DNA of 64,000 nt, from positions 1 through 64,000 of the forward strand of contig NZ_JARGET010000008.1 in the NCBI RefSeq assembly GCF_029210485.1. Direction: 5' to 3'. Source of the DNA: Hoeflea sp. YIM 152468 (GTDB lineage Bacteria; Pseudomonadota; Alphaproteobacteria; Rhizobiales; Rhizobiaceae). Each line of letters starts with the position of its first letter. Within the stretch, counting starts at the first letter, position 1. A program made the translations under genes and the position numbers. Under the pieces are notes generated by a model. That model saw nothing but the letters and a program-made list of their open reading frames with translations, was not told where the DNA came from and did not search any database. Below, piece after piece: positions 1 through 64,000 of the stretch.

Positions 1-69
1 ATGAGGCCAGATTAGAAACCCAAGACTCTCCCGAAAACTGGAGGGAACTAGGGTCTCAGGTCAACATTT

Positions 70-354
70 ATGATGGATAGCTTTGACGGCTCGTTGTCTA
101 AAGCTGAGGCCACAGCGCCTAGCGTACTTGGGCCTAACGCTGTCATCAGAAAAACAATCGACAATATCCTTGGTAAGGAGGAAAAGGACTCCATTGTTAA
201 TAACGATGCCTCCATAGTGATTATTGGAGACGTACGTTACCAAGACATTTTTGGGACCGAACAAGTCACGAACTTCAGGTTGATAGTCAGTAATTTCGGG
301 CAAGGTGCGGTTCAAAGAATCTTCCCCATGGAGACTGGCAATACAGCCACCTAA
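70..354 (+). CDS. Hypothetical protein or gene fragment
   Basis: A 94-residue reading frame in a stretch that is more A+T-rich than the rest of the window. The middle part (residues about 48-70, containing DVRYQDIFGTEQVTNFR) resembles the C-terminal beta-strand region seen in many uncharacterised rhizobial membrane proteins with a Y-x-D-x-F-G pattern; that resemblance is from memory. There is no membrane helix or signal peptide, so it is probably the tail of a longer gene that has lost its N-terminus. A second frame is open from position 3 to a TAG at 78-80 and overlaps the start, which could be the end of an upstream gene or evidence of a frameshift. No function is proposed. Confidence 0.35.
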   Translation: MMDSFDGSLSKAEATAPSVLGPNAVIRKTIDNILGKEEKDSIVNNDASIVIIGDVRYQDIFGTEQVTNFRLIVSNFGQGAVQRIFPMETGNTAT

Positions 355-450
355 CGCCACCACCACCACTACCACGGCCCACGCCCCTACATCACCGCCT
401 CATTTCGGTATCGGTGGGCTTGTTGCCTTTGATACGTAAGGCCGGAGAAA

Positions 451-1464
451 TCAGCCGCCGGTGACGCTCATGTGGCGGGCAACGGCTGGCTGCTTGGTCG
501 TCCGGTCAATGATGAAGTCATGCCCCTTTGGCTTGCGGGTGATGGCTTCATCGATGGCTGCCGCCAATGCCGCATTGCCTTCCGACGCGCGCAACGGCGC
601 ACGCAGATCGGCTGCGTCGTCCTGACCCAGGCACATATAGAGCGTGCCGGTACAGGTCAGGCGAACCCGGTTGCAGCTTTCGCAGAAATTATGCGTCATC
701 GGCGTGATGAAGCCGAGCTTCCCGCCGGTCTCGGCAACGGTCACATAGCGGGCAGGGCCGCCGGTGCGAAACGGAATGTCCTCCAGCGTGAACTGCTGCG
801 CCAGATTGCTGCGCAACAGGGACAGCGGCATGTACTGATCGGTGCGGTCCTCGTCGATCTCGCCCATCGGCATGGTCTCGATCACCGTCATGTCCATGCC
901 CTGGCCATGTGCCCAGCGCAGCATGTCGGGGATCTCGGTGTCGTTGAAGCCCTTCAACGCCACGGCATTGATCTTGATCTTGAGGCCGGCGGCTTGCGCG
1001 GCGCGGATTCCTTCGAGCACCTTGCCAAGATCGCCCCACCGGGTGATCTTGCGGAACTTGTCCGGGTCCAGGGTGTCCATCGAGACGTTGATCCGCCGAA
1101 CGCCACACTCATAGAGCTCCGAAGCGAACCGCGCCAGCTGCGAGCCATTGGTTGTCAGCGTCAATTCGTCCATGCGGCCAGCATCGATGTGGCGTCCGAC
1201 TTGCCTGACCAGTTGCATGATGTTCTTGCGCACCAGCGGTTCGCCGCCGGTGAGCCTGATCCTGCGCACGCCCTTTTCGACGAAGACCGTGCAGAGACGA
1301 TCCAGCTCCTCGAGGCTGAGAAGATCCTTCTTCGGCAAAAAGGACATGTTTTCCGCCATGCAATAGGTGCAGCGGAAATCACAGCGGTCGGTGACCGAGA
1401 CCCGGAGGTAGTTTACCGCCCGGCCGAAAGGGTCGATCATGGTCGGGGTTGCGATGTGTTCCAT
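451..1464 (-). CDS. moaA: GTP 3',8-cyclase MoaA (molybdenum cofactor biosynthesis)
   Basis: Radical SAM enzyme that converts GTP to 3',8-cyclo-GTP, the first step of molybdopterin synthesis in the cytoplasm. The N-terminal cluster motif C-x3-C-x2-C is at residues 28, 32 and 35 (CDFRCTYC); the C-terminal second 4Fe-4S motif is CESCNRVRL followed by a third cysteine, and the protein ends in the family's conserved Gly-Gly (SVTGG). Length is 337 residues, normal for MoaA. I chose the ATG at 1464 (MEHIATP) because an AAGGA-like site precedes it and alignment with MoaA starts there; the frame remains open to 1521. No other moa gene is adjacent. Confidence 0.97.
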
Positions 1465-1635
1465 CAAGCATGATCCTTGTTGCGTTGCAGCCAATGTCGC
1501 CGTCTGTGCAGGACACGTCAAGGGGTGGCCGGCCCAACCGTGCGGAACCGGACGGTTTTGAGGCGAATGGCTTGTGAAGCCGATCGATCGGCTCTAGATC
1601 AACGTCAGCAGTTACAGGATTGAGGAGTGCGACGG

Positions 1636-2004
1636 ATGAGTGACCATGAAGCAGCATGGCCGGTGGACATACGGGTCGCGCCTGATCGCAAGTCCCTCAC
1701 AGTCAGCTTTACAGACGGGCGGTCCTATCGGATCGAAGCCGAGTTGCTGCGGGTGAGGTCGCCCTCTGCGGAAGTCCAGGGTCATTCTCCGGGGCAACGC
1801 GTCACGGTGGGCGGCAAGGTGGACGTTACCATCACCAAGGTGCTGCCGGTCGGCAATTACGCCGTGCGGCTGGCGTTTGACGACGGCCACGACACCGGCA
1901 TTTTCAGCTGGAAGTTCCTGTCGGAGCTGGGGGCTGCAAAGGACGAGCGCTGGGCCGAATATCTGGCTGAACTGGCAGACAAAAACATGTCGCGAACGCA
2001 TTAG
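1636..2004 (+). CDS. DUF971 / gamma-butyrobetaine hydroxylase-like N-terminal domain protein
   Basis: A 122-residue single-domain protein matching the DUF971 family: an N-terminal D-x-R-V-A-x-D-x-x-x-L-T-V-x-F-x-D-G strand pair, the R-V-R-S-P-S-A-E-V-Q-G-H motif near residue 45, and a C-terminal GNYAVRLAFDDGHDTGIFSW-like core. The same domain occurs at the N-terminus of gamma-butyrobetaine hydroxylase and beside Mrp-type iron-sulfur ATPases; the role of the stand-alone protein is not established. The start at ATG 1636 is supported by GAGGAG eight bases upstream; the GTG at 1627 overlaps that site. It is divergent from moaA and convergent with the MarR gene. Confidence 0.85.
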   Translation: MSDHEAAWPVDIRVAPDRKSLTVSFTDGRSYRIEAELLRVRSPSAEVQGHSPGQRVTVGGKVDVTITKVLPVGNYAVRLAFDDGHDTGIFSWKFLSELGAAKDERWAEYLAELADKNMSRTH

Positions 2005-2022
2005 CGTCAGAACCCGGCAGGT

Positions 2023-2052
2023 TGTCAGGCATCTTCCTGCCTGACAGCTTTT
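2023..2052 (+). terminator. Probable intrinsic terminator after the DUF971 gene
   Basis: Perfect 9-bp arms TGTCAGGCA (2023-2031) and TGCCTGACA (2038-2046) with a 6-nt loop, followed by GCTTTTG. It begins 18 bases after the DUF971 stop and overlaps the last codons of the convergent MarR gene. The U-tract is short, so efficiency is uncertain. Confidence 0.55.
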
Positions 2053-2528
2053 GCCACATCCGCCTCGGCCGTGCCTGCCGCTGCCGTCAATTCGCTGATG
2101 ATGCGGGTCATGACCTCACCAACCAGATTGCACTCCTCGGCCGTGGCGGTTTTCATGGTGCGTTCAATCAGCGCGGACTGGATATCGATTGCCTCCTTGG
2201 TCAGGCTGGAGCCGTCCGGTGTCAGTTCCAGTCGCAAAACCCGCCGGTCCTGCGGGTCACTGCGCCGGACAAGCAAGCCGCGTTTTTCCAGTTGCGGCAA
2301 CAGCATCGACAGGTTGGAACGGCCCACCAGCAATTTGTCGGCGAGGTCCTGCTGGGAGATGCCCGGCGTGCGGAACAGGTTGACCAGAATGTCGAGATGC
2401 GGCGGCTTGATGTCGAGCGGCTGAAGCGCGCGGGCGAGGGTCAATCCCATCACCTGGCAGGCGCGGGCGACGGCGATCCAGTTGTGAAAACGCGGGTTGT
2501 CCCAGGGGAGGGCTTGCATTTTGTTCAT
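2025..2528 (-). CDS. MarR family transcriptional regulator
   Basis: A 167-residue winged-helix regulator. The wHTH core is at about residues 45-105 (H-L-D-I-L-V-N-L-F, then ISQQDLADKLLVGRSNLSMLL, then the wing RSDPQDRRVLRLELT), with the D-x-R-[DR]-R signature typical of MarR proteins. It is transcribed away from an alpha/beta hydrolase gene; the two ATGs are only 45 bp apart and the gap holds tandem repeats that extend into the first codons of this gene. That arrangement suggests autorepression and control of the hydrolase. An alternative start at ATG 2519 (MQALPW) would place both repeats entirely upstream. The effector is unknown. Confidence 0.9.
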   Translation of the reverse strand: MNKMQALPWDNPRFHNWIAVARACQVMGLTLARALQPLDIKPPHLDILVNLFRTPGISQQDLADKLLVGRSNLSMLLPQLEKRGLLVRRSDPQDRRVLRLELTPDGSSLTKEAIDIQSALIERTMKTATAEECNLVGEVMTRIISELTAAAGTAEADVAKAVRQEDA

Positions 2529-2556
2529 AGTTGTACAATTCTGTTCATAGTTGAAC
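2522..2556. promoter_or_regulatory. Tandem operator in the marR/hydrolase divergent promoter
   Basis: TGTTCATAGTTG occurs perfectly at 2522-2533 and 2542-2553, exactly 20 bp apart (two helical turns). The second copy is part of the palindrome GTTCATAGTTGAAC (2543-2556), and TTGTACAA lies between. The first copy covers the annotated MarR start codon. Binding by the adjacent MarR protein is inference. Confidence 0.65.
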
Positions 2557-2573
2557 CAACATGGAAAACCACT

Positions 2574-3563
2574 ATGGCATCTCTTGTTGAAAAGGTCACC
2601 CGTGCGCTGTTTCGGCTGGTCGCCGCCCATTCGCCCGAGAAGGCAGGTGAGCTGGCATTCCTGTTGTTCACGCGCACCCGCTCGACCAGGCCGCAGAGCG
2701 AGAAGGAGCGCGTGGCACTGGCGCGTGCGCGAACCCGCATGGCAGAAGCGGAAACCATGCGCCTGCTGATCGCCGGCAGTGTTGTCGCCACGCATGTGTT
2801 TCGTCCAGATCCGGGCCGCGCGCGCGGTCAAAAGGTTCTGGTGGTGCATGGCTACCGGTCGCGCAGCGATCACATGGTGCCGCTCGCCGATGCGCTGGTG
2901 GCGGCCGGGCACACGGTTGTCTGCCTCGATCTGCCCGGACACGGGGCGTCGACGGGAAAGGTGTTGCATCTGGGCAAGGCGGTGGAGGCCATCGATGCAG
3001 CCTGGCGCCAGCATGGTCCGTTTGACGGCTTCATCGGCCACTCCTTCGGCGGACCGTCGGTGGTGGCAGCAGCGGCAGGGGCGATAGCAGATGTGCCGCG
3101 CCGCACGCCGGCCCGGATTGTCACGATCGCGGCGCCGTCGGACATGGCCGATGTGTTCCGTTGGGTGGGAAAGATGTTTGGGCTTGGTGCTGCCGCTCAA
3201 CAGGCGTTCGAGGGGCAGGTGTTGAGATTCGCGGGCCGGCCGCTGTCGGATTTCAGGGTTGAGCGGATGCTGCACGATCTCCCCATCCCGCTGCTGGTGA
3301 TCCATGCAGAGGACGACAAGGAAGTGGCCTTTTCCAATGCCGAGGCGATCGCGCGCGCCGGGCCTCATGTCGAGCTGATGAAGGCCAATGGCTTTGGCCA
3401 TCGCCGCATTGTCGCCGCCGCTCCGGTAACAAGCGCCATCGCCGCATTTCTGGCCAAGCCCGGCAGGAATGCAGACAATGTCGATTTGCCGCCTCAGCCG
3501 AGTTCGCTGCCGGCCGGGACATTGACAGCCGCACAGAGCGGGAGGGTCCGCAGGCTTGCATGA
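2574..3563 (+). CDS. Alpha/beta hydrolase
   Basis: A 329-residue alpha/beta-hydrolase-fold enzyme. Visible features: oxyanion-hole strand VLVVHGYRS near residue 83, DLPGHGAS near 115, nucleophile elbow GHSFGG with the catalytic Ser near 153, acid residue in VIHAEDDKEV, and catalytic His in GFGHRR near 285. The first 70 residues form a helical lead. No lid-defining motif or signal peptide is seen, so the substrate (ester, lactone or similar) cannot be named. The start at ATG 2574 is chosen because protein similarity begins there; upstream open frame belongs to the divergent regulator. The MarR neighbour suggests substrate-induced expression. Confidence 0.88.
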   Translation: MASLVEKVTRALFRLVAAHSPEKAGELAFLLFTRTRSTRPQSEKERVALARARTRMAEAETMRLLIAGSVVATHVFRPDPGRARGQKVLVVHGYRSRSDHMVPLADALVAAGHTVVCLDLPGHGASTGKVLHLGKAVEAIDAAWRQHGPFDGFIGHSFGGPSVVAAAAGAIADVPRRTPARIVTIAAPSDMADVFRWVGKMFGLGAAAQQAFEGQVLRFAGRPLSDFRVERMLHDLPIPLLVIHAEDDKEVAFSNAEAIARAGPHVELMKANGFGHRRIVAAAPVTSAIAAFLAKPGRNADNVDLPPQPSSLPAGTLTAAQSGRVRRLA

Positions 3564-3618
3564 CCATCGTTGCACCGGGCGGCGGAGCTGACACAATCGA
3601 AGCTTACATCAGCCCGAT

Positions 3619-3646
3619 CCAGCAAAGATAACCCAGCAAAGATAAC
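3619..3646. repeat. Perfect 14-bp tandem duplication
   Basis: CCAGCAAAGATAAC at 3619-3632 is repeated immediately at 3633-3646, in the intergenic region between the hydrolase and the L,D-transpeptidase. It looks like a simple slippage duplication; no function is proposed. Confidence 0.8.
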
Positions 3647-3657
3647 AATGTGGCGAC

Positions 3658-3683
3658 AAAAAAACCGGCCAAATGGCCGGTTT
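3658..3683 (-). terminator. Intrinsic terminator downstream of the L,D-transpeptidase gene
   Basis: Arms AAACCGGCC (3662-3670) and GGCCGGTTT (3675-3683) with a 4-nt loop; read on the minus strand the stem is followed by seven T residues (complement of 3658-3664). It lies 29 bases beyond the stop of the leftward gene and may also stop readthrough of the rightward hydrolase gene. Confidence 0.88.
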
Positions 3684-3712
3684 CTGGTAAGCGGGCGAAA
3701 GCGGCGGAGCGT

Positions 3713-4333
3713 CTATTTGCGCACAATCACCCGGGTGCCGACCTTGACCTGATCATAGAGGTGAATCACATCCTCATTGGCCATGCGGATGCAGCCTGAT
3801 GACATGGCCTGACCGATGGTCCAGGGCTGGTTGGTGCCGTGAATGCGGTAGATGGTCGAGCCGATATACATGGCGCGGGCGCCAAGCGGGTTGTCCGGGC
3901 CGCCTTTCATGTAGGCTGGCAGCACCCGGCCTTCCTGTCGCTTGACGCGGTCACGCATGACCTGCGGCGGGGTCCAGCCCGGCCACTCGGCCTTGCGGGT
4001 GACACGGTTCTTGCCCTGCCAGGTGAAGCCGTCACGGCCGACGCCGATGCCATAGGCGGTCGCCTTGCCCTTGCCGGTGACGTGGTAAAGTCGCCGATCG
4101 GATGTGTCGATGATGATGGTGCCTTCGGGGTGGTTTTCCTTGAACGAAACCGTCTTGCGCTTGATCGGCGATTTGTCCGAACGGCGGTACTTGTTGTAAT
4201 TTTCCGAGGGCGGAAACAGGATTTGCAGCAGCGATTTCGACTCTGACGAGGTCTGGCCGGCCGGCTGAGCGTGCACGGCTGCAGGAGCCATCAGGCAAAG
4301 GGCGAGGAAAGCGGATGTAATCAGGCTTTTCAT
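3713..4333 (-). CDS. L,D-transpeptidase (YkuD/ErfK family), periplasmic
   Basis: Cross-links or anchors peptidoglycan peptides (3-3 links or lipoprotein attachment). The 206-residue protein has a Sec signal peptide (residues 1-22, cleavage after AVHA) and a YkuD domain from about residue 70 to the end. The catalytic signature is present: His165 in IHGTN and Cys181 in SSGCIRM. The GTRVIVRK ending is the usual last strand. Length fits the short ErfK-like alphaproteobacterial members. A strong terminator follows it, so it is probably monocistronic. A second, larger L,D-transpeptidase is at 8866-10746. Confidence 0.94.
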   Translation of the reverse strand: MKSLITSAFLALCLMAPAAVHAQPAGQTSSESKSLLQILFPPSENYNKYRRSDKSPIKRKTVSFKENHPEGTIIIDTSDRRLYHVTGKGKATAYGIGVGRDGFTWQGKNRVTRKAEWPGWTPPQVMRDRVKRQEGRVLPAYMKGGPDNPLGARAMYIGSTIYRIHGTNQPWTIGQAMSSGCIRMANEDVIHLYDQVKVGTRVIVRK

Positions 4334-4524
4334 GTCACGGTCCAGAAGTTGTCGTTGCTACCCAATCGGGTCGGCCGCCATGTCCGCGGACCGGCTTTAG
4401 ACCTTGAGACCACAATCGGTAACTGCTTCGCCGGAATGTGTCCAGCTTCATGGCAAGATCGTGGCGAAGAAATATTGCTGCACCCGCAACAGATCGGTGG
4501 TCATCAATAGTGAAAAAACCGACT

Positions 4525-5595
4525 TTACGGTCTGTAAATGGCCCAGTCCTTTTCGAAGCCCCGGTTCAGTTCAGGTTTGTAGAGCTGAGATCTGTTGCGG
4601 CCACTGTGCTTGGCTGTATAGAGGGCCACGTCTGCATTGTTGTAGAGCTCTTCAGCGCTCTCGGCGTCACTGGCCATGCAAACGCCGAGAGACAGCGTTA
4701 TCGGGCCGTAATTTACGCCGGTTTTCTGGTTTTTCAACGGCGTTGCTTCAACCGAATTGCGGAGACGCTCGGCGATTTCAAGCGTGGTTTCGAGGCTGGT
4801 CCCCTGAAGCACCACGGCGAATTCCTCGCCTCCGGTGCGGGAGACGAACACATCCTTGCGCAAGACGCTTTTCATCACTGCTGCGACGACGCCCAGCACC
4901 CGGTCGCCGACGGGATGGCCATAGGTGTCGTTGAATTTCTTGAAATGATCGATATCGGCCACGATCAGCGAATAATACATGGCGCTACGATGATCATTGT
5001 AGATGTTGGAGAGCATCTCGTCGAAGGCGCGGCGGTTGGACAGGCGCGTGAGCGGGTCGGTGTTGGCTATGCGCTTGTACTGGTCGAGTTCAAGTTTGAC
5101 CAGCTCCATCTCGCGGGCGCGTTCGACCATGTGCTCGACCACGACCTTGCCCTTTTCCATGGTGTCGCCGGTGGCATTGCTCAAGACGCCGATGACGCTG
5201 TTGAGGATCTCGGCGCTTGCTGTGCTTTTGCTCGAAATCCGGTTGTAGGCCTCGCCGAGCAGTTTGGAGTAGCTTTCCATCGAAGACTGCTCCTGCTTGA
5301 GCAGCCGCAGCATCCCCTCGAGTTCGCCGGAAATCTTGTCGTGGGCGCCTTCGACAATGCCTGTGCGATGATGGTGGGGAAAAACCTTCTTGCCCAAGGC
5401 ATCCAGTTCGTCCTGACTGGGGTTCGGGCCCATGGCCTCGAAATGGCGGGTCAGAGCAGGGTTGGAGGCGTTGAGCGCTTCGTAAACCAGTTCGTAATTG
5501 CGCGGCAAGCCGGCAATTCCGCGCCGGCGCATGGTTGCCAGCACCAGGGTCGCGGTGTCCATCGTTTGGACCTTGTTATCTGCTCCAGCAGTCAT
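4525..5595 (-). CDS. Diguanylate cyclase (GGDEF domain)
   Basis: Makes cyclic di-GMP from two GTP. The C-terminal GGDEF domain covers roughly residues 175-340 of 356, with DPLTRLSNRRAF, ADIDHFKKFND and the active-site GGEEF at about 255-259, so it should be catalytically competent. A canonical inhibitory RxxD site five residues before GGEEF is not seen (RKD lies close but is out of register). The N-terminal 170 residues form a helical, cytoplasmic sensor region of a type common in rhizobial cyclases; no membrane helix is present. The start at ATG 5595 has GGGGAC upstream; an in-frame ATG at 5625 is less likely. Confidence 0.92.
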   Translation of the reverse strand: MTAGADNKVQTMDTATLVLATMRRRGIAGLPRNYELVYEALNASNPALTRHFEAMGPNPSQDELDALGKKVFPHHHRTGIVEGAHDKISGELEGMLRLLKQEQSSMESYSKLLGEAYNRISSKSTASAEILNSVIGVLSNATGDTMEKGKVVVEHMVERAREMELVKLELDQYKRIANTDPLTRLSNRRAFDEMLSNIYNDHRSAMYYSLIVADIDHFKKFNDTYGHPVGDRVLGVVAAVMKSVLRKDVFVSRTGGEEFAVVLQGTSLETTLEIAERLRNSVEATPLKNQKTGVNYGPITLSLGVCMASDAESAEELYNNADVALYTAKHSGRNRSQLYKPELNRGFEKDWAIYRP

Positions 5596-6088
5596 CTGTC
5601 GTCCCCAAACATGCCTTAATAGCATTTATCCTGGCTATTATTACGGGGTAAATCTTTGGGAATTGTTAATCGCAAAAGTGTTGGCGTTAGAACTTAATCT
5701 CTCGAAACTGGACGATTTCTTCAATTTGTCCCGCTTAGCCTTGGCGTGTGCTGCGGAAACTTTCGCCCTAAGCTTGCGAATTGTCCAGAGTACGGTTTGG
5801 CAATGTGCCGAAAAGCCACATCAGCCCGGTCGCAATCCAAACCGGCGTCTGTCCCGCCTCCGGCGTGACAACCATGTTCCAGCGAACGGTCCACCGGGGT
5901 TGTCTTCGCGGCAATGCGGTGGTGGCGCGTCAGGCCGGGAAACGGCCGGCAAGGGGTGGAGGGCAAGGGAAGGACGGCATTGAGACCAAAGCGCGTCGCA
6001 TCAAACCGGTTCCGGGCGACCCACTTTGGGCTCCTTGTTTAGGCATGTCGTTGCCGCACAGCCGCTGCACAGTTTTGCGCGACCTGCA
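5596..6088. other. Intergenic region without a recognisable gene
   Basis: About 490 bases between the diguanylate cyclase start and the FkbM gene end. The right half contains short open frames with no recognisable similarity. The left 120 bases are A+T-rich and should hold the cyclase promoter. Confidence 0.6.
5617..5640. promoter_or_regulatory. Dyad upstream of the diguanylate cyclase gene
   Basis: TAATAGC (5617-5623) and GCTATTA (5634-5640) form 7-bp inverted arms with a 10-bp spacer, about 22 bp upstream of the cyclase start. The size fits a transcription factor site; the binding protein is unknown. Confidence 0.35.
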
Positions 6089-6820
6089 CTAGGTCAGGGT
6101 GGCGGACCTGATGGCCACCGTATCCATGTCCTCAAGCACGAACCGATATCCGTAAGAGGCCAGATGCGCCAGGCAGGCCTCCTTGTCGCTTTCACTGAGC
6201 AGGATGTGCTCGTAGCGGATGATTTCCGGCTTGATCGTGTTCAGATCGATGGATTTGATGATCTGGAAATCAAACCCCTCGGTGTCGATCTGAAGCAGAT
6301 CGATACGCTCCGGGTTGCCCGCCTTGCGCAGAAGGGTCTCCAGCCGATAGCAGGGAACCACTTCGGCCACCAGGTCGGAACGGCGATGCCCGGGCGTCAA
6401 CAGGAAATTTGGATTTGCGCTGGCCGTCGACACCGGGCCGCCCTTGCGCGAATAGATCGTGATCTCACCATCTTCCGGTCCGACTGCCGCATTGAACAGG
6501 GACAATTGCGGGCGATCTCGATACAAATCTTCGAGGCGCTCAAAAGCCGCTTTCTGCGGCTCGACAAGGATGCCGCGCCAATCGTCGGCAAGGATGATGT
6601 CACGCAGCGGGTCTCCGCTCAACCCGTCAAATGCTCCAAGTTGAACAAAGTAAAATCCATCTGGTTGCCGCTTTGCGAAGCGGGCAACGACTTCGAGAAG
6701 ATTTGATATCTCGAATTCGGGATGGGCTTTGAGAAACTGCGGTTTGCGGAGCCTGACTGATTTTGGCGAGGTCCGTATCCGTCCGAGCGTTCTTAGATTG
6801 CGTATTTGTCGAAACACCAA
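6089..6820 (-). CDS. FkbM family methyltransferase
   Basis: SAM-dependent methyltransferase of the FkbM family, 243 residues. The SAM-binding G-loop is YFVQLGAFDGLSGDPL (about residues 57-72), followed by ILVEPQKAAFERL and the family's late motif LLQIDTEGFDFQIIKSI (about 175-190). Members usually O-methylate sugars or other small hydroxylated compounds, often in polysaccharide synthesis; the substrate here cannot be told because no glycosyltransferase is nearby. The likely start is TTG 6820 or GTG 6817, both preceded by AGGATAT. Confidence 0.85.
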   Translation of the reverse strand: MVFRQIRNLRTLGRIRTSPKSVRLRKPQFLKAHPEFEISNLLEVVARFAKRQPDGFYFVQLGAFDGLSGDPLRDIILADDWRGILVEPQKAAFERLEDLYRDRPQLSLFNAAVGPEDGEITIYSRKGGPVSTASANPNFLLTPGHRRSDLVAEVVPCYRLETLLRKAGNPERIDLLQIDTEGFDFQIIKSIDLNTIKPEIIRYEHILLSESDKEACLAHLASYGYRFVLEDMDTVAIRSATLT

Positions 6821-6929
6821 AATATCCTGAGAATTGGCCAGCCATTCTAGACGTTAATGTGAACTGCTCGGCACCAAAATTCGGTTCCTGCAGTCAAACG
6901 GCTTATCCTGCTGGCGCCCTGTCTTGACC

Positions 6930-8537
6930 CTAGTCGAGATTGAGTTCCTTGAAGAAATCGTTGCCCTTGTCGTCGATCACGATGAAAGCCGGAAAATTCT
7001 CGACTTCAATTCGCCAGATGGCTTCCATGCCCAGTTCCTCGTATTCCACCACCTCGACCTTCTTGATGCAATCCTGCGCCAACCGTGCTGCCGGTCCGCC
7101 GATCGAGCCCAGATAGAAGCCGCCATGCCGGGAACAGGCTTCCCGCACGCTGCGGGAGCGATTGCCCTTGGCCAGCATCACCATGGAACCGCCGAAGGAC
7201 TGGAACTGATCGACATAGGAATCCATCCGGCCTGCCGTCGTCGGGCCGAAGGAACCCGATGCATAGCCCTCCGGGGTCTTGGCCGGGCCGGCATAATAGA
7301 CCGGGTGGTTCTTGAGATAGTCGGGCATCGGTTCGCCGGCTTCCAGCCTGGCGCGGATCTGGGAATGGGCCAGATCCCGGGCCACGATGATGGGGCCGGT
7401 CAGAGACAGTTGCGTCTTGATCGGGTGCTTTGACAGCTCCGCCAGGATTTCGCTCATGGGGCGGTTGAGGTCGATCGGGACAACGTGTTGGGAAAGCTTG
7501 TCCTCATCGATTTCCGGCAGGTATTGCGATGGATCGGCCTCCAGCCGTTCGAGGAAAATGCCATCCCTGGTGATCTTGCCCTTGGCCTGCCGGTCGGCGG
7601 AGCAGGAGACCCCAAGCCCGATCGGCAGCGAGGCGCCGTGGCGGGGAAGACGGATGACGCGGACATCGTGGCAGAAATACTTGCCGCCGAACTGAGCGCC
7701 GACACCCATCTGCTGGGTCAGCTCGTGAATTTGCGCTTCCATTTCAAGGTCACGGAAGGCGTGGCCTGTTTCCGAGCCCTGTGTCGGCAGGTCATCGAGG
7801 TATTTGGTCGAGGCGAGCTTGACCGTCTTGAGGTTCATTTCCGCCGACGTGCCGCCGATGACAATCGCCAGATGGTAGGGCGGGCAGGCGGCCGTGCCGA
7901 GCGTGAGGATCTTCTCGCGCAGGAATTCGATCATCCGGTCTTGCGTCAGCAACGAAGGCGTGCCTTGAAACAGGAACGTCTTGTTGGCCGATCCGCCGCC
8001 CTTGGCGACGAACAGGAAGTCATAACTGTCTTCACCTTCCTGATAGATGTCGATCTGGGCCGGCAGGTTGGTCTTGGTGTTTTTCTCCTCGAACATGGCA
8101 AGCGGTGCGAGTTGTGAATAGCGCAGGTTGCGGCGCTCATAGGCGTCCAGCACGCCGCCGGCCAGAGCTTCGTAATCGCCGCCCTCGGTCCAGACCCTGC
8201 GGCCCTTCTTGGCCATGATGATGGCGGTGCCGGTGTCCTGACACATCGGCAGCACACCGCCCGCGGCGATGTTGGCGTTCTTGAGCAGGTCAAAGGCGAC
8301 AAACCTGTCGTTTTCAGTCGCTTCGGGATCCTCAAGGATGGTCGCCAGCTGCTTGAGGTGAGCCGGGCGCAGCAGGTGGTTGATGTCGCCAAATGCCGCT
8401 TCGGACAGAAGCCGCAAGCCCGCGGTGTCGACAGTGAGGATTTCCTGGCCACGGAATTCTTCGACACTGACATGATCGGCGGTCAGCTTTTTCCAGGGTG
8501 TCGTATCGGGTCCAAGGGGGAAGAGATCGTTTGCCAC
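6930..8537 (-). CDS. fumA: Fumarate hydratase, class I (iron-sulfur)
   Basis: Interconverts fumarate and malate in the TCA cycle using an oxygen-sensitive 4Fe-4S cluster. At 535 residues it has the full two-domain class I architecture: the N-terminal alpha domain with the cluster cysteine in [10 protein letters not shown] (about residue 98) and the C-terminal beta domain with [38 protein letters not shown]. The start is GTG 8537 (GTGGCAAACGAT) with AAAGG seven bases upstream. No class II fumC is in the window. The symbol fumA is by family; some genomes would label it fumB. Confidence 0.96.
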
Positions 8538-8865
8538 GGGGTACCTTTGCCGTCATTTGTTTGCCGCTGAAGTGTGTGCCGGTCTTAGGATGCCGGCCGC
8601 GCAATTGCAATTGGCCAACGCATGATCATCGCGCTGTTGCCGGTCATTCGCTGCGCCGGCCGTGGCAGGATTTGAGCGTGGCCATGGTGTGGGCGGCACC
8701 GCCGGGCACCGCTGCAGTCTGCTGCGCGCACCAGGGCAGAAACACCGATCGTTGTGCCCGCGCATTCTTTCCATCGCCGGTCTAATTTGTTAGTGTCGCC
8801 GCTCATTGTTTGATTTGACGGCACCGCGCGAGCTTCAGGGCTTCGCACAATATTTTGGGTTGGGT
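8538..8865. other. Divergent promoter region without a recognisable gene
   Basis: 328 bases between fumA and the large L,D-transpeptidase gene, which are divergently transcribed. I find no convincing ORF, operator dyad or terminator here. Confidence 0.6.
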
Positions 8866-10746
8866 ATGAGCATCAAGATGCGTGCAGGTGTGGCGATGAT
8901 CGCCATTGCGGTCACATTTACTGGCGTGGTGTCCGTCCCACCTCCGGTCCAGGCGCAGGGGCTGCTGGATGCCTTGTTCAAGAATCCTGCCCAGCGCAAT
9001 CGCGAACGATTGGCCCGGCAGCGAGCCCGTGAGGAAGCTGCGGCTCCGCCGGTGGTGACAAAGCCGATTCCGCGAATCAGTGGTCCGAGCTACCGCACCT
9101 ACAAGCCCGACGCGCTGGTCAAGGTTGACTTCTCCAAGATTGCAGATCCGGTCGTCACGGGATCGATTGATGGTCTCGATCTGCCGCCGCTGGGTATCGA
9201 TCCGTTCCTTGAAGGCCGTCCGGCTCTGGCGGATCTGTCGCTCAAGGCGCTGCCGGAAGCCGCCGACGCCGTCATCGAACATTATTCTGCCAATCCCGAT
9301 TATATCTGGGTTGCCGGTACCTCGGTCACCGGCCACGCCCGTGCGGTCATCGAGGTGCTGGAGACGGCTGATCGGGTCGGGCTTTCGCCTGCCGATTATA
9401 TGGTCGAGGTCCCCGCCGACGGGTTTGACATCACCCGCGGCACCGAACGTCAAAAGGAACTGATGGTCTTCGAGATGAAGCTGTCTGTTGCCGTCGCCAA
9501 CTACATGCTCGACGCCACGCGCGGCCGGATCGATCCCAACCGGATCTCCGGTTATCATGATTTCAAGCGCAAAAGCCCCGACCTTGCCAAGCAGCTCGAA
9601 GCGCTCGCCAAGGCCGCCGATCCGGCCGAGGCGCTGCTCGCTCAGAATCCGCAGGGCGGACATTTCGAGGCGATGAAAGCGGAACTCAAGCGGCTCAAGG
9701 ATCTTGACGATGGCGCCCGCATCGCCATTGCGCAGGACCTGATGCTCAAGCCGGGACAATCCAATCCGGAACTGAGCAATGTGATGGCGGCGATCGCAAT
9801 CAAAGGCAGCGATGCCCTGAAAGCCGACAACGCCCTGCTGTTTGCCAGCTATGCCGGCAAGCCGGAATATGATTCCGAGCTGGTCTCGCTGGTCAAGGGC
9901 TTCCAGAAGGAGGCGGGGCTCACGCCCGACGGCGTCGTCGGTCCGGCGACGCGGCGGGCACTGGTGGGCATCACCAATGCCGACAAGATCGAAAAGCTGC
10001 TGCTGTCGATGGAGCGGGCGCGCTGGCTGCCCGGTGTGCTGGCCGCAAAACGCGTGTTCATCAATCAGCCGGCCTATACCGCGACCTACTACGAGGCCGG
10101 CAAATCCGATCTGTCGATGCGGGTCGTGGTCGGCACCAGGGCAAACCAGACCAATTTCTTCGACGACGAGATCGAGATTGTCGAATTCAACCCCTATTGG
10201 GGCGTGCCGCAGTCGATCATCTTCAACGAGATGATGCCGAAACTGCGCTCTGATCCGTCCTATCTCGACCGGCTGGGTTACGAGGTGACGCTCGGTGGCA
10301 AGAGGGTGTCGTCGAGCAACATCAACTGGTCGACGGTGGGCCGCGGCAGCAATGTCGGCGTACGGCAGCCACCGAGCAACGGCAATGCTCTGGGTGAATT
10401 GAAGATTCTGTTTCCCAACAGGCATGCCATCTACATGCACGATACGCCATCCAAGTCGCTGTTTGAGCGCGACACGCGCGCCTACAGTCATGGCTGCATC
10501 CGTTTGCAGGACCCGCGCGCCATGGCCGCCAAGGTGCTCGGGACTACGGTCGACGACATCGGCAGCCAGATCGCCGGTGGCCAGAACAAGCCGGTTTCAG
10601 TGCCGCACAAGATCCCTGTCCACGTGGCCTATTTCACCGCCTGGCCGGACGACGATGGCACGGTCGAATATTTCGCCGATGTCTATGGCCGCGACAGCTA
10701 TCTGCGCAAGGCCATCGACGCCACCGAAGCCGCCCGCGCGTCGTGA
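8866..10746 (+). CDS. L,D-transpeptidase with peptidoglycan-binding domain (YcbB-like)
   Basis: A 626-residue periplasmic enzyme of the LdtD/YcbB type. It has a signal peptide (about residues 1-31, ending VQAQG), a YcbB-like scaffold domain, a PG_binding_1 repeat (VKGFQKEAGLTPDGVVGPATRRALVG, about residues 345-370), and a C-terminal YkuD domain with FNPYWGVPQSI, IYMHDTPSKSLF and the catalytic SHGCIRL motif (Cys544). It makes 3-3 peptidoglycan cross-links, the dominant linkage in polar-growing rhizobia. The start at ATG 8866 gives the signal peptide its N-terminus; the frame is open to 8806, but that extension is not signal-like. Confidence 0.92.
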   Translation: MSIKMRAGVAMIAIAVTFTGVVSVPPPVQAQGLLDALFKNPAQRNRERLARQRAREEAAAPPVVTKPIPRISGPSYRTYKPDALVKVDFSKIADPVVTGSIDGLDLPPLGIDPFLEGRPALADLSLKALPEAADAVIEHYSANPDYIWVAGTSVTGHARAVIEVLETADRVGLSPADYMVEVPADGFDITRGTERQKELMVFEMKLSVAVANYMLDATRGRIDPNRISGYHDFKRKSPDLAKQLEALAKAADPAEALLAQNPQGGHFEAMKAELKRLKDLDDGARIAIAQDLMLKPGQSNPELSNVMAAIAIKGSDALKADNALLFASYAGKPEYDSELVSLVKGFQKEAGLTPDGVVGPATRRALVGITNADKIEKLLLSMERARWLPGVLAAKRVFINQPAYTATYYEAGKSDLSMRVVVGTRANQTNFFDDEIEIVEFNPYWGVPQSIIFNEMMPKLRSDPSYLDRLGYEVTLGGKRVSSSNINWSTVGRGSNVGVRQPPSNGNALGELKILFPNRHAIYMHDTPSKSLFERDTRAYSHGCIRLQDPRAMAAKVLGTTVDDIGSQIAGGQNKPVSVPHKIPVHVAYFTAWPDDDGTVEYFADVYGRDSYLRKAIDATEAARAS

Positions 10747-11012
10747 ATTGGGGTAACAGGTTTCGGGCTGGCGCCGAACGGGCAAACGGGATCAGGCGAT
10801 AAGAGCCGATCGGCTGATGCCGCCCGGTGTCTCGCAGATCATTACCGACATCGAGGCTGTCACGGATATCGCGCTGTCGTTGCCGCGCATCATCGCCCGG
10901 GGAACGTGCAACGCTGATGCCGGATTTTGACGAGATCGAACCTGCGGCGCTGTAGCGTAACGCCGAGGTAATTGCGGAGGTTTCGTCAAGGCTCGGATTC
11001 GGATGCCGCCGG

Positions 11013-11960
11013 TCAGATATCGTTGGTCACCACTTGCTGCAAAATCTCGTCGGCACTTGCTTTCGAGCACAGTTCCGTCGCCGGTGTCAGCACGGCTGAG
11101 CCGGCGGCGGCGACGCCGTGGCGGACGGCGTCGCGAAGGCTTCCGCCGCCTGCCAGCTCAAGTGCGATGGCTGCCACCATGCTGTCGCCGGCGCCGACGG
11201 CGCTGAGCGGTTCGAGCTTTGGCGGCTGGCAGAAGAAGCGGTCGTCCGCCGACACGGCGACCGTGCCGCGGGCGCCCATCGACATCACCAGCCGGTTGGC
11301 GGCGCCATCGTTGATCAGCTGTTGGCCGTAATCGGCCAGGGCGGTGGGCGAAGCAAATTCCAGGCCCGAGACTTCGCTCGCCTCCGCGCCGTCCATCCGC
11401 AGCATGGCGTAGGGCAGGTCGCGATTGGCAGCCGCTCTGGTCAGGGCTTCGCCCGAAGTGTCGAGGATGATGCGGGCGCCGTTGTCCACGGCCATCCGGT
11501 TGATGGTGGCGGCAATATCGGCAGGCACACCGGTCGGCACGCTGCCTGACAGCACCACGATCCGGCCTTTCGTCAGAAGCGGATTGAGTTGATCGAGCAT
11601 CCAGCCGGTCTGCTCGGGCGACCAGGCTGGGCCGGGCAATTGAAACCGGTACTGGCGTTTGCTCGAGGTCTCGACAATGGCGAAGGACTGGCGGGTGTTG
11701 CCGGCTATGGCGAAATGCGCAACCGTGATGCCTTCGGCGTCCAGCATGGTCTTGAACGCCGTGCCAATATGGCCACCGAGTGCGACAAAAGCCTCGGACT
11801 GGCCGCCGAGCCGCAGGATGGCGCGCGAGACATTGACGCCGCCGCCGCCGGGATCAAAGCGGGGCTCGTCGCAGCGCAATTTCGGGCCGGCAACGACCGT
11901 GTCGACCGAGGAGGACACGTCATAGGCGGGGTTGAGCGTGATGGTCAGAATGTCGGTCAT
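11013..11960 (-). CDS. PfkB-family 1-phosphofructokinase-type hexose phosphate kinase
   Basis: A ribokinase-fold sugar kinase of 315 residues, closest in pattern to the LacC/FruK/PfkB subgroup (start TLNPAYDVSSSVD, then FDPGGGGVNVSRAILRLGG). The catalytic and ATP-binding GAGDS motif with its Asp base is at about residues 257-261, and the PfkB signature 2 region is intact. It probably phosphorylates a phosphorylated hexose such as fructose 6-phosphate or tagatose 6-phosphate. It is leftward, 245 bases from the phn operon end, with no sugar transporter next to it, so the substrate is open. Confidence 0.88.
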   Translation of the reverse strand: MTDILTITLNPAYDVSSSVDTVVAGPKLRCDEPRFDPGGGGVNVSRAILRLGGQSEAFVALGGHIGTAFKTMLDAEGITVAHFAIAGNTRQSFAIVETSSKRQYRFQLPGPAWSPEQTGWMLDQLNPLLTKGRIVVLSGSVPTGVPADIAATINRMAVDNGARIILDTSGEALTRAAANRDLPYAMLRMDGAEASEVSGLEFASPTALADYGQQLINDGAANRLVMSMGARGTVAVSADDRFFCQPPKLEPLSAVGAGDSMVAAIALELAGGGSLRDAVRHGVAAAGSAVLTPATELCSKASADEILQQVVTNDI

Positions 11961-12205
11961 GGTGGCAGACCATCACACAGGGGGCAGGGTGGTTTCAATC
12001 ACAGGATATGATGGGATATGCCGATTATGAACGATAATGTTCTGCCGCTGCCGCATTTTACGTCATCGCGACGAACCTGTTCGGCGTCACCGGGATCGGA
12101 TCGATACCGACCCGTACTAGCCGTTTGGCAAGGGCGGAGTGTTCAACAGGCTTTGCCGCACAGGACAAGTTCGGCGCCGGCCCGCATGGGTCTGTGCCGT
12201 CCGCC

Positions 12206-13129
12206 TCAGGGACGGTCGAGGATGAAATCCGGCACGATGCCGCAGGCCCTGATCGGTGCTTCCGGATCGGCCCCATCGAAAAACCCATAGCCCTGGATCA
12301 GGGCGGTGCGGAAACCGGCGGCTGCGCCACCCAGAATGTCGGTGTGCAGCGTGTCGCCAACCATGACCACGCGATGGTCGGGAGTGCCGGGCCGGATGCG
12401 CTGGCGGGCCATGTCAAAGATTGCCGGGAACGGCTTGCCGTAAAACACCGGCTCTACCCCGGTGGCCGCGGCCAGCCGATGGGCGTAATGGCCCGGTTCG
12501 CGCGACAGACCGGCCTCGACGGGTGCAACCAGGTCGGGATTGCCGACCAGAACCTGGCGCGGCTTGGCCTTCAGCGCCTGCGTGAGCAGCGCCTGCCGGG
12601 TCTCGTTCCAGGCCGATGCGCCAAACATCAGGAAGCCTTCGGCTTCGGCATAGGCGCCGGCGTCGTCTTCGAGAAAGATTGCCCCTTCTGGCAGTTCGTC
12701 GCGGCCGAACTTGGGAGCCGCCACCATGCCCCATTTGCGGGGCGGATGGCTGCCGAGGCCCTCGAGCAGCGCCATGCGGCTCGACACCACGTCGTTGGTG
12801 CCGAAGCTGTAGCCGAGCCGGGTGTAACGGGCATGAAGCACGGAGGAGGGATACCCCGCCGCATTGGTGACGACGATCACCTGCTTGCCGCGCCGGCGCA
12901 GCCCGTCGACGCGGTCGACGACGCCGGGAATGGCGGTCTCGCCGATGTTGAGCACGCCGAACGCATCAAGCAGAAACACATCGAACTCGTCAGCAATGGC
13001 GTCCAGATCGGTGGCACGGACGAAATCTGCCCGACCGCGACCGGCTGGCAACCGGTGGCGCACGGATTCGTACTCGGCGAAGGCAACATCGGTGTCCGCG
13101 CCTTTCAGGATTGCTGAACCTGTACTCAC
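12206..13129 (-). CDS. HAD-IIA family hydrolase-like protein of the phn operon
   Basis: A 307-residue HAD-superfamily protein of the subclass IIA type (NagD-like, TIGR01459-like). Motif I is LLDAFGVLNIG, so the nucleophile Asp is present, but the position two residues later, normally the general-acid Asp, is Phe. Motif II is VVTNAAG and motif IV VVMVGDTLHTDILGG. The GTG start at 13129 overlaps the phnE stop by 4 bases (GTGA), showing translational coupling, so the longer open frame to 13162 is not used. Its place at the end of a phosphonate-type transporter operon suggests it acts on the imported compound or a derivative; hydrolase activity is uncertain because of the altered motif. Confidence 0.88.
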   Translation of the reverse strand: MSTGSAILKGADTDVAFAEYESVRHRLPAGRGRADFVRATDLDAIADEFDVFLLDAFGVLNIGETAIPGVVDRVDGLRRRGKQVIVVTNAAGYPSSVLHARYTRLGYSFGTNDVVSSRMALLEGLGSHPPRKWGMVAAPKFGRDELPEGAIFLEDDAGAYAEAEGFLMFGASAWNETRQALLTQALKAKPRQVLVGNPDLVAPVEAGLSREPGHYAHRLAAATGVEPVFYGKPFPAIFDMARQRIRPGTPDHRVVMVGDTLHTDILGGAAAGFRTALIQGYGFFDGADPEAPIRACGIVPDFILDRP

Positions 13130-13944
13130 ATTATTGCTCCACGCACTTTTGCCGAAACCCACTCGCCGACTATCACGGCCAGCAGGATGACGATCAGGAT
13201 CAGGGTCACCTGTGGCCAGGCCAGCGTGTTGAGCGAGGACTGCAATTGCAGTCCGATGCCGCCAGCGCCGACCAGGCCCAGAACCGTGGATTCCCGTATG
13301 TTGATGTCCCAGCGGAAGACGCTGATTCCGGCGAAGGCGGGCATGATCTGCGGCACGATGCCGTAAGCCACCACCTGCCAGCGGCTGGCGCCGGTCGCGG
13401 TGATCGCCTCAACCTGTTTCTCGTCGATTTCCTCGATCGCCTCATAAAGAAGCTTGGCGCAGAAACCGATCGAGCGGAAGGCAATCGCCATCAAGCCGGC
13501 AAACACGCCGGGGCCGATGATGGCAACCAGCAGAAGTGCCCAGATCAGCGAATTGATCGATCGGGTGGCGACGATGATGAACAGCGCCACGGGCCGGACG
13601 AACAGCGCGCTCGGAGTGGTGTTGCGCGCGGCCAGAAACGCCACCGGCACGGCCATGAACAGGGCCAGCACGGTGCTCAGTGTCGCCATGTTGAGCGTGT
13701 CCCACAGCGGCCCCCACAATTTGTCCATATAGGACCAGCGCGGCGGCCAGGCGCGGGACCCGATGTCGGCGGCGATGCGTGGCGCATCCCAGACGAAGAA
13801 CCAGGTGGTGGCCTCGGAGATCCGCTGCCAGCACCACATGAAGATGGCGACGGCGGCGAGATAGCCGGCCCAGCGGGAAAGCGTCTGGTTGCGATTGCGC
13901 AACTGCCAGATCTTGGCGCCGTTCACGTGCGTTGATACCGGCAT
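13126..13944 (-). CDS. phnE: Phosphonate-type ABC transporter permease PhnE (second copy)
   Basis: Inner-membrane permease, 272 residues, about six membrane spans, with the ABC permease EAA loop EAITATGASRWQVVAYGIVPQIMPAFAG near residue 185. It pairs with the adjacent permease to form a heterodimeric channel energised by PhnC. The ATG at 13944 overlaps the upstream permease stop by one base (TAATG), and its stop overlaps the HAD gene start, so these are translated as a unit. Confidence 0.93.
   Translation of the reverse strand: MPVSTHVNGAKIWQLRNRNQTLSRWAGYLAAVAIFMWCWQRISEATTWFFVWDAPRIAADIGSRAWPPRWSYMDKLWGPLWDTLNMATLSTVLALFMAVPVAFLAARNTTPSALFVRPVALFIIVATRSINSLIWALLLVAIIGPGVFAGLMAIAFRSIGFCAKLLYEAIEEIDEKQVEAITATGASRWQVVAYGIVPQIMPAFAGISVFRWDINIRESTVLGLVGAGGIGLQLQSSLNTLAWPQVTLILIVILLAVIVGEWVSAKVRGAIM
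13237..13254. repeat. 18-bp perfect palindrome inside phnE
   Basis: GGACTGCAATTGCAGTCC is a perfect palindrome within the coding region of the second permease. It may be a coding coincidence. Confidence 0.5.
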
Positions 13945-14759
13945 TATTGTACCTTTGCCCTGATGATGCCGGAAAGATATTCCAGCGCCATGACGGTGAC
14001 GATGATGATCAGCAGGATCGCTGCCGCGGTGTCGAATTCATAGCGGTCGAACGCGGTGTTCAGCGTCGCGCCGATACCACCGGCGCCAACCAGACCGAGC
14101 ACCGCGGATTCCCGGAAGTTGATGTCGAGGCGGTACATCGACAGTCCGATCAGCCGCGGCATGACTTGCGGCTGGACCCCGTAATTGATCCATTGCAGCC
14201 AGGAGGAGCCGGTGGCGCGGATGGCTTCCGCCTGCACCTTGCTCATTTCCTCGATGTCTTCGGCAAGCAGCTTCGACATGAAGCCGATGGTGGCAAAGGA
14301 CAGGGTGAGAAAACCAGCCAGCGGGCCGAAACCGAAGATCGCCACCAGCAAAATGGCGACAATGATCTCGTTGAGCGCGCGCGACAGCGCGACGATGCCA
14401 CGGCAGACGAGATAGACAGGCAAAGGGGCAATGTTGCGCGCAGCGCCGAGGCCGATCGGGACCGAAATGGCGATGCCGACCACGGTCGAGGTGATGGTGA
14501 TGATGACGCTTTCGACAATGCCGTCAAAGATGTCGCCACCGCGGGACACAAAGTCGGGATTGAAGAACGCCGTCACGAAGGCCCAGCCGCGGCTCAGGCC
14601 TTCGGCGACGCGCGACCAGTTGATGTCGATCGAGCCGACCGCCAGCACCACATAGACCAGAGCGCCGATGAACAGGCCCCAGCGCAAGGCCGGATTGGCG
14701 ATCAGATGCGGTTTCTGCCAGGAGCGGCCAAGTCGGTCGTCAAGCGTGACCGCGGTCAT
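13944..14759 (-). CDS. phnE: Phosphonate-type ABC transporter permease PhnE (first copy)
   Basis: A 271-residue integral membrane protein with about six spans and the EAA loop [28 protein letters not shown] near residue 180. It is clearly related to the second permease downstream (both carry the [18 protein letters not shown] / [18 protein letters not shown] segment). The ATG at 14759 overlaps the phnC stop by 4 bases (ATGA). It has a longer N-terminal cytoplasmic region than E. coli PhnE. Confidence 0.93.
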
Positions 14760-15556
14760 TGCACCAGCTCCTCCGCATCGGTGTCCTCGTCGTCGACATT
14801 GCGGATGGTGGCGTGCCAGTCCTCTTCGCCGTAAATCGTGGTCAGCACGTCATCGCTCATCTCGGTCGGTTTGCCGTCAAACGCCAGTTCACCGGCCTTC
14901 AGGCCGACGATGCGTTCGACAAACATCTGTGCCAGGGCGACGTCATGAATGTTGATGACCGCGGCGAGATCGCGCTCGGCGCACAATTCGCAGATCAGGC
15001 GCATGATCTGGCGCGATGTCTTGGGGTCGAGCGAGGCGGTCGGTTCATCGACCAGCAGCAACCGCGGATTCTGGATCAGGGCGCGGGCAATGCCGACGCG
15101 CTGGCGCTGGCCGCCGGAGAGTTCGTCGGCGCGCTTGTCGGCCATGGCCAGCAGACCGACCCGATCGAGCAGCCGGAAGGCTTCGTCGACATCGGATTGC
15201 GGATATTTGCGCAGGAACGAGCGCCAGAAGCCGACATAGCCGAGCCTGCCGGAGAGCACGTTCTCCATCACCGTCAGCCGCTCGACCAAGGCATATTCCT
15301 GAAAGATCATGCCCATCTTGCGGCGCATCTTGCGCAGGGCGCCGGACCCAAGCGCGGTCACATCGGTGTCATCGAGGATCACCGAACCCGAGGTCGGCTC
15401 GACCAGACGGTTGATGCAGCGGATCAGCGTCGACTTGCCTGCGCCGGACGGTCCGATCAGCGCCAGGACCTGTCCCTTTGGAATGGACAGGGTCACATCC
15501 TGAAGCGCCTTGTCGCCGGTGCGATAGGTCTTGGTCAGTTTCTTGAGCTGGAGCAT
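14756..15556 (-). CDS. phnC: Phosphonate-type ABC transporter ATP-binding protein PhnC
   Basis: Cytoplasmic ATPase of 266 residues. Walker A is GPSGAGKST (about residues 36-44), the signature is [15 protein letters not shown] (about 146-160), and Walker B is [13 protein letters not shown]. The segment [27 protein letters not shown] is characteristic of PhnC rather than other importers. It drives uptake through the two PhnE proteins. It overlaps the next gene by 4 bases and follows phnD after 101 bases that contain a stem-loop. Confidence 0.95.
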
Positions 15557-15617
15557 GGGGATCCGTAATCGGCAGGGGAATTGCAGCGGTCAGATGCTGC
15601 GCAATCGCATGAAAGAT

Positions 15618-15648
15618 GCTCCGCCGCAGCCCAGGGACACGGCGGAGC
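15618..15648 (-). promoter_or_regulatory. Intercistronic stem-loop between phnD and phnC
   Basis: Perfect 9-bp arms GCTCCGCCG (15618-15626) and CGGCGGAGC (15640-15648), 13-nt loop, in the phnD-phnC gap. No U-tract follows, so it more likely protects the 3' end of phnD mRNA or attenuates weakly than terminates; this would give excess binding protein over ATPase and permease. Confidence 0.5.
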
Positions 15649-15657
15649 CTGATCTGA

Positions 15658-16635
15658 TCAGCCGCAGGTGTATTGCACACCGTTCGCGGTGTCGATCTTG
15701 CGGACAACATCCCAGAAATCCTTGTAGTTCATTTCCAGGAACTGGCCTTCATTGGATTTTTCGAATTCCTTCTGCAGCGACGAGCCTTCCCAGGGGAAGG
15801 TGAAAAAGGCTTGCTTGATCTTCTCCTGAAGCTCTGGCTTGAGGTTGTAGACCACACCGAAACCGGTGGTCGGGAAGGTCTGCGACTTGTAGATCGACTT
15901 GACCTGCTCGGCCTTGATCACGTCACGCTCGATCATCCGGCTCATCACCGAGTTTGCGATTGCGGCCGCCGGATAATCCTTGTTGGCGACGCCGAGAATC
16001 GAATTGTCATGCTTGCCGGAAAAGGCCGGCTCGAAATCGCGACCGGATTCCATGCCGTACTCTGCCTTCAGCAGCGCTGAAGGAGCCTTGAAGCCGGAAT
16101 TGGACGTCTCGGCGGTAAAGGCCATGGTCTTGCCCTTGATGTCTTCGACCTTTTCGATGCCTGATCCGGGATAGGTGATGATTTCCATCTCGTAGCCGAA
16201 ACCGCCGTCAAGCGAAGCCATGATGGTGAAAGGGTTGAACCCGGCGCAATTGACCGCCAGCGGATTGGAGCCGGTGTTGAATCCGGCAATGTGCAGACGG
16301 CCGGAGCGCATGGCTTCAATCTGGGCAGCATTGGACTGTACCGGAAAAAACACTGTCTTCTTGCCGGTGGTCGCTTCCATATGGGTCAGGAAGTCTGACC
16401 ATGCTTCCTTGTAGACGGCGGGGTCTTCGACCGGCGTATAGGCGAAAATCAGCGTGTCGGGGTCAATCAGCTCGGCTGGATCGGTCGGGGTATCGGCGAC
16501 CAGATCGCCATCGACGTCACAATAGCGCACATCCAGCGTGCCGCGTTCGCATTCCTGTGCGGATGCGGAAAGCGGAGCGGCAAGGGTGAAGGCGACACCG
16601 GCGATGGTGCTCAGCAGAATGGATTTCAGGGTCAT
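15658..16635 (-). CDS. phnD: Phosphonate-type ABC transporter periplasmic binding protein PhnD
   Basis: A 325-residue periplasmic solute-binding protein with a signal peptide (about residues 1-26, ending ASAQE). PhnD-family features include the LIFAYTPVEDPAVYKEAWSD start of the mature fold, IAGFNTGSNPLAVN, AFTAETSNSGFKAPSALLK and AFSGKHDNSILGVANKD. The family binds alkylphosphonates, aminoethylphosphonate, phosphite or similar oxyanions; the exact ligand cannot be read from sequence. A Pho box lies about 87 bases upstream, and no C-P lyase (phnG-M) genes are in the window. Confidence 0.94.
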   Translation of the reverse strand: MTLKSILLSTIAGVAFTLAAPLSASAQECERGTLDVRYCDVDGDLVADTPTDPAELIDPDTLIFAYTPVEDPAVYKEAWSDFLTHMEATTGKKTVFFPVQSNAAQIEAMRSGRLHIAGFNTGSNPLAVNCAGFNPFTIMASLDGGFGYEMEIITYPGSGIEKVEDIKGKTMAFTAETSNSGFKAPSALLKAEYGMESGRDFEPAFSGKHDNSILGVANKDYPAAAIANSVMSRMIERDVIKAEQVKSIYKSQTFPTTGFGVVYNLKPELQEKIKQAFFTFPWEGSSLQKEFEKSNEGQFLEMNYKDFWDVVRKIDTANGVQYTCG

Positions 16636-16721
16636 GGACGTCCTCCGGTTTCATTTCAAGTTTCGTTATGTTTCGTTCCCACGCAGACTATTCTGTGTGA
16701 AGCCTCAATTGGCAAGTCCTC

Positions 16722-16739
16722 ATGACACCTGTGTGACAC
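16722..16739 (-). promoter_or_regulatory. Probable Pho box (PhoB site) upstream of phnD
   Basis: On the minus strand the site reads GTGTCACACAGGTGTCAT: two 7-bp direct repeats (GTGTCAC and GTGTCAT) separated by 4 bp, the 11-bp spacing of PhoB half-sites (consensus CTGTCAT with A/T-rich 4-bp spacer). It is 87 bp before the phnD start and faces the operon, suggesting induction by phosphate starvation. Confidence 0.72.
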
Positions 16740-16841
16740 ATGAAAGCGAGTTTCGGTGGAAAAAACCGTCGTGTGGCGCACTGCACATGGAAATCGCTGG
16801 CCTATGCCCCGGAGTGCAGAAGATCTGGGTACAAAAACATC

Positions 16842-16869
16842 AAAAAAGGCGCACCTGGACGGCGCGCCT
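16842..16869 (-). terminator. Intrinsic terminator after the sugar ABC operon
   Basis: On the minus strand AGGCGC and GCGCCT (complements of 16864-16869 and 16847-16852) form a stem followed by a run of T. It lies about 30 bases past the ATPase stop codon at 16900. Confidence 0.75.
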
Positions 16870-16899
16870 CTGCCTCAGCGGGAAACCGGTACGCTGCAA

Positions 16900-17688
16900 T
16901 CAGACGGTGCCGCCAAGCGAGCCTTCGAGCGCCACCATTTCCTGCCCGCCCGCCATCAGGTCCTGCAATTCGTCCGGTGTGATCTGGCCGCGCTGCGCAG
17001 TGCCAAGCGTCTTGCCGCGGTTGAGCACGGTGAAGCGGTCCCCCACCGCCATGGCGTGGCGGACATTGTGGGTGATGAACACCACCGCAATGCCTTGCTT
17101 GCGCACCTTGTCGATGGTGGCCAGCACGTTGGCGGTCTGGCGCACGCCGAGCGCCGAGGTCGGCTCGTCGAGGATGAGAACCTTGGCGCCGAAATGCACC
17201 GCCCGGGCAATCGCCACGGTCTGGCGCTCGCCGCCCGACAGCGTGCCCACGGCCTGATCGGGTCCGCGCAGGGCAATGCCCATCGAGCGCATCTCTTCCA
17301 TGGTCACCCGGTTGGCATAGTCATGGTCGAACAGCTTGAACGGTCCGAACCTCTTCTCGGGTTCGTTGCCCATGAAGAAGTTGCGGCTCACCGACATCAG
17401 CGGAATCATCGCCAGATCCTGATAGACAGTGGCAATGCCGGCCGAGATCGCGTCGCGCGGATCTTCGAAATGCATCGGCTTGCCTTCAAACAGGATTTCG
17501 CCGCGGGTCGGCTTGTGAACACCGGACATGGTCTTGATGAAGGTGGATTTGCCGGCGCCGTTGTCGCCCAGCAGGCAATGGCATTCGCCGGGGTAGATCT
17601 CCAGCGACACACCGGCAAGGGCTATGACCGAGCCGAAATGCTTTTCGATGTTCTTCATTTGAATAAGGGGGGCGTGATCGGTGGTCAT
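16900..17688 (-). CDS. Sugar/polyol ABC transporter ATP-binding protein
   Basis: A 262-residue ATPase with one nucleotide-binding domain, as in the FrcA type, rather than the tandem RbsA type. Walker A is [15 protein letters not shown], the signature [15 protein letters not shown] and Walker [11 protein letters not shown]. It begins one base after the permease stop. Together with the permease and binding protein it forms a CUT2-class importer for a sugar or polyol. The operator shared with the inositol locus suggests inositol or a related cyclitol as substrate; that is inference. Confidence 0.92.
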
Positions 17689-17689
17689 G

Positions 17690-18811
17690 TCATCTCTCCC
17701 CTGTGATCATGCGGCGGATATAGGTGTTGAGCACCACGGCAAACAGTAAAATGACGCCGAGAAAAACCCGGAACAGCGAACTTTCGACATTGGCGAAGAA
17801 CAGCCCCTGCTGGACCACGCCGAAGATCAGGGCACCCAGAGCCGCACCGATCACCGAGCCATAGCCGCCGGTCAGCAATGCGCCGCCGATGACCACGGCG
17901 ATGATCGCCTCGAATTCTTTCAGCAGACCGCGGTCGGCGCCGGCGGAGCCGAATTCCATCACCTGGCAGGTGGCAAACACGCAGGCGCAGAAGGCGGTGA
18001 ACATGAACATCAGGATCTTGACCCGGTTGACCGGTACGCCGACATAGCGGGCGGCCTGCGCGTCACCGCCGGCGGCAAATATCCAGTTGCCGAATTTGGT
18101 GCGGGTCAGGACGAAATGGCCGAACGCGACCAGCGCCAGTGCCCAGACGATCAGCATCGGTATGCCGTCTACCACAGGCTCGCCGGCACGGTTGCCGCGT
18201 TCGAACACCGATATGAGGCCCGCATCACCGAGCCAGATGAACAGGCCGGACAGAATCTTGCCGCCGAACAGGGCGGCCAGCCAGTCGCCCTCGGCCGCCT
18301 TGTCGATGCCGCCGATGATGGTTTTGCGCTCGATCAGTTGCGGCAGGTAAATGGTGAACCCGCGCAGGATAAACAGGAATGCCAGCGTGACGATAAAGCT
18401 CGGCAATCCGGTGCGGACAACAATGAAGCCATTGAGCGCGCCAATCGCGGTGCAGAGCGCGAAGGTGATCAGGATGGCCTGCCAGACCGGCCAGCCCAGG
18501 GTGATGGAGAAAATCGCAATCATCATGCCGGCAAAGCCGATCATCGATCCGACCGAGAGATCGAACTCGCCGGCGATCATCAGCAGACAGGCGCCCACGG
18601 CGATGATCATGAACTGGGCGGAGACCACCGACCAGTTGAGAATGCCTTGCGAGTTGAACATGCCGCTGTCGCCAGCGAAAATCGCAAACAGCACGAAGAC
18701 GATGATCGTGCCGCAGATGCCGCCCAGTTCCGGCCGGATCAGGGCCTTGCGCCAGGCTGGCGTTTGTTTGATCCGTTCGTCACTGGCGGGAATTTCAGCC
18801 GTATTGGACAT
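17690..18811 (-). CDS. Sugar/polyol ABC transporter permease (CUT2 family)
   Basis: A 373-residue integral membrane protein of the RbsC/FrcC family with roughly ten membrane spans. Family landmarks: [17 protein letters not shown] near residue 80, [27 protein letters not shown] near 125, and [19 protein letters not shown] near 245. The segment between residues about 165 and 235 is a longer loop than in RbsC and carries [15 protein letters not shown], a variation seen in FrcC-like proteins. It lies between the binding protein gene, separated by a terminator-like hairpin, and the ATPase gene. Confidence 0.92.
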
Positions 18812-18837
18812 CAGACCTCACACAGATTGGCAATTTG

Positions 18838-18870
18838 AAAAAAAAGGCAGTGACGCCAAACGCCACTGCC
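18838..18870 (-). terminator. Intercistronic terminator/attenuator between binding protein and permease genes
   Basis: On the minus strand GGCAGTG and CACTGCC (complements of 18864-18870 and 18846-18852) form a stem, extended by inner CG pairs, followed by eight T residues. It sits 15 bases after the binding protein stop and before the permease, so it probably lets only part of transcription continue. Confidence 0.82.
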
Positions 18871-18885
18871 AGTTGGGAGGAAAAT

Positions 18886-19836
18886 CTACCGGTATTCGCC
18901 GGCGTATTTCTCAACCATCTCAAGTCCATCAGCGGTGACAAAACCGGGGCCGGAGTTGATGTTGTTGCCCGGCAGAACGCCGTAACGATGGTAATTGGTC
19001 ATCACCACCACCGGCAGATAGGCCTGCAGGAACGGTTGCTGGTCGATGCCCCAGTTGATGGTGCCGGCCTTGATGCCCTCAACGATGTTGGGGCCCAGAT
19101 CGAAGGTGCCGAAATAGATGTCGCCGGCCATGCCGTTTTCATCGAGAGCCTGCAGCGTCGGGTCGGCGCTGGTCGGTCCGAGCGTCAGCACCGCATCGGT
19201 ATCCGGGTTGGCGTTGAGATAGGCCATCACCCGGTTCTTGATTTCGGCCGGGTCCTGTCCAGCGTCGATCATCTGGTTGCCCAGATCGATTCCCAGACCA
19301 TCGGCAAAGCCCTGGCACCGTTCGCTCGAGGCCGGCGAGGAGATGTAGTGGTTGACGCAAAGGAACGAGCTGACGCCATCGCCCTTGGCGCGCAGACCGG
19401 CGGCATGACCGGCGTCATATTCAGGCTGGCCGACATACATCAGGGCCCCCAGTTCACGGGCCTGGTCGGGCGTGCCGGAATTCATGATGATGACATCCAC
19501 GCCGGAATCGACAGCCGCCCTGATCGGACCGGACAGCACATCAAAATCGGCCAGGGTGGTGATGATGCCGTTCGGGCCAGAAGCTGCGGCCTGTTCGATG
19601 ATGCGGGCCATATCGGCCAGATCGCCGGTGGGCGGATTGCGGTACTCGACTTCGACATTCATCTGCGTGCCGGCGAGCGCAATGCCGTTCTTGACGGTGT
19701 TCCACCAGCTGTCGCTGTCTGGCGCATGGCTGACGAGGACGTAACGTTCGCCGTCTGCGGATGCGGTCGTGGCGCCCAGAACAGGCGCTGCGAATACAGC
19801 CGCCGCCAGGGCAAGTTTCGTGGTCAATGACATCAT
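18886..19836 (-). CDS. Sugar/polyol ABC transporter periplasmic binding protein
   Basis: A 316-residue type I periplasmic binding protein (RbsB/FrcB class) with a signal peptide (about residues 1-28, ending TASADG). The mature fold starts YVLVSHAPDSDSWWNTVKNGIALAG and has the hinge-region motifs DVIIMNSG and GDIYFGTFDLGPNIVEGIKAGTINWGIDQQPFLQAYLPVVVM. GGAGGAG precedes the tandem ATGs at 19836 and 19833, fixing the start. It is the first gene of the operon and divergent from lacI. MocB of rhizopine catabolism and IbpA of inositol uptake are in the same broad family. Confidence 0.93.
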   Translation of the reverse strand: MMSLTTKLALAAAVFAAPVLGATTASADGERYVLVSHAPDSDSWWNTVKNGIALAGTQMNVEVEYRNPPTGDLADMARIIEQAAASGPNGIITTLADFDVLSGPIRAAVDSGVDVIIMNSGTPDQARELGALMYVGQPEYDAGHAAGLRAKGDGVSSFLCVNHYISSPASSERCQGFADGLGIDLGNQMIDAGQDPAEIKNRVMAYLNANPDTDAVLTLGPTSADPTLQALDENGMAGDIYFGTFDLGPNIVEGIKAGTINWGIDQQPFLQAYLPVVVMTNYHRYGVLPGNNINSGPGFVTADGLEMVEKYAGEYR

Positions 19837-19924
19837 GGTCTCCTCCCAAAGTGGTGTTGTCGCAAAGACAGCGGACTTCCTCCGGCCGTGTCTCTCGAAT
19901 GTTAAGAAACCATGTTTCAAGATA

Positions 19925-19944
19925 TTTTGCAACCGGTTGCAAAA
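19925..19944. promoter_or_regulatory. LacI-type operator, 20-bp perfect palindrome
   Basis: TTTTGCAACCGGTTGCAAAA is perfectly symmetric and has the central CG typical of LacI/GalR operators. It lies between the divergent binding protein gene (start 19836) and lacI (start 20029). Its inner 18 bp are identical to the palindrome at 33077-33094 in the inositol locus. Confidence 0.88.
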
Positions 19945-20028
19945 CTGAATCCCAAATTCTTGCTTTCAGGCAGATTTCTGGGCACTAATGTGACCGGTCC
20001 GAACCGGATCGACTGGAGACGCTGATAG

Positions 20029-21027
20029 ATGCCGCCAACGCTGAAGGATGTTGCCGAAAGGGCAGGGGTATCGCGTGCCGCGGTGTCACGCACGTTCACC
20101 GATGGGGCGTCGGTGTCTTTGAAAATGCGCAGGAAGGTGGAGAAGGCGGCCACTGAACTCGGTTACAGCCCCAACGCCTTGGCTTCGAGCCTGACCACCG
20201 GGCGCACCAAGCTGATCGGGCTGGTGTCGAACAACTTTCACAATCCGATCTTTCTCGAAGTCTTTGATCTGTTCACCCGTGGCCTGCAGGACCGCGGTCT
20301 GCGGCCGCTGCTGGTCAATCTGTCGGATGAAACCGATCCCGCCCATTCGATCCGCATGCTCAGGCAATACTCGGTCGATGGCGTCGTGGTCGCCTCGTCC
20401 ACCCTGCCGCCGGGCTTTGCCAAGGCCTTCCGCGACGCCGGTGTGCCTGTGGTCAACAGCTTCGGCCGCTACGCCAGCTCGCCGGAAGTCCATGTGGTCG
20501 GCATCGACAATGTCGAATGCGGACGCATGGCGGCGCGCGAACTTGTCCGCCGCGGCTATCACAATGTGGCGTTCCTGGGCGGACCGGAAACAGCAACCTC
20601 GACGCAGGATCGGCTGCGAGGCTTTCTCGAAGAGACCGGGTTAAGTCCGGATATCTCGGTGCGGTACACTTTCGCGGACGCCTATTCCTTCAATGCCGGG
20701 CGCGCCGAGATGCTCCGGCGGCTCGACGACACGCCAGCCGAGGCCTATTTCTGCGGAGATGATGTGCTCTCCATCGGTGCGCTGAGCGCAATCACCGGTT
20801 CGGGCCTGAGCGTGCCCGGCGACATCGGCCTGATCGGGCTCAACGATATGGAAATGGCCGGCTGGGAGAACATCAATCTCACCACCATCCGCCAGCCGAT
20901 CAGCCAGATCATCGATTCCTCGATCGAATTGATAGTCTCGATGCTGGCAAATCCCGACCGCTATCCCGAAGCGCGGCTGTTTCCCTGCCGGGTGATCGAA
21001 CGCGGGACGCTCAAACCGGTCGTTTGA
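20029..21027 (+). CDS. LacI family transcriptional regulator
   Basis: A 332-residue LacI/GalR repressor. The N-terminal HTH is TLKDVAERAGVSRAAVSRTF (about residues 4-23) followed by the hinge helix SPNALASSLTTGRT, then a periplasmic-binding-protein-like effector domain with IGLVSNNFHNPIF and the C-terminal VPGDIGLIGLNDMEMAGW. Divergent orientation and the perfect operator in the 192-bp gap make autoregulation and repression of the ABC transporter likely. Identical operator sequence at the inositol locus suggests it is the inositol-pathway repressor, in place of the RpiR-type IolR known from other alphaproteobacteria, which is not in this window. Confidence 0.93.
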   Translation: MPPTLKDVAERAGVSRAAVSRTFTDGASVSLKMRRKVEKAATELGYSPNALASSLTTGRTKLIGLVSNNFHNPIFLEVFDLFTRGLQDRGLRPLLVNLSDETDPAHSIRMLRQYSVDGVVVASSTLPPGFAKAFRDAGVPVVNSFGRYASSPEVHVVGIDNVECGRMAARELVRRGYHNVAFLGGPETATSTQDRLRGFLEETGLSPDISVRYTFADAYSFNAGRAEMLRRLDDTPAEAYFCGDDVLSIGALSAITGSGLSVPGDIGLIGLNDMEMAGWENINLTTIRQPISQIIDSSIELIVSMLANPDRYPEARLFPCRVIERGTLKPVV

Positions 21028-21077
21028 CACAGCGCCCGGCAAGGACCCCGCATTGACCCGGCCAGACCGGCTGAAGA

Positions 21078-21833
21078 TCACACCATCAGCGCCTTGTTCA
21101 CCAGATCCTGCTTGTTCGGGTATTGCGATGCATCGACGCCGAGGTGTGCGAGGGCGTCCCGGAGTTCGTCTTCGCTCAGCGCCTCGATTGCCTCGGTGGT
21201 CATTTTCATGAAATTGATCCGGCGCTTGACTGCCGGGTTGATGGCGCCGAACACGGCTTTGTTTTCAAACCCGAATTCGGCTGCGTATTTGCCCATGAAA
21301 TGGCTGAGAAACGTGTTCAGGCTGGGTCTGACCCTTGGGTCATCGGTCATGTGGCGTGCAGACGCATCCAGCGTCTTGAGCATGAGTTCGCTCCAGCGCT
21401 GAGCCCCCTTGCCGGTCATCAGCTCCATGGCGTTGTGGGTGTGGTGAAAGTGCAGCCTGAAGTCGCCGCCATGATAGGCGGGACCGCCGCCCATGACGTC
21501 AATCCACATGGCTGCCTGTGTTGCGACATGATGCTCGAGGGAGCCGACACGGGCGAACACCGACGTGAACCAGTCCTCGTCGGCAAACACCCGCTCATAG
21601 AAATTACCGACAATGCTGATGATTCGATCCGGTCCCAGCACCGAATAAAGCTGCCAGAACTGAATAGGCTTGGTTGCGTCATTGGAGGCGACAAGGCTCA
21701 CGATCTGCTCAATCCGGTGGGCATCGTCGGGAAGCTGCTTCTGCGCGATTGCCTCCAGGATGTAGGCTCGCTGAATGCTTTCGGACATGTATCCGTGTTG
21801 CGTCGCATAGGTCGGATAGCTGAACTTGCGCAT
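21078..21833 (-). CDS. Globin-like protein with helical extensions
   Basis: A 251-residue protein whose middle (about residues 64-185) looks like a truncated-hemoglobin-type globin: VLGPDRIISIVGNFYERVFADEDWF for the A-C helix region, HHVATQAAMWIDVMGG for the E-helix region, and a histidine-rich stretch at 128-133 (HFHHTH) followed by W147 as in the proximal-histidine helix. The N-terminal 60 residues are an extra helical segment. The last 36 residues, with LSEDELRDALAHLGVD and NKQDLVNKAL, resemble a SAP/HeH-type helix-extension-helix. Ligand or sensor function is unknown. It is convergent with lacI. Confidence 0.72.
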   Translation of the reverse strand: MRKFSYPTYATQHGYMSESIQRAYILEAIAQKQLPDDAHRIEQIVSLVASNDATKPIQFWQLYSVLGPDRIISIVGNFYERVFADEDWFTSVFARVGSLEHHVATQAAMWIDVMGGGPAYHGGDFRLHFHHTHNAMELMTGKGAQRWSELMLKTLDASARHMTDDPRVRPSLNTFLSHFMGKYAAEFGFENKAVFGAINPAVKRRINFMKMTTEAIEALSEDELRDALAHLGVDASQYPNKQDLVNKALMV

Positions 21834-22028
21834 GCGGTGCGTCCTTTGCCGGGCAGGGTGGCTGTTTTTTTTCGGTGCGGCATATCTAGGCGGTGGGCCC
21901 GTGTGTTACAAACCCCACCCGGAAATCCGATGGTCCGTGGTTTGGGCGCCACCAGACAATGCTTGAGCCTGCAGCCGCTTGAAGGGGTTGAAGGCAGCAG
22001 GGGCAACCAGGACGCAAGGACAGCACGC

Positions 22029-22982
22029 ATGGCAGGCCATCACCACCATCACCACGTCGATCCGGATGCGGGCGATGCGCGTGTGTTCTGGGCGGTCGTC
22101 ATCAATCTCGGACTGACGGTTGCCCAGATCATCGGTGGCATTGTGTCGGGCAGTCTGGCGATGATTGCCGACGCGGTTCACAACCTGTCCGATGCGCTGT
22201 CGCTGATCATCGCATTCTTTGCCCGCAAGATCGCCCGCCGCCCGGCTGATGCCCAGATGACCTTCGGCTATGGCCGCGCCGAGGTTGTTGCCGCGCTGAT
22301 CAATTACACCACGCTGATCGTGATCGGGCTCTATCTGATCTATGAAGCGGTGATGCGGTTCATCGAACCGTCGGACGTCGATGGCTGGCTGGTGGTGATC
22401 ATCGCCGGGGTCGCGCTGCTGGTGGATCTGGTCACTGCGCTGCTGACCTATTCGCTGTCCAGGACTTCCATGAACATCCGTGCCGCGTTCCTGCACAATG
22501 TCGCCGATGCGCTGGGGTCGGTGGCGGTGATTGCCGCGGGCACACTGATCATCCTGTTCGACTGGCGCCTCATCGACCCGTTGGTGACGCTGCTGATTGC
22601 CGGCTACATCCTGTGGATGGCGTTGACCGAAATCGGCGCGGTGATCCGGCTGCTGATGCTCGGCAGTCCGCCCGGCATCGAGGCGGACGAGGTTCTGTCC
22701 GCAATGGCCGCTGTCGATGGCGTTTCGGGCGTGCATCACCTGCACCTGTGGCAGATGCAGGAGCACAAGCCGGCGCTGGACGCCCATCTGGTCATCGACG
22801 CCGGCCGCTGGAGCGATGCCGATGCAATCAAACAGTCGGTCAAGGCCAGGCTCAAGGCGGGCTTTGGTGTCGTCCATTCGACACTGGAGACCGAATGCTC
22901 CGCCCATGCCTGTGTCGGGGCCGACGCAATCGGAGACGGCGAGGTCGATGATCGGCCTGAGCATCGGCATCACAGACCGTGA
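22029..22982 (+). CDS. Cation diffusion facilitator (zinc/divalent metal exporter)
   Basis: A 317-residue CDF transporter that exchanges cytoplasmic Zn2+ or a similar ion for protons. Six membrane spans; the H-x3-D metal sites are in SPAN II (AVHNLSDALS) and SPAN V (LHNVADALGS), the combination typical of zinc-selective members. A cytoplasmic C-terminal domain carries VHHLHLWQM. The N-terminus starts MAGHHHHHHVD, a natural six-histidine run, and the C-terminus is also His-rich (EHRHHRP), both likely metal-binding. AAGGAC precedes the ATG; the longer open frame upstream is a shadow of the globin gene. Confidence 0.94.
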   Translation: MAGHHHHHHVDPDAGDARVFWAVVINLGLTVAQIIGGIVSGSLAMIADAVHNLSDALSLIIAFFARKIARRPADAQMTFGYGRAEVVAALINYTTLIVIGLYLIYEAVMRFIEPSDVDGWLVVIIAGVALLVDLVTALLTYSLSRTSMNIRAAFLHNVADALGSVAVIAAGTLIILFDWRLIDPLVTLLIAGYILWMALTEIGAVIRLLMLGSPPGIEADEVLSAMAAVDGVSGVHHLHLWQMQEHKPALDAHLVIDAGRWSDADAIKQSVKARLKAGFGVVHSTLETECSAHACVGADAIGDGEVDDRPEHRHHRP

Positions 22983-23075
22983 CCGGGATGGCCGCTGCCT
23001 TCGCCGCTCGCCTCACAGTTGGAACTTTTTGCCTGCCCATACATTCAACAACTACTATATCTGAAGGGAGAGTGG

Positions 23076-23990
23076 ATGACATTGCACAAGACGAGCCCAT
23101 CGCGCGGACCGGGGTCTGCCGATGTGACAGGGTTTTATGACAAGGACACCGGGAGCATCCAGTACCTGGTTTCCGATCCCGATACCGGCAAGGGCGCACT
23201 GATAGATCCCGTCCTGGGGTTTGATCCAGCCCATGCCTCGACAGATTCGGAGACAATCGAGCAAATCCTCGATTTCGCCAAGTCGGCAAACATCACCATC
23301 GCCTGGATACTCGACACCCATCCCCATGCCGATCATCTGATGGCGTCCTGGTTTCTCAAGCAGCGGCTGGGCGCCCAGAACGGCATCGGCGAGAAAGTGA
23401 CCGAGATCGCCGAGCTGTGGCGCGAATTCTATCATACTCCCGATGCCTTCAACCTGCAGCGGGATTTCGATCGGCTGTTTGCCGATGGCGACACCTTCAA
23501 GATCGGTTCGCTTCCGGTGCGGGTGATGCTGACGCCGGGCCATACGCTGGGGTCGATCAGCTATATCGTCGGCTCCGATGCCGCTTTCGTCCACGATACC
23601 TTCATGCAGCCTGATGCGGGGACAGCGCGGGCCGATTTTCCGGGCGGGTCGGCGGGCGAACTGTATGACAGCCTGCAGTCACTGCTGTCGCTTAAGGGCG
23701 ATACGCGGCTGTTCGTCGGCCATGATTACGGCACCGACGAGCGGGAAGAGCCGGCCTGGGAATCGACCGTCGACGAGCAGCGCCGGACCAACACGCATCT
23801 TGCTGGCAATATATCCAGGGATGCCTATATAAAGCTGCGCGACGCGCGCGACCGGACCTTGGCGCTGCCGGATAGGATGCTGCATGTGCTGCAGATGAAT
23901 CTCAGGGCCGGACGGGCGCCGGAGGCGGAGAGCGACGGCAAGCACTACCTCAAAATCCCCCTCAACCGCTTTGAGAAGGAAACCTCATGA
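23076..23990 (+). CDS. Persulfide dioxygenase-like metallo-beta-lactamase fold protein
   Basis: A 304-residue MBL-fold protein of the ETHE1/Blh type. Metal-binding motifs: THPHADH (about residues 82-88), GHT near 160, HDTFMQPDAGTARADFPGGS near 175 and GHDYG near 215. The D-x-G-T-x-R-x-D-F-P-G-G segment is the persulfide dioxygenase signature, so the likely reaction is glutathione persulfide plus O2 to sulfite plus glutathione. Start ATG 23076 has AAGGGAG upstream. Its stop overlaps the rhodanese start by 4 bases, so the two work together in sulfide detoxification. Confidence 0.9.
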   Translation: MTLHKTSPSRGPGSADVTGFYDKDTGSIQYLVSDPDTGKGALIDPVLGFDPAHASTDSETIEQILDFAKSANITIAWILDTHPHADHLMASWFLKQRLGAQNGIGEKVTEIAELWREFYHTPDAFNLQRDFDRLFADGDTFKIGSLPVRVMLTPGHTLGSISYIVGSDAAFVHDTFMQPDAGTARADFPGGSAGELYDSLQSLLSLKGDTRLFVGHDYGTDEREEPAWESTVDEQRRTNTHLAGNISRDAYIKLRDARDRTLALPDRMLHVLQMNLRAGRAPEAESDGKHYLKIPLNRFEKETS

Positions 23991-24370
23991 AGACCGAAAA
24001 ACTGGCCAACGGCACGCTTGAAACCTGGACAGCGCAGGAAGTCGCTGACGCGTTTTCCCGCGACGAGATCGTGCTTATCGACGTGCGGACCCCGCAGGAA
24101 TACAGTTTCGAACGCATCGAGGGTGCGCTGCTGGCGCCGATGCAGGCGTTTCAGCCGGCCCATATGCCGGGACAAAGCGACAAGCGGATCGTGTTTCATT
24201 GCGGCTCGGGGGTCCGGTCGAAGAAAGTGGCCGAGACATACCTTGCCGCCGGCCATGATCGCGTCGCCCATCTGGAAGGCGGCTTTGGCGGCTGGAAGGA
24301 AGCCGGGTTCGACTACACCGGCACCGACATGGCGTCCGGCGCGCCCAAGCGGATGAAGAAATCGGGCTGA
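23987..24370 (+). CDS. Rhodanese-like sulfurtransferase
   Basis: A 127-residue single rhodanese domain with IDVRTPQEY, the active-site loop HCGSGVRS (catalytic Cys near residue 67) and the closing LEGGFGGWKEAGF. It transfers sulfane sulfur, here probably between glutathione persulfide, sulfite and thiosulfate alongside the MBL enzyme it is translationally coupled to. No signal peptide, so cytoplasmic. Confidence 0.94.
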   Translation: MKTEKLANGTLETWTAQEVADAFSRDEIVLIDVRTPQEYSFERIEGALLAPMQAFQPAHMPGQSDKRIVFHCGSGVRSKKVAETYLAAGHDRVAHLEGGFGGWKEAGFDYTGTDMASGAPKRMKKSG

Positions 24371-24471
24371 CAGCCTGGATTTGCAAAGCAAAAGGCTCGC
24401 GGCCACAGGCATGCGGGCCTTTTCGATGACGACGATTTGCAGGGGAGGTTCCGGCCTGAAGCCCGGATGGC

Positions 24472-25263
24472 TCACACAGCGATCAACCATGCCCCGGCAG
24501 CGATCATTGCAAGGCCGGTGAGCTTGGTCAGGCCTTCGCTGCCCGGAACGGTCTTCTCGATCAGCACATACAGTGCAATGGCGATGATCCACGCCGTGTT
24601 CATCACGCCGGCGACAAACAGCACGCCCATCAGTGCCCAGCAACAGCCGATACAGAACAGCCCGTGACGCCAGCCCATGGCGAGCGCGCCGGAATTTCCC
24701 TGTCGCCATTCGGTCATCAGAAAGCTCAGCGGTGTGCGGCACAGCTTGAGGCAGGCCTGCTTCAGCGGCGTGAACTGATAGACACCGGCGACGATGAGAA
24801 TTCCACCGGCCAACGGGCCTGATCCGGCCTTCATCATCATCGGCGACATCAGCGCCAGATGCGTCAATCCGGCCTGAAAGACTGCCGCTGCGACGCTGAA
24901 AGCTGCCCAGGCCAGAACATAGCCGCCGGAAAACATCCATATCGGCATCCAGCCGGCACCGCGGCTGCGGTCCAGTGCCTGCATCCGTGCATAGGCCATG
25001 ATCATCGGCATGGCCGTCGGCAGCATCATCGCCGCCATCATCACCGCCCACATCAGGCACAGCCCCAGCAGCGGCACCGGCATGAACATCTGCCCTGGCA
25101 TCATCATTGCCGCCATGCCGGGAACCAACGACATGTCGCCGATCATCAGAGCCAGATAGACCCAGCTTGCAAGCGCCAGCGTCACCGGGCCGCCAAGCCC
25201 CAGCGCCAGCCGCGCCGGGGAAAGGTTTGCGCCGCCGCGGCCGATGGAAATTCCGCGCGCCAT
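24472..25263 (-). CDS. DUF2182 integral membrane protein
   Basis: A 263-residue membrane protein of the DUF2182 (predicted metal-binding) family. It has about six spans, is rich in methionine (GMAAMMMPGQMFMP, WAVMMAAMMLPTAMPMIM, ALMSPMMMKAG) and contains FTPLKQACLKLCRTP followed by GLFCIGCCWALM, the Cys-containing motif diagnostic of the family. Methionine and cysteine enrichment suggests handling of a soft metal such as copper, which is inference. The ATG at 25263 overlaps the DUF1326 stop by one base. Confidence 0.88.
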   Translation of the reverse strand: MARGISIGRGGANLSPARLALGLGGPVTLALASWVYLALMIGDMSLVPGMAAMMMPGQMFMPVPLLGLCLMWAVMMAAMMLPTAMPMIMAYARMQALDRSRGAGWMPIWMFSGGYVLAWAAFSVAAAVFQAGLTHLALMSPMMMKAGSGPLAGGILIVAGVYQFTPLKQACLKLCRTPLSFLMTEWRQGNSGALAMGWRHGLFCIGCCWALMGVLFVAGVMNTAWIIAIALYVLIEKTVPGSEGLTKLTGLAMIAAGAWLIAV

Positions 25264-25865
25264 TACTGCTCGCTCTGGTAGGCAAAGGGCGAGAAGACGC
25301 CGGTCTTGTCTGTCAGGGTCCAGGCCATGCCGTGGTCGGAGAACTGGTTCCGGCTTGTCCTGGCCACAGTCGCCGCGAAGCCCGGTGCGATGGCCAGCGG
25401 ATGGCCGGTGATGGTGATCGGGCCGTCGCCCTGACCGGTGATGGCCTCGATCTCGACATCGGCGATAGTTGGGATGGTAAGTCCGTATTTGCCATTGCTG
25501 GCTGTAAAGTTGATCGGCACCGACCGGACACCGACGATCTGGCCGATATGGGTGGCAAGCCGCGCCGGGTGGCCGCCGCCCTGGCCGCCGAAGATCTTCA
25601 TCAGGCTGGCATTCTGCGCCTCGCTGGCCCGCTCGTCGACATAGACGGCAACCGTCCATTGGGTTGTCGCCATGTGGCCGGGCGAATGCACTGCAAGCGC
25701 CACGTTGAGGCCCGACAGCGAAACCCCCTCGTCATCGCCGTCCTCGATATGCCAGCCAACCAGCGCGGTGCACTCGCCTTCTGTCGGCGGGCTGAGGAAC
25801 AGGCAGGGGCAGGCACTCTCGCAATTGCAGCTTTCGAAATAGGTTCCCTTGAGTGACCAGGTCAT
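25263..25865 (-). CDS. DUF1326 domain-containing protein
   Basis: A 200-residue soluble protein of family DUF1326, beginning WSLKGTYFESCNCESACPCLFLSPPTEGEC with the conserved clustered cysteines (CNCESACPC) that define the family, likely a metal site. It ends in FAYQSEQ. DUF1326 and DUF2182 genes are commonly adjacent; here they are translationally coupled, so the products probably form one system. GGGAG precedes the ATG at 25865. The pair is divergent from a winged-helix TPR regulator. Confidence 0.9.
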   Translation of the reverse strand: MTWSLKGTYFESCNCESACPCLFLSPPTEGECTALVGWHIEDGDDEGVSLSGLNVALAVHSPGHMATTQWTVAVYVDERASEAQNASLMKIFGGQGGGHPARLATHIGQIVGVRSVPINFTASNGKYGLTIPTIADVEIEAITGQGDGPITITGHPLAIAPGFAATVARTSRNQFSDHGMAWTLTDKTGVFSPFAYQSEQ

Positions 25866-25990
25866 TGCATTCTCCCTCTGGTTGGACTGTTGGCAGCAAT
25901 CTAGGGGCAGACTGCCGTCGTTGCTTGACGAGGGGATTGAGATTACAGTGGGTTTTGTGTGGTTTTCTGTCAGGAAAAGATTGATCTTCA

Positions 25991-27604
25991 ATGATTTACC
26001 GGTTTGGCGCATTTGCCATCGATCCTGCGATCTATGAGCTCAGCCAACATGGTGCACCGGTGTCCATCGAGCCGCAGGTGTTCAATGTCCTGTGGCATCT
26101 GCTGCGCAATCGCGACCGCATCATTTCCCGCGACGAGCTCATCGACGCCGTGTGGGATGGCCGCGCGGTGTCCGACACCACGCTCTCAAGCCGGATCTTT
26201 GCCGCCCGCCGCGCCGTCGGCGACACCGGCGAGGCGCAGGAGGTGATCCGCACCATCTCGCGGCGCGGTTTCCGGTTCGTCGCCGAGGTGAGCTGCGAAG
26301 CCGCAGAGGCTGCGGCCGAGGCTGCGGGGCCGGGCGAACCACCCGCAACCGCGCCCGATGCCGTCCTGCCGTCTTCGCTTCAACCGGGCGTTGACGTCAT
26401 GGTGCCGGCCTTGCCCCCGGCCAGCCGTCATATCGCGGTGATGCCGGTGCTGGCGGTGCTGCCGTTCAAGATGGCAAGTGCCGGACTGGACGAGTATTTC
26501 TGCGACGGTCTGACCGAAGACATCATTTCCAACCTGACCCATTTCCGCGAACTCAGGGTGATTGCCAGCGGCTCGTCGTTTCACTTCAAGACCCGGGATG
26601 TGCCACTGGCAGACATTGCCGCCAGGCTGGGCGCCGATTACATCGTCGATGGCAGTGTCCGGCGCGAGGGCAACCGGCTCAGGGTTGCGGTGCAGCTCAG
26701 CGAAGCCGCTACCGGGGTGTCGCTGTGGGCTGACCGGTACGACCGGCCGATGGGGGATATCTTTGCCGTCCAGGATGCGGTGACACAGATGATCGCCGCG
26801 TCACTCGGGGTCAAGATGCAGGACACGGCGCTGACACGGGCGTTGCGCAAGAGCCCGGCCGAACTCGACGCCTATGACTGTCTGCTGCATGCGCGACGCT
26901 ACACCGCAACGCTCAATGAGGAGATGCATGCCGAGGCGCGGGATCTGTTGGAAAAGGCCATCGGGCTCGATCCGACCTATGCCGAAGCGCACGCGCTGCT
27001 GGCCAATGTCTATCTCGCCGAGCACCGGTTTGACGCCAATCCACGGCCCGATCCGATCGGACGGGCGCTTGAGATGGCGCTCAAGGCGGTCCAACTCGAT
27101 CCGCAAAGCGCCTATGCCCATTGCTGGCTGGCGATCGTGCATTACTTTCGCAAGGATATCGGCAAGTTCGAGGCCGAGGCCGCCCGGGCGCTGGATCTCA
27201 ACCCCACCGACCCGGAAATCCTGGCCGAGGTCGGTCATTACCTCTCGTTCATGGGCGCGTTCGAGCGCGGCATCGAGCTCTCGCGCCGGGCGCAGGAGCT
27301 CAATCCGCTGCATCCGGGCTGGTATCATTTCAGCTATGCCCGGCTGCATTACCGTGAGCGCTGCTATGAAGAAACCCTGGTCGATGTGCAACGCATCTCC
27401 ATGCCGGATTTCTTCTGGACGCATCTCATGAAGGCCGCAGCCTTGGGCCAGCTTGGCCGCAAGGAGGCGGCGGACTCGCTGGCGATGATGAGCAGGATCA
27501 AACCCGGCGTTACTCCGGCTGCGGCCATGACCAAATGGAACGTGACGGACGAGGACCACGCCCACCTGATCGAAGGCCTGCGCAAGGCCGGGTATGAGGG
27601 GTGA
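25991..27604 (+). CDS. Winged-helix (CadC/OmpR-type) transcriptional regulator with TPR repeats
   Basis: A 537-residue soluble regulator. Residues 1-95 form an OmpR-type winged helix (RFGAFAIDPAIYEL, EPQVFNVLWHLLRNRDRIISRDELIDAVWDGRAVSD, RTISRRGFRFVAEV). Residues about 150-270 form the TolB-like/adenylate-cyclase-associated domain (VLPFKMASAGLDEYFCDGLTEDII, ADYIVDGSVRREG). The remainder, to the C-terminus, is a TPR-like helical array. No membrane helix or receiver domain is present. Its promoter faces the DUF1326/DUF2182 pair across 125 bp, so those genes are the most likely target. Signal unknown. Confidence 0.9.
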   Translation: MIYRFGAFAIDPAIYELSQHGAPVSIEPQVFNVLWHLLRNRDRIISRDELIDAVWDGRAVSDTTLSSRIFAARRAVGDTGEAQEVIRTISRRGFRFVAEVSCEAAEAAAEAAGPGEPPATAPDAVLPSSLQPGVDVMVPALPPASRHIAVMPVLAVLPFKMASAGLDEYFCDGLTEDIISNLTHFRELRVIASGSSFHFKTRDVPLADIAARLGADYIVDGSVRREGNRLRVAVQLSEAATGVSLWADRYDRPMGDIFAVQDAVTQMIAASLGVKMQDTALTRALRKSPAELDAYDCLLHARRYTATLNEEMHAEARDLLEKAIGLDPTYAEAHALLANVYLAEHRFDANPRPDPIGRALEMALKAVQLDPQSAYAHCWLAIVHYFRKDIGKFEAEAARALDLNPTDPEILAEVGHYLSFMGAFERGIELSRRAQELNPLHPGWYHFSYARLHYRERCYEETLVDVQRISMPDFFWTHLMKAAALGQLGRKEAADSLAMMSRIKPGVTPAAAMTKWNVTDEDHAHLIEGLRKAGYEG

Positions 27605-27808
27605 GGGGGCGGCAAGGTGGTCCCGGACGGGTGAGCGCCCCGTGACGCCAATCGCGTTGCGCGGCCGCCGGCGCTGAAATGACATGGCTATGCCGATAAT
27701 CCTGCTTTGACGTTCCAGGCTAAATAGGGCCGGAAACATCGTAACGTTGAAATAACGCGTACTCTCTGTTATTGTAATACCTCTGCAAAAATAGATCAGG
27801 ATTGCGTC

Positions 27809-28813
27809 ATGTTGCGCTTTTCTTTTATTTACATTGTATTGCTTTCGCCCGCACTGGCTGAAGTGTGTGACCGTACGGCTTATCCATTGAACAAATTCGA
27901 GGCGGGAGATCCGGTACAGGAAGCCCGTATCGACTTTACATACGAATCCGGCGTTGCCATTCATGCTGACGGTGCGCACGAAACTGTCTACTGCATACGA
28001 AACGATGGATCGATCCCGGTTTGGGTGAAGTGGCATGGTCCCAAGCCGGGTCTGTTGCTCGAGAGTCTTGTCCCGGGCGGCGGAAGACGGGCGAAAAGGC
28101 ACAACAAGCGCTACGAGACCACACAGCCCGATGATCGGATGATCGAGTATGGGCTGTCGAGACGTTACGGAAAGCAAACAACAGGCAAAACCTTGACATT
28201 TGAAGCTCTGCTGGATGCTCCGAAACCCACCTTGGTCCAGGCTACTCCGCTTGATCTGGTTGGCGTGTCAATGGCGGAAGCGCTGGCCGACGCCGATACC
28301 CTGGACCGCTACCTCGAGAGCTATCGCAGTTCGCCGCAAGGCGGCAACGAGCTGGCAATCTGGTCCTATGCCAGCAACTGGATTCCGGCCGATGGCGGAG
28401 TGCTGGCGCAGCTGGCAGCGGGCGAAGAGATCGAAGACTATGATGGCTCTTACGTTCCGGTATCCTATGGTCTTCGATCGACCATCGATATCGACAAGAG
28501 AGTGGCAACCTCATCGGTGCAGTTCTGGTTTGGCCATTTCAATGTAAACGATGAGGCGTTTGCCCTCGCTGTGGGCAGCGAAATTCGCGGCCGGCTCTCC
28601 CTCGTGACAACCGCCGGACCGTTTCCGGGGTTGGCAGATTTTAAAGGCGAGTCCACCTATGGTCTGGCTGAGGCCGAGGCGTTTCTGGGTCGCGACGTTG
28701 GCAATGCTGACGTCGGCGGCAGCAACACCGTTCAATTGGTGCCGTGGACCATTGGACTGGCCTTTGACGGTGTGCCCCTGTCGGCCTTGCAGGCAGAATT
28801 GTTTGAGAACTGA
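27809..28813 (+). CDS. Hypothetical secreted protein
   Basis: A 334-residue protein not recognised. It has a short signal peptide (about residues 1-18, ending PALAE) and no further membrane helix, so it is probably periplasmic. Two cysteines near residues 20 and 59 could form a disulfide. The residues about 250-285 (SVQFWFGHFNVNDEAFALAVGSEI) are predicted beta-rich. It ends 2 bases before the next gene, which encodes a membrane protein, so the two probably act together. Base composition is lower in G+C than neighbours at the 5' end (27700-27850), which may indicate acquisition. Confidence 0.75.
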   Translation: MLRFSFIYIVLLSPALAEVCDRTAYPLNKFEAGDPVQEARIDFTYESGVAIHADGAHETVYCIRNDGSIPVWVKWHGPKPGLLLESLVPGGGRRAKRHNKRYETTQPDDRMIEYGLSRRYGKQTTGKTLTFEALLDAPKPTLVQATPLDLVGVSMAEALADADTLDRYLESYRSSPQGGNELAIWSYASNWIPADGGVLAQLAAGEEIEDYDGSYVPVSYGLRSTIDIDKRVATSSVQFWFGHFNVNDEAFALAVGSEIRGRLSLVTTAGPFPGLADFKGESTYGLAEAEAFLGRDVGNADVGGSNTVQLVPWTIGLAFDGVPLSALQAELFEN

Positions 28814-28815
28814 TC

Positions 28816-29559
28816 ATGCGGATCGTCTTTGACCGCGGCTGCCTTCGCCTGCAGGTCGATCCGGGAGACGGGCTGCACTCGGAAGCGCTTGACACCTGGC
28901 GAGAGGCTAGCGATCTCAGCAGGACCTGCCTGGACGTCCTGCCGGCCAATCAGGCTGACGATTGCTGCAGGCAATTGGCGGAAACGGCAACGCACGCGTT
29001 GAGCGCCGGCCGCGACGATGCGGTGATTGCCAGTTTCCGGAAAGTGGAGACTGGCTTGCGCGCTGCGGACGAGGCGATACGCAGTGCTATCATAAACGAC
29101 ATTGTGGCCATCTTTTTGATCTGTTTCGGTTCCGGATTTACCGCGGGTATCCTGTGGATCTGGATGGAGCCGTACAGACTGTGGAATTTTCTGCCAAACG
29201 AACTAACCAATGCTGTCAACTACATCTTGCTGTTCATCGGCTGGACAGGCTTTACCCTGATCGGCTTCAGCATCGGCTGGTACTTCTTGAAGACGGGCAT
29301 GATCCGAGTGCTGGACCGGGAGGCGGCCGTGAAACAGGCGATTTCGCTGCGGCAGCGCATGGCGCATGTCGGTTATAACGCTTCCTTGTGCCTGGTTGTG
29401 GTGATTGTCATGTTCTTCTTTGGCGGCTTCGAAAATGTCGATGAAGCGCTGTCGCGGCAACTGACCTCGGCGCCCTCGGCTGTTCTGTTGGGATTGGTGA
29501 TCGGCGTGGCGGAGCCAGCGGTCTTTGAGCGGATACGCGGTTTCCTCAAGCTCTCCTGA
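28816..29559 (+). CDS. Hypothetical membrane protein with four predicted helices
   Basis: A 247-residue protein not recognised. The first 90 residues are a cysteine-containing helical domain (TCLDVLPANQADDCCRQLAE). Hydrophobic segments follow at about residues 93-115, 133-158, 188-210 and 215-235. No catalytic motif is visible. It begins 2 bases after the stop of the secreted hypothetical protein and overlaps no other gene; the two form an orphan operon with no recognisable function. Confidence 0.75.
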   Translation: MRIVFDRGCLRLQVDPGDGLHSEALDTWREASDLSRTCLDVLPANQADDCCRQLAETATHALSAGRDDAVIASFRKVETGLRAADEAIRSAIINDIVAIFLICFGSGFTAGILWIWMEPYRLWNFLPNELTNAVNYILLFIGWTGFTLIGFSIGWYFLKTGMIRVLDREAAVKQAISLRQRMAHVGYNASLCLVVVIVMFFFGGFENVDEALSRQLTSAPSAVLLGLVIGVAEPAVFERIRGFLKLS

Positions 29560-29676
29560 CCCGGTTCGAATGCCCGGCCTGCCGTTGCGGCGCAGCATGG
29601 GCAACTGCGGCGATCCTGTGTTTTCCCTCCGCAGTCGACCCGATTGCAGCCAAGCCTGTCTGGCGCACGCCACGCC

Positions 29677-30834
29677 CTACCTGAACATCGGCGGGCGCGC
29701 GTCCACCCATGCGCCGTCGGCCTTGCCCGATTGGGCCACGGCGAACACGGCTGCCATCGAGCGCAGGCCGTCCTCGGCGCGGGGATAGAGGTTGGCGGCG
29801 GGGTCCATCGGACTGCCTTGTTTCTCAGCGCGGATGGCCTCGGCCAGATCCTGGTAGAGATTGGCGAACGCCAGCGGCATGCCTTCGGCGTGACCGATGG
29901 TGACGCGGGAGGTGCGGTCAGCTTCCGGCGAGAGGTTTGCCTCGCCGCGCTCGATGGTCTGCAGCCGTTCGCCCAGCGGCATCCAGGAGAGCTGGTTGGG
30001 CTGTTCCTGGGCCCATCTGAGTCCGCCTTTCTCGCCAAACACCTGCAAGGTCAGCCCGTGCTGGCGGCCGATGGCGATCGACGAGGTCCAGAGCCGCCCC
30101 ACCGTGCCGCCATCCATGCGGAAATTGACCATGGCGTCGTCTTCGAGCTCGCGGCTGGCGATACACGACACCGTGTCGGCGGAGAGCCGGGTCACCTCCT
30201 GGCCGGTGACGAAGCTCGCCATGTGCAGCGCGTGAATGCCGCAATCGGCAAATTGCGCTGAAACCCCGGCCTGGGCCGGGTCATAGCGCCAGCGCACCCG
30301 CGGATTGTCGGCATCGGCGGCGTCTGCATGGTGGCCATGGGCGAATTCGGCCTTGACCAGCCGGATCTTGCCCAGATCGCCGCGCGCCACCATCGCCTTC
30401 ATGTGGCGCACCAGCGAATAGCCGGAATAGCCGTAATTGACCGCACAGATCTTTCCGGTCGCCCGGGCGGTGCGGACAATGTCCTCGCCCTGTTCGACGG
30501 TCATCGTCATCGGCTTTTCACACAGCACGTGAAAACCTGCCTCGAGATAGGCTTTGGTGATCTCGTAATGGGTGGCGTTCGGGGTCGCCACGGTAACCAG
30601 ATCGACGCGGTCGGGGCGGTTTTTCTCGCCATCCAGCATCTTGCGCCAGTCGCCATAGGCGCGGTCAGGGGCGAGCCCCAGCCGCTGGCCATACTCGCGG
30701 CCCGCATCGGGCCGGTGGTCGAGCGCGCCGGCTGAAAATTCGAACGCGCCGTCAAGTCCGGCGCCAAGCCGGTGGGCCGGTCCGATCTGGCTGCCTTCCC
30801 CGCCGCCGATCATGCCCCATGTGAGCTTTGTCAT
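29677..30834 (-). CDS. Gfo/Idh/MocA family NAD(P)-dependent oxidoreductase
   Basis: A 385-residue dehydrogenase. Rossmann start WGMIGGGEGSQIGPAHRLG, the family CEKPM motif near residue 103 and a C-terminal dehydrogenase fold (FADCGIHALHMASFVTG). GGAGG precedes the ATG. Together with the gene at 31925-33052 and the IolE-like gene it forms a leftward set at the inositol locus, though a palindromic repeat sits in the 203-bp gap upstream. It probably oxidises a cyclitol, for example scyllo-inositol, or reduces a keto-inositol; the exact substrate is unknown. Confidence 0.9.
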   Translation of the reverse strand: MTKLTWGMIGGGEGSQIGPAHRLGAGLDGAFEFSAGALDHRPDAGREYGQRLGLAPDRAYGDWRKMLDGEKNRPDRVDLVTVATPNATHYEITKAYLEAGFHVLCEKPMTMTVEQGEDIVRTARATGKICAVNYGYSGYSLVRHMKAMVARGDLGKIRLVKAEFAHGHHADAADADNPRVRWRYDPAQAGVSAQFADCGIHALHMASFVTGQEVTRLSADTVSCIASRELEDDAMVNFRMDGGTVGRLWTSSIAIGRQHGLTLQVFGEKGGLRWAQEQPNQLSWMPLGERLQTIERGEANLSPEADRTSRVTIGHAEGMPLAFANLYQDLAEAIRAEKQGSPMDPAANLYPRAEDGLRSMAAVFAVAQSGKADGAWVDARPPMFR

Positions 30835-30901
30835 GCTGAAATGCCTCCAAATCGATGTGAAACAGCGTCGTGCCGAAAATTCCAGTTCCGGATTTCAGTG
30901 T

Positions 30902-31015
30902 CCGTCATACCGGACCTGATCCGGTATCCAGTGACCCGGCGTCTGCCGGGTCAAGAGACTCTTTCAACCCAGGGACCTGGGCTGGCTGGATGCCGGATCA
31001 AGTCCGGCATGACGG
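30902..31015. repeat. Rhizobial palindromic repeat element
   Basis: Outer inverted arms 30902-30931 (starts CCGTCATACCGGACC) and 30986-31015 (ends AGTCCGGCATGACGG) enclose a hairpin GACCCGGC/GCCGGGTC at 30933-30952. The same core (TGCCGGATCAAGTCCGGCATGACGG-type) is at 53514-53650. It lies between two genes of the inositol locus. Confidence 0.88.
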
Positions 31016-31037
31016 CCTCTGGTGACTGACCCTCCGC

Positions 31038-31928
31038 TCAGAATCCGATGGATTGGAGATAGGCGCGGTTGGCTCTGGCGTCGCCCACCGGATCGGGGTC
31101 GAGCAGCGGATCGCAATCCTGTTCGACCGTGCACCAGCCCTCGAACCCGGCCTCGAGCAGGATCTGCCGCACGGCCGGGAAATCGACGTCGCCGTCGCCG
31201 AGATTGCAGAAAATGCCCTGGCCGCAGGCATCGTAGAAACCGGTGCGGCTGGCGATTGCAGCCGCTTTCACATCCGGGTTGATGTCCTTGAAATGCATGT
31301 AGGAAATGCGGTCGATGTGACGTCTCATGAAAGCCACCGGGTCAAAACCGGCATAGGAGTGATGGCCGGTGTCGAAGCAGATCTTGAGAATTTTCTCATC
31401 CACCTCGTCGAGCAGCCGCTCCAGTTCGGGCTCGAAATCGATGAAACCTGCGGCATGGGCGTGAATGCCGACCGTGAGGCCGTAATCTTCCGCGCCCATT
31501 TTCGCCACCGTGGCGATGCGGTCGCGGAAGGCGCTCCATTCAGCCTTGTCCATCTGCTCGGCCTCATCGGCGCGGCCGGCGGTGGGCGCGCGGCGCGGCG
31601 AGATCGAATCGATCAGCACCAGATGCTGTGCCCCATGGGCTGTGAGCGCCTTGCAGGTTCTGACGGCGCCGTCCATCACGTCGTTCCACTGACTGGCGTC
31701 GTGAAAGGCGCGGAACACCACGCCGCCGATCAGTTCCAGACCGTTGTCGCTCAGCGCCGCGCCGAGGACCGCCGGGTCTTCCGGCATGAAGCCGACCGGC
31801 CCGAGTTCAATGCCGGTGTAACCGGCCGCGGCGCATTGTGTCAGCACCGTCTGCCAGGCCGGATTGCGCGGATCGTGTGGAAATTCGACACCCCACGAGC
31901 AGGGGGCGTTGCCGATCTGGATGGTCAT
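31038..31928 (-). CDS. TIM-barrel sugar phosphate isomerase/epimerase, IolE/MocC-like
   Basis: A 296-residue xylose-isomerase-like TIM barrel beginning MTIQIGNAPCSWGVEF. Metal and active-site motifs: GIELGPVGFMPED, VGIHAHAAGFIDFEPELERLLDEV, CFDTGHHSYAG and YMHFKDINPDV, then GWCTVEQDCD. In the inositol pathway the IolE dehydratase converts 2-keto-myo-inositol to the trihydroxycyclohexanedione that is the substrate of IolD. Placement with IolD and two dehydrogenases supports that role, but the start motif is closer to the MocC/uncharacterised group than to classical IolE, so I leave the symbol blank. The ATG overlaps the upstream dehydrogenase stop by 4 bases. Confidence 0.85.
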   Translation of the reverse strand: MTIQIGNAPCSWGVEFPHDPRNPAWQTVLTQCAAAGYTGIELGPVGFMPEDPAVLGAALSDNGLELIGGVVFRAFHDASQWNDVMDGAVRTCKALTAHGAQHLVLIDSISPRRAPTAGRADEAEQMDKAEWSAFRDRIATVAKMGAEDYGLTVGIHAHAAGFIDFEPELERLLDEVDEKILKICFDTGHHSYAGFDPVAFMRRHIDRISYMHFKDINPDVKAAAIASRTGFYDACGQGIFCNLGDGDVDFPAVRQILLEAGFEGWCTVEQDCDPLLDPDPVGDARANRAYLQSIGF

Positions 31929-33052
31929 GGGTGTTTCCCCTCTGCTGACCCGGTCCCGCCGGGTGTCTGCCATGATTTGGTTTGCGACGAGGCCTGCGCC
32001 GCCGCCACGATTTCATTGACCGCCAAGCCGTCGCGGAATGTCGGCCACACCGGCTTGCCGGTTTCGATGGCGCGGAGGAAATCCCGCGCCTCGATTGTGA
32101 TCTGGTCCTGATAGCCGGTGCCGTGGCCGGGGCCCTGACAGAACGGCAGATAGTCGGGATGGGCCGGGCCGGTGAGGATCTTGGTAAAGCCACGCGTGGC
32201 TTCCGGCTCGTCCATCCGGTAGAGCCACAGCGCGTTCTGATCTTCCTGGTCAAAGCGGATCGCGCCCCTGGTGCCGGTGATCTCGTAGGCGTAGCCCATC
32301 TTGCGGCCGGTGGCGATGCGGCTGAAATGCATCTGCCCCATGGCGCCATTTTCGAACCGGCACATCATCTGGGCCTGATCGTCATTGCTGACTGCGCCGC
32401 CGGGGCGGGTGGCATGAACGGTCTCGACCTCGGCAATCAGCGACCGGATCGGGCCGACCAGCGCCAGCGCCGCATTGATCATGTGCGGGGCCAGATCGCC
32501 CATGGTGCCGTTGGCCTCGCCCGATGTGCGCCAGTTGGCAGGCGTTTGCGGGTCGGCGAGAAAATCCTCCGTGTGCTCGCCGCGAAACCAGGTGATCTCG
32601 CCGATCGCGCCCTCGGCAATCAGTTTTCTCGCGAACTGGCTGGCAGGCGTGCGGATGTAGTTGAAGCCGACCATGTTGGCCACCCCGCTTGTCTCGGCTG
32701 CGGCGACCATGGCGCGGCTGTCGTCGAGCGATGCGCCCATCGGCTTTTCGCACAGCACCGGCTTGCCCAGTGCAAAGGCGGCCTCGGCAATGGCGCGGTG
32801 GGTGGATTGCGGCGAGGCGATGATGATGGCCTCGACCTTCGGGTCGGCCACCAGCTGCTGCCAGTCCGTTGCGGCGCGCAAGAACCCGTAGGCGGCGCGG
32901 TAGCGTTCGGCGGAGTCAGCCGATCCGGCCGAGACCATTTCCAGCCGCGGCCTCAACGCGGTGTCGAAGACGGCGCCGACGCTGGCCATCGCCACCGCAT
33001 GGGCCTTGCCCATATAGCCGCCACCCACAATGCCAACACCTATTTCGGTCAT
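31925..33052 (-). CDS. Gfo/Idh/MocA family oxidoreductase (inositol locus)
   Basis: A 375-residue NAD(P)-dependent dehydrogenase. Rossmann motif GVGIVGGGYMGKAHAVAMASVG, CEKPMGAS near residue 100, and the C-terminal catalytic MGDLAPHMINAALALVG. First gene of the leftward transcript, its start is 25 bp from the LacI-type operator at 33077-33094. An upstream in-frame ATG at 33064 (MDPIMTE) is possible. It is divergent from iolD. The probable substrate is inositol or an inositol stereoisomer/derivative. A very long open frame continuing to 35008 opposite iolD is a shadow. Confidence 0.92.
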   Translation of the reverse strand: MTEIGVGIVGGGYMGKAHAVAMASVGAVFDTALRPRLEMVSAGSADSAERYRAAYGFLRAATDWQQLVADPKVEAIIIASPQSTHRAIAEAAFALGKPVLCEKPMGASLDDSRAMVAAAETSGVANMVGFNYIRTPASQFARKLIAEGAIGEITWFRGEHTEDFLADPQTPANWRTSGEANGTMGDLAPHMINAALALVGPIRSLIAEVETVHATRPGGAVSNDDQAQMMCRFENGAMGQMHFSRIATGRKMGYAYEITGTRGAIRFDQEDQNALWLYRMDEPEATRGFTKILTGPAHPDYLPFCQGPGHGTGYQDQITIEARDFLRAIETGKPVWPTFRDGLAVNEIVAAAQASSQTKSWQTPGGTGSAEGKHP

Positions 33053-33076
33053 AATCGGATCCATTTTGAAATTCAG

Positions 33077-33094
33077 TTTGCAACCGGTTGCAAA
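33077..33094. promoter_or_regulatory. LacI-type operator in the inositol divergon
   Basis: TTTGCAACCGGTTGCAAA, an 18-bp perfect palindrome identical to the core of the operator at 19925-19944. It lies in the 135-bp gap between the leftward dehydrogenase (start 33052) and rightward iolD (start 33188), where it could repress both directions. Confidence 0.88.
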
Positions 33095-33187
33095 TTTTGT
33101 ATCTTCGGAATTGAAGTTTCGCAAGCGGCATTTTCCGCGCCGGTCAAAACCGGGCGCTGATGCCGGCAAAGAGGGAGGTCTGGGCGC

Positions 33188-35053
33188 ATGACTGAGGACA
33201 CGATCCGTCTGACGACGGCGCAAGCCATTATCCGCTATCTCGCCAACCAGTTCATCGAGATCGATGGCAAGGAGATGCGGCTGTGCGGCGGCGGCTTCGG
33301 CATATTCGGCCACGGCAATGTCACCTGTCTGGGTGAGGCGCTGTATGATGCGCGGGCCGAACTGCCGCTCTACCGTGGCCAGAACGAGCAAAGCATGGGC
33401 TTTGCCGCGGCTGCCTACGCCAAGCAATGGCTCCGGCAGCGGTTCATGTTCTGCACCGCATCGGCCGGGCCGGGGACCGCCAATCTGCTGACCTCGGCAG
33501 CTCTTGCCCACGCCAACCGGTTGCCGATGCTGATGCTGTGCGGTGACATCTTCATCACCCGTCTGCCTGATCCGGTGCTGCAGCAGCTTGAGCATTACGG
33601 CGATCCGACGCTCGGTGTGAACGACGCCTTCAAACCGGTGAGCCGGTTCTGGGACCGGATCACCCATCCGGCGCAGATCATCCAGTCGTTGCCGGCAGCC
33701 CTCGCCACCCTGTTCGATCCGGCCGATTGCGGCCCGGCGTTTCTGGGCCTGCCGCAGGATGTGCAGGGCTGGGCCTATGACTACCCGGAGGCGCTGTTTG
33801 CCAGAAAGGTGCACCGGATTCGCCGTCAGACGCCGGACAGGGCCGAAATCGCCGATGCGGCGGCCCTTCTCAGGGACGCGAGGCGGCCGGTGATCATTGC
33901 CGGCGGCGGCGTGCAGTATTCGCGCGCCACGACGGAGCTTGCGGCCTTTGCCGAGGCGCATCAGATCCCGGTGATCGAAACCATTGCCGGGCGGGCCAAT
34001 CTGCTCAACGATCATCCGCTCAATATCGGCCCGGTCGGCGTTACCGGCTCGGACAGCGCCAATGCGATTGCCGAAAAGGCCGACGTGATCCTGGCGGTCG
34101 GAACCCGGATGCAGGATTTCACCACCGGGTCGTGGACCGCGTTCGACAAATCCGCCCGCATCGTCGCGCTCAATGCTGCCCGCCATGATGCCGCCAAGCA
34201 TCTGTCGATGCCGATTGTCGGTGACGCCAAGCTCGGGCTTGAGGCGCTGGGTGCAGCGCTTGACGGCTACTCCGCCCCGGCCGAGTGGACCACGTTCGCG
34301 CAAGTCCAGCGCAAGATCTGGGACGCCTATGTTGCGGGCAACGTCGCCCATGGCAATCGCCCCAATTCCTATGCCCAGGCCATCGGCGTGGTCAACGCGC
34401 TGTGCGACAGCCGCGACCGGGTGGTCACCGCCGCCGGTGGATTGCCGGCGGAAGTCACCGCCAACTGGCGTACCCTGTCGCTCGGCACGGTCGATGTCGA
34501 GTTCGGATTCTCCTGCATGGGCTACGAGATCGCCGGCGGCTGGGGCGCGCGCATCGCCCAATCCGAGCGCGAGCCGGACAAGGATACCATCGTCTTTGTC
34601 GGCGACGGCGCCTATCTGCTGATGAATTCCGACATCTATTCCTCGGTTCTGAGCAACAAGAAGCTGATCATCCTTGTGCTCGACAATGGTGGCTTTGCCG
34701 TCATCAACAAGCTGCAGACCAACACCGGCAATGAAAGTTTCAACAATCTGCTGGCCGATTGCCCGACGATTGACGAGCCCTTCGCCGTGGATTTCGAAGC
34801 CCATGCCGCCTCGATGGGGGCGATTTCTGAGACCGTTTCCAATCCGGCAGAACTGGGCGAAGCCTTCAAGCGCGCCAAGGCGGGAACAAAGACCCACGTG
34901 ATCGTGATGAAGGTCGACGCCTATGAGGGCTGGACCACACAAGGGCACACCTGGTGGGAGGTCGGCACGCCGCATGTCACCGACAACCCCAAGGTCAGGG
35001 CTGCGCACGCGGACCAGGAAGCCACACGCGTCAAGCAGCGCAAGGGGGTTTGA
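33188..35053 (+). CDS. iolD: 3D-(3,5/4)-trihydroxycyclohexane-1,2-dione acylhydrolase IolD
   Basis: ThDP-dependent ring-opening enzyme of inositol catabolism, producing 5-deoxy-glucuronate. 621 residues, the usual IolD length. Start: VRLTTAQAIIRYLANQ-like opening (here IRLTTAQAIIRYLANQF), CGGGFGIFGHGNVTCLGEAL, GQNEQSMGFAAAAYAK with the catalytic Glu, and a C-terminal ThDP motif VGDGAYLLMN...NNGG-like (LVLDNGGFAVIN). An AGAGGGAGG sequence precedes the ATG. It heads a rightward operon: iolD, oxygenase, iolC, iolB, aldolase, iolG. Confidence 0.97.
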   Translation: MTEDTIRLTTAQAIIRYLANQFIEIDGKEMRLCGGGFGIFGHGNVTCLGEALYDARAELPLYRGQNEQSMGFAAAAYAKQWLRQRFMFCTASAGPGTANLLTSAALAHANRLPMLMLCGDIFITRLPDPVLQQLEHYGDPTLGVNDAFKPVSRFWDRITHPAQIIQSLPAALATLFDPADCGPAFLGLPQDVQGWAYDYPEALFARKVHRIRRQTPDRAEIADAAALLRDARRPVIIAGGGVQYSRATTELAAFAEAHQIPVIETIAGRANLLNDHPLNIGPVGVTGSDSANAIAEKADVILAVGTRMQDFTTGSWTAFDKSARIVALNAARHDAAKHLSMPIVGDAKLGLEALGAALDGYSAPAEWTTFAQVQRKIWDAYVAGNVAHGNRPNSYAQAIGVVNALCDSRDRVVTAAGGLPAEVTANWRTLSLGTVDVEFGFSCMGYEIAGGWGARIAQSEREPDKDTIVFVGDGAYLLMNSDIYSSVLSNKKLIILVLDNGGFAVINKLQTNTGNESFNNLLADCPTIDEPFAVDFEAHAASMGAISETVSNPAELGEAFKRAKAGTKTHVIVMKVDAYEGWTTQGHTWWEVGTPHVTDNPKVRAAHADQEATRVKQRKGV

Positions 35054-35054
35054 G

Positions 35055-35894
35055 ATGAAGCGGTTTACAGCTCAAACAGCCGATCCGGACACGATCATCG
35101 AAGAACTGCTGCATGGTGGTGGCGCGGTGACGATCTCGGGGCTGTTTTCGCCCGGCGACATTGCCGAGGCCCGCGCCATCGTCATGGCGCATTCGGAAAA
35201 CGAGAGTGAGAAGGTCACGCATTTTCAGGGGGCAGCGGCGGAAGCGGGCAAGATCAACCTGCAGCGCCGGGTCTGGAACCTGCTGGCCAAGGGCGACGTG
35301 TTCTCACGCATGGCAGCGCACCCGGTGCTGATGGATGTCTTGCGCAGGTTTCTGGGAACCGAATTCATCATGGGCTCGATTGCCGCCAACCGGATCCTGC
35401 CGGGCGGGCCGGGGCAGGAGCCGCATGTGGACTATCCCTATTGGGATTTCCACAAGCCCGAAACCCACCCGGCCGGCTTCAACGGCTCGTTTCCGATGAA
35501 TGCCCAGGTTTCGGTGATTCTCGACCCGTTCACCGCCGAGAGCGGCGCCACCGCCTATGTGCCGGGCAGCCAGAAACAGCTGCGCTATCCGACCGCTGAC
35601 GACAGGTTCTACGAGCGCTGCGAGCGCATGACCGGCGAGCCTGGCGATGTGGCGCTGTTTTACGGGGTGACCTGGCACTGCGCCATGCCGAACAGGGCTG
35701 ATCACGACCGCAGCGCCATCCTGATCCAGTATCTGCCGAAATGGGTCAAGCCGATGGAAGACATGCCGGCCGCCTTGCCGCAAGCCTTCATCGATGCCGC
35801 AAGCCCCGACATGCGGCAGTTGCTGGGACTGAATTATCCCTATCCCGAAGTGCTGGATGCGGCGCGTGCCGGAAATGCCGAGGGCAGGGCATGA
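35055..35894 (+). CDS. Phytanoyl-CoA dioxygenase family (Fe(II)/2-oxoglutarate) oxygenase in the inositol operon
   Basis: A 279-residue PhyH-type non-heme iron oxygenase. The iron ligands are HVDYPYWDF (H-x-D near residue 119) and a distal His in VTWHCAMPNRADHDR near 210, followed by Arg in RSAILIQYL that would bind 2-oxoglutarate. It starts 1 base after the iolD stop and its stop overlaps iolC by 4 bases, so it is an integral operon member. The canonical inositol pathway needs no oxygenase; oxidative O-demethylation of a methylated inositol is one possible role, which is inference. Confidence 0.9.
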   Translation: MKRFTAQTADPDTIIEELLHGGGAVTISGLFSPGDIAEARAIVMAHSENESEKVTHFQGAAAEAGKINLQRRVWNLLAKGDVFSRMAAHPVLMDVLRRFLGTEFIMGSIAANRILPGGPGQEPHVDYPYWDFHKPETHPAGFNGSFPMNAQVSVILDPFTAESGATAYVPGSQKQLRYPTADDRFYERCERMTGEPGDVALFYGVTWHCAMPNRADHDRSAILIQYLPKWVKPMEDMPAALPQAFIDAASPDMRQLLGLNYPYPEVLDAARAGNAEGRA

Positions 35895-36871
35895 GCCTGC
35901 TCGACGGCATCAGGGCGCGCAATTTTCTCGTCATCGGACGTGTCGGCATGGACCTGTCGCCCGATCCCGCCGGCACCCGGACCCGTGACGCCACCTCGAT
36001 GATGGTGGCGATGGGTGGCTCGAGCGCCAATATCGCCGCCGGTCTGGTCAAATTCGGCTGCAAGGCGGCGCTGCTGACCAAGGTGTCCGATGATGCGGTC
36101 GGCTGGTACTGTCTCAATCAGCTCGACCATTACGGCGTCGACCGGACCCATGTCGGGCTGATCACCGGCGAATGCCGCACCTCGCTTGCGGTCTACGAGA
36201 CCCGGATTGAAGAGCATCAGAGCGTCATCTACCGCAACAATGCCGCCGATTTCCAGATGGACATCGCCGATGTCGAGGCGGTCGATTACACGGCTTACGG
36301 CGCGCTGATCACCGCAGGCACGGTGTTTGCCGCCGAACCCTCGCGCTCGGCCACATTCCGGGCGTTTGATCTTGCCCGTGCTGCCGGCATCCCGATCATC
36401 TTCGATGTCGATTACCGGCCCTATTCCTGGCCCTCGGCCGAGGTTGCCGCCGATGTGCTGTCACGCGCCGGCGCCATGGCCGATGTTATCGTCGGCAATG
36501 ACGAGGAATTCGGCTTCATGGCCGGCGGTGTCGACAAGGGTCTCGACAAGGCACGGGACCTGGCAGCCACCAGCGCTTCGATCGTGGTCTACAAACTGGG
36601 GCCCCAGGGTGCTGTCACATTCACCGAGGGCGCGGAGTTGCGCACCGGCATCTATCCGGTCGAGGCGGTCAAACCGACCGGGGCGGGCGACAGTTTCATG
36701 GCCGGCCTGCTGGCAGCCTTGTCCGAAGGCAAGGACATGCGCGAGGCGGTGCTGCGCGGCTCGGCCTGCGCTGCAATCGTCGTGTCGCGGCCCGGTTGCG
36801 CCCCGGCGATGCCCGGCCGCGCGGAACTTGATGCCTTCCTCACATCCCACCCGGGTCCGTCTCAGGTCTGA
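35891..36871 (+). CDS. iolC: 5-dehydro-2-deoxygluconokinase IolC
   Basis: PfkB-family kinase that phosphorylates 2-deoxy-5-keto-gluconate. 326 residues; N-terminal VIGRVGMDLSPDP and MGGSSANIAAGLVKFG substrate-binding segment, GNDEEF, and GAGDSFMAGLLAAL with the catalytic Asp near residue 264. RVGMDL plus IIFDVDYRPYSWPS are characteristic of IolC. ATG 35891 overlaps the oxygenase stop by 4 bases. It is the kinase domain only, without the C-terminal DUF2090 extension that some rhizobial IolC proteins carry. Confidence 0.95.
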   Translation: MSLLDGIRARNFLVIGRVGMDLSPDPAGTRTRDATSMMVAMGGSSANIAAGLVKFGCKAALLTKVSDDAVGWYCLNQLDHYGVDRTHVGLITGECRTSLAVYETRIEEHQSVIYRNNAADFQMDIADVEAVDYTAYGALITAGTVFAAEPSRSATFRAFDLARAAGIPIIFDVDYRPYSWPSAEVAADVLSRAGAMADVIVGNDEEFGFMAGGVDKGLDKARDLAATSASIVVYKLGPQGAVTFTEGAELRTGIYPVEAVKPTGAGDSFMAGLLAALSEGKDMREAVLRGSACAAIVVSRPGCAPAMPGRAELDAFLTSHPGPSQV

Positions 36872-36900
36872 GGCACCGGTATCCTGAAAGGATCACACCC

Positions 36901-37743
36901 ATGCATATCGCGCCCTACAACAACCAGAACAAGCCGATTGTCGATGTCGACGATTCCTGCGTGCCGCTGAATTACTTCAACATCGTCAAACTGAAGAAGG
37001 GCGAGGCCTTCGCCTACCAGGTGCCGGGCTATGAGACCTGCATCGTGCCCGCCACCGGCACCGTTGATGTCGATGTCGAGGGCGTAGCCTACGCCAGGCT
37101 CGGCAATCGCGGCATCGATGTCTGGGACGGCGAACCCGAAGGCGTCTATGTGCCGGTCGGCGCCAAGGTGACGATGGTCTGCGTATCGGACGAAACCGAG
37201 GTTTTCGTTGCCGGCGCCAAGTACGACACGGTGCTGGAGCCGTTCGATGTCCGGGCCGACGGGCTCGATCTGGTGCAATACGGGTCCGACGACACCAAGA
37301 CCCACCGCAAGATCAAACATATTCTGGGCCAGAAACATCACGGCAAGGTGGGCCGGCTGCTGGTCAGCGAGCTGTTCACGGTCGGGCAGGGCGGCTGGTC
37401 CGGCTTTCCCAGCCACAAGCACGACACCGACCGGCTGCCGGACGAGACCCGTCACGACGAGACCTACAATTTCCGCTTCCGGCCCAATTACGGCTCCGGC
37501 GTGCAGATGCTGCAGCGCGAGGACAACAAGCCCGGGGACGCCTATCACATCGTCGACGGTTCGACGATCTGCCTCGACAAGGGCTATCACCCCTGCTGCG
37601 TGCTGCCGGGCTACGAGATGTATTATTTCACCATTCTGGGCGGGCTGAGCCAGCGCTCGCTGGTGCAGTATTTTCAGCCCACCCATGCCTCCCAGATCGA
37701 GACCATTCCGGGCATCAAGGACATGGTGGCGAAGTTCAAATGA
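36901..37743 (+). CDS. iolB: 5-deoxy-glucuronate isomerase IolB
   Basis: A 280-residue cupin that isomerises 5-deoxy-glucuronate to 2-deoxy-5-keto-gluconate. Family segments: GYETCIVPATGTVDVDVEG, DVWDGEPEGVYVPVGAKVTMV and the metal-binding HKHDTDRLPDETRHDETYNFRF, with AYHIVDGSTICLDKGYHPCC later. AAGGA lies upstream of the ATG. Its stop overlaps the aldolase start by 4 bases. Confidence 0.96.
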   Translation: MHIAPYNNQNKPIVDVDDSCVPLNYFNIVKLKKGEAFAYQVPGYETCIVPATGTVDVDVEGVAYARLGNRGIDVWDGEPEGVYVPVGAKVTMVCVSDETEVFVAGAKYDTVLEPFDVRADGLDLVQYGSDDTKTHRKIKHILGQKHHGKVGRLLVSELFTVGQGGWSGFPSHKHDTDRLPDETRHDETYNFRFRPNYGSGVQMLQREDNKPGDAYHIVDGSTICLDKGYHPCCVLPGYEMYYFTILGGLSQRSLVQYFQPTHASQIETIPGIKDMVAKFK

Positions 37744-38582
37744 GTGTCGCAACCCTTGCCGAGGTCCTGCAGCCGGCGCTCAGGCATGGCTATGCGGTGG
37801 CAGGTCTGGTGACACTGGGCTGGGAGGACATGCGCGCCTATGTGGCGGCTGCGGAGGCCGAAGGCGCGCCGGTGATCCTGCAGGCGGGGCCCTCCTGCCG
37901 GGCGCACACGCCGTTGCCGGTGCTGGGCCAGATGTTTCGCTATCTGGCCGAGACGGCCAGCGTGCCCGTCGTTGCCCATCTCGATCACGGCTATACGTTT
38001 GAGGAGTGCAAGCAGGCACTCGACAGCGGCTTCACCTCGCTGATGTTTGACGGCTCGCGCAAGGAACTCTCCCAAAACATCGACGAGACCGCTGCGATTG
38101 CCGAGATGGCGCACGCAGCCGGTATTTCCTGCGAGGGCGAGATCGGCTTTGTCGGCTATTCCGGCGGCGAGAATTCGGCCGGAACCGATCCCGACGAAGC
38201 CGCACGGTTTGCCCGCGAGACCGGTGTCGACGCCATGGCGATCTCGGTGGGCAATGTGCATCTGCAACAGGACAAGCAGGGCGGCCTCGACGAGCCGCGG
38301 ATTCGCGCCATTGAGGCGCTGACAAGCGTGCCGCTGGTCATCCATGGCGGCTCCGGCGTTCCGGTGGCGCAGCGCACGGCCCTTGCCGCCGGTTCCAGCA
38401 TCTGCAAATTCAACATCGGCACCGAACTGAGGATGGCCTTCGGCGCGGCATTGCGCGCGGCGGTCGATCGCGATCCGGAGCGGTTTGACCGGGTAACCAT
38501 CCTCAGGGAAACCCACGATCCGGTGATGGCCGCCGCACGCACCGTCATTCGCGCCCTTGGCGCTTCGCACAGGAAAGACTGA
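37740..38582 (+). CDS. iolJ: Class II fructose-bisphosphate aldolase family protein, IolJ-like
   Basis: Zinc-dependent aldolase of 280 residues that, in this context, would split 2-deoxy-5-keto-gluconate 6-phosphate into dihydroxyacetone phosphate and malonate semialdehyde. Zn ligands in VVAHLDHGYTFEEC near residue 79 and SVGNVH near 172, phosphate-binding VIHGGSGVP near 205. Position between IolB and IolG supports the IolJ assignment; the symbol is by context rather than sequence specificity. Confidence 0.85.
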   Translation: MSVATLAEVLQPALRHGYAVAGLVTLGWEDMRAYVAAAEAEGAPVILQAGPSCRAHTPLPVLGQMFRYLAETASVPVVAHLDHGYTFEECKQALDSGFTSLMFDGSRKELSQNIDETAAIAEMAHAAGISCEGEIGFVGYSGGENSAGTDPDEAARFARETGVDAMAISVGNVHLQQDKQGGLDEPRIRAIEALTSVPLVIHGGSGVPVAQRTALAAGSSICKFNIGTELRMAFGAALRAAVDRDPERFDRVTILRETHDPVMAAARTVIRALGASHRKD

Positions 38583-38586
38583 AGCC

Positions 38587-39576
38587 ATGGTCAATATTGG
38601 AATTCTCGGCTGCGGCCGCATCGGCCAGGTTCATGCCCGCAGCGTGGCGCTTGTCGAGGGCGCCCGGGTGGCGGCGGTGGCCGATGCCTTTGCCGACGCC
38701 GCAAATGCCCTGGCGGTCAAAACCGGCGCCAAGGTGATGACAGCCGAGCAGATGATTGCCAGCCCTGATATCGATGCGGTGATCATCGGCACGCCCACGG
38801 ACACGCATTTCGATCTGATCCAGGCCAGTGCGAAAGCCGGCAAGGCGATTTTCTGCGAAAAGCCGGTTGACATGTCGGCTGCGCGGATCCGCGACTGCAT
38901 CACGACCGTGGACACGGCCGGGGTGCCGTTCCTCACCGGCTTCAACCGGCGCTTCGATGCCGGCTTTGCCGCCATTCGCGCCCGCATCTGTGACGGCGAG
39001 ATTGGTGATGTCGAACTGGTCACAATCCTGTCGCGCGATCCGTCGCCACCGCCGGTCTCCTACATCCAGAGTTCAGGCGGTCTGTTCCGCGACATGATGA
39101 TTCATGATTTTGACATGGCGCGATTCCTGCTCGGCGAAGACATTGTCCGTGTCTATGCCACCGGTTCGGCGCTGGTCGATCCGGCGATCGGCGAGGCCGG
39201 CGATGTCGACACCGCTGTCGCCGTGCTGACCACCGCGTCGGGCAAGATCTGCCAGATCTCGAATTCGCGCCGGGCCAGTTATGGCTATGACCAGCGGGTC
39301 GAGGTGCATGGCGCGCGCGGGCTGCTCAGGGCTGACAATATGCGCAAGGACAATGTCGAATTTGCCGGGGAAACCGGCTTTCGCACGGCGCCGGCACAGC
39401 ACTTCTTCCTCGAGCGCTATGCCGGCGCCTATCTGGCCGAGATGGCGCATTTCGTCGCCTGCCTGCAATCGGGCCAGGCCCCGTCACCCGGCATCCGCGA
39501 CGGGCTGGCCGCGCAACTGATCGCCGACGCGGCGGCGCAGTCGCTGGCAACAGGTGCTGCGGTGGATCTGCTTTAG
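38587..39576 (+). CDS. iolG: Inositol 2-dehydrogenase IolG/IdhA-like
   Basis: A 329-residue Gfo/Idh/MocA dehydrogenase that probably oxidises myo-inositol to 2-keto-myo-inositol with NAD+. Rossmann start VNIGILGCGRIGQVHARSV, CEKPVDMS near residue 91, catalytic region GGLFRDMMIHDFDMARFLLG (Asp-x3-His-like) near 165. Of the three dehydrogenases in the locus this one best fits the IolG/IdhA pattern (FNRRFD, YIQSSGG). The ATG is 4 bases after the aldolase stop. iolA (malonate semialdehyde dehydrogenase) is not in the window. Confidence 0.9.
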   Translation: MVNIGILGCGRIGQVHARSVALVEGARVAAVADAFADAANALAVKTGAKVMTAEQMIASPDIDAVIIGTPTDTHFDLIQASAKAGKAIFCEKPVDMSAARIRDCITTVDTAGVPFLTGFNRRFDAGFAAIRARICDGEIGDVELVTILSRDPSPPPVSYIQSSGGLFRDMMIHDFDMARFLLGEDIVRVYATGSALVDPAIGEAGDVDTAVAVLTTASGKICQISNSRRASYGYDQRVEVHGARGLLRADNMRKDNVEFAGETGFRTAPAQHFFLERYAGAYLAEMAHFVACLQSGQAPSPGIRDGLAAQLIADAAAQSLATGAAVDLL

Positions 39577-39589
39577 CTGCTTTGACAAT

Positions 39590-39626
39590 AAAACGCCCCC
39601 GGCACCGTCTGGCGGGCCGGAGGCGT
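39590..39626 (-). terminator. Terminator between iolG and the membrane coiled-coil gene
   Basis: Near-perfect stem ACGCC-C-CCGGC (39593-39603) and GCCGG-A-GGCGT (39615-39625); on the minus strand it is followed by TTTTATTG. It should end the leftward membrane coiled-coil gene and may also act on the iol operon from the other side. Confidence 0.7.
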
Positions 39627-39675
39627 AAGGCGCTGAAAACACCTTGGATTTCATGGTTCCAGGCCGGGGGCCGGG

Positions 39676-40230
39676 TCAGGCTGCCTTCATCGGCTGCACC
39701 GGCTGGCCGGCGACATTCTTGCCAACAGCCTCAAACGCCCATTTCTTGATCTGCTCCTCGAGTTCCTCGTTGCGCTTGCGCAGCGCTTCGATCTCGCCGT
39801 CAACCTTGTCGCGCTCGAGCTGATGAATGGCGTCAAGCTCGGCCTGCAGCTCGGCATTGCGGGCCTTGAGCGCCTTGATGTCCTGGCCGCTGAGCGCGTC
39901 GAGCTGATTTTGCAGCGCCAGGATCTGCGAGGCGACCTTGGACTGAAATTCGCTGAGTGCGGTGATTTTCGCGGTGTGCGCTTCTGCCTGGGCGCCGGCC
40001 TTCGGCGCGAGGAAGATCGCGGCCAGGGCACACAGCGCCAGCATCGGCACCAGCACAATAGCGAGCCCCTTCAGCGTCTGCATCAGGCCGATGGGACCGA
40101 CACCGAAGCTTGCCGCAAAAAACAATGTTGTGAGGATGACGGTGATGGCGGCAAGCATCTTCGACACCAGACCCATCATGGCGTCTGTGCTGCTTTCAGG
40201 CTTACCCGTGTCTGATTTCTGGCTTGCCAC
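39676..40230 (-). CDS. Small membrane protein with C-terminal coiled coil
   Basis: A 184-residue protein not assigned to a family. Two membrane helices at about residues 25-48 and 55-76, then a long charged helix (about 80-165) with heptad-like pattern (ALQNQLDALSGQDIKALKARN, ELEEQIKKW), predicted coiled coil facing the cytoplasm. GTG start at 40230 is preceded by AAGGAG with 6-base spacing; upstream in-frame codons are unlikely. Function unknown. Confidence 0.8.
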   Translation of the reverse strand: MASQKSDTGKPESSTDAMMGLVSKMLAAITVILTTLFFAASFGVGPIGLMQTLKGLAIVLVPMLALCALAAIFLAPKAGAQAEAHTAKITALSEFQSKVASQILALQNQLDALSGQDIKALKARNAELQAELDAIHQLERDKVDGEIEALRKRNEELEEQIKKWAFEAVGKNVAGQPVQPMKAA

Positions 40231-40571
40231 AATGAACTCCTTACGCGATTTAACAATTGAATTTGATGCTGTCGGCGCCAATTTGGCGACCCCCAGAATA
40301 GGCGGCTGCCGCAATTGCGCTGGTGGGTCCGGTTTTTCGAACATGCCCGGATCGAGTGGGATCAACAGGCGGGCGAGCGCGCATCATGCTTTCCCGAAAG
40401 GGAACCTCGTGCGCGGATCTTAAGCAGCACGGTTTAAGGAATGGTGAAAACGGGGGCGGTCGTGCGCTGGCGGATGTTTTTATGCTTGTCCGCTGCGGCG
40501 CTGGCACCGGATCGCGCGAACACCGGCGAGCGGCGCCGCACGCGCCGGTGGGGCGCAAGGGCAGGGGGCTG
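40231..40571. other. Intergenic region without a recognisable gene
   Basis: 341 bases between the coiled-coil membrane gene and the small quorum-sensing ORF. It contains the hairpin at 40521-40550 and nothing else I can support. Confidence 0.6.
40521..40550 (-). promoter_or_regulatory. Stem-loop downstream of the quorum-sensing operon
   Basis: CACCGGCG (40521-40528) pairs with CGCCGGTG (40543-40550), with further G+C pairing possible in the loop. It lies 22 bases beyond the stop of the small ORF. There is no U-tract, so it may be a transcript 3'-end stabiliser or a factor-dependent termination site. Confidence 0.4.
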
Positions 40572-40802
40572 TCAGCGGTCGAAATTGTCACCCTTGCCGG
40601 AGGCATTGGCAGGCTTGCCGGTGTTTTCGAAACTGGAGCGAACCTCCATGCGCGCCATTCTGATCAGATAGGACATGAATCTGGTGTCTGCGCGCTGGGA
40701 CATCCCATCCAGGCTCTGTGACAGCTCATAAGCACCCGCCAGAAGCGCCTGAATCTTCAGCAGTGTCACGGTCTGATCGGTGTTCAATCGCCTTCCTGTC
40801 AT
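40572..40802 (-). CDS. Small protein co-translated with the acyl-homoserine-lactone synthase
   Basis: A 76-residue all-helical protein, with LNTDQTVTLLKIQALLAGAYELSQSL then RADTRFMSYLIRMARMEVR. It overlaps the luxI stop by 4 bases (ATGA, 40799-40802), so it is translationally coupled. Size, position and helical character match the small proteins that follow luxI genes in rhizobia, such as CinS of Rhizobium leguminosarum, which acts on LuxR-type regulators; sequence identity to CinS was not tested. It is too short for an enzyme. Confidence 0.82.
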   Translation of the reverse strand: MTGRRLNTDQTVTLLKIQALLAGAYELSQSLDGMSQRADTRFMSYLIRMARMEVRSSFENTGKPANASGKGDNFDR

Positions 40803-41461
40803 GAGACAGCCTCCGCAACCGGACGCTTGGCTGGGGTGATGAAGGGCAATTGGGCACCCTGGCGTACCAGCAACGGCCGACTGACCGAGGCGTGAAGACG
40901 GCCCGACTGCAGGGCCTTTTCGGTGACTTCGACATAGGCCACCAGGCACCAGTCGCCCGACAGGACGCGCGGCAATCCTGCCGGGATCACCTTCCAGCCC
41001 AGATCCAGCCAGCGTTTGAGCAGGAATTGCTGCAGCACTCCGCCGGTGTGGCTAATGCCCTCGTCAAGACAGTATTCCATCACCGCGCAGAACATCTGGC
41101 CGAGAATTCCGGTGGCGCCGACGCCGCGGTATTCGGGCAGAACGTAGGTTCGGGTCCAGTCGGCCCAATCCTGGCTGCAGGGCAGTCCGATATTCTCGCA
41201 CATATGTGGGAATTCTTCGGAAACCAGGTTCGGTACGGTCGTGGGCATCAGCCGGGCGGAGGTGACAACCCGGTCCCCGAGCATGCCCAGAATATAGGTG
41301 GCCTGCGGCGTGTCGAACGGATCGAGCTCCAGCCCGTCGTCGCTGATCGGCACCCAGCGGTTGGCCACGGCGTAATATTCATGGCGGCGGCGCAGAAACT
41401 CTTCGAATTCCCGGTGATAAAGATGTTTGTTCCGGGCGTTGACAATGTGCGCTTCGATCAT
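40799..41461 (-). CDS. Acyl-homoserine-lactone synthase (LuxI family)
   Basis: Makes a diffusible N-acyl-homoserine lactone from SAM and an acyl carrier. 220 residues. Conserved LuxI residues: Arg24/25, Trp36, Asp47 and Asp50 (ELDPFDTPQATYI), Arg70 (SARLMP) and Arg104; the usual Glu at position 101 is Asp (DWTR), a conservative change. The ribosome-binding AAGGGG (complement of 41469-41474) is 7 bases before the ATG and lies in an inverted repeat. It is 43 bases after luxR in the same direction and coupled to the small ORF. Confidence 0.93.
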   Translation of the reverse strand: MIEAHIVNARNKHLYHREFEEFLRRRHEYYAVANRWVPISDDGLELDPFDTPQATYILGMLGDRVVTSARLMPTTVPNLVSEEFPHMCENIGLPCSQDWADWTRTYVLPEYRGVGATGILGQMFCAVMEYCLDEGISHTGGVLQQFLLKRWLDLGWKVIPAGLPRVLSGDWCLVAYVEVTEKALQSGRLHASVSRPLLVRQGAQLPFITPAKRPVAEAVS

Positions 41462-41462
41462 C

Positions 41463-41492
41463 TCATTTCCCCTTGAAACAAAGGGGAAATGA
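41463..41492 (-). promoter_or_regulatory. Perfect inverted repeat covering the luxI ribosome-binding site
   Basis: Arms TCATTTCCCCTT (41463-41474) and AAGGGGAAATGA (41481-41492) are perfectly complementary over 12 bp with a 6-nt spacer, and occupy most of the 43-bp luxR-luxI gap. On the luxI mRNA the second arm contains the AAGGGG Shine-Dalgarno sequence, so folding would mask it. The CCCCTT/AAGGGG core could also be a LuxR-type DNA site. Confidence 0.85.
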
Positions 41493-41504
41493 TAAGCAGG
41501 CGGG

Positions 41505-42260
41505 CTAGGTCATGTCGCCTAGCGATTCCGCCAGTTGACCGAGGTTGATTTCGCCCCGCTGGAGAGCCCGGGCGACCGCGTGGACGGTGTTGCTGGCATT
41601 GAGCTTATGGCGGATGCTGGCGGTATGATAGCGGATCGTCTGTTCGCTTACGCCCAGGATTACCGACACTTCCCAGCAGGATTTTCCCGCCGATGTCCAC
41701 AACAGCACTTCGCGCTCGCGATCGCTCAGCGTGGCGCGGACGGGTTGCCTTTGCTGGCGGCGTTCGATGGCCGAGGATGTGTAGATGGCCAACAGGTTGA
41801 GCGCGCCGCGATCCCTCGGGCTCAGATCGAGTTTTTCCGGGCCGCCAAAGGAGATGGCCGACAGCCACTCATCGCGTGAGAACACCGGCACCACATAACC
41901 ATCCACCAGGCCATGTTCGGCAGCCTTGCCGGCAATGGCGACTGCACCGTCGCGTGCGGTGAACTGCGGCTGGGCTTCCGACCAGACAAACGGCGCGACA
42001 GTCGAATAGACCTGCTGGCAGACCGCATCGTTCCTGGCGTAATCCTGTTCCACATACAGATCCCACCATTCCTGCGGGAAACGGTTGGATTTGACCAGTG
42101 GATCAATCGGATTGTTGCCGACCGGCAGACCGGTATAGATCATGTGGTGAAAGCCGAAATCCCCGACCACGCGCAACAAATCATCAAGCAGGTCGTCTAT
42201 GCTGCCGTGGCTTTCGACCCGCTCAATGTATTCGAAAACCGAAATGTCCTGCGCACTCAT
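41505..42260 (-). CDS. LuxR family quorum-sensing transcriptional regulator
   Basis: A 251-residue autoinducer-binding regulator. The ligand-pocket residues correspond to TraR with a constant offset of 8: Trp65, Tyr69, Asp78, Trp93 and Gly121. The C-terminal HTH (about residues 178-238, LSDREREVLLWTSAGKSCWEVSVILGVSEQTIRYH) keeps the Glu-Leu-Gly set. It therefore should bind an acyl-homoserine lactone and DNA. It lies directly upstream of luxI in the same orientation, a layout that allows readthrough. Confidence 0.95.
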   Translation of the reverse strand: MSAQDISVFEYIERVESHGSIDDLLDDLLRVVGDFGFHHMIYTGLPVGNNPIDPLVKSNRFPQEWWDLYVEQDYARNDAVCQQVYSTVAPFVWSEAQPQFTARDGAVAIAGKAAEHGLVDGYVVPVFSRDEWLSAISFGGPEKLDLSPRDRGALNLLAIYTSSAIERRQQRQPVRATLSDREREVLLWTSAGKSCWEVSVILGVSEQTIRYHTASIRHKLNASNTVHAVARALQRGEINLGQLAESLGDMT

Positions 42261-42597
42261 TGGGTAACCTGAAATTATTTCGCTCTAAAATGCCCGACTC
42301 CGGCCATGGCAGGCGGACGATACCCCTTAAAAAAGTATGGCGCAATTCTCAATGTTGGTTGTGCATGGAAGGCTGCAAGTGTCAGAAGCAAAGGCGCAAG
42401 ATTGACTTTCGATAGCCTTGCCTCATGCATGCTGCGTCACGTGTGTTTATTAGCGTTGCTTAAAGTCTTCGCAGTCAATGTTTTAAGCCAGTACCAGTGC
42501 CGCCATGCGCGTGCGCCGCAGTCTTCGCCCGAGCCCGCCCGGCCGGCGGAACAGATGGGCAGGCCACGCCCGGGCAGGCGGTATAAGCTGGCCGGAC
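42261..42597. other. luxR upstream region without a recognisable gene
   Basis: 337 bases between luxR and cbpM, both leftward. It should contain the luxR promoter. ATACCCCTTAAAAAAGTAT at 42319-42337 has short ATAC/GTAT ends and a CCCCTT core shared with the luxI repeat, but is not a good dyad. No gene is supported. Confidence 0.5.
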
Positions 42598-42936
42598 TCA
42601 GCCGCCGTCCGACGGTTTGGTCTGCGACAGTGCCTCAAGAACAGCGGCCTTGACCTCCTCGTCCTGCGCCAGCACCGCCTGGCTCAGCGTGTGCAGCCGC
42701 TGGCGGGTTTCGTGCAACTGGTCGAGCAGCCCCAGAACCACTGGAAGGGTTTCCTCCTCGACATCCATATCAAAGCGCAGGGTGCAGATCAGCCGCACGC
42801 GGGCATACTGGATTTCGGTGAACATCGGCTCCACCGGATCGGGCTCGGCCTCAATCAACGCGTCGCGGATCCATCGGTCCAGATCGTCCCGCGTCAGTTC
42901 CGGCGCCAGCAGGATGACCTCTTCAAGTTTTCTCAT
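42598..42936 (-). CDS. cbpM: Chaperone modulatory protein CbpM
   Basis: A 112-residue MerR-like helical protein that binds the J-domain of CbpA and restrains its co-chaperone and DNA-binding activity. Pattern: RKLEEVILLAPELTRDDLDRWIRDALI, then FTEIQYARVRLICTLRFDMDVEEETLPVVLGLLDQLHETRQRLHTL. ATG 42936 overlaps the cbpA stop by one base; GTG 42939 is a possible alternative, with AAGGAG upstream of both. Confidence 0.92.
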   Translation of the reverse strand: MRKLEEVILLAPELTRDDLDRWIRDALIEAEPDPVEPMFTEIQYARVRLICTLRFDMDVEEETLPVVLGLLDQLHETRQRLHTLSQAVLAQDEEVKAAVLEALSQTKPSDGG

Positions 42937-43883
42937 CACAGAATCTCCTTGCGCGGGGTTTGCCTATGGCGCGGTGTCCATGAGTCGAGGAATTCCGCCA
43001 GCTCCGGCTCTTCCTGGACCGGCAGCACCACTTTCAGCGTGACATATTGATGGCCTTTCTGACCGGTTTTGGCGTTGCGGATGCCACGATCCTTCAGCCG
43101 CAGCCGGGCGCCGGTGTTGGAGCCTTTCGGGACCGTCAGGCTGACCGGGCCGGAAAGTGTCGGCACCTCGATCCGGGCGCCGAGCACCGCTTCCTTGAGC
43201 GACACCGGAACTTCGAGATGGACGTCATCGGCCTTGCGGACGAAATGCGCGTCGGGCTGGATATGCAGTTCGATATAGGCATCGCCGGCCGGACCGCCGC
43301 CAAATCCGGGCATGCCCTGACCCTTCAGCCGCAGGGTCTGGCGATCCTCGGCGCCTTCGGGAATGGTGACCTTGAGGGTCTTGCCGTCCGGCAATTGCAG
43401 GGTCTGCACCCCACCCTTGGCGGCTGTCCTGAAGGGCACCCGCAGCGTGTAGCTGACATCCTGGCCCCGGGCCTTCATCCCCGCTTGCCTGCCGCCGCCC
43501 ATGCCTCCACCCATGCCTCCACCCATGCCGCCGGCCCTGCCGCCAAAGGCGCGGGCGAGGAAGTCCTCGAGATCTTCATTGCTGGCAAACCCGTCCTGTG
43601 CGGCGTGGGCCCCCGAACCGGCCTGGCCTGCGTAGTCGCGATAAAAGTGCTGCTGGGTTTCGGCTCCCGACGCATCGATCTCGCCGGCGTCGAAGCGGCG
43701 GCGCCTGTCCTTGTCCTTGAGGAACTCGTAAGCGCCCGAGATAGTCTTGAAACGGGCCTCGGCCTGCTTGTCGTCGGGATGCAGGTCCGGATGATGTTTC
43801 TTGGCCAGCCGCTTGAAGGCCTGCTTGATCTCTGCATCCGTGGCCTGTTTGCTCACGCCGAGGCTATCATAAGGATTTTTCAT
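42936..43883 (-). CDS. cbpA: Curved DNA-binding J-domain protein CbpA
   Basis: A 315-residue DnaJ-class co-chaperone and nucleoid protein. J-domain at residues 1-70 with the HPD motif (KKHHPDLHPDD), a Gly/Met-rich linker (GGMGGGMGGGMGGGRQ, about residues 117-132), and the two C-terminal beta-barrel domains (VTIPEGAEDRQTLRLKGQG; VPVSLKEAVLGARIEVPTL). No zinc-finger cysteines, which distinguishes it from DnaJ. The start at ATG 43883 matches the conserved MKNPYDSLGV opening; the longer open frame runs through the tRNA. cbpM follows with overlap. Confidence 0.95.
   Translation of the reverse strand: MKNPYDSLGVSKQATDAEIKQAFKRLAKKHHPDLHPDDKQAEARFKTISGAYEFLKDKDRRRRFDAGEIDASGAETQQHFYRDYAGQAGSGAHAAQDGFASNEDLEDFLARAFGGRAGGMGGGMGGGMGGGRQAGMKARGQDVSYTLRVPFRTAAKGGVQTLQLPDGKTLKVTIPEGAEDRQTLRLKGQGMPGFGGGPAGDAYIELHIQPDAHFVRKADDVHLEVPVSLKEAVLGARIEVPTLSGPVSLTVPKGSNTGARLRLKDRGIRNAKTGQKGHQYVTLKVVLPVQEEPELAEFLDSWTPRHRQTPRKEIL
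43498..43533. repeat. Three 12-bp tandem repeats encoding the Gly-Met linker of cbpA
   Basis: CCCATGCCTCCA at 43498-43509 and 43510-43521 and a variant CCCATGCCGCCG at 43522-43533. They encode repeated Gly-Gly-Met-Gly in the linker, a site where copy number could change by slippage. Confidence 0.85.
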
Positions 43884-44128
43884 TCGGTTCGCTCCAGCCT
43901 TTGTCGCCAATCCGTTGGTTGCGCCACGGACATTGTTCCACTGACAGGTAAGGCATTTCCGCCGCTGTGCAACCGCTTGGCGTGCCCGCTGGCGCGCCTT
44001 TCGGGGTGAGTATGGCACTGGTTGCGGCGCGCCTGCGCTGCGCCAGATCAAACCGCGCGGTTTTGCCGGCAGGTGAGGCCGGCTGGACGGCAGGCGTCTG
44101 GAAACCGGATCGTGAACTTTTGGACAAA

Positions 44129-44203
44129 TGGTGGGCGCGACAGGGATTGAACCTGTGACCCCTGCCGTGTGAAGGCAGTGCTCTCCCGCTGAGCTACGCG
44201 CCC
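44129..44203 (-). tRNA. tRNA-Val (anticodon CAC)
   Basis: 75 nt with encoded CCA. Acceptor GGGCGCG pairs with CGCGCCC, D-arm GCTC-AGCGGGA-GAGC, anticodon stem CTGCC/GGCAG with loop TTCACAC (anticodon CAC), T-arm ACAGG-TTCAATC-CCTGT. Reads GTG codons. Confidence 0.97.
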
Positions 44204-44335
44204 GTCGCTGGTCCGCCTCAGGCGGTGCGAAGGATTTAGCGGCGGTATAGGCGGAGCGCCGGGCTCGCGTCAAGCGCCAGTTCGGCGGAGGCTGCGGTTT
44301 TTCAAGGCCTGGCCCGGTTCACAGCGCCCGCGGGT

Positions 44336-45025
44336 TCAGCCCGCAGTCTGGCGCTGCCCCGTCAGCCGGCCTATCAGATCCGCCGTGAGTTCATCGAAAT
44401 GCTCGATGATGATGTCCGGGTTGAAGCTCGCCACCGGCTTGTCGGAATAGCCGAAGGGCACGGCAATGGCCGGGACGTTGGCGTTTTGCGCCGCCAGGAT
44501 GTCGTTGACGCTGTCTCCGACCATGACGGCGTTGTCCGGGCTGCCGCCGGCTTTGGCGATGGTGCCGAGGATATGGTCGCCATGCGGCTTCCTGACCTTG
44601 AAGGTGTCGCCGCCGGTGATTGCCGCAAAGCGCCGGGTCAGGCCCAGGCAGTCAAGCAGGCTCAGCGCCAGTTGCTCGGACTTGTTGGTGCAGACAGCCA
44701 ATGTCATGCCGGCGGCTTCGAGCCGGTCGAGCGCTGCGATCAATCCGGGGTAGGGCGCAGATTTGCCTGGCATTTCGGCGGCATAATGAACCAGGAAAGC
44801 CTCAAAGGCGGCTTCGAGCTGTTCGGGCGAGGAGGGGTGGTTGTGCAGCGACCAGGCCCGTTCAATCATCACCTTGGCGCCCTGGCCAACCAGCCAGGTC
44901 ATGTCCCCGAAGCTGACAGGGGCGAGAGAATTCAGAGCCAGCACATGGTTGAGGCTGGACATGAGGTCTGGCGCGGTATCGATCAATGTGCCGTCGAGAT
45001 CAAAAACAATCAGGGTGGGTGTCAT
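44336..45025 (-). CDS. gph: Phosphoglycolate phosphatase (HAD-IA)
   Basis: Removes phosphate from 2-phosphoglycolate arising from DNA repair or Rubisco-type side reactions. 229 residues: motif I FDLDGTLIDTAPDL with both Asp residues, cap domain with LVGQGAKVMIERAW, motif II VCTNKSE, motif III Lys in VRKPHGDHIL, motif IV VMVGDSVNDILAA. Length and motif order match rhizobial Gph. It is divergent from rpiA. Confidence 0.93.
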   Translation of the reverse strand: MTPTLIVFDLDGTLIDTAPDLMSSLNHVLALNSLAPVSFGDMTWLVGQGAKVMIERAWSLHNHPSSPEQLEAAFEAFLVHYAAEMPGKSAPYPGLIAALDRLEAAGMTLAVCTNKSEQLALSLLDCLGLTRRFAAITGGDTFKVRKPHGDHILGTIAKAGGSPDNAVMVGDSVNDILAAQNANVPAIAVPFGYSDKPVASFNPDIIIEHFDELTADLIGRLTGQRQTAG

Positions 45026-45260
45026 GCGGGCTCCGGATGAGAAATGTCTGCCGGCGGGTGCCAGCCGGGCGGCGCTGATGTAACAGGGAAGCGGGGTTCG
45101 GGCAATTGCGCCGGGCTGTTTGTGCGGTCTTGCTGCGATGGAACAGGCTTTGCACGTAGGCGGAGCGGAATCACCGGGCCCGAGATGTCATCTCGGGCTT
45201 TGCCTCGCCTGGCTTCCATGCTAACAGGCTCGCCAGTATCAACAACAATGGCAGGCTGGC

Positions 45261-45959
45261 ATGGATGCCCGGCAACTCAAGATCGCCGCAGCGCAGGCGG
45301 CTCTCGCACATGTCGAGGACGGCATGCGGCTGGGGATCGGCACCGGTTCCACCGCGGATGAATTCGTCCGGCTCCTGGCGGAAAAGGTTGCAGGCGGCTT
45401 CAATGTTCAGGGTGTGCCGACGTCCGAGCGCACAGCAAGGCTGTGCGTCGAACTTGGCGTGCCGCTGTTTTCGCTCGATGACCTGCCGGAACTGGATTTG
45501 ACCATTGACGGCGCCGACGAGGTCGACGGCGCTTTGGGATTGATCAAGGGCGGCGGCGGCGCGCTGCTGCGCGAAAAGATCGTTGCGTCGGCCTCGGCGC
45601 GGATGATTGTCATCGCCGATGAATCCAAGCTGGTCGACACGCTCGGGCGGTTTCCCTTGCCGATCGAGGTGGCCCCCTTCGGCCTGACTGCGACACGGCT
45701 TGCAGTCGAGCGGCTGGCCGCCGGGCTGGGGCTGAGCGGCGAGATCGTACAGCGGCCGGACAAGGACGGCCCCTATCTCACCGATGGCGGACATTTTATC
45801 CTTGATGCATCTTTTGGCCGCATTCCCGATGCAGAAGCGCTCGCAAACGGGCTTGTCGCCATCCCCGGCGTGGTCGAACACGGATTGTTTCTCAATATGG
45901 CAAATGCCGTGATCATCGCTTCGCAAAGCGGCGCGCGGACCTTGCTCGCGAAGGATTAA
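45261..45959 (+). CDS. rpiA: Ribose-5-phosphate isomerase A
   Basis: Interconverts ribose 5-phosphate and ribulose 5-phosphate in the pentose phosphate pathway. 232 residues with [15 protein letters not shown] (phosphate loop), [31 protein letters not shown] (catalytic Asp and Glu) and [10 protein letters not shown]. The family length is 220-235. It is followed after 18 bases by a DUF2059 protein, and the two are probably co-transcribed. Confidence 0.97.
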
Positions 45960-45977
45960 ACAGGAGTGAAACCGAAC

Positions 45978-46517
45978 ATGACTATCCTCACCGGTCTCAA
46001 GCGTTTCGGCGCCGGCGTGATCGTGGCCTCGAGCATCGCAGTTGCAGGCCAGCCGGCTGTTGCACAGGAGCTGAGCGCCGATCACCTCACCGCAGCCCGC
46101 GCAGCCATCACCGCGCTTAAATCCACCGATCAGTTTGACGGCATCATCCCCGCGTCTGCCGAGCAGTTGAAAACCAACCTGATTCGGGCCAATGCCGACC
46201 TTCAGGAAGTCATCAGCGCCACCATCGACGAGGAAGCGCTGAAGATCGTGCCGCGCCGGGGCGACCTGGAACGGGAAGCCGCGCAGATCTACGCCAAGGC
46301 CTTCAGCAAGGAAGAACTGATCGCGATTGCGGATTTCTACAACTCCGGTCCGGGCAAGAAGCTGATCGACAACGGTCCTCTGGTCACCCGTGAGTTGATC
46401 AAATCCGCCGAAATCTGGTCGGCAGGGGTTAGCCGCGATCTGGCCCAGAACGTCAACAAGGCACTGCAGGAAAAAATCGGAGCCCGCCCGAAGGTGGAAG
46501 ACGACAAGCAGCCTTAA
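45978..46517 (+). CDS. DUF2059 domain-containing secreted protein
   Basis: A 179-residue exported protein. A signal peptide ends near residue 30 (VAGQPAVAQE); the DUF2059 domain follows with VISATIDEEALKIVPRRGDLEREAAQIYAKAFSKEELIAIADFYNSGPGKKLI, whose F-S-x-E-E-L-x-x-x-x-x-F-Y-x-S-x-x-G-K-K pattern defines the family. Periplasmic, function unknown. ATG 45978 is preferred to GTG 45966, which overlaps the AGGAG site. Confidence 0.9.
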   Translation: MTILTGLKRFGAGVIVASSIAVAGQPAVAQELSADHLTAARAAITALKSTDQFDGIIPASAEQLKTNLIRANADLQEVISATIDEEALKIVPRRGDLEREAAQIYAKAFSKEELIAIADFYNSGPGKKLIDNGPLVTRELIKSAEIWSAGVSRDLAQNVNKALQEKIGARPKVEDDKQP

Positions 46518-46584
46518 CCGGCTCTGAGCCCGGACAGCAGGGTGCCAATCGGCGTCACATTGCCGTGATTGGACGGAGGATTGG

Positions 46585-46614
46585 AAGCCCGGGAGCCGTC
46601 TCGGGCTTTTATTT
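46585..46614 (+). terminator. Intrinsic terminator after the DUF2059 gene
   Basis: AAGCCCG (46585-46591) and CGGGCTT (46602-46608) form a stem with a 10-nt loop, followed by TTATTTT. It ends the rpiA operon before gor. Confidence 0.78.
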
Positions 46615-46758
46615 TGACCTCATGTGGTTACATAGGTCGGCGATATGCCGTGTTTCAACGGGAGACAGCGCTGCGCCTCCTGTCGGGTGCCCAAAGGACC
46701 CAGAGGGCGGTGGTGCCCGGACTAGCTCAAGTTCAATTGCTCAATAGGATATCTTGCC

Positions 46759-48147
46759 ATGACCGAATTCGATTACGACCTGTTTGTCATTGGCGGCGGG
46801 TCTGGTGGTGTGCGGACTGCGCGATTGGCGGCGGGACTCGGCAAGAAGGTCGCGATTGCAGAGGAATACCGGTTTGGCGGCACCTGCGTTATCCGCGGGT
46901 GTGTGCCCAAGAAACTCTTCGTCTATGCGTCGCAGTTCTCCGAGCATTTCGAAGATGCGCGCGGGTTTGGCTGGAATGTCGGCCAGAGCACGTTCGACTG
47001 GCCGACGCTGATCGCCAACAAGGATCGCGAGATCGCACGGCTGGAGGGGCTTTACCAGCGCGGGCTGGAAAATGCCGGAGCCGAGATCATTGCCTCGCGC
47101 GCCGAACTCACCGGCCCCAACTCGATCCGGATCATGGCGACCGGGCAGGAGGTCACCGCCCGGCACATCCTGATCGCGGTTGGCGGGCGCCCCAATCCGC
47201 ATGTGGCGCTGCCCGGGCATGAATTGTGCATCGATTCCAACCAGGCCTTTCATCTCGATGACTTGCCCAAGGCCATCGTGATTGCCGGCGGCGGCTACAT
47301 CGCCGTCGAGTTTGCCAATATCTTCCACGGCATGGGCGTGGAGACCACGCTGATCTACCGCGGCCAGCTGATCCTCTCCCGGTTTGACCAGGACATGCGG
47401 CAAGGGCTGCAATCGGCGATGGAGGCGAAGGGCATTCGCATTCTTTGCCATGAAGTGTTCTCGAAGATCGAACGTGGCCCCGATGGCCGTCTGCTTGCCC
47501 ACACATCCGGCGGCAAGGCGCTGGTTGCGGATCAGGTGATGCTGGCGCTGGGCCGCGACCCCTACACAGAAGGGCTCGGTCTGGAGGCGGCGGGTGTCGA
47601 AACCGGCTCCAGGGGCGAAATCCTTGTCGACGAATATTCGCGCAGCAATGTCGAGAGCATCTATGCGGTCGGTGATGTTACCAGCCGGGTCGAACTGACC
47701 CCGGTGGCCATTCACGAAGCCATGTGCCTGGTCGAGACGCTTTACCGCGACAACCCCAGCTCGCCCGACCACGACATGATCGCCACAGCCGTGTTCTCGC
47801 AACCCGAGATCGGCACGGTCGGCCTGTCGGAGGAGGCGGCGGCGAAAAAATATGATGAACTTGAGATCTACCGCGCCGAATTCCGTCCGATGAAGGCGAC
47901 CTTGTCGGGCCGGGCCGAAAAGACCATCATGAAAATCATCGTCAATGCCGAGGACCGCAAGGTGGTTGGCGTTCATATCCTCGGTCACGAGGCCGGCGAG
48001 ATGGCGCAGCTTCTCGGCATCGCGCTGAAAGCCGGCTGCAGCAAGGATGATTTCGACCGCACCATGGCCGTGCATCCGACCGCATCGGAAGAGCTGGTGA
48101 CGATGTACACGCCCAGTTACCGGGTGAAGGCGGGCGAGCGGGTCTGA
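46759..48147 (+). CDS. gor: Glutathione-disulfide reductase
   Basis: NADPH- and FAD-dependent enzyme that regenerates reduced glutathione, 462 residues. FAD-binding DLFVIGGGSGGVRTARLAA, redox-active disulfide Cys43-Cys48 in GGTCVIRGCVPKK, NADPH-binding IVIAGGGYIAVEFANIFHGMG, and the C-terminal dimer-interface HPTASEE with the catalytic His. The VIRGCVPKK variant and the absence of an extra N-terminal domain fit the alphaproteobacterial plant-like group. Confidence 0.97.
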   Translation: MTEFDYDLFVIGGGSGGVRTARLAAGLGKKVAIAEEYRFGGTCVIRGCVPKKLFVYASQFSEHFEDARGFGWNVGQSTFDWPTLIANKDREIARLEGLYQRGLENAGAEIIASRAELTGPNSIRIMATGQEVTARHILIAVGGRPNPHVALPGHELCIDSNQAFHLDDLPKAIVIAGGGYIAVEFANIFHGMGVETTLIYRGQLILSRFDQDMRQGLQSAMEAKGIRILCHEVFSKIERGPDGRLLAHTSGGKALVADQVMLALGRDPYTEGLGLEAAGVETGSRGEILVDEYSRSNVESIYAVGDVTSRVELTPVAIHEAMCLVETLYRDNPSSPDHDMIATAVFSQPEIGTVGLSEEAAAKKYDELEIYRAEFRPMKATLSGRAEKTIMKIIVNAEDRKVVGVHILGHEAGEMAQLLGIALKAGCSKDDFDRTMAVHPTASEELVTMYTPSYRVKAGERV

Positions 48148-48167
48148 TCTCCGCTGCCTGAGCGCCG

Positions 48168-48929
48168 ATGGACCGCACAGCCTTCTTCGAGCATCTGACT
48201 GTCACCGATGCGCGGCTGTTTGCCGGTGGCATGACGGCGGCGCAGCGGGCCGGGCTGTCGCTCAAGCTCGATGTTTGGGCCCGGTGGTATGCCGCAGACT
48301 ATCCGGTCACCTTTCTGGCCGCGGCACTCGGACAGATCTACCGCGAGACCGGCGGACGCATGGAGCCGGTGCTGGAGGCATTTGCGCCGGACCGGAAGAC
48401 TTCGGCCGAACGGTTGCAGGCGGCCTATGATGCGGGACGGCTGAAATGGGTCAAGACACCCTATTGGCTGGCTGACGAGACCGGTCGGCATCCGGTCGGC
48501 GGCGGCGACATCCAGCTCACCCACCGGCGCAATTACCTGGCTGCCGCAGAAAAGCTCAAGGCGCGGTTTGGGGTCAGCATCGGCCTGGCCGAGAATTATG
48601 ACCTGATCCTCGACCCGGTGATCTCAGCCCATGTGGCGTTTTCCGGCATGATCGAGGGCTGGTTCCGGCCCTGCAAACTGGAAGATTTCTGCCGACCTGA
48701 CGGGCTCGATTACGCCGCCGCCCGCGACATCGTCAATGGCGATGCCGGGCTGGTCGGCGCCGAGATCGCCCGCAATTGCCAGATTTTCGAAGCCGCACTG
48801 ATCGTGGCCGGCGCGGATCGTGATTTCGGCCCGCCGGAGGGCGATCCGGTGTGGCCGGAGACCAGGTCGGCCGTTTTGGGCGAGTGGATAATCGCGCGTT
48901 TTCAAGCTGTTGTCCGATTGTTCGGATAA
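48168..48929 (+). CDS. GH19-like lysozyme/chitinase-fold protein
   Basis: A 253-residue protein similar to phage-type and bacterial glycoside hydrolase 19 endolysins: LGQIYRETGGRMEPVLEAF with the probable catalytic Glu, then GGGDIQLTHRRNYLAAAEKLKARFGV, the usual substrate-loop motif (Q-L-T-H-x-x-N-Y), and DPVISAHVAFSGMIEGWF. No signal peptide is visible, so export would need a holin-like route. It starts 20 bases after gor and is probably co-transcribed. It could be a phage remnant or a peptidoglycan-remodelling enzyme. Confidence 0.75.
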   Translation: MDRTAFFEHLTVTDARLFAGGMTAAQRAGLSLKLDVWARWYAADYPVTFLAAALGQIYRETGGRMEPVLEAFAPDRKTSAERLQAAYDAGRLKWVKTPYWLADETGRHPVGGGDIQLTHRRNYLAAAEKLKARFGVSIGLAENYDLILDPVISAHVAFSGMIEGWFRPCKLEDFCRPDGLDYAAARDIVNGDAGLVGAEIARNCQIFEAALIVAGADRDFGPPEGDPVWPETRSAVLGEWIIARFQAVVRLFG

Positions 48930-49042
48930 ATTGAGTCAGCGTGTTGAGAGGGTGAGTCAGGCGGTGCAGGCTGCCGAATTTGAAGCGAGATCTTGCCCCG
49001 CACCCGCGCTTGTCGGGTTCACCCAGCTGCCTTGGTGCCGCC

Positions 49043-49483
49043 TCAGCTCTTCACATGCTGGCTGACCCAATTGACAATCTGACCCGCATCCATGGCACCG
49101 GCCTGGCGGGCCACCTCGCGGCCCTTGTCGAACAGGATGATCAGCGGGATGCCGCGGATCTGGAACCTTGCGCCGACGTTTTGGTGTTGCTCGGTGTCGA
49201 GCTTGGCAAAGCGCACGTTTGGTGACATTTGCGCCGCCGCTTGGGCAAACATCGGCGCCATGCTCCTGCACGGCGCGCACCAGGGCGCCCAGAAATCCAC
49301 CAGCAGCGGCACATCGTCACCCTCGAGATGTTTGGCGAGTTTCGCCTCATCAAGCTCGAACGGGACGCCCGGAAACAGCGCCGCCTTGCAGGCGCCGCAG
49401 GTGGGCCTGGCGTCAAGCCTGGTGGCCGGGACGCGGTTTTTGGCCTGGCAGGCGGGACAGACGATGTGGAGTGGATCAGTCAT
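49043..49483 (-). CDS. trxC: Thioredoxin 2 (zinc-containing)
   Basis: A 146-residue cytoplasmic oxidoreductase with an N-terminal zinc-ribbon (Cys9, Cys12, Cys29, Cys32: IVCPACQ and TCGACK) and a thioredoxin domain with active site WCAPC (Cys69/Cys72) rather than the more common WCGPC. The domain order and length are those of TrxC. It reduces disulfides during oxidative stress. Confidence 0.94.
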   Translation of the reverse strand: MTDPLHIVCPACQAKNRVPATRLDARPTCGACKAALFPGVPFELDEAKLAKHLEGDDVPLLVDFWAPWCAPCRSMAPMFAQAAAQMSPNVRFAKLDTEQHQNVGARFQIRGIPLIILFDKGREVARQAGAMDAGQIVNWVSQHVKS

Positions 49484-49586
49484 GGTTGGCTTTCGGGTCA
49501 GGCGTTAACGGGGACAAGCTGCCCGCCCGCGGCGGGACCGGCCTTGATGCGGATCAAGCGCATCGGGTGGCTTGCCGGGTTGGCGA

Positions 49587-50957
49587 TCAGCTTACCAGCC
49601 TGATCAGCCGCGATTTCAACGCGGAAAACGGCGGATAACGCAACGGCACGTCAAACCGCTCGGATTTGGTCAGCACCGCCTTGGCGTGGCTGAATGTATC
49701 AAACGAGGCGCGGCCGTGGCAGGCGCCCATGCCGCTGGCGCCGACACCGCCAAATGGCAATCCGGGAACGGCAAGGTGGGTCACCACCTCGTTGATGCAG
49801 GCCCCGCCTGAACTGGTCTGGCCGAGCACCTGGTCGCGGATCTGTTGCGAATTGGAAAACAGATACAGCGCCAGTGGCTTGGGGCGGCGGTTGACGAAAT
49901 CGATCGCCTCTTCGATGGCACCGTAGCTGATCACCGGCAGCACCGGCCCGAAGATCTCCTGGTTCATCACCGGCGCAGCCGGATCGACGCCGGTGAGCAC
50001 GGTGGGGGCGATGTAGCGGGTTGAGGCATCGGTCTCGCCGCCGCATGCGATCTGGCCGTCACCGATTAGCTTGCTGACGCGGTCGAAATGCTTGTCATTG
50101 ATGATGCGGGCGTAATCCGGGCTGGCTTGCGGATCATCTCCGAAAAACCGCGTCACCGTGGCCTTCAGACCTTCGACGAAGCGCGCCGCGGCTTTCTCCT
50201 GCACCAGCACGTAATCGGGGGCGACGCAGGTCTGGCCGGCGTTGAGGAACTTGCCCCAGGCCACTCGTCGGGCGGCGATCTCGAGATCGCAGTCATCATG
50301 GACAATGCAGGGGCTCTTGCCGCCCAGTTCCAGCGTCACCGGGGTCAGGTGGCTGGCGGCGGCGGTCATGACGACCTTGCCGACATTGGCGCTGCCGGTG
50401 AAAAAGATATGATCAAAATGCTGCGCAAGCAGCTCGGTCGATGTCTCGACACCGCCTTCGACAACCCGGATCGCGTCGGGGTCGAGATAGGCCGGAATCA
50501 GCCGGGCCAGCAGCTTCGAGGTGTGGGCGGATATCTCGGAGGGTTTGAGGACAGCGCAATTGCCGGCGGATATCGCACCGATCAGCGGCATGCCGATCAG
50601 ATAGAACGGATAGTTCCACGGCGCCAGGATCAGCACCACGCCAAGCGGTTCGGGCATGACCGCGCTGCGGCCGGGCTGGTTGGTCAGCGGTGTCGCCACC
50701 CGCTGCGGCCGCATCCAGCTCTTCAGATGCGCCAGCACATGGCGGATCTCGCTCAGCACCGTGCCGGTCTCGACAAGCTGGGTCTCGAAACCCGACCTGC
50801 CTAGATCGGCGTGAAGCGCCTCCAGGATATCGGTCTCGTTTTCCGTGATCATGGCCCGCAGGCGCAGCAATTGCCCGCGCCGCCAGGCGAGCGGGCGGGT
50901 CCTGCGTGCATCATGGGTGACGCGGAGCTTGGCGATGATGTCGGGGATCTGGGTCAT
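49587..50957 (-). CDS. Aldehyde dehydrogenase (class 3 / coniferyl-aldehyde-type)
   Basis: NAD(P)-dependent aldehyde dehydrogenase, 456 residues. LAPWNYPFYL, TGSANVGKVV (cofactor loop), LELGGKSPCIV with the general-base Glu and AGQTCVAPDYVLV with the nucleophilic Cys. The short N-terminus and the C-terminal PPFSALKSRLIRLVS put it in the ALDH3 group, which oxidises medium- to long-chain or aromatic aldehydes. Start ATG 50957 (MTQIPDII) is where similarity begins; frames upstream to 51059 lack it. Confidence 0.92.
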   Translation of the reverse strand: MTQIPDIIAKLRVTHDARRTRPLAWRRGQLLRLRAMITENETDILEALHADLGRSGFETQLVETGTVLSEIRHVLAHLKSWMRPQRVATPLTNQPGRSAVMPEPLGVVLILAPWNYPFYLIGMPLIGAISAGNCAVLKPSEISAHTSKLLARLIPAYLDPDAIRVVEGGVETSTELLAQHFDHIFFTGSANVGKVVMTAAASHLTPVTLELGGKSPCIVHDDCDLEIAARRVAWGKFLNAGQTCVAPDYVLVQEKAAARFVEGLKATVTRFFGDDPQASPDYARIINDKHFDRVSKLIGDGQIACGGETDASTRYIAPTVLTGVDPAAPVMNQEIFGPVLPVISYGAIEEAIDFVNRRPKPLALYLFSNSQQIRDQVLGQTSSGGACINEVVTHLAVPGLPFGGVGASGMGACHGRASFDTFSHAKAVLTKSERFDVPLRYPPFSALKSRLIRLVS

Positions 50958-51190
50958 GTGCAACTGCCTGTACTTCGGGGAACCCCCCGTTCGACCTTCT
51001 GGCCTGTAGCGAAGCCGGGGCCTCGTGCACAAGCCGTTCATCACACCAAGATGCCGCACCTGCAGCGATTGTCCATCCCGATCTGCAAATTGCGCGCCGG
51101 CCAGCGCCGCTTTGACTTAGGCTGACGAACCGCCCATTCTGGTTTCCGGGGGCTGTTGCAGCCCCGTTGGCTTTCAGCCGGGACCCATCG

Positions 51191-51901
51191 ATGCAGCAAG
51201 TGCCTTCCATCGCCGAAATCGCGCTTCTGGCCCGGTCGAATGATCTTGTCGGCTATTTCGGCTATGGCTCGCTGGTCAACCGCGCCACGCTGCGGACCGG
51301 TATCGTTGCCGCCTGGCCAGCGCGGCTCGGCGGCTGGCGGCGGACATGGCGCCCCCGACCGGAGATGGAGCGGGAGAGCGGATCGGACACCGGGCAGGGC
51401 ACCGGCGTTGGGTTCGCAGGTGGGCTGAGGCCGTCGCTGCTGAGCGCGCACCCGGTGGTCGAACCGCCGTCCGGTTTGGCCCCGAAAGCGGGCATTGACG
51501 GGCTGCTGGTGATTGATTTTGCCGAAAATCTCGCCGCCGTCGACGCCCGCGAGTTCCGCTATCACCGCCGCGACATCAGCCTTGCCGATCTCACATTTGC
51601 CTCCGGCGTGCCGGCGCCCGCCGCCGGGGTGGCGGCCCAGATCAGGCTGCATGTCTACGAAGCGCGGCACGAGCCGCCGCCTGTCAATGGTCCTTCGCCG
51701 ATCCTGCGGTCCTATCTCGATGCGGTGATGCAGGGGTTTTACCGCGAATTCGGGCCAGAGGGCGTGCACCGTTTCGTGACCGAGACCCATGCCTTCGACA
51801 CGCCGATCCACGAGGACCGGCATGCGCCGCTGTATCCGCGTGCGGTCAAACTGTCGCCGCGGGAAATTGGGGTGTTTGAGGCCGCCCTGGGCCGGCGGTA
51901 A
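51191..51901 (+). CDS. Gamma-glutamylcyclotransferase-like protein
   Basis: A 236-residue protein with the GGCT-fold signature FGYGSLVNRATL at residues 23-34, the loop that binds the gamma-glutamyl group. A long Arg/Gly-rich insert (about residues 45-80) follows, then HRRDISLADL and the C-terminal TETHAFDTPIHEDRHAPLYPRAV. Family members cyclise gamma-glutamyl compounds or act in glutathione turnover; the substrate here is not known. Confidence 0.8.
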   Translation: MQQVPSIAEIALLARSNDLVGYFGYGSLVNRATLRTGIVAAWPARLGGWRRTWRPRPEMERESGSDTGQGTGVGFAGGLRPSLLSAHPVVEPPSGLAPKAGIDGLLVIDFAENLAAVDAREFRYHRRDISLADLTFASGVPAPAAGVAAQIRLHVYEARHEPPPVNGPSPILRSYLDAVMQGFYREFGPEGVHRFVTETHAFDTPIHEDRHAPLYPRAVKLSPREIGVFEAALGRR

Positions 51902-52038
51902 AGCCTGTGGTCGACTGATTCACATTGCCCGGGTTTGCACGCGCCTCATCTATCGCTATAAGCCCGGTGAATTTAACGATCCGCGGGCAAGTGGCCCGCA
52001 AACCAGCCGGGTCAGCCCCGGCCAACATGGTGAACGAC

Positions 52039-53412
52039 ATGGCACAGAACTGGACCCCATCGAGCTGGCGCGACAAACCGATCCAGCAGGTCCCGGAATA
52101 TCCGGATGCAGAGGCGCTGAAAGTGACTGAAGCGCGGCTGGCCAAGTTTCCGCCGCTGGTGTTTGCGGGTGAGGCCCGCCGGTTGACCGCGGCGCTTGCC
52201 GACGTTGCCGATGGCAGGGGCTTTCTGCTTCAGGGGGGCGACTGCGCCGAAAGCTTCGCCGAGCACGAAGCCGACAATATCCGCGACTTCTTCCGTGTCT
52301 TCCTGCAGATGGCCGTGGTTCTGACCTTTGGCGCCCAGCAGCCGGTGGTCAAGGTCGGCCGTATTGCCGGTCAGTTCGCCAAGCCGCGTTCGGGTCCGAT
52401 GGAAACCCGGGGCGATTCGACGCTGCCGAGCTACCGTGGCGACATCATCAATGGCATCGACTTCAATGAAGCCGACCGCATTCCCAATCCGGAACGTCAG
52501 ATCATGGCCTACCGGCAGTCGGCGGCGACGCTCAACCTGTTGCGCGCCTTTGCCCAGGGCGGCTACGCCAATCTCGACAATGTGCACCAGTGGATGCTCG
52601 GCTTCGTCAAGGACAGCCCCCAGGCCGAGCGCTACCGGGCGCTGGCTGACCGGATTTCCGAGACCATGGATTTCATGAAGGCGATCGGCATTACCGCCGA
52701 CAACCATTCCAATCTGCGCGAGACCGATTTCTTCACCAGCCATGAAGCGCTGCTTCTGGGCTATGAGCAGGCGATGACCCGCACCGATTCGACCTCGGGC
52801 GATTTCTACGCCACCTCAGGTCACATGATCTGGATCGGCGACCGCACAAGGCAGGCCGACCACGCCCATGTCGAATTTGCCCGCGGCATCAAGAACCCGA
52901 TCGGTCTCAAATGCGGCCCGTCGCTTGAGCCCGACGATCTGATGAACCTGCTCGACATCCTCAACCCGGCCAATGAAGCCGGCCGGATGACGCTGATCGC
53001 CCGCTTCGGTCACGACAAGGTGGCCGATCACCTGCCCAAGCTCATTCGCGCCGTCGAGCGCGAGGGCCGCAAGGTGGTGTGGTCGTGCGATCCGATGCAT
53101 GGCAACACCATCACCATGAACAACTACAAGACCCGGCCGTTCGAGCGGATCCTGTCGGAGGTGGATTCGTTCTTCCAGATCCACCGCGCCGAGGGCACCC
53201 ATCCCGGCGGCATCCATATCGAGATGACCGGCAAGAACGTCACCGAATGCACCGGCGGCGCCCGGGCGCTTACCGGCGAAGACCTGCAGGACCGCTACCA
53301 CACCCATTGCGACCCGCGTCTTAATGCCGACCAGGCCCTCGAACTCGCCTTCCTCGTCGCCGAACGCATGAAGGGCGGACGGGATGAACAGAAGGCGGTC
53401 GTGAACGGGTAA
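52039..53412 (+). CDS. 3-deoxy-7-phosphoheptulonate synthase, class II
   Basis: First enzyme of the shikimate pathway (phosphoenolpyruvate plus erythrose 4-phosphate to DAHP). 457 residues, plant-type class II. Key segments: [18 protein letters not shown] with the metal-binding Cys, [30 protein letters not shown] with the metal His, [12 protein letters not shown] with the metal Glu and [16 protein letters not shown] with the metal Asp. The start [11 protein letters not shown] at ATG 52039 matches rhizobial homologues. A strong terminator follows. Confidence 0.97.
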
Positions 53413-53444
53413 GGGGCCGGTCGCACCTGTCTGACACGATTACA

Positions 53445-53480
53445 AAAACGCCGGGGGAGACCCCGGCGTTTTGCGTTTTT
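53445..53480 (+). terminator. Intrinsic terminator after DAHP synthase
   Basis: Perfect 12-bp stem AAAACGCCGGGG (53445-53456) and CCCCGGCGTTTT (53461-53472) with a GAGA tetraloop, followed by GCGTTTTT, 32 bases past the stop codon. Confidence 0.95.
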
Positions 53481-53513
53481 GGGTGTGAGGTTTCTGGCCG
53501 CGATCTCTCCACC

Positions 53514-53650
53514 CGTCATCCCGGACTTGATCCGGGATCCAGCCACCGCGCGTCGGCGCGGTGTATGACTCTGTCACTTGCCTGGTAACCTGGTCTCCCG
53601 GCTCGCGGACGCTCGCCTGCTGGATGCCGGATCAAGTCCGGCATGACGGA
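53514..53650. repeat. Rhizobial palindromic repeat element
   Basis: Outer arms 53514-53544 (core TCATCCCGGACTTGATCC) and 53620-53650 (core CCGGATCAAGTCCGG, ends GCATGACGG) are inverted copies; the middle 75 bases hold a Ser/Arg-unlike, G+C-rich sequence. Related to the element at 30902-31015. Confidence 0.88.
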
Positions 53651-53821
53651 GAGTGCAGACTCCATGATTTTCTTCGAAATACGCAGCGAACCTCCACCCG
53701 TCATCATCCTGGGTTGGGAGGCGGAGGATGATGACGGCGGGATGTCGCAAATGTCGGTAGCATGGCAGCGCCAGTCCGTGGTTTGATGGCGCAGCCTGAT
53801 TCCCATCCTCTGGAGGCCCCC

Positions 53822-54244
53822 ATGTCAGACGCTCAGATCCGCACCGGCAAATGCAACTGCGGCGCGGTGTCATTCCGCACCCGGGGGCCCTTGCGCGAAG
53901 TCGTCGCCTGCCATTGTTCGCAGTGCCGGCGGCAATCGGGGCTCTATTTCGCCGCCACCAATGTGGCTGACGAGCGGATCGAGATCGAAGGCGCGGCCAA
54001 CATCACCTGGTACCAGGCCTCCGAATTTGCCAGACGCGGCTTCTGCGCCACCTGCGGCTCGGCGCTGTTCTGGAAGCATCAGGCGGACCCGCACATTTCG
54101 GTGCTGGCGGGCGCTTTCGACCAGCCAACCGGGCTCACGCTCACCAAGCACATCTTCTGCGCCGACAAGGGCGATTTCTACCAGATCGCCGACGGCTTGC
54201 CGCAATATGCCAAGGGCTCGGCGGGGTTGCGGGTGGCGGACTGA
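53822..54244 (+). CDS. GFA family (glutathione-dependent formaldehyde-activating-like) protein
   Basis: A 140-residue zinc-binding Mss4-like-fold protein. Zinc ligands in GKCNCGAVSF, ACHCSQCRRQSG and GFCATCGSALFWK, and ADPHISVLAGAFDQPTG is the family's late segment. Most such proteins are of unknown function despite the name. Translated from ATG 53822, preceded by GGAGG. Confidence 0.9.
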   Translation: MSDAQIRTGKCNCGAVSFRTRGPLREVVACHCSQCRRQSGLYFAATNVADERIEIEGAANITWYQASEFARRGFCATCGSALFWKHQADPHISVLAGAFDQPTGLTLTKHIFCADKGDFYQIADGLPQYAKGSAGLRVAD

Positions 54245-55215
54245 GGCCGCTCTCTACCTTTGTGGGTGAGGCATATTCGGAACCAGCCGCTTGCGCCAAT
54301 CTCCCCCCTTGCGGGGGAGATGTCACGCAGTGACAGAGGGGGGCAGGCTTCGGCTTGATCCGTGGAATCGGTGTGCGTATGGACCCACACCCCCCTCTGT
54401 CGGTTTCACCGACATCTCCCCCGCAAGGGGGGAGATTGGACTCCGCGAAATGCGTCTTATTTACGTGGACGATTCCCCCCCCCGCGTCTCCAGCAATTCC
54501 AATCCCTTACCGCAATTCCGCGCCAATCTTTTCCCCACATCCCGAAGCCGTGCCAGACTCGGCGTGCTCCCGCTTCCGGATGGATCGCGAACGTTTCGAT
54601 GCAGGCGGGAGGGAATGCCCCGGTGGAGGTGTCCTAACGTAGGGTGCGGCTGCCGGGGAGGCGATGGCCAACGCGGTTCCGCTGGCGGGCGGCGCTCTTT
54701 CGTGCGCGCCGTGCAAAGCCAGCCACCGGGCCGGGTTCCCGTCCTGGCTCGCGCAAGCGGGCGAGGCGTGCGGAACCCACAAGTCCGGGCCTGTGGCGGA
54801 CATGGCGCGTTTTGCGTCAGGGTCCGTGCCGGAACTTGCGCCCAAAGCAGCTCCCGTGGTCCGTCCAGGCTGCGGCCGGGGCAACCCGGGCGGAGGGCCC
54901 TGAAGAGGGGCAGGTGAGTAAGCCAGCTCCTGTGCGCTGCGAGGCCGACGCCTGTCGGATGCGGACATCATCCGGCGAGATTCGGGCCGCGCGCGTGCTG
55001 CGCCACCGTTTTTTACATTTTCCGTAAGGCAAAGCCCGCGTGCGGCCCTCCGGATTTGACCTTCCCAACCCTGTCGACGTGGTCGACCGGCGGCCTTGGC
55101 ACGCCGGATCGGGCGTGCCGAAACCGTTGTTCATCAAAAGCGAACGCTCAGTGATCAAGTTTGGATCTACCGTGAACGTCAATCCGCAGCTAGGTTGCAC
55201 TCAAGGAGACAGACC
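54245..55215. other. Intergenic region of nearly 1 kb, gene-poor
   Basis: 971 bases between the GFA gene and the dioxygenase gene. The left part holds the inverted repeat at 54296-54439. The remaining 770 bases have open frames on both strands but none with recognisable similarity, ribosome-binding site and start; I do not call a gene. Confidence 0.55.
54296..54439. repeat. Long inverted repeat with nested hairpins
   Basis: Left arm 54296-54343 and right arm 54390-54439 are near-perfect reverse complements (both contain CCAATCTCCCCCCTTGCGGG in one orientation) and differ only in a central loop. Each arm also folds on itself (CTCCCCC/GGGGGAG). It resembles palindromic repeats abundant in rhizobial intergenic DNA. 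Confidence 0.88.
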
Positions 55216-56061
55216 ATGACCGCACGCCTTGATTTTTCCGCCGCGCCGCTGCCGGCCTTGTTCATCTCGCACGGATCGCCCGATACGGCGATTGCCGACA
55301 CTGCGGCCGCCGGCTGGCTCAAGCGGCTGGCGGCAGAGCTGCCGCGGCCCCGCGCCATCGTGGTTGTCAGCGCCCATTTCGAGGTCACCGGTCATGTCGC
55401 CGTTTCCGCCGATCCGAAGCCCGAAACCATTCATGATTTCGGTGGCTTCGCGCCCGAGCTCTATGCCATTCAATACCCTGCGCCGGGCGAGCCGGAACTG
55501 GCACGGCAGATCGCCGGCCGCCTTCAGACAGCGGGTTTTGCCGCCCGCGCGGTTGACAGCCGCGGCTTTGACCATGGCGTCTGGGTGCCGCTGACACTGA
55601 TCTATCCCGATGCGCAGATCCCGGTGGTCTCGGTTTCGGTCGATCCGCAGCAAGGCCCGGCGCATCATTACCGGCTGGGCCAGGCGCTCGCAGGCCTTGG
55701 CCGCGACGGCGTGCTGGTCATCGGCTCGGGCTCGTTCACCCACAATCTCGGCGAGGCCTTCAAGGCGCTTCGCACAGGCAAGCGGACAGCCCCGGTGCCG
55801 GGCTGGGTGCAGGCGTTCACCACCTGGATGGGCGAGCGGCTGGCGGCCAACGATATTGCAGGCCTGCTCGCCTATCGCGCGACGGCGCCGTTTGCGGTCG
55901 AAAACCACCCGACCGACGAGCATCTGCTGCCGCTCTACGTGGCCATGGGCGCGGCAGGCGAAACAGGCACGGCGCAACTGCTGCATGACAGCGCCGAATT
56001 CGGCGTGCTGTCGATGAGCATGTGGCGGTTTGATCCGGCCCCTGTAACTCAAGCGGCTTAA
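55216..56061 (+). CDS. Class III extradiol dioxygenase (DODA/YgiD-like)
   Basis: A 281-residue non-heme iron dioxygenase fold. Metal- and substrate-binding residues appear in LFISHGSPDTAI (His), VVVSAHFEV (His), GFDHGVWVPL and GSGSFTHNL (His). The family includes plant DOPA 4,5-dioxygenase and E. coli YgiD, which acts on L-DOPA-like catechols; the physiological substrate is uncertain. AAGGAGA precedes the ATG. Confidence 0.92.
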   Translation: MTARLDFSAAPLPALFISHGSPDTAIADTAAAGWLKRLAAELPRPRAIVVVSAHFEVTGHVAVSADPKPETIHDFGGFAPELYAIQYPAPGEPELARQIAGRLQTAGFAARAVDSRGFDHGVWVPLTLIYPDAQIPVVSVSVDPQQGPAHHYRLGQALAGLGRDGVLVIGSGSFTHNLGEAFKALRTGKRTAPVPGWVQAFTTWMGERLAANDIAGLLAYRATAPFAVENHPTDEHLLPLYVAMGAAGETGTAQLLHDSAEFGVLSMSMWRFDPAPVTQAA

Positions 56062-56096
56062 CCTCGTCTTCAGGCCAACTGCTCTAAAGCGTCAGC

Positions 56097-56318
56097 ATGA
56101 TTTTGTGCTACCGCCCTGGTCCATCCTGTCTTGCGCTCGCGCTAGCTCTCAGCCTGTCGGGGTGCGGCAGCTATGTGGTGGCCAGAACCCTCACCGGTGC
56201 CGGTTCGCTTGCGGTGGGCGGTGCAGCTGGGGCGGTCAGACTGACCGGTACGGCCGTCGGTGCGACCGCAGAAGCGGTTGCCGGCCTTGGCCGGGCTGAC
56301 GAGAGCGGCTACGAGTAG
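56097..56318 (+). CDS. Small lipoprotein
   Basis: A 73-residue protein with a lipoprotein signal: hydrophobic segment (residues 8-20) followed by the lipobox LSGC, Cys22 lipidated. The mature part is small and Gly/Ala-rich (VGGAAGAVRLTGTAVGATAEAVAG), resembling short envelope lipoproteins. Function unknown. Confidence 0.7.
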   Translation: MILCYRPGPSCLALALALSLSGCGSYVVARTLTGAGSLAVGGAAGAVRLTGTAVGATAEAVAGLGRADESGYE

Positions 56319-56414
56319 GAGCAGGCTACACGAAGGCGGGGCAATCGGCCGATTGATCCGCCGATCCGATTTCGATGATTTGCAAGTGCTGCAAGTTGGG
56401 GTAACACCAATCTC

Positions 56415-58100
56415 ATGACCCAGACCCAAGCTTCTCCGCCCGACATTTTGCGCATTGCTGTCGCCCAGCTCAATCCGACCGTTGGCGATATTGCCGGCAA
56501 TCTTGCAAAGGCGCGTGAGGCGCGGGCAGATGCAGCCCGCCATGGCGCGGATGTGGTGCTGTTTACCGAACTGTTCATCGCCGGCTATCCGCCCGAGGAT
56601 CTGGTTCTCAAACCGGCCTTCCTCGCCAGTTGCCTCAAGGCGGTCGACGCGCTGGCGGCCGACACCGGCGACGGCGGCCCTGCGGTGATCATCGGCTATC
56701 CGCGCGCGGAAGCCGGCAAGCGCTTCAATTCGGTGGCGGTGCTCGACGGCGGCAAGCAGATCGCCTGGCGCGATAAGGTCGACCTGCCCAATTACGGTGA
56801 ATTCGACGAAAAGCGGGTGTTTGATGTCGGCGACATGCCCGGCCCGGTGGCGGTGCGCGGCGTGCGCCTCGGCATTCCGGTGTGCGAGGACATCTGGGGC
56901 GAGCTTGGCGTGTGCGAAACATTGAGCGAAAGCGGTGCTGAAATCCTGCTGGTTCCCAACGGTTCGCCCTATTATCGCGGCAAGGTTGAAGTTCGCCAGC
57001 AGGTGGTGCTCAAACAGGTGATCGAAAGCGGCCTGCCGCTGATCTATGCCAACCAGGTCGGCGGCCAGGACGAACTGGTGTTTGACGGCGCCAGCTTCGC
57101 GCTCAACGCCGACAAGAGTCTCGCCTTCCAGATGAGCCAGTTCGAGGATACCGTGTCCGTCTCCACCTGGAAGCGGCAGAAGGATGGCGGCTGGGTCTGC
57201 GCCAAGGGGCCGATGTCGGCCATCCCGGAACGCGAGGAGGCCGACTACCGGGCCTGCATGCTGGGGCTGCGCGACTACGTCAACAAGAACGGTTTCCGCA
57301 ATGTGGTGCTGGGCCTGTCGGGCGGGATTGATTCGGCCATCTGCGCGGCGCTGGTCGTCGATGCGCTGGGGGAGGAGCGCTTGCGCGCCGTCATGCTGCC
57401 CTACCGCTACACCACCGAAACCTCACTCCTTGATGCCCAGGCCTGCGCCACCGCACTGGGATGCCGCTATGATACGGTGGCGATCGAAGAGCCGGTGCAG
57501 GGCTTTCTCTCGGCGCTGGGCGAGATGTTCGAAGGCACCGAGGATGGCGTCACCGAAGAGAACCTGCAAAGCCGGGCGCGCGGCGTCATCCTGATGGCGA
57601 TCTCCAACAAGTTCGGCTCGATGGTGGTGACGACGGGCAACAAGAGCGAGATGTCGGTCGGCTACGCCACGCTGTATGGCGACATGAACGGCGGCTTCAA
57701 CCCGATCAAGGATCTCTACAAGACCCAGGTCTATGCCCTGTCGCGCTGGCGCAATGCCCATGTGCCGCCGGGTGCGCTGGGGCCTTCGGGGGAAGTCATT
57801 CCGGTCAACATTATCGACAAGGCCCCCTCGGCGGAACTCCGTCCGGACCAGACCGATCAGGATTCGCTACCGCCCTATCCGGTGCTTGATGACATTCTCG
57901 AATGCCTGGTGGAGAACGAGATGGGCGTCGAGGACATCGTGGCCCGCGGCCATGACGTGGCCATTGTCCACCGCATCGAGCATTTGCTCTACCTCGCCGA
58001 ATACAAGCGCCGCCAGTCGGCGCCTGGGGTCAAGATCACCCGCAAGAATTTCGGACGCGACAGGCGCTACCCGATTACCAACCGGTTCAGGGATCGCTGA
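56415..58100 (+). CDS. nadE: NAD+ synthase, glutamine-hydrolysing
   Basis: Final step of NAD biosynthesis: nicotinate adenine dinucleotide, ATP and glutamine to NAD. 561 residues with an N-terminal nitrilase-fold glutaminase (catalytic Glu in VLFTELFIAGYPPEDL, Lys in WRDKVDLPNYGEFDE, Cys in VCEDIWGELGV) and a C-terminal synthetase domain with the P-loop GLSGGIDSAICAAL and LFYRYTT-type (LPYRYTTETSLLDAQ). The stop overlaps the MFS transporter start by one base (TGATG). Confidence 0.97.
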   Translation: MTQTQASPPDILRIAVAQLNPTVGDIAGNLAKAREARADAARHGADVVLFTELFIAGYPPEDLVLKPAFLASCLKAVDALAADTGDGGPAVIIGYPRAEAGKRFNSVAVLDGGKQIAWRDKVDLPNYGEFDEKRVFDVGDMPGPVAVRGVRLGIPVCEDIWGELGVCETLSESGAEILLVPNGSPYYRGKVEVRQQVVLKQVIESGLPLIYANQVGGQDELVFDGASFALNADKSLAFQMSQFEDTVSVSTWKRQKDGGWVCAKGPMSAIPEREEADYRACMLGLRDYVNKNGFRNVVLGLSGGIDSAICAALVVDALGEERLRAVMLPYRYTTETSLLDAQACATALGCRYDTVAIEEPVQGFLSALGEMFEGTEDGVTEENLQSRARGVILMAISNKFGSMVVTTGNKSEMSVGYATLYGDMNGGFNPIKDLYKTQVYALSRWRNAHVPPGALGPSGEVIPVNIIDKAPSAELRPDQTDQDSLPPYPVLDDILECLVENEMGVEDIVARGHDVAIVHRIEHLLYLAEYKRRQSAPGVKITRKNFGRDRRYPITNRFRDR

Positions 58101-59314
58101 TGCTTCTGACATTTCTGCGCGACAATGCCCGCTGGGTCGCCGGCGGTTTTTTTCTGACGTTCTTCTCCTCGTTCGGGCAGACGTTTTTCATCTCGCTGTC
58201 AGCCGGCGACATCCGCGCCGAGTATGGATTGAGCCATGGCGGATTTGGCTCCCTGTACATGATCGCCACGCTGGCGAGTGCCGCGAGCCTGCCGTTTGTC
58301 GGCAAGATTATCGACAGGATCAGCGTTGCCTCGACCGTGGCTCTGGCCGCCCCGGTGCTGGCGCTTGCCTGCCTGCTGATGGCGTGGTCCACCTCCCTGG
58401 CGCTTCTGGTGCTGGCGATCTATCTGCTCAGGCTGTTCGGGCAGGGCATGTTCACCCATATCGCCATGACCGCGATGGGGCGCTGGTTTGCGGCGCAGCG
58501 CGGCCGGGCGATCTCGCTGACCACCATCGGTGTCAATTTCGGCGAGGCGCTGTTTCCAATCAGTTTTGTCGCCGCGGCGGCTCTGGTGGGCTGGCGCGGC
58601 ACCTGGCTGCTGGCCGCAAGCGTGCTGATGCTGGTGGCCTTGCCGGTGATTTACGCGCTGCTCAGGCGCGAGCGCACGCCGCAGTCGGTTGTTGTCGACC
58701 CCAACCGACCGGCTGCAAGGGAGTGGACCCGCAGTGAAGTGATCCATGATCCGTTGTTCTGGGCGGCGATGGCCGGGGTTCTGGCGCCATCCTTCATCGG
58801 CACGACGGTGTTCTTTCACCAGGTCTACCTGTCCGAATTGCGGGGTTGGGATCCCAGCGTGTTTGCTGCATCCTTTGCGCTCATGTCGGCGATGAACATC
58901 CTGTTTGCGCTGGTCTCGGGGCATTTGATTGACCGGTTTTCGGCGATCCGGATGCTGCCGATCTTTCTGCTGCCGCTGTCACTGTCGTGCTTCGTGCTGG
59001 CGTTCACCAATGCGCCCTGGGGTGCTTACGTGTTCATGGCGCTGATGGGCGTGTCCTACGGATTTTCGTCAACCCTGTTCGGGGCGTTGTGGCCGGAGCT
59101 TTACGGTACCAGGCATCTTGGCGGGATCAGGTCGCTGATCGTCGCCTTCATGGTATTCGGCACTGCGGTCGGGCCGGGTCTGACCGGTGGGCTGATCGAC
59201 GCCGGCGTGTCCTATCCGGCCCAGATCACTGCCATGGGCGTCTACAGCGTGCTCATCAGTGTGGTGCTGATTCAGGTCAGCCGCCGAGCGCTGGCGCGCA
59301 ACGCCCGGAATTAG
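58100..59314 (+). CDS. Major facilitator superfamily transporter
   Basis: A 404-residue transporter with 12 predicted spans. Conserved MFS signatures: GKIIDRISVASTVALAAPVL in loop 2-3, GRAISLTTIGVNFGEAL in TM5-like region, and a central hydrophilic loop around residue 200 (ERTPQSVVVDPNRPAAREWTR). Translationally coupled to nadE. The pattern (DIRAEYGLSHGGFGSLYMIATL) resembles oxalate/formate-type and nitrate-type exchangers, but the substrate cannot be named. Confidence 0.9.
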   Translation: MLLTFLRDNARWVAGGFFLTFFSSFGQTFFISLSAGDIRAEYGLSHGGFGSLYMIATLASAASLPFVGKIIDRISVASTVALAAPVLALACLLMAWSTSLALLVLAIYLLRLFGQGMFTHIAMTAMGRWFAAQRGRAISLTTIGVNFGEALFPISFVAAAALVGWRGTWLLAASVLMLVALPVIYALLRRERTPQSVVVDPNRPAAREWTRSEVIHDPLFWAAMAGVLAPSFIGTTVFFHQVYLSELRGWDPSVFAASFALMSAMNILFALVSGHLIDRFSAIRMLPIFLLPLSLSCFVLAFTNAPWGAYVFMALMGVSYGFSSTLFGALWPELYGTRHLGGIRSLIVAFMVFGTAVGPGLTGGLIDAGVSYPAQITAMGVYSVLISVVLIQVSRRALARNARN

Positions 59315-59349
59315 CGCGGCGTCGCAATCGCGCGACGGTTTGGGCCGGA

Positions 59350-60531
59350 TCAGCGGATCAGCGGCTGGCCGCCAGCCTTGAGATCGAGATGGTCGGACTG
59401 ATCGGGCAGGAATGTCGGGCCGACCATGCGGACATGTTGCCGGTCCTCGGTCAGCGGACGTTCTGCGGTGGAAGCGGCCAGCACGGCGGCGACATCTCTC
59501 AGGTTCAGGTGTATGTCGGCCTCGAGCGCGGTTTCGGGATCCTCGCCGGGATCGGGCCGACTGAACGGGCGAACCCATGTGGTCACCGCCTCATCACCAC
59601 TGGTCTCGCCATTCAACAGGGCCTCGCGGCGCTGCATTTCCTTGTAAAATGCAGCCATGTTGCAGCCGCAGGCCTTGCTCATCGGTGCACCTGCATTGCG
59701 GTAGGCGAAGGCATTGGGCATTTCCGTGTAGGGGGTCCGGGTGCGGGCCGAGACCATATCTTGGCTTTCCTGACCCAGTGCCGAGTGGAAATACAATTCG
59801 GTCTTGATCCCCGGACACATCATCTGGCAGGTGCGTTCGTCGCGGGCGAAATCCGACGCAGCCGCAGCGGAGGAGACGGGAAAGAAAAATCCGTCGCAAC
59901 TGCGCACACACAGCGTCCGGTAGTTGCCGCCGCGGGAGGCCTTCGGCTCTATGACGATACGGGCGCGGTTTGTGTCCGAGCGGCCGGCGCTCGCCGCGCG
60001 TTCGACCCGGTTTCGTTGCGTGCGGACAACCGAGACGGCGCCCGCCGGTTTTCTGGAGGGCCGGCTCAAGGCTGCCTGCTCCCCTTTGAGCTTGGCGGCC
60101 TGCACGCGCGCACGTCTGCCGTCGCAATCATTGGCCCTGAGGGCCGCCTCGATGCGGCGGACGGCCAGCTTGCTGTCGCGGCTGGCGTAGGAATCGCGCT
60201 TGCGTTCGAGCGCATCAAGATTGGCGCGCATTTTGACGTGCGCTGCACCGAGCTTGGCGCAGGCCTTGGCGTTCTGACCGCCTCTGACGATGAAGCTGCC
60301 GCTCCTGCAGCCAAAACGGCTGAGATCGGCCCGGACCTGGCGGATCTGCTGGCCTTGGCGAACCGCGGCATCGGCGTAGCGCTGGAATTTGGCGGACGAG
60401 CCTGCGGTTGCGGCGGCGTTGCCGAGCTGTGCCTGAAGCCGTGTGCAGACGTTCGATGCCTGCGCCGCGCTAGTCCCGGCCAGGCCCAGAGCGAGCAGGA
60501 TCATGGAACAGCGACCAAAAACGCGACGCAT
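59350..60531 (-). CDS. DUF2865 domain-containing secreted protein
   Basis: A 393-residue protein with a signal peptide (about residues 1-26, ending AAQAS) and a DUF2865 domain in the C-terminal half: CVRSCDGFFFPVS, CQMMCPGIKTELYF, YTEMPNAFAYRNAGAPMSKACGCNM. The family is confined mostly to Hyphomicrobiales and is cysteine-rich; the function is unknown, perhaps cell-envelope associated. An Arg-rich linker spans about residues 120-200. Confidence 0.92.
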   Translation of the reverse strand: MRRVFGRCSMILLALGLAGTSAAQASNVCTRLQAQLGNAAATAGSSAKFQRYADAAVRQGQQIRQVRADLSRFGCRSGSFIVRGGQNAKACAKLGAAHVKMRANLDALERKRDSYASRDSKLAVRRIEAALRANDCDGRRARVQAAKLKGEQAALSRPSRKPAGAVSVVRTQRNRVERAASAGRSDTNRARIVIEPKASRGGNYRTLCVRSCDGFFFPVSSAAAASDFARDERTCQMMCPGIKTELYFHSALGQESQDMVSARTRTPYTEMPNAFAYRNAGAPMSKACGCNMAAFYKEMQRREALLNGETSGDEAVTTWVRPFSRPDPGEDPETALEADIHLNLRDVAAVLAASTAERPLTEDRQHVRMVGPTFLPDQSDHLDLKAGGQPLIR

Positions 60532-60700
60532 GACAGTCTCCAGGACAGGTACAAAGTTGTTTCGTATCCAAACAATAGCCTGGATACCCTAACAGTCTTC
60601 ATACTAGTGCTGAGACGCGGCGGCGCCAACCACAACCGTTTGTTTACCTTAACCGGGGGCGAGGGGCCGGATCCGGGAAACCGCCATTGATGCGTTGCCC

Positions 60701-63016
60701 TTAGCCGGTGGATGACGCCTCCACCACCGCCAGGGCCACCATGTTGACCACACCGCGTGAGGTCACCGATGGCGAAAGAATATGGGCGGGCAGGGCATTG
60801 CCGAGCAGGATCGGTCCGACATGCAGGGCGTCCGTCATCGTCTTGACCACACCCAGCGCGATATTGGCCGCGTCGAGCGTGGGGAACACCAGCAGATTGG
60901 CTTCACCCGTCAGCGTGCTGTCGGGCATCACCCGGTGGCGCAGGGCTTCGGATATGGCGGAGTCGCCGTGCATCTCACCATCCACCTCCAATTCGGGGGC
61001 CAGCGCGCGGATCATCTTGAGGGCACGGCGCATCTTGTCCGCACTCTCGGAATCGCGTGAGCCGAAATTCGAATGCGACAGCAGTGCTGCTTTCGGGATG
61101 ATGCCGAAACGGCGGATTTCTTCGGCCGCCATGATCGTGGTTTCGGCAATTTCCTCGGCGCTGGGGTCGAAGGAGACATAGGTGTCGGTGAAGAATGTCG
61201 CGCCCCGCTGCGAAATCAGCAGGCTCAGTGCGGAAAAATCGATCACGCCTTCGCGCTTGCCAATGATCTGCGCCACATCGCGCAGATGTCTGGAGTAGCG
61301 GCCTTCAAGCCCGCAAATCAGCGCGTCGGCCTCGCCGCGGCGCACGGACAAGGCGCCAATAACCGTCGCATTGGTGCGGACAATGGTGCGTGCCGCTTCC
61401 GGGATCACACCCTTGCGTCCGACAATTGAGAAATATTCATCCACATAGTCGCGAAATCGTGGATCATCTTCGGGGTTGGTGACGGCAAAATCCACGCCCG
61501 GCCTGATTCGGAGACCAAATCGCTTGAGGCGGGATTCGATGATGCTGGGACGGCCGATCAGGATCGGCTCGGCGATGCCTTCTTCCAAGAGCACCTGTGC
61601 GGCGCGCAAAACCCGCTCATCTTCGCCTTCGGCAAAGATCACGCGCTTCTTGGTGGCGGATTTGGCGGAGGTGAACAGCGGCTTCATGATCAGGCCGGAG
61701 CGGAAGATAAAGCGGTTGAGCTTGTCGACATAGGCTTCCATGTCGGCAATCGGCCGGCGGGCGACGCCGGATTTTGTGGCCGCTTCGGCCACAGCCGGTG
61801 CGATGCGCAGGATCAAACGCTGGTCGAAGGGAGAGGGAATGAGATATTCCGGGCCAAACACCGGCGTTTCGCCGGAATAGGCACGCGCCGCAATGTCGGA
61901 GGGTTCTTCCTTTGCCAGCCCCGCTATGGCGCGAACGGCAGCCATCTTCATTTCTTCGTTGATGGTTCGCGCGCCGCAATCGAGCGCCCCGCGGAAGATA
62001 TAGGGGAAGCACAGGACATTGTTGACCTGGTTGGGGAAATCGGACCGCCCGGTGCAGATCATCGCATCGGGGCGTGCGGCGCGGGCAACGTCCGGCATGA
62101 TTTCCGGCGACGGGTTGGCCAGCGCCATGATCAACGGATGCTCTGCCATGTTGGCAAGCATCTCCGGCTTGAGCACGCCCGCAGCCGACAGGCCGAGAAA
62201 CACGTCGGCGCCGCCGATCGAGTCGGCCAGCGCCCGGTTGTCGGATTTCTGCGCGTAGATCGACTTCCACTGGTCCATCATTTCGGTGCGCCCCTCATAG
62301 ACGAGGCCGTCAATGTCATGAACCCAGATGTTTTCGCGTCTGGCGCCCATCGTCACCAGCAGGTTGAGGCAGGCAAGGGCGGCTGCCCCAGCGCCGGAAG
62401 TGACGATCTTGGCATCCTCGAGCGTCTTGCCGGCCAGTTCAAGGCCATTGAGGATGCAGGCTGCGACGATGATGGCGGTGCCATGCTGGTCATCATGAAA
62501 CACCGGAATGTCCATGATCTCACGCAGCTGCTGCTCGACTTCAAAGCATTCCGGTGACTTGATGTCCTCAAGATTGATGCCGCCAAACGTCGGTTCGAGT
62601 GCGGAAATCACGCTGACCATGCGCTCCACATCCGGGGCGTCGATCTCGATGTCGAAAACGTCGATGCCGGCAAACTTCTTGAACAGGACAGCCTTGCCTT
62701 CCATCACCGGCTTGGAGGCCAGCGGCCCGATATTGCCAAGGCCGAGCACGGCTGTGCCGTTGGACACGACCGCCACCAGATTGGCGCGCGCGGTGTAGGA
62801 GTCTGCCGCATCGGGGTCGTCCCGGATGGCGAGGCAGGGCGCGGCAACGCCGGGCGAATAGGCCAGCGCCAGATCGCGCTGGTTGCCCAGCGTCTTGGTT
62901 GCCTGGATCTCGAGCTTACCGGGACGTGGGTAGCGATGATAGAACAGGGCGTTCTCATCCAGTTCGCCACTGGACGGCTTCGGATCGGCTGCGCGTTTGG
63001 TGTCGGTGGAGGTCAT
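60701..63016 (-). CDS. maeB: NADP-dependent malic enzyme with phosphotransacetylase-like domain
   Basis: Decarboxylates malate to pyruvate with NADP. 771 residues: N-terminal malic enzyme (about residues 1-430) with [11 protein letters not shown]-type start ([16 protein letters not shown]), [27 protein letters not shown], the metal-binding [11 protein letters not shown], and a C-terminal phosphate acetyltransferase-like domain (about 440-771, [23 protein letters not shown]) that regulates oligomerisation or acetyl-CoA response. This is the rhizobial tme/maeB architecture. Its start has only a weak ribosome-binding site. Confidence 0.96.
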
Positions 63017-63244
63017 CTGCGGCTCTTCTTTACTGAAAGCAAATGGGTGTGCCGGTCGCGGTCGATTCGCCGGGCATCAGGATTGGGTGCGAGGAGAGGC
63101 GGGCGGCTGCATGGCGGCTCAATGCAGCGCAATCGGCGCCGAGCCTGTCGAAAGTCATGCAACCCCCCTCCAAAAACCATTTCAGTGGTTCGATTCAGTT
63201 CTAGAACCGATCACGCTCAAATGGAACCTGTTTGATGGGCGGTT

Positions 63245-64000
63245 TCAACCCCAGAGGTCGGCCGAGGGCGGGGAGACGAGCGAGCCGGAATAGACCAGGC
63301 CCGGCGACTGGTCGCGGGCGAGCAGCAGCGGCCCGTCAAGATCGACCCAATCGGCGTCCTGGGCCAGCAGCACCGCCGGCGCCATTGCCAGCGAGGAGCC
63401 GACCATGCAGCCGATCATCACCCCGAAGCCAAGCTCGCGGGCACGATCACGCATCTTCAGAGCCTCGGTGAGGCCGCCGGTCTTGTCCAGCTTGATGTTG
63501 ATTGCGTCATAGCGGCCAAGCAGCGAATCGAGGTCGGCGCGGGTGTGAACGCTTTCATCGGCGCAGATCGGCACCGGACGCGGTATATGGGCCAGAATCT
63601 CGTCCTTGCCGGCAGGCAATGGTTGCTCGATCAGGCCCACGTGCAGTTCGGCAGCCAGCAACAGATGTTCGCGAATGTTGCCTTCATCCCAGCCTTCATT
63701 GGCGTCAAGGATGATTTCCGCATTGGGGGCGGCGCTGGCCACCGCATGCATGCGGGCCCGGTCATCGGATGTGCCGACCTTGACCTTGAGCAGCTTCTGC
63801 GACGCGTGCGCGCGGGCTTCGGCAGCCATGTCGGCGGGTTCGCCGAGCGAAATCGTCACAGCGGTGGGAACCGGGCGGGGCAGCATGCGGCAGGCCGTGG
63901 AGGAGGCGCGTGTGCCGCTCAGCTTGGCTTCGAGATCCCACAGGGCACAATCAATGGCGTTGCGCGCCGCACCGGCCGCCATGGCGCTTTGCAGCTCATC
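63245..64000 (-). CDS. L-Ala-D/L-Glu (dipeptide) epimerase, enolase superfamily, 5' end outside window
   Basis: C-terminal barrel of an enolase-superfamily epimerase that interconverts L-Ala-D-Glu and L-Ala-L-Glu during murein recycling. Catalytic Lys in LLKVKVGTSDD, metal ligands in ILDANEGW, EQPL and ICADESV, then INIKLDKTGGLTEAL and GCMVGSSLAMAP. The N-terminal capping domain is missing only because the frame runs past position 64000 (reading DELQSAMAAG at the boundary); it is not a truncated gene on this evidence. Confidence 0.9.
   Translation of the reverse strand, partial: DELQSAMAAGAARNAIDCALWDLEAKLSGTRASSTACRMLPRPVPTAVTISLGEPADMAAEARAHASQKLLKVKVGTSDDRARMHAVASAAPNAEIILDANEGWDEGNIREHLLLAAELHVGLIEQPLPAGKDEILAHIPRPVPICADESVHTRADLDSLLGRYDAINIKLDKTGGLTEALKMRDRARELGFGVMIGCMVGSSLAMAPAVLLAQDADWVDLDGPLLLARDQSPGLVYSGSLVSPPSADLWG

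Follow-up and report, generated by a model that had tools for sequence, protein, structure and literature searches.

The 64-kb stretch of DNA analysed here (the window) very probably holds a local inositol regulon governed by one LacI-family repressor, a LacI-type IolR. Observed sequence, conservation, co-occurrence and gene order point to this reading, and binding, repression, the effector and the position of a promoter are predicted on that basis. We expect that the repressor acts at two identical operators, one beside its own gene and an ABC transporter and the other amid the iol genes.

Two copies of one palindrome

The palindrome TTTGCAACCGGTTGCAAA, a perfect inverted repeat of 18 bp, is present in two copies 13 kb apart, at 19926-19943 (operator 1) and 33077-33094 (operator 2), and each copy lies between divergent transcription units, as the preliminary description had stated. 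The first copy is bordered by T and A, so that 19925-19944 forms a perfect 20-bp palindrome. Operator 1 separates the gene for a sugar/cyclitol substrate-binding protein (SBP; 18886-19836, minus strand, start at 19836) from lacI (20029-21027, plus strand, start at 20029), with its centre 98 bp and 94 bp from the respective starts. Operator 2 separates a Gfo/Idh/MocA dehydrogenase gene (31982-33052, minus strand, start at 33052) from iolD (33188-35053, plus strand, start at 33188), with its centre 33 bp and 102 bp from them. Both operators are kept in relatives.

At up to three mismatches, a sequence scan of the window returns these two matches only, against a mean of 0.04 in 100 dinucleotide-preserving shuffles, none of which contained two (0/100); the earlier view that two copies exceed chance is thus borne out. 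The same threshold applied to the whole genome (4,274,706 bases, 40 contigs) again gives two places only, and a control pattern read backwards gives one match per strand. A palindrome scattered over many unrelated genes had been named beforehand as the outcome that would speak against the regulon, and the genome-wide search found no such pattern.

Conservation and co-occurrence

Conservation was assessed in 80 named relatives, those closest to the LacI gene and the best 80 of at least 565 confirmed candidates; a site was scored as upstream if it lay within 300 bp at up to three mismatches, and only assessable genes were counted. In this best 80 of 565, a site precedes the SBP gene in 64/64 cases, iolD in 66/66, the first Gfo/Idh gene in 67/68 and the LacI gene in 69/80, and 131 of the 134 sites with at most one mismatch stand at one of these genes. 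Eleven of the 80 LacI genes have no site at up to three mismatches, and nothing at these 11 loci matches the transporter genes of the window. SBP, LacI, both Gfo/Idh dehydrogenases and iolD occur together within the fetched stretch in 61 of these 80 loci (best 80 of 565). When eight lacI-SBP intergenic regions are aligned, the palindrome core is the sole long invariant block.

Judged by sequence comparison, the arrangement is kept in related marine bacteria: the megaplasmid of Ruegeria sp. TM1040 carries the SBP, LacI, both Gfo/Idh and iolD genes in one locus with two perfect sites. A LacI relative with 79% identity is found in Rhizobium sp. Root274, again with two sites. Across 297 sampled family genomes (site at one mismatch or fewer, LacI match at E <= 1e-90), 27 have both LacI and palindrome, 3 LacI only, 8 the palindrome only and 259 neither, giving a Fisher p of 5.5e-28 that is inflated by shared ancestry; 3 of the 30 LacI-carrying genomes therefore show no site at that threshold. 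A tblastn search at 1e-6 of the loci around the sites in the 8 palindrome-only genomes (9.5 to 18 kb each) detected no LacI relative, so the sites there may be chance occurrences or serve something else.

The regulator

The lacI product (332 aa) scores under the cut-off with each of the 17 LacI-family models that it matches, and it also matches the PurR and RbsR structures. Its N-terminal LacI helix-turn-helix (HTH) scores 58.3 bits in a profile search (cut-off 27), and this HTH and a periplasmic-binding-protein-like effector domain, with LacI-family models and structures matched over the full length, place it in the LacI/GalR family. The operator, which several genomes conserve ahead of genes for inositol uptake and catabolism, further supports its proposed role as a LacI-type IolR. 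Among the eight LacI-family HTH matches in the genome, compared by tblastn and direct translation, the recognition helix VSR[A/S]AVSR, which relatives keep, is found only in 20029-21027. The preliminary description had proposed that the second copy is probably controlled by the LacI encoded next to the first, and this gains support because relatives conserve the LacI gene along with both sites and the recognition helix is unique in the genome.

Inositol catabolism genes

IolC, IolD and IolG all exceed their NCBIfam equivalog cut-offs, as expected of a myo-inositol (iol) pathway, and the best matches of IolB and IolE are the corresponding models, below cut-off. The rightward unit (plus strand) begins with iolD (TIGR04377, 796.6 bits, cut-off 715), followed by a PhyH-like 2OG-Fe(II) dioxygenase (35055-35894, start set at an internal ATG), an accessory gene matched in the loci of 17/80 relatives (best 80 of 565). 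Next come iolC (35891-36871, start set at an internal ATG; TIGR04382, 325.2 bits, cut-off 300), an iolB-like gene (36901-37743; TIGR04378, 141.6 bits, cut-off 205), a class II aldolase (37740-38582) and the inositol 2-dehydrogenase gene iolG (38587-39576, start set at an internal ATG; TIGR04380, 435.5 bits, cut-off 355). The aldolase is taken as iolJ by position; all NCBIfam class II aldolase models stay below their cut-offs, and Pfam F_bP_aldolase lies above. For methylmalonate/malonate-semialdehyde dehydrogenase (iolA/mmsA), two matches over the cut-off are found in the genome, on contigs C22 and C16.

The leftward unit (minus strand) starts with the Gfo/Idh/MocA dehydrogenase at 31982-33052, which scores 128.8 bits with the IolG model (cut-off 355) and 275.3 with levoglucosan dehydrogenase (cut-off 650). 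It continues with an IolE-like inosose dehydratase of the TIM-barrel type (31038-31973; TIGR04379, 180.5 bits, cut-off 290) and a second Gfo/Idh/MocA dehydrogenase (29677-30834), whose model matches reach no cut-off. In 59 of the 72 relatives that have both genes (best 80 of 565), this second dehydrogenase is convergent with lacI at less than 500 bp, and on that ground the 8.5-kb block between them in the window (21078-29559) was rejected as part of the regulon.

The transporter and its substrate

Leftward from operator 1, the SBP gene is followed on the minus strand by a permease of the ribose/monosaccharide type (17690-18811) and an ATP-binding protein (16900-17688), both assigned by model matches, and a terminator-like hairpin lies after the latter at 16871-16845 (1 found, 0.5 expected in shuffles). 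A Phn-type transporter block at 11013-16635 was considered as part of this unit and left out, since PhnD is matched only in the 5 Hoeflea loci among the 80 (best 80 of 565) and the hairpin and a promoter-like match (0.2 expected) stand between.

The sole NCBIfam match of the SBP is the rhizopine SBP model NF052284 (MocB-type), at 275.1 bits, below the at least 420 bits that would mark a rhizopine ABC transporter. Its top fold match is structure 4ru1, which we take to be an inositol complex. In two relatives, a transporter with a 74.8-75.0% identical SBP belongs to a classical iol cluster and follows a GGAA-N6-TTCC motif at a distance of about 140 bp, and no RpiR relative was detected in these two loci; the placement of such an SBP gives independent support for inositol as the transporter's substrate. 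The predicted substrate, inositol or a close cyclitol, thus gains support, because the transporter has its operator in common with the iol genes, is found in one locus with them in 61/80 relatives (best 80 of 565), and has counterparts of the same type in classical iol clusters. The preferred cyclitol of transporter and pathway could still differ from myo-inositol, since the scores of IolE, IolB and the SBP fall short of the cut-offs. In Phaeobacter, PGA1_c07300-07320 presumably encode a myo-inositol transporter.

Proposed mechanism

In the model that we propose, a LacI dimer would occupy the same palindrome in both divergent intergenic regions when inducer is absent, and would thereby block four transcription units: lacI itself; SBP-permease-ATPase; Gfo/Idh-iolE-Gfo/Idh; and iolD-PhyH-iolC-iolB-iolJ-iolG. 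Inositol or an early catabolite, such as an inosose, would then bind the sugar-binding domain of LacI and free the operators, so that inositol uptake and breakdown would be induced jointly.

A sigma-70 scan of both intergenic regions found no promoter. A candidate -10 element of iolD, TATCTT (33100-33105, plus strand), lies 16 bp after TTGCAA, which occupies 33078-33083 within the operator's left half at this site (operator 2), and its TA...T is conserved in 79 distinct aligned sites. Because of this spacing from the conserved hexamer, operator 2 probably overlaps the -35 region of iolD, and repression would probably occur by occlusion.

Alternative readings

The regulon may be real and yet serve another cyclitol that feeds the iol pathway (scyllo-inositol, an O-methyl-inositol or a rhizopine-like inosamine) as natural substrate and inducer, an alternative that we consider rather unlikely. 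The rhizopine model as the only NCBIfam match of the SBP, even below cut-off, is in keeping with it, as are the two extra Gfo/Idh dehydrogenases that fall under every cut-off and the dioxygenase found in 17/80 loci (best 80 of 565). The presence of both a LacI-type and a classical cluster in six genomes, four of them picked for the LacI, also suggests different roles. Against these points stand the equivalog scores of IolD, IolC and IolG, the same-type transporter in classical iol clusters, and the IolJ of Phaeobacter inhibens (PGA1_c07220), which was reportedly identified from fitness data as acting in myo-inositol use (PMC9007349) and is likened to the window's aldolase by name only.

That the LacI protein activates, or both activates and represses, is improbable: the sigma-70 scan leaves no promoter against which to place the operator, but at iolD the site overlaps the predicted -35 region and keeps a constant distance from a conserved TA...T, as is typical of repression, and local LacI-family proteins are mostly repressors. 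It is slightly less probable still that the main binder is another regulator, such as a second LacI paralog or a LacI-family protein with a global role. LacI-family operators are alike among themselves, and 8/297 family genomes have a site (at most one mismatch) and no LacI match at E <= 1e-90; however, the loci searched around those sites yielded no LacI relative either, the seven further LacI-family HTHs detected in the genome all differ in their recognition helix, and just two sites genome-wide fit a global regulator poorly. A chance or mobile repeat with no regulatory role is contradicted by the shuffles, by genome-wide rarity and by relatives that keep the site at the same genes, and we give it practically no weight. 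A LacI-type repressor of inositol uptake and breakdown is therefore the reading that we retain.

Relation to known inositol regulators

The kind of regulator is already known: RegPrecise, as cited in PMC8877191, predicts a LacI-type IolR (RHE_CH02362) for the inositol genes of Rhizobium etli, and Table 1 of Ravcheev et al. 2014 (PMC4052901) gives seven LacI orthologous groups for inositol; like the window's LacI, these are LacI-family local regulators assigned to inositol transport and utilisation. Within the available portions of the literature on predicted LacI-type inositol regulators, RegPrecise entries aside, the operator TTTGCAACCGGTTGCAAA does not appear. IolQ/DegA of Bacillus subtilis is also a LacI-family repressor in inositol metabolism, but it represses iolX, and its two sites have AGAAARCGCTTKCK in common (PMC5504672).

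The RpiR-type IolR of Sinorhizobium meliloti (PMC8877191) and Caulobacter crescentus (Boutte et al. 2008, PMC2597717) likewise places an ABC inositol transporter and iol genes under a common palindrome, whereas its protein family and its motif, GGAA-N6-TTCC, are unrelated to those of the window. The Caulobacter ibpA-iatA-iatP genes (PMC2597717) resemble the window's transporter, by description, in ABC-type inositol uptake, but belong to the RpiR IolR system. The preliminary description had favoured LacI over an RpiR-type IolR here, and our results agree: the genome's single RpiR match (PF01418) lies away from the iol genes, at C5:140163 beside dctM (TRAP-transporter) and ispG matches, and the window has no exact GGAA-N6-TTCC, which is weak evidence since only 0.77 copies are expected from base composition.

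In 19 classical rhizobial loci, exact GGAA-N6-TTCC copies number 16 against 4.5 expected from base composition, TTTGCAACCGGTTGCAAA is found at none of the 19 iolD loci, and IolD is 46-51% identical to that of the window; one LacI-type locus (L206) holds a single GGAA-N6-TTCC copy. Taken jointly, these comparisons offer a tentative picture, one we hold with slightly less than even confidence, of competition inside a single bacterial family between inositol control systems of unrelated kinds. One would be a transferable LacI/TTTGCAACCGGTTGCAAA cluster that brings diverged iol enzymes of its own, the other the classical cluster with the RpiR-type motif. Six examined genomes carry both, and in two of these the transporter type usual beside LacI sits in the classical cluster behind GGAA-N6-TTCC, as if rewired between repressors. 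In the LacI system the palindrome may double as the -35 element, in which case the operator could not drift without loss of the promoter.

Significance

The analysis puts forward a candidate regulator, operator and substrate for a transporter and iol genes whose names stay generic even where a relative is annotated: in Ruegeria sp. TM1040 they read 'sugar ABC transporter', 'LacI family', 'Gfo/Idh/MocA' and 'TIM barrel'. With two sites in 4.3 Mb, the operator appears specific enough that regulon members may be predicted from it in other genomes. LacI-type and classical clusters standing side by side would provide a clear test case for the non-orthologous replacement of regulators.

Two proposed operators in one window

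An 18-bp perfect palindrome of LacI type occurs twice in the window, at 19926-19943 (operator 1) and 33077-33094 (operator 2), and divergently transcribed genes flank both copies; operator 1 becomes a 20-bp palindrome once its flanking T and A are included. Window shuffles gave a mean of 0.04 matches at ≤3 mismatches, and none gave two, so that positions, shuffles and gene orientation all confirm the preliminary description on this point. It had named occurrence at many unrelated genes as a counter-argument, and at ≤3 mismatches the whole 4.27-Mb genome holds the window's two copies and no third.

Operator 1 separates the substrate-binding protein (SBP), permease and ATPase genes of a monosaccharide-type ABC transporter (minus strand) from a LacI-family regulator gene (lacI, 20029-21027, plus strand). 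Operator 2 separates Gfo/Idh, IolE-like and second Gfo/Idh genes (minus strand) from iolD, a PhyH-like dioxygenase gene, iolC, iolB, a class II aldolase gene, which we take as iolJ, and iolG (plus strand). IolD, IolC and IolG exceed their NCBIfam equivalog cut-offs, and IolE, IolB and SBP score below theirs, which marks the set as diverged; methylmalonate-semialdehyde dehydrogenase has two matches over cut-off elsewhere in the genome. The PhyH-like 2OG-Fe(II) dioxygenase (35055-35894), encoded within the iol operon, carries an HxD motif and is matched in 17 of 80 relatives, adjoining iolD or iolC in those listed; as pure conjecture, it might demethylate O-methyl-inositols.

An 8.5-kb block (21078-29559) parts lacI from the second Gfo/Idh gene, and in other Hoeflea loci (L077, L080, L081) a stretch of 4.3 to 6.0 kb likewise intervenes there. 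The block encodes globin-like proteins, PpoB2-domain proteins and one protein with Trans_reg_C and TPR domains, and parts of it occur in other Hoeflea. A PhnD/PhnC/PhnE-type transporter, a HAD phosphatase and a PfkB kinase (11013-16635) adjoin the proposed inositol transporter, with a terminator-like hairpin between this block and that transporter; PhnD is matched at this place only in the five Hoeflea loci among the 80. Past the iol cluster lies a LuxI/LuxR-type pair (40799-42260).

Conservation of the sites and their proposed regulator

Named genomes were scanned with the LacI protein, which gave at least 565 confirmed candidates; the best 80 of these, all with at least 77% identity, were used. 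They come from Hoeflea and further Rhizobiaceae, from many roseobacters, and from Kiloniella and metagenomic Granulosicoccus. With sites defined by ≤3 mismatches within 300 bp upstream and assigned to genes by letters within each locus, a site precedes SBP in 64/64 assessable genes, iolD in 66/66, the first Gfo/Idh in 67/68 and LacI in 69/80. For the 11 site-less LacI genes, nothing in their loci, of which some are short contigs, matches the window's transporter genes. Nearly all sites with ≤1 mismatch (131/134) lie at one of these four genes. This conservation makes the case for shared control far stronger than two equal palindromes alone could.

A single fetched locus holds SBP, LacI, both Gfo/Idh genes and iolD in 61 of the 80, and in 59 of the 72 relatives having both, lacI converges with the second Gfo/Idh at a distance below 500 bp. 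The usual order is ATPase-permease-SBP, site, LacI, the convergent Gfo/Idh-IolE-Gfo/Idh, site and iolD-C-B-J-G; the Ruegeria sp. TM1040 megaplasmid, which is annotated, shows it too and carries two perfect sites. In three loci (L057 13029, L114 5554, L059 9123), the palindrome lies close to genes for different substrate-binding proteins, or to a TIM-barrel gene with a transporter after it; these may be alternative transporters of the same regulon.

Among 297 sampled genomes of the family, LacI (E ≤ 1e-90) was found in 30 and the palindrome (≤1 mismatch) in 35: both in 27, LacI alone in 3, the palindrome alone in 8 and neither in 259 (Fisher p 5.5e-28, a value inflated by shared ancestry). Around the sites of the eight palindrome-only genomes (e.g., G221:C20:7563-7580), tblastn (1e-6) detected no LacI relative in the fetched loci, which leaves these sites unexplained.

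The genome has eight LacI-family HTH matches, and VSRAAVSR stands in the recognition helix of the window's LacI alone; in the relatives looked at, this helix reads VSRSAVSR or close to it. Conserved sites, co-occurrence and recognition helix together support the earlier proposal that the LacI beside operator 1 is the likely regulator of operator 2. The genome's single RpiR match lies beside TRAP-transporter and ispG matches, which likewise favors LacI over RpiR for inositol.

Probable promoter architecture

Across 79 distinct iolD promoters, a TA...T element (99%, 99%, 96%) stands at a fixed distance after the operator, 16 bp past the left half-site TTGCAA. In the window, these are TTGCAA at 33078-33083 and the candidate -10 TATCTT at 33100-33105, and the -35 region of iolD probably lies partly within the operator. 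A simple sigma-70 scan of both intergenic regions returned no promoter, and no comparable -10 element was seen at operator 1. At the first Gfo/Idh, the operator centre lies 33 bp from the start codon, a spacing compatible with occlusion. An inositol, or one of its early products, would act as inducer.

Relation to classical iol clusters

LacI-type control of inositol genes is of a known kind: Ravcheev et al. 2014 (PMC4052901) list seven LacI orthologous groups for inositol, and a LacI-type IolR has been predicted in Rhizobium etli (RHE_CH02362, cited in PMC8877191). The operator sequence was not found in the papers examined on LacI-type inositol regulators, a search that covered sources other than RegPrecise.

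For comparison, 20 kb was fetched around each of 19 classical iolD loci, hand-picked rather than random. The palindrome (≤3 mismatches) occurs in 0/19; an RpiR relative was detected in 13/19 (tblastn with one RpiR query, which may miss some), and exact GGAA-N6-TTCC, the motif of the RpiR-type IolR given by Boutte et al. 2008 (PMC2597717), in 11/19, with 16 copies in total where base composition would give 4.5. An exact copy is absent from the window, with 0.77 expected. IolD is 46-51% identical to the window's in the classical loci and 66-92% where matched in LacI-type loci. Six of the 19 genomes (G139, G164, G175, G225, G269, G279), four of them chosen for that, also carry the LacI-type cluster; for G279 and G225, IolD is not among the matches listed for it.

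Two classical iol clusters (L202 5775, L203 16047) contain a transporter like the window's, with a 75% identical SBP, ~140 bp from GGAA-N6-TTCC. Together with the operator and locus shared with the iol genes, this supports, at the level of sequence, the prediction that the window's transporter carries inositol or a cyclitol. It also suggests, tentatively, that two unrelated inositol control systems may compete in the family, and that the transporter may have been rewired from one repressor to the other; we hold this somewhat less probable than its opposite, its odds being slightly reduced by the failure to detect an RpiR gene in either of the two loci behind the rewiring part. The most interesting by-product of the analysis is this coexistence with classical clusters, and a transporter type common to both.
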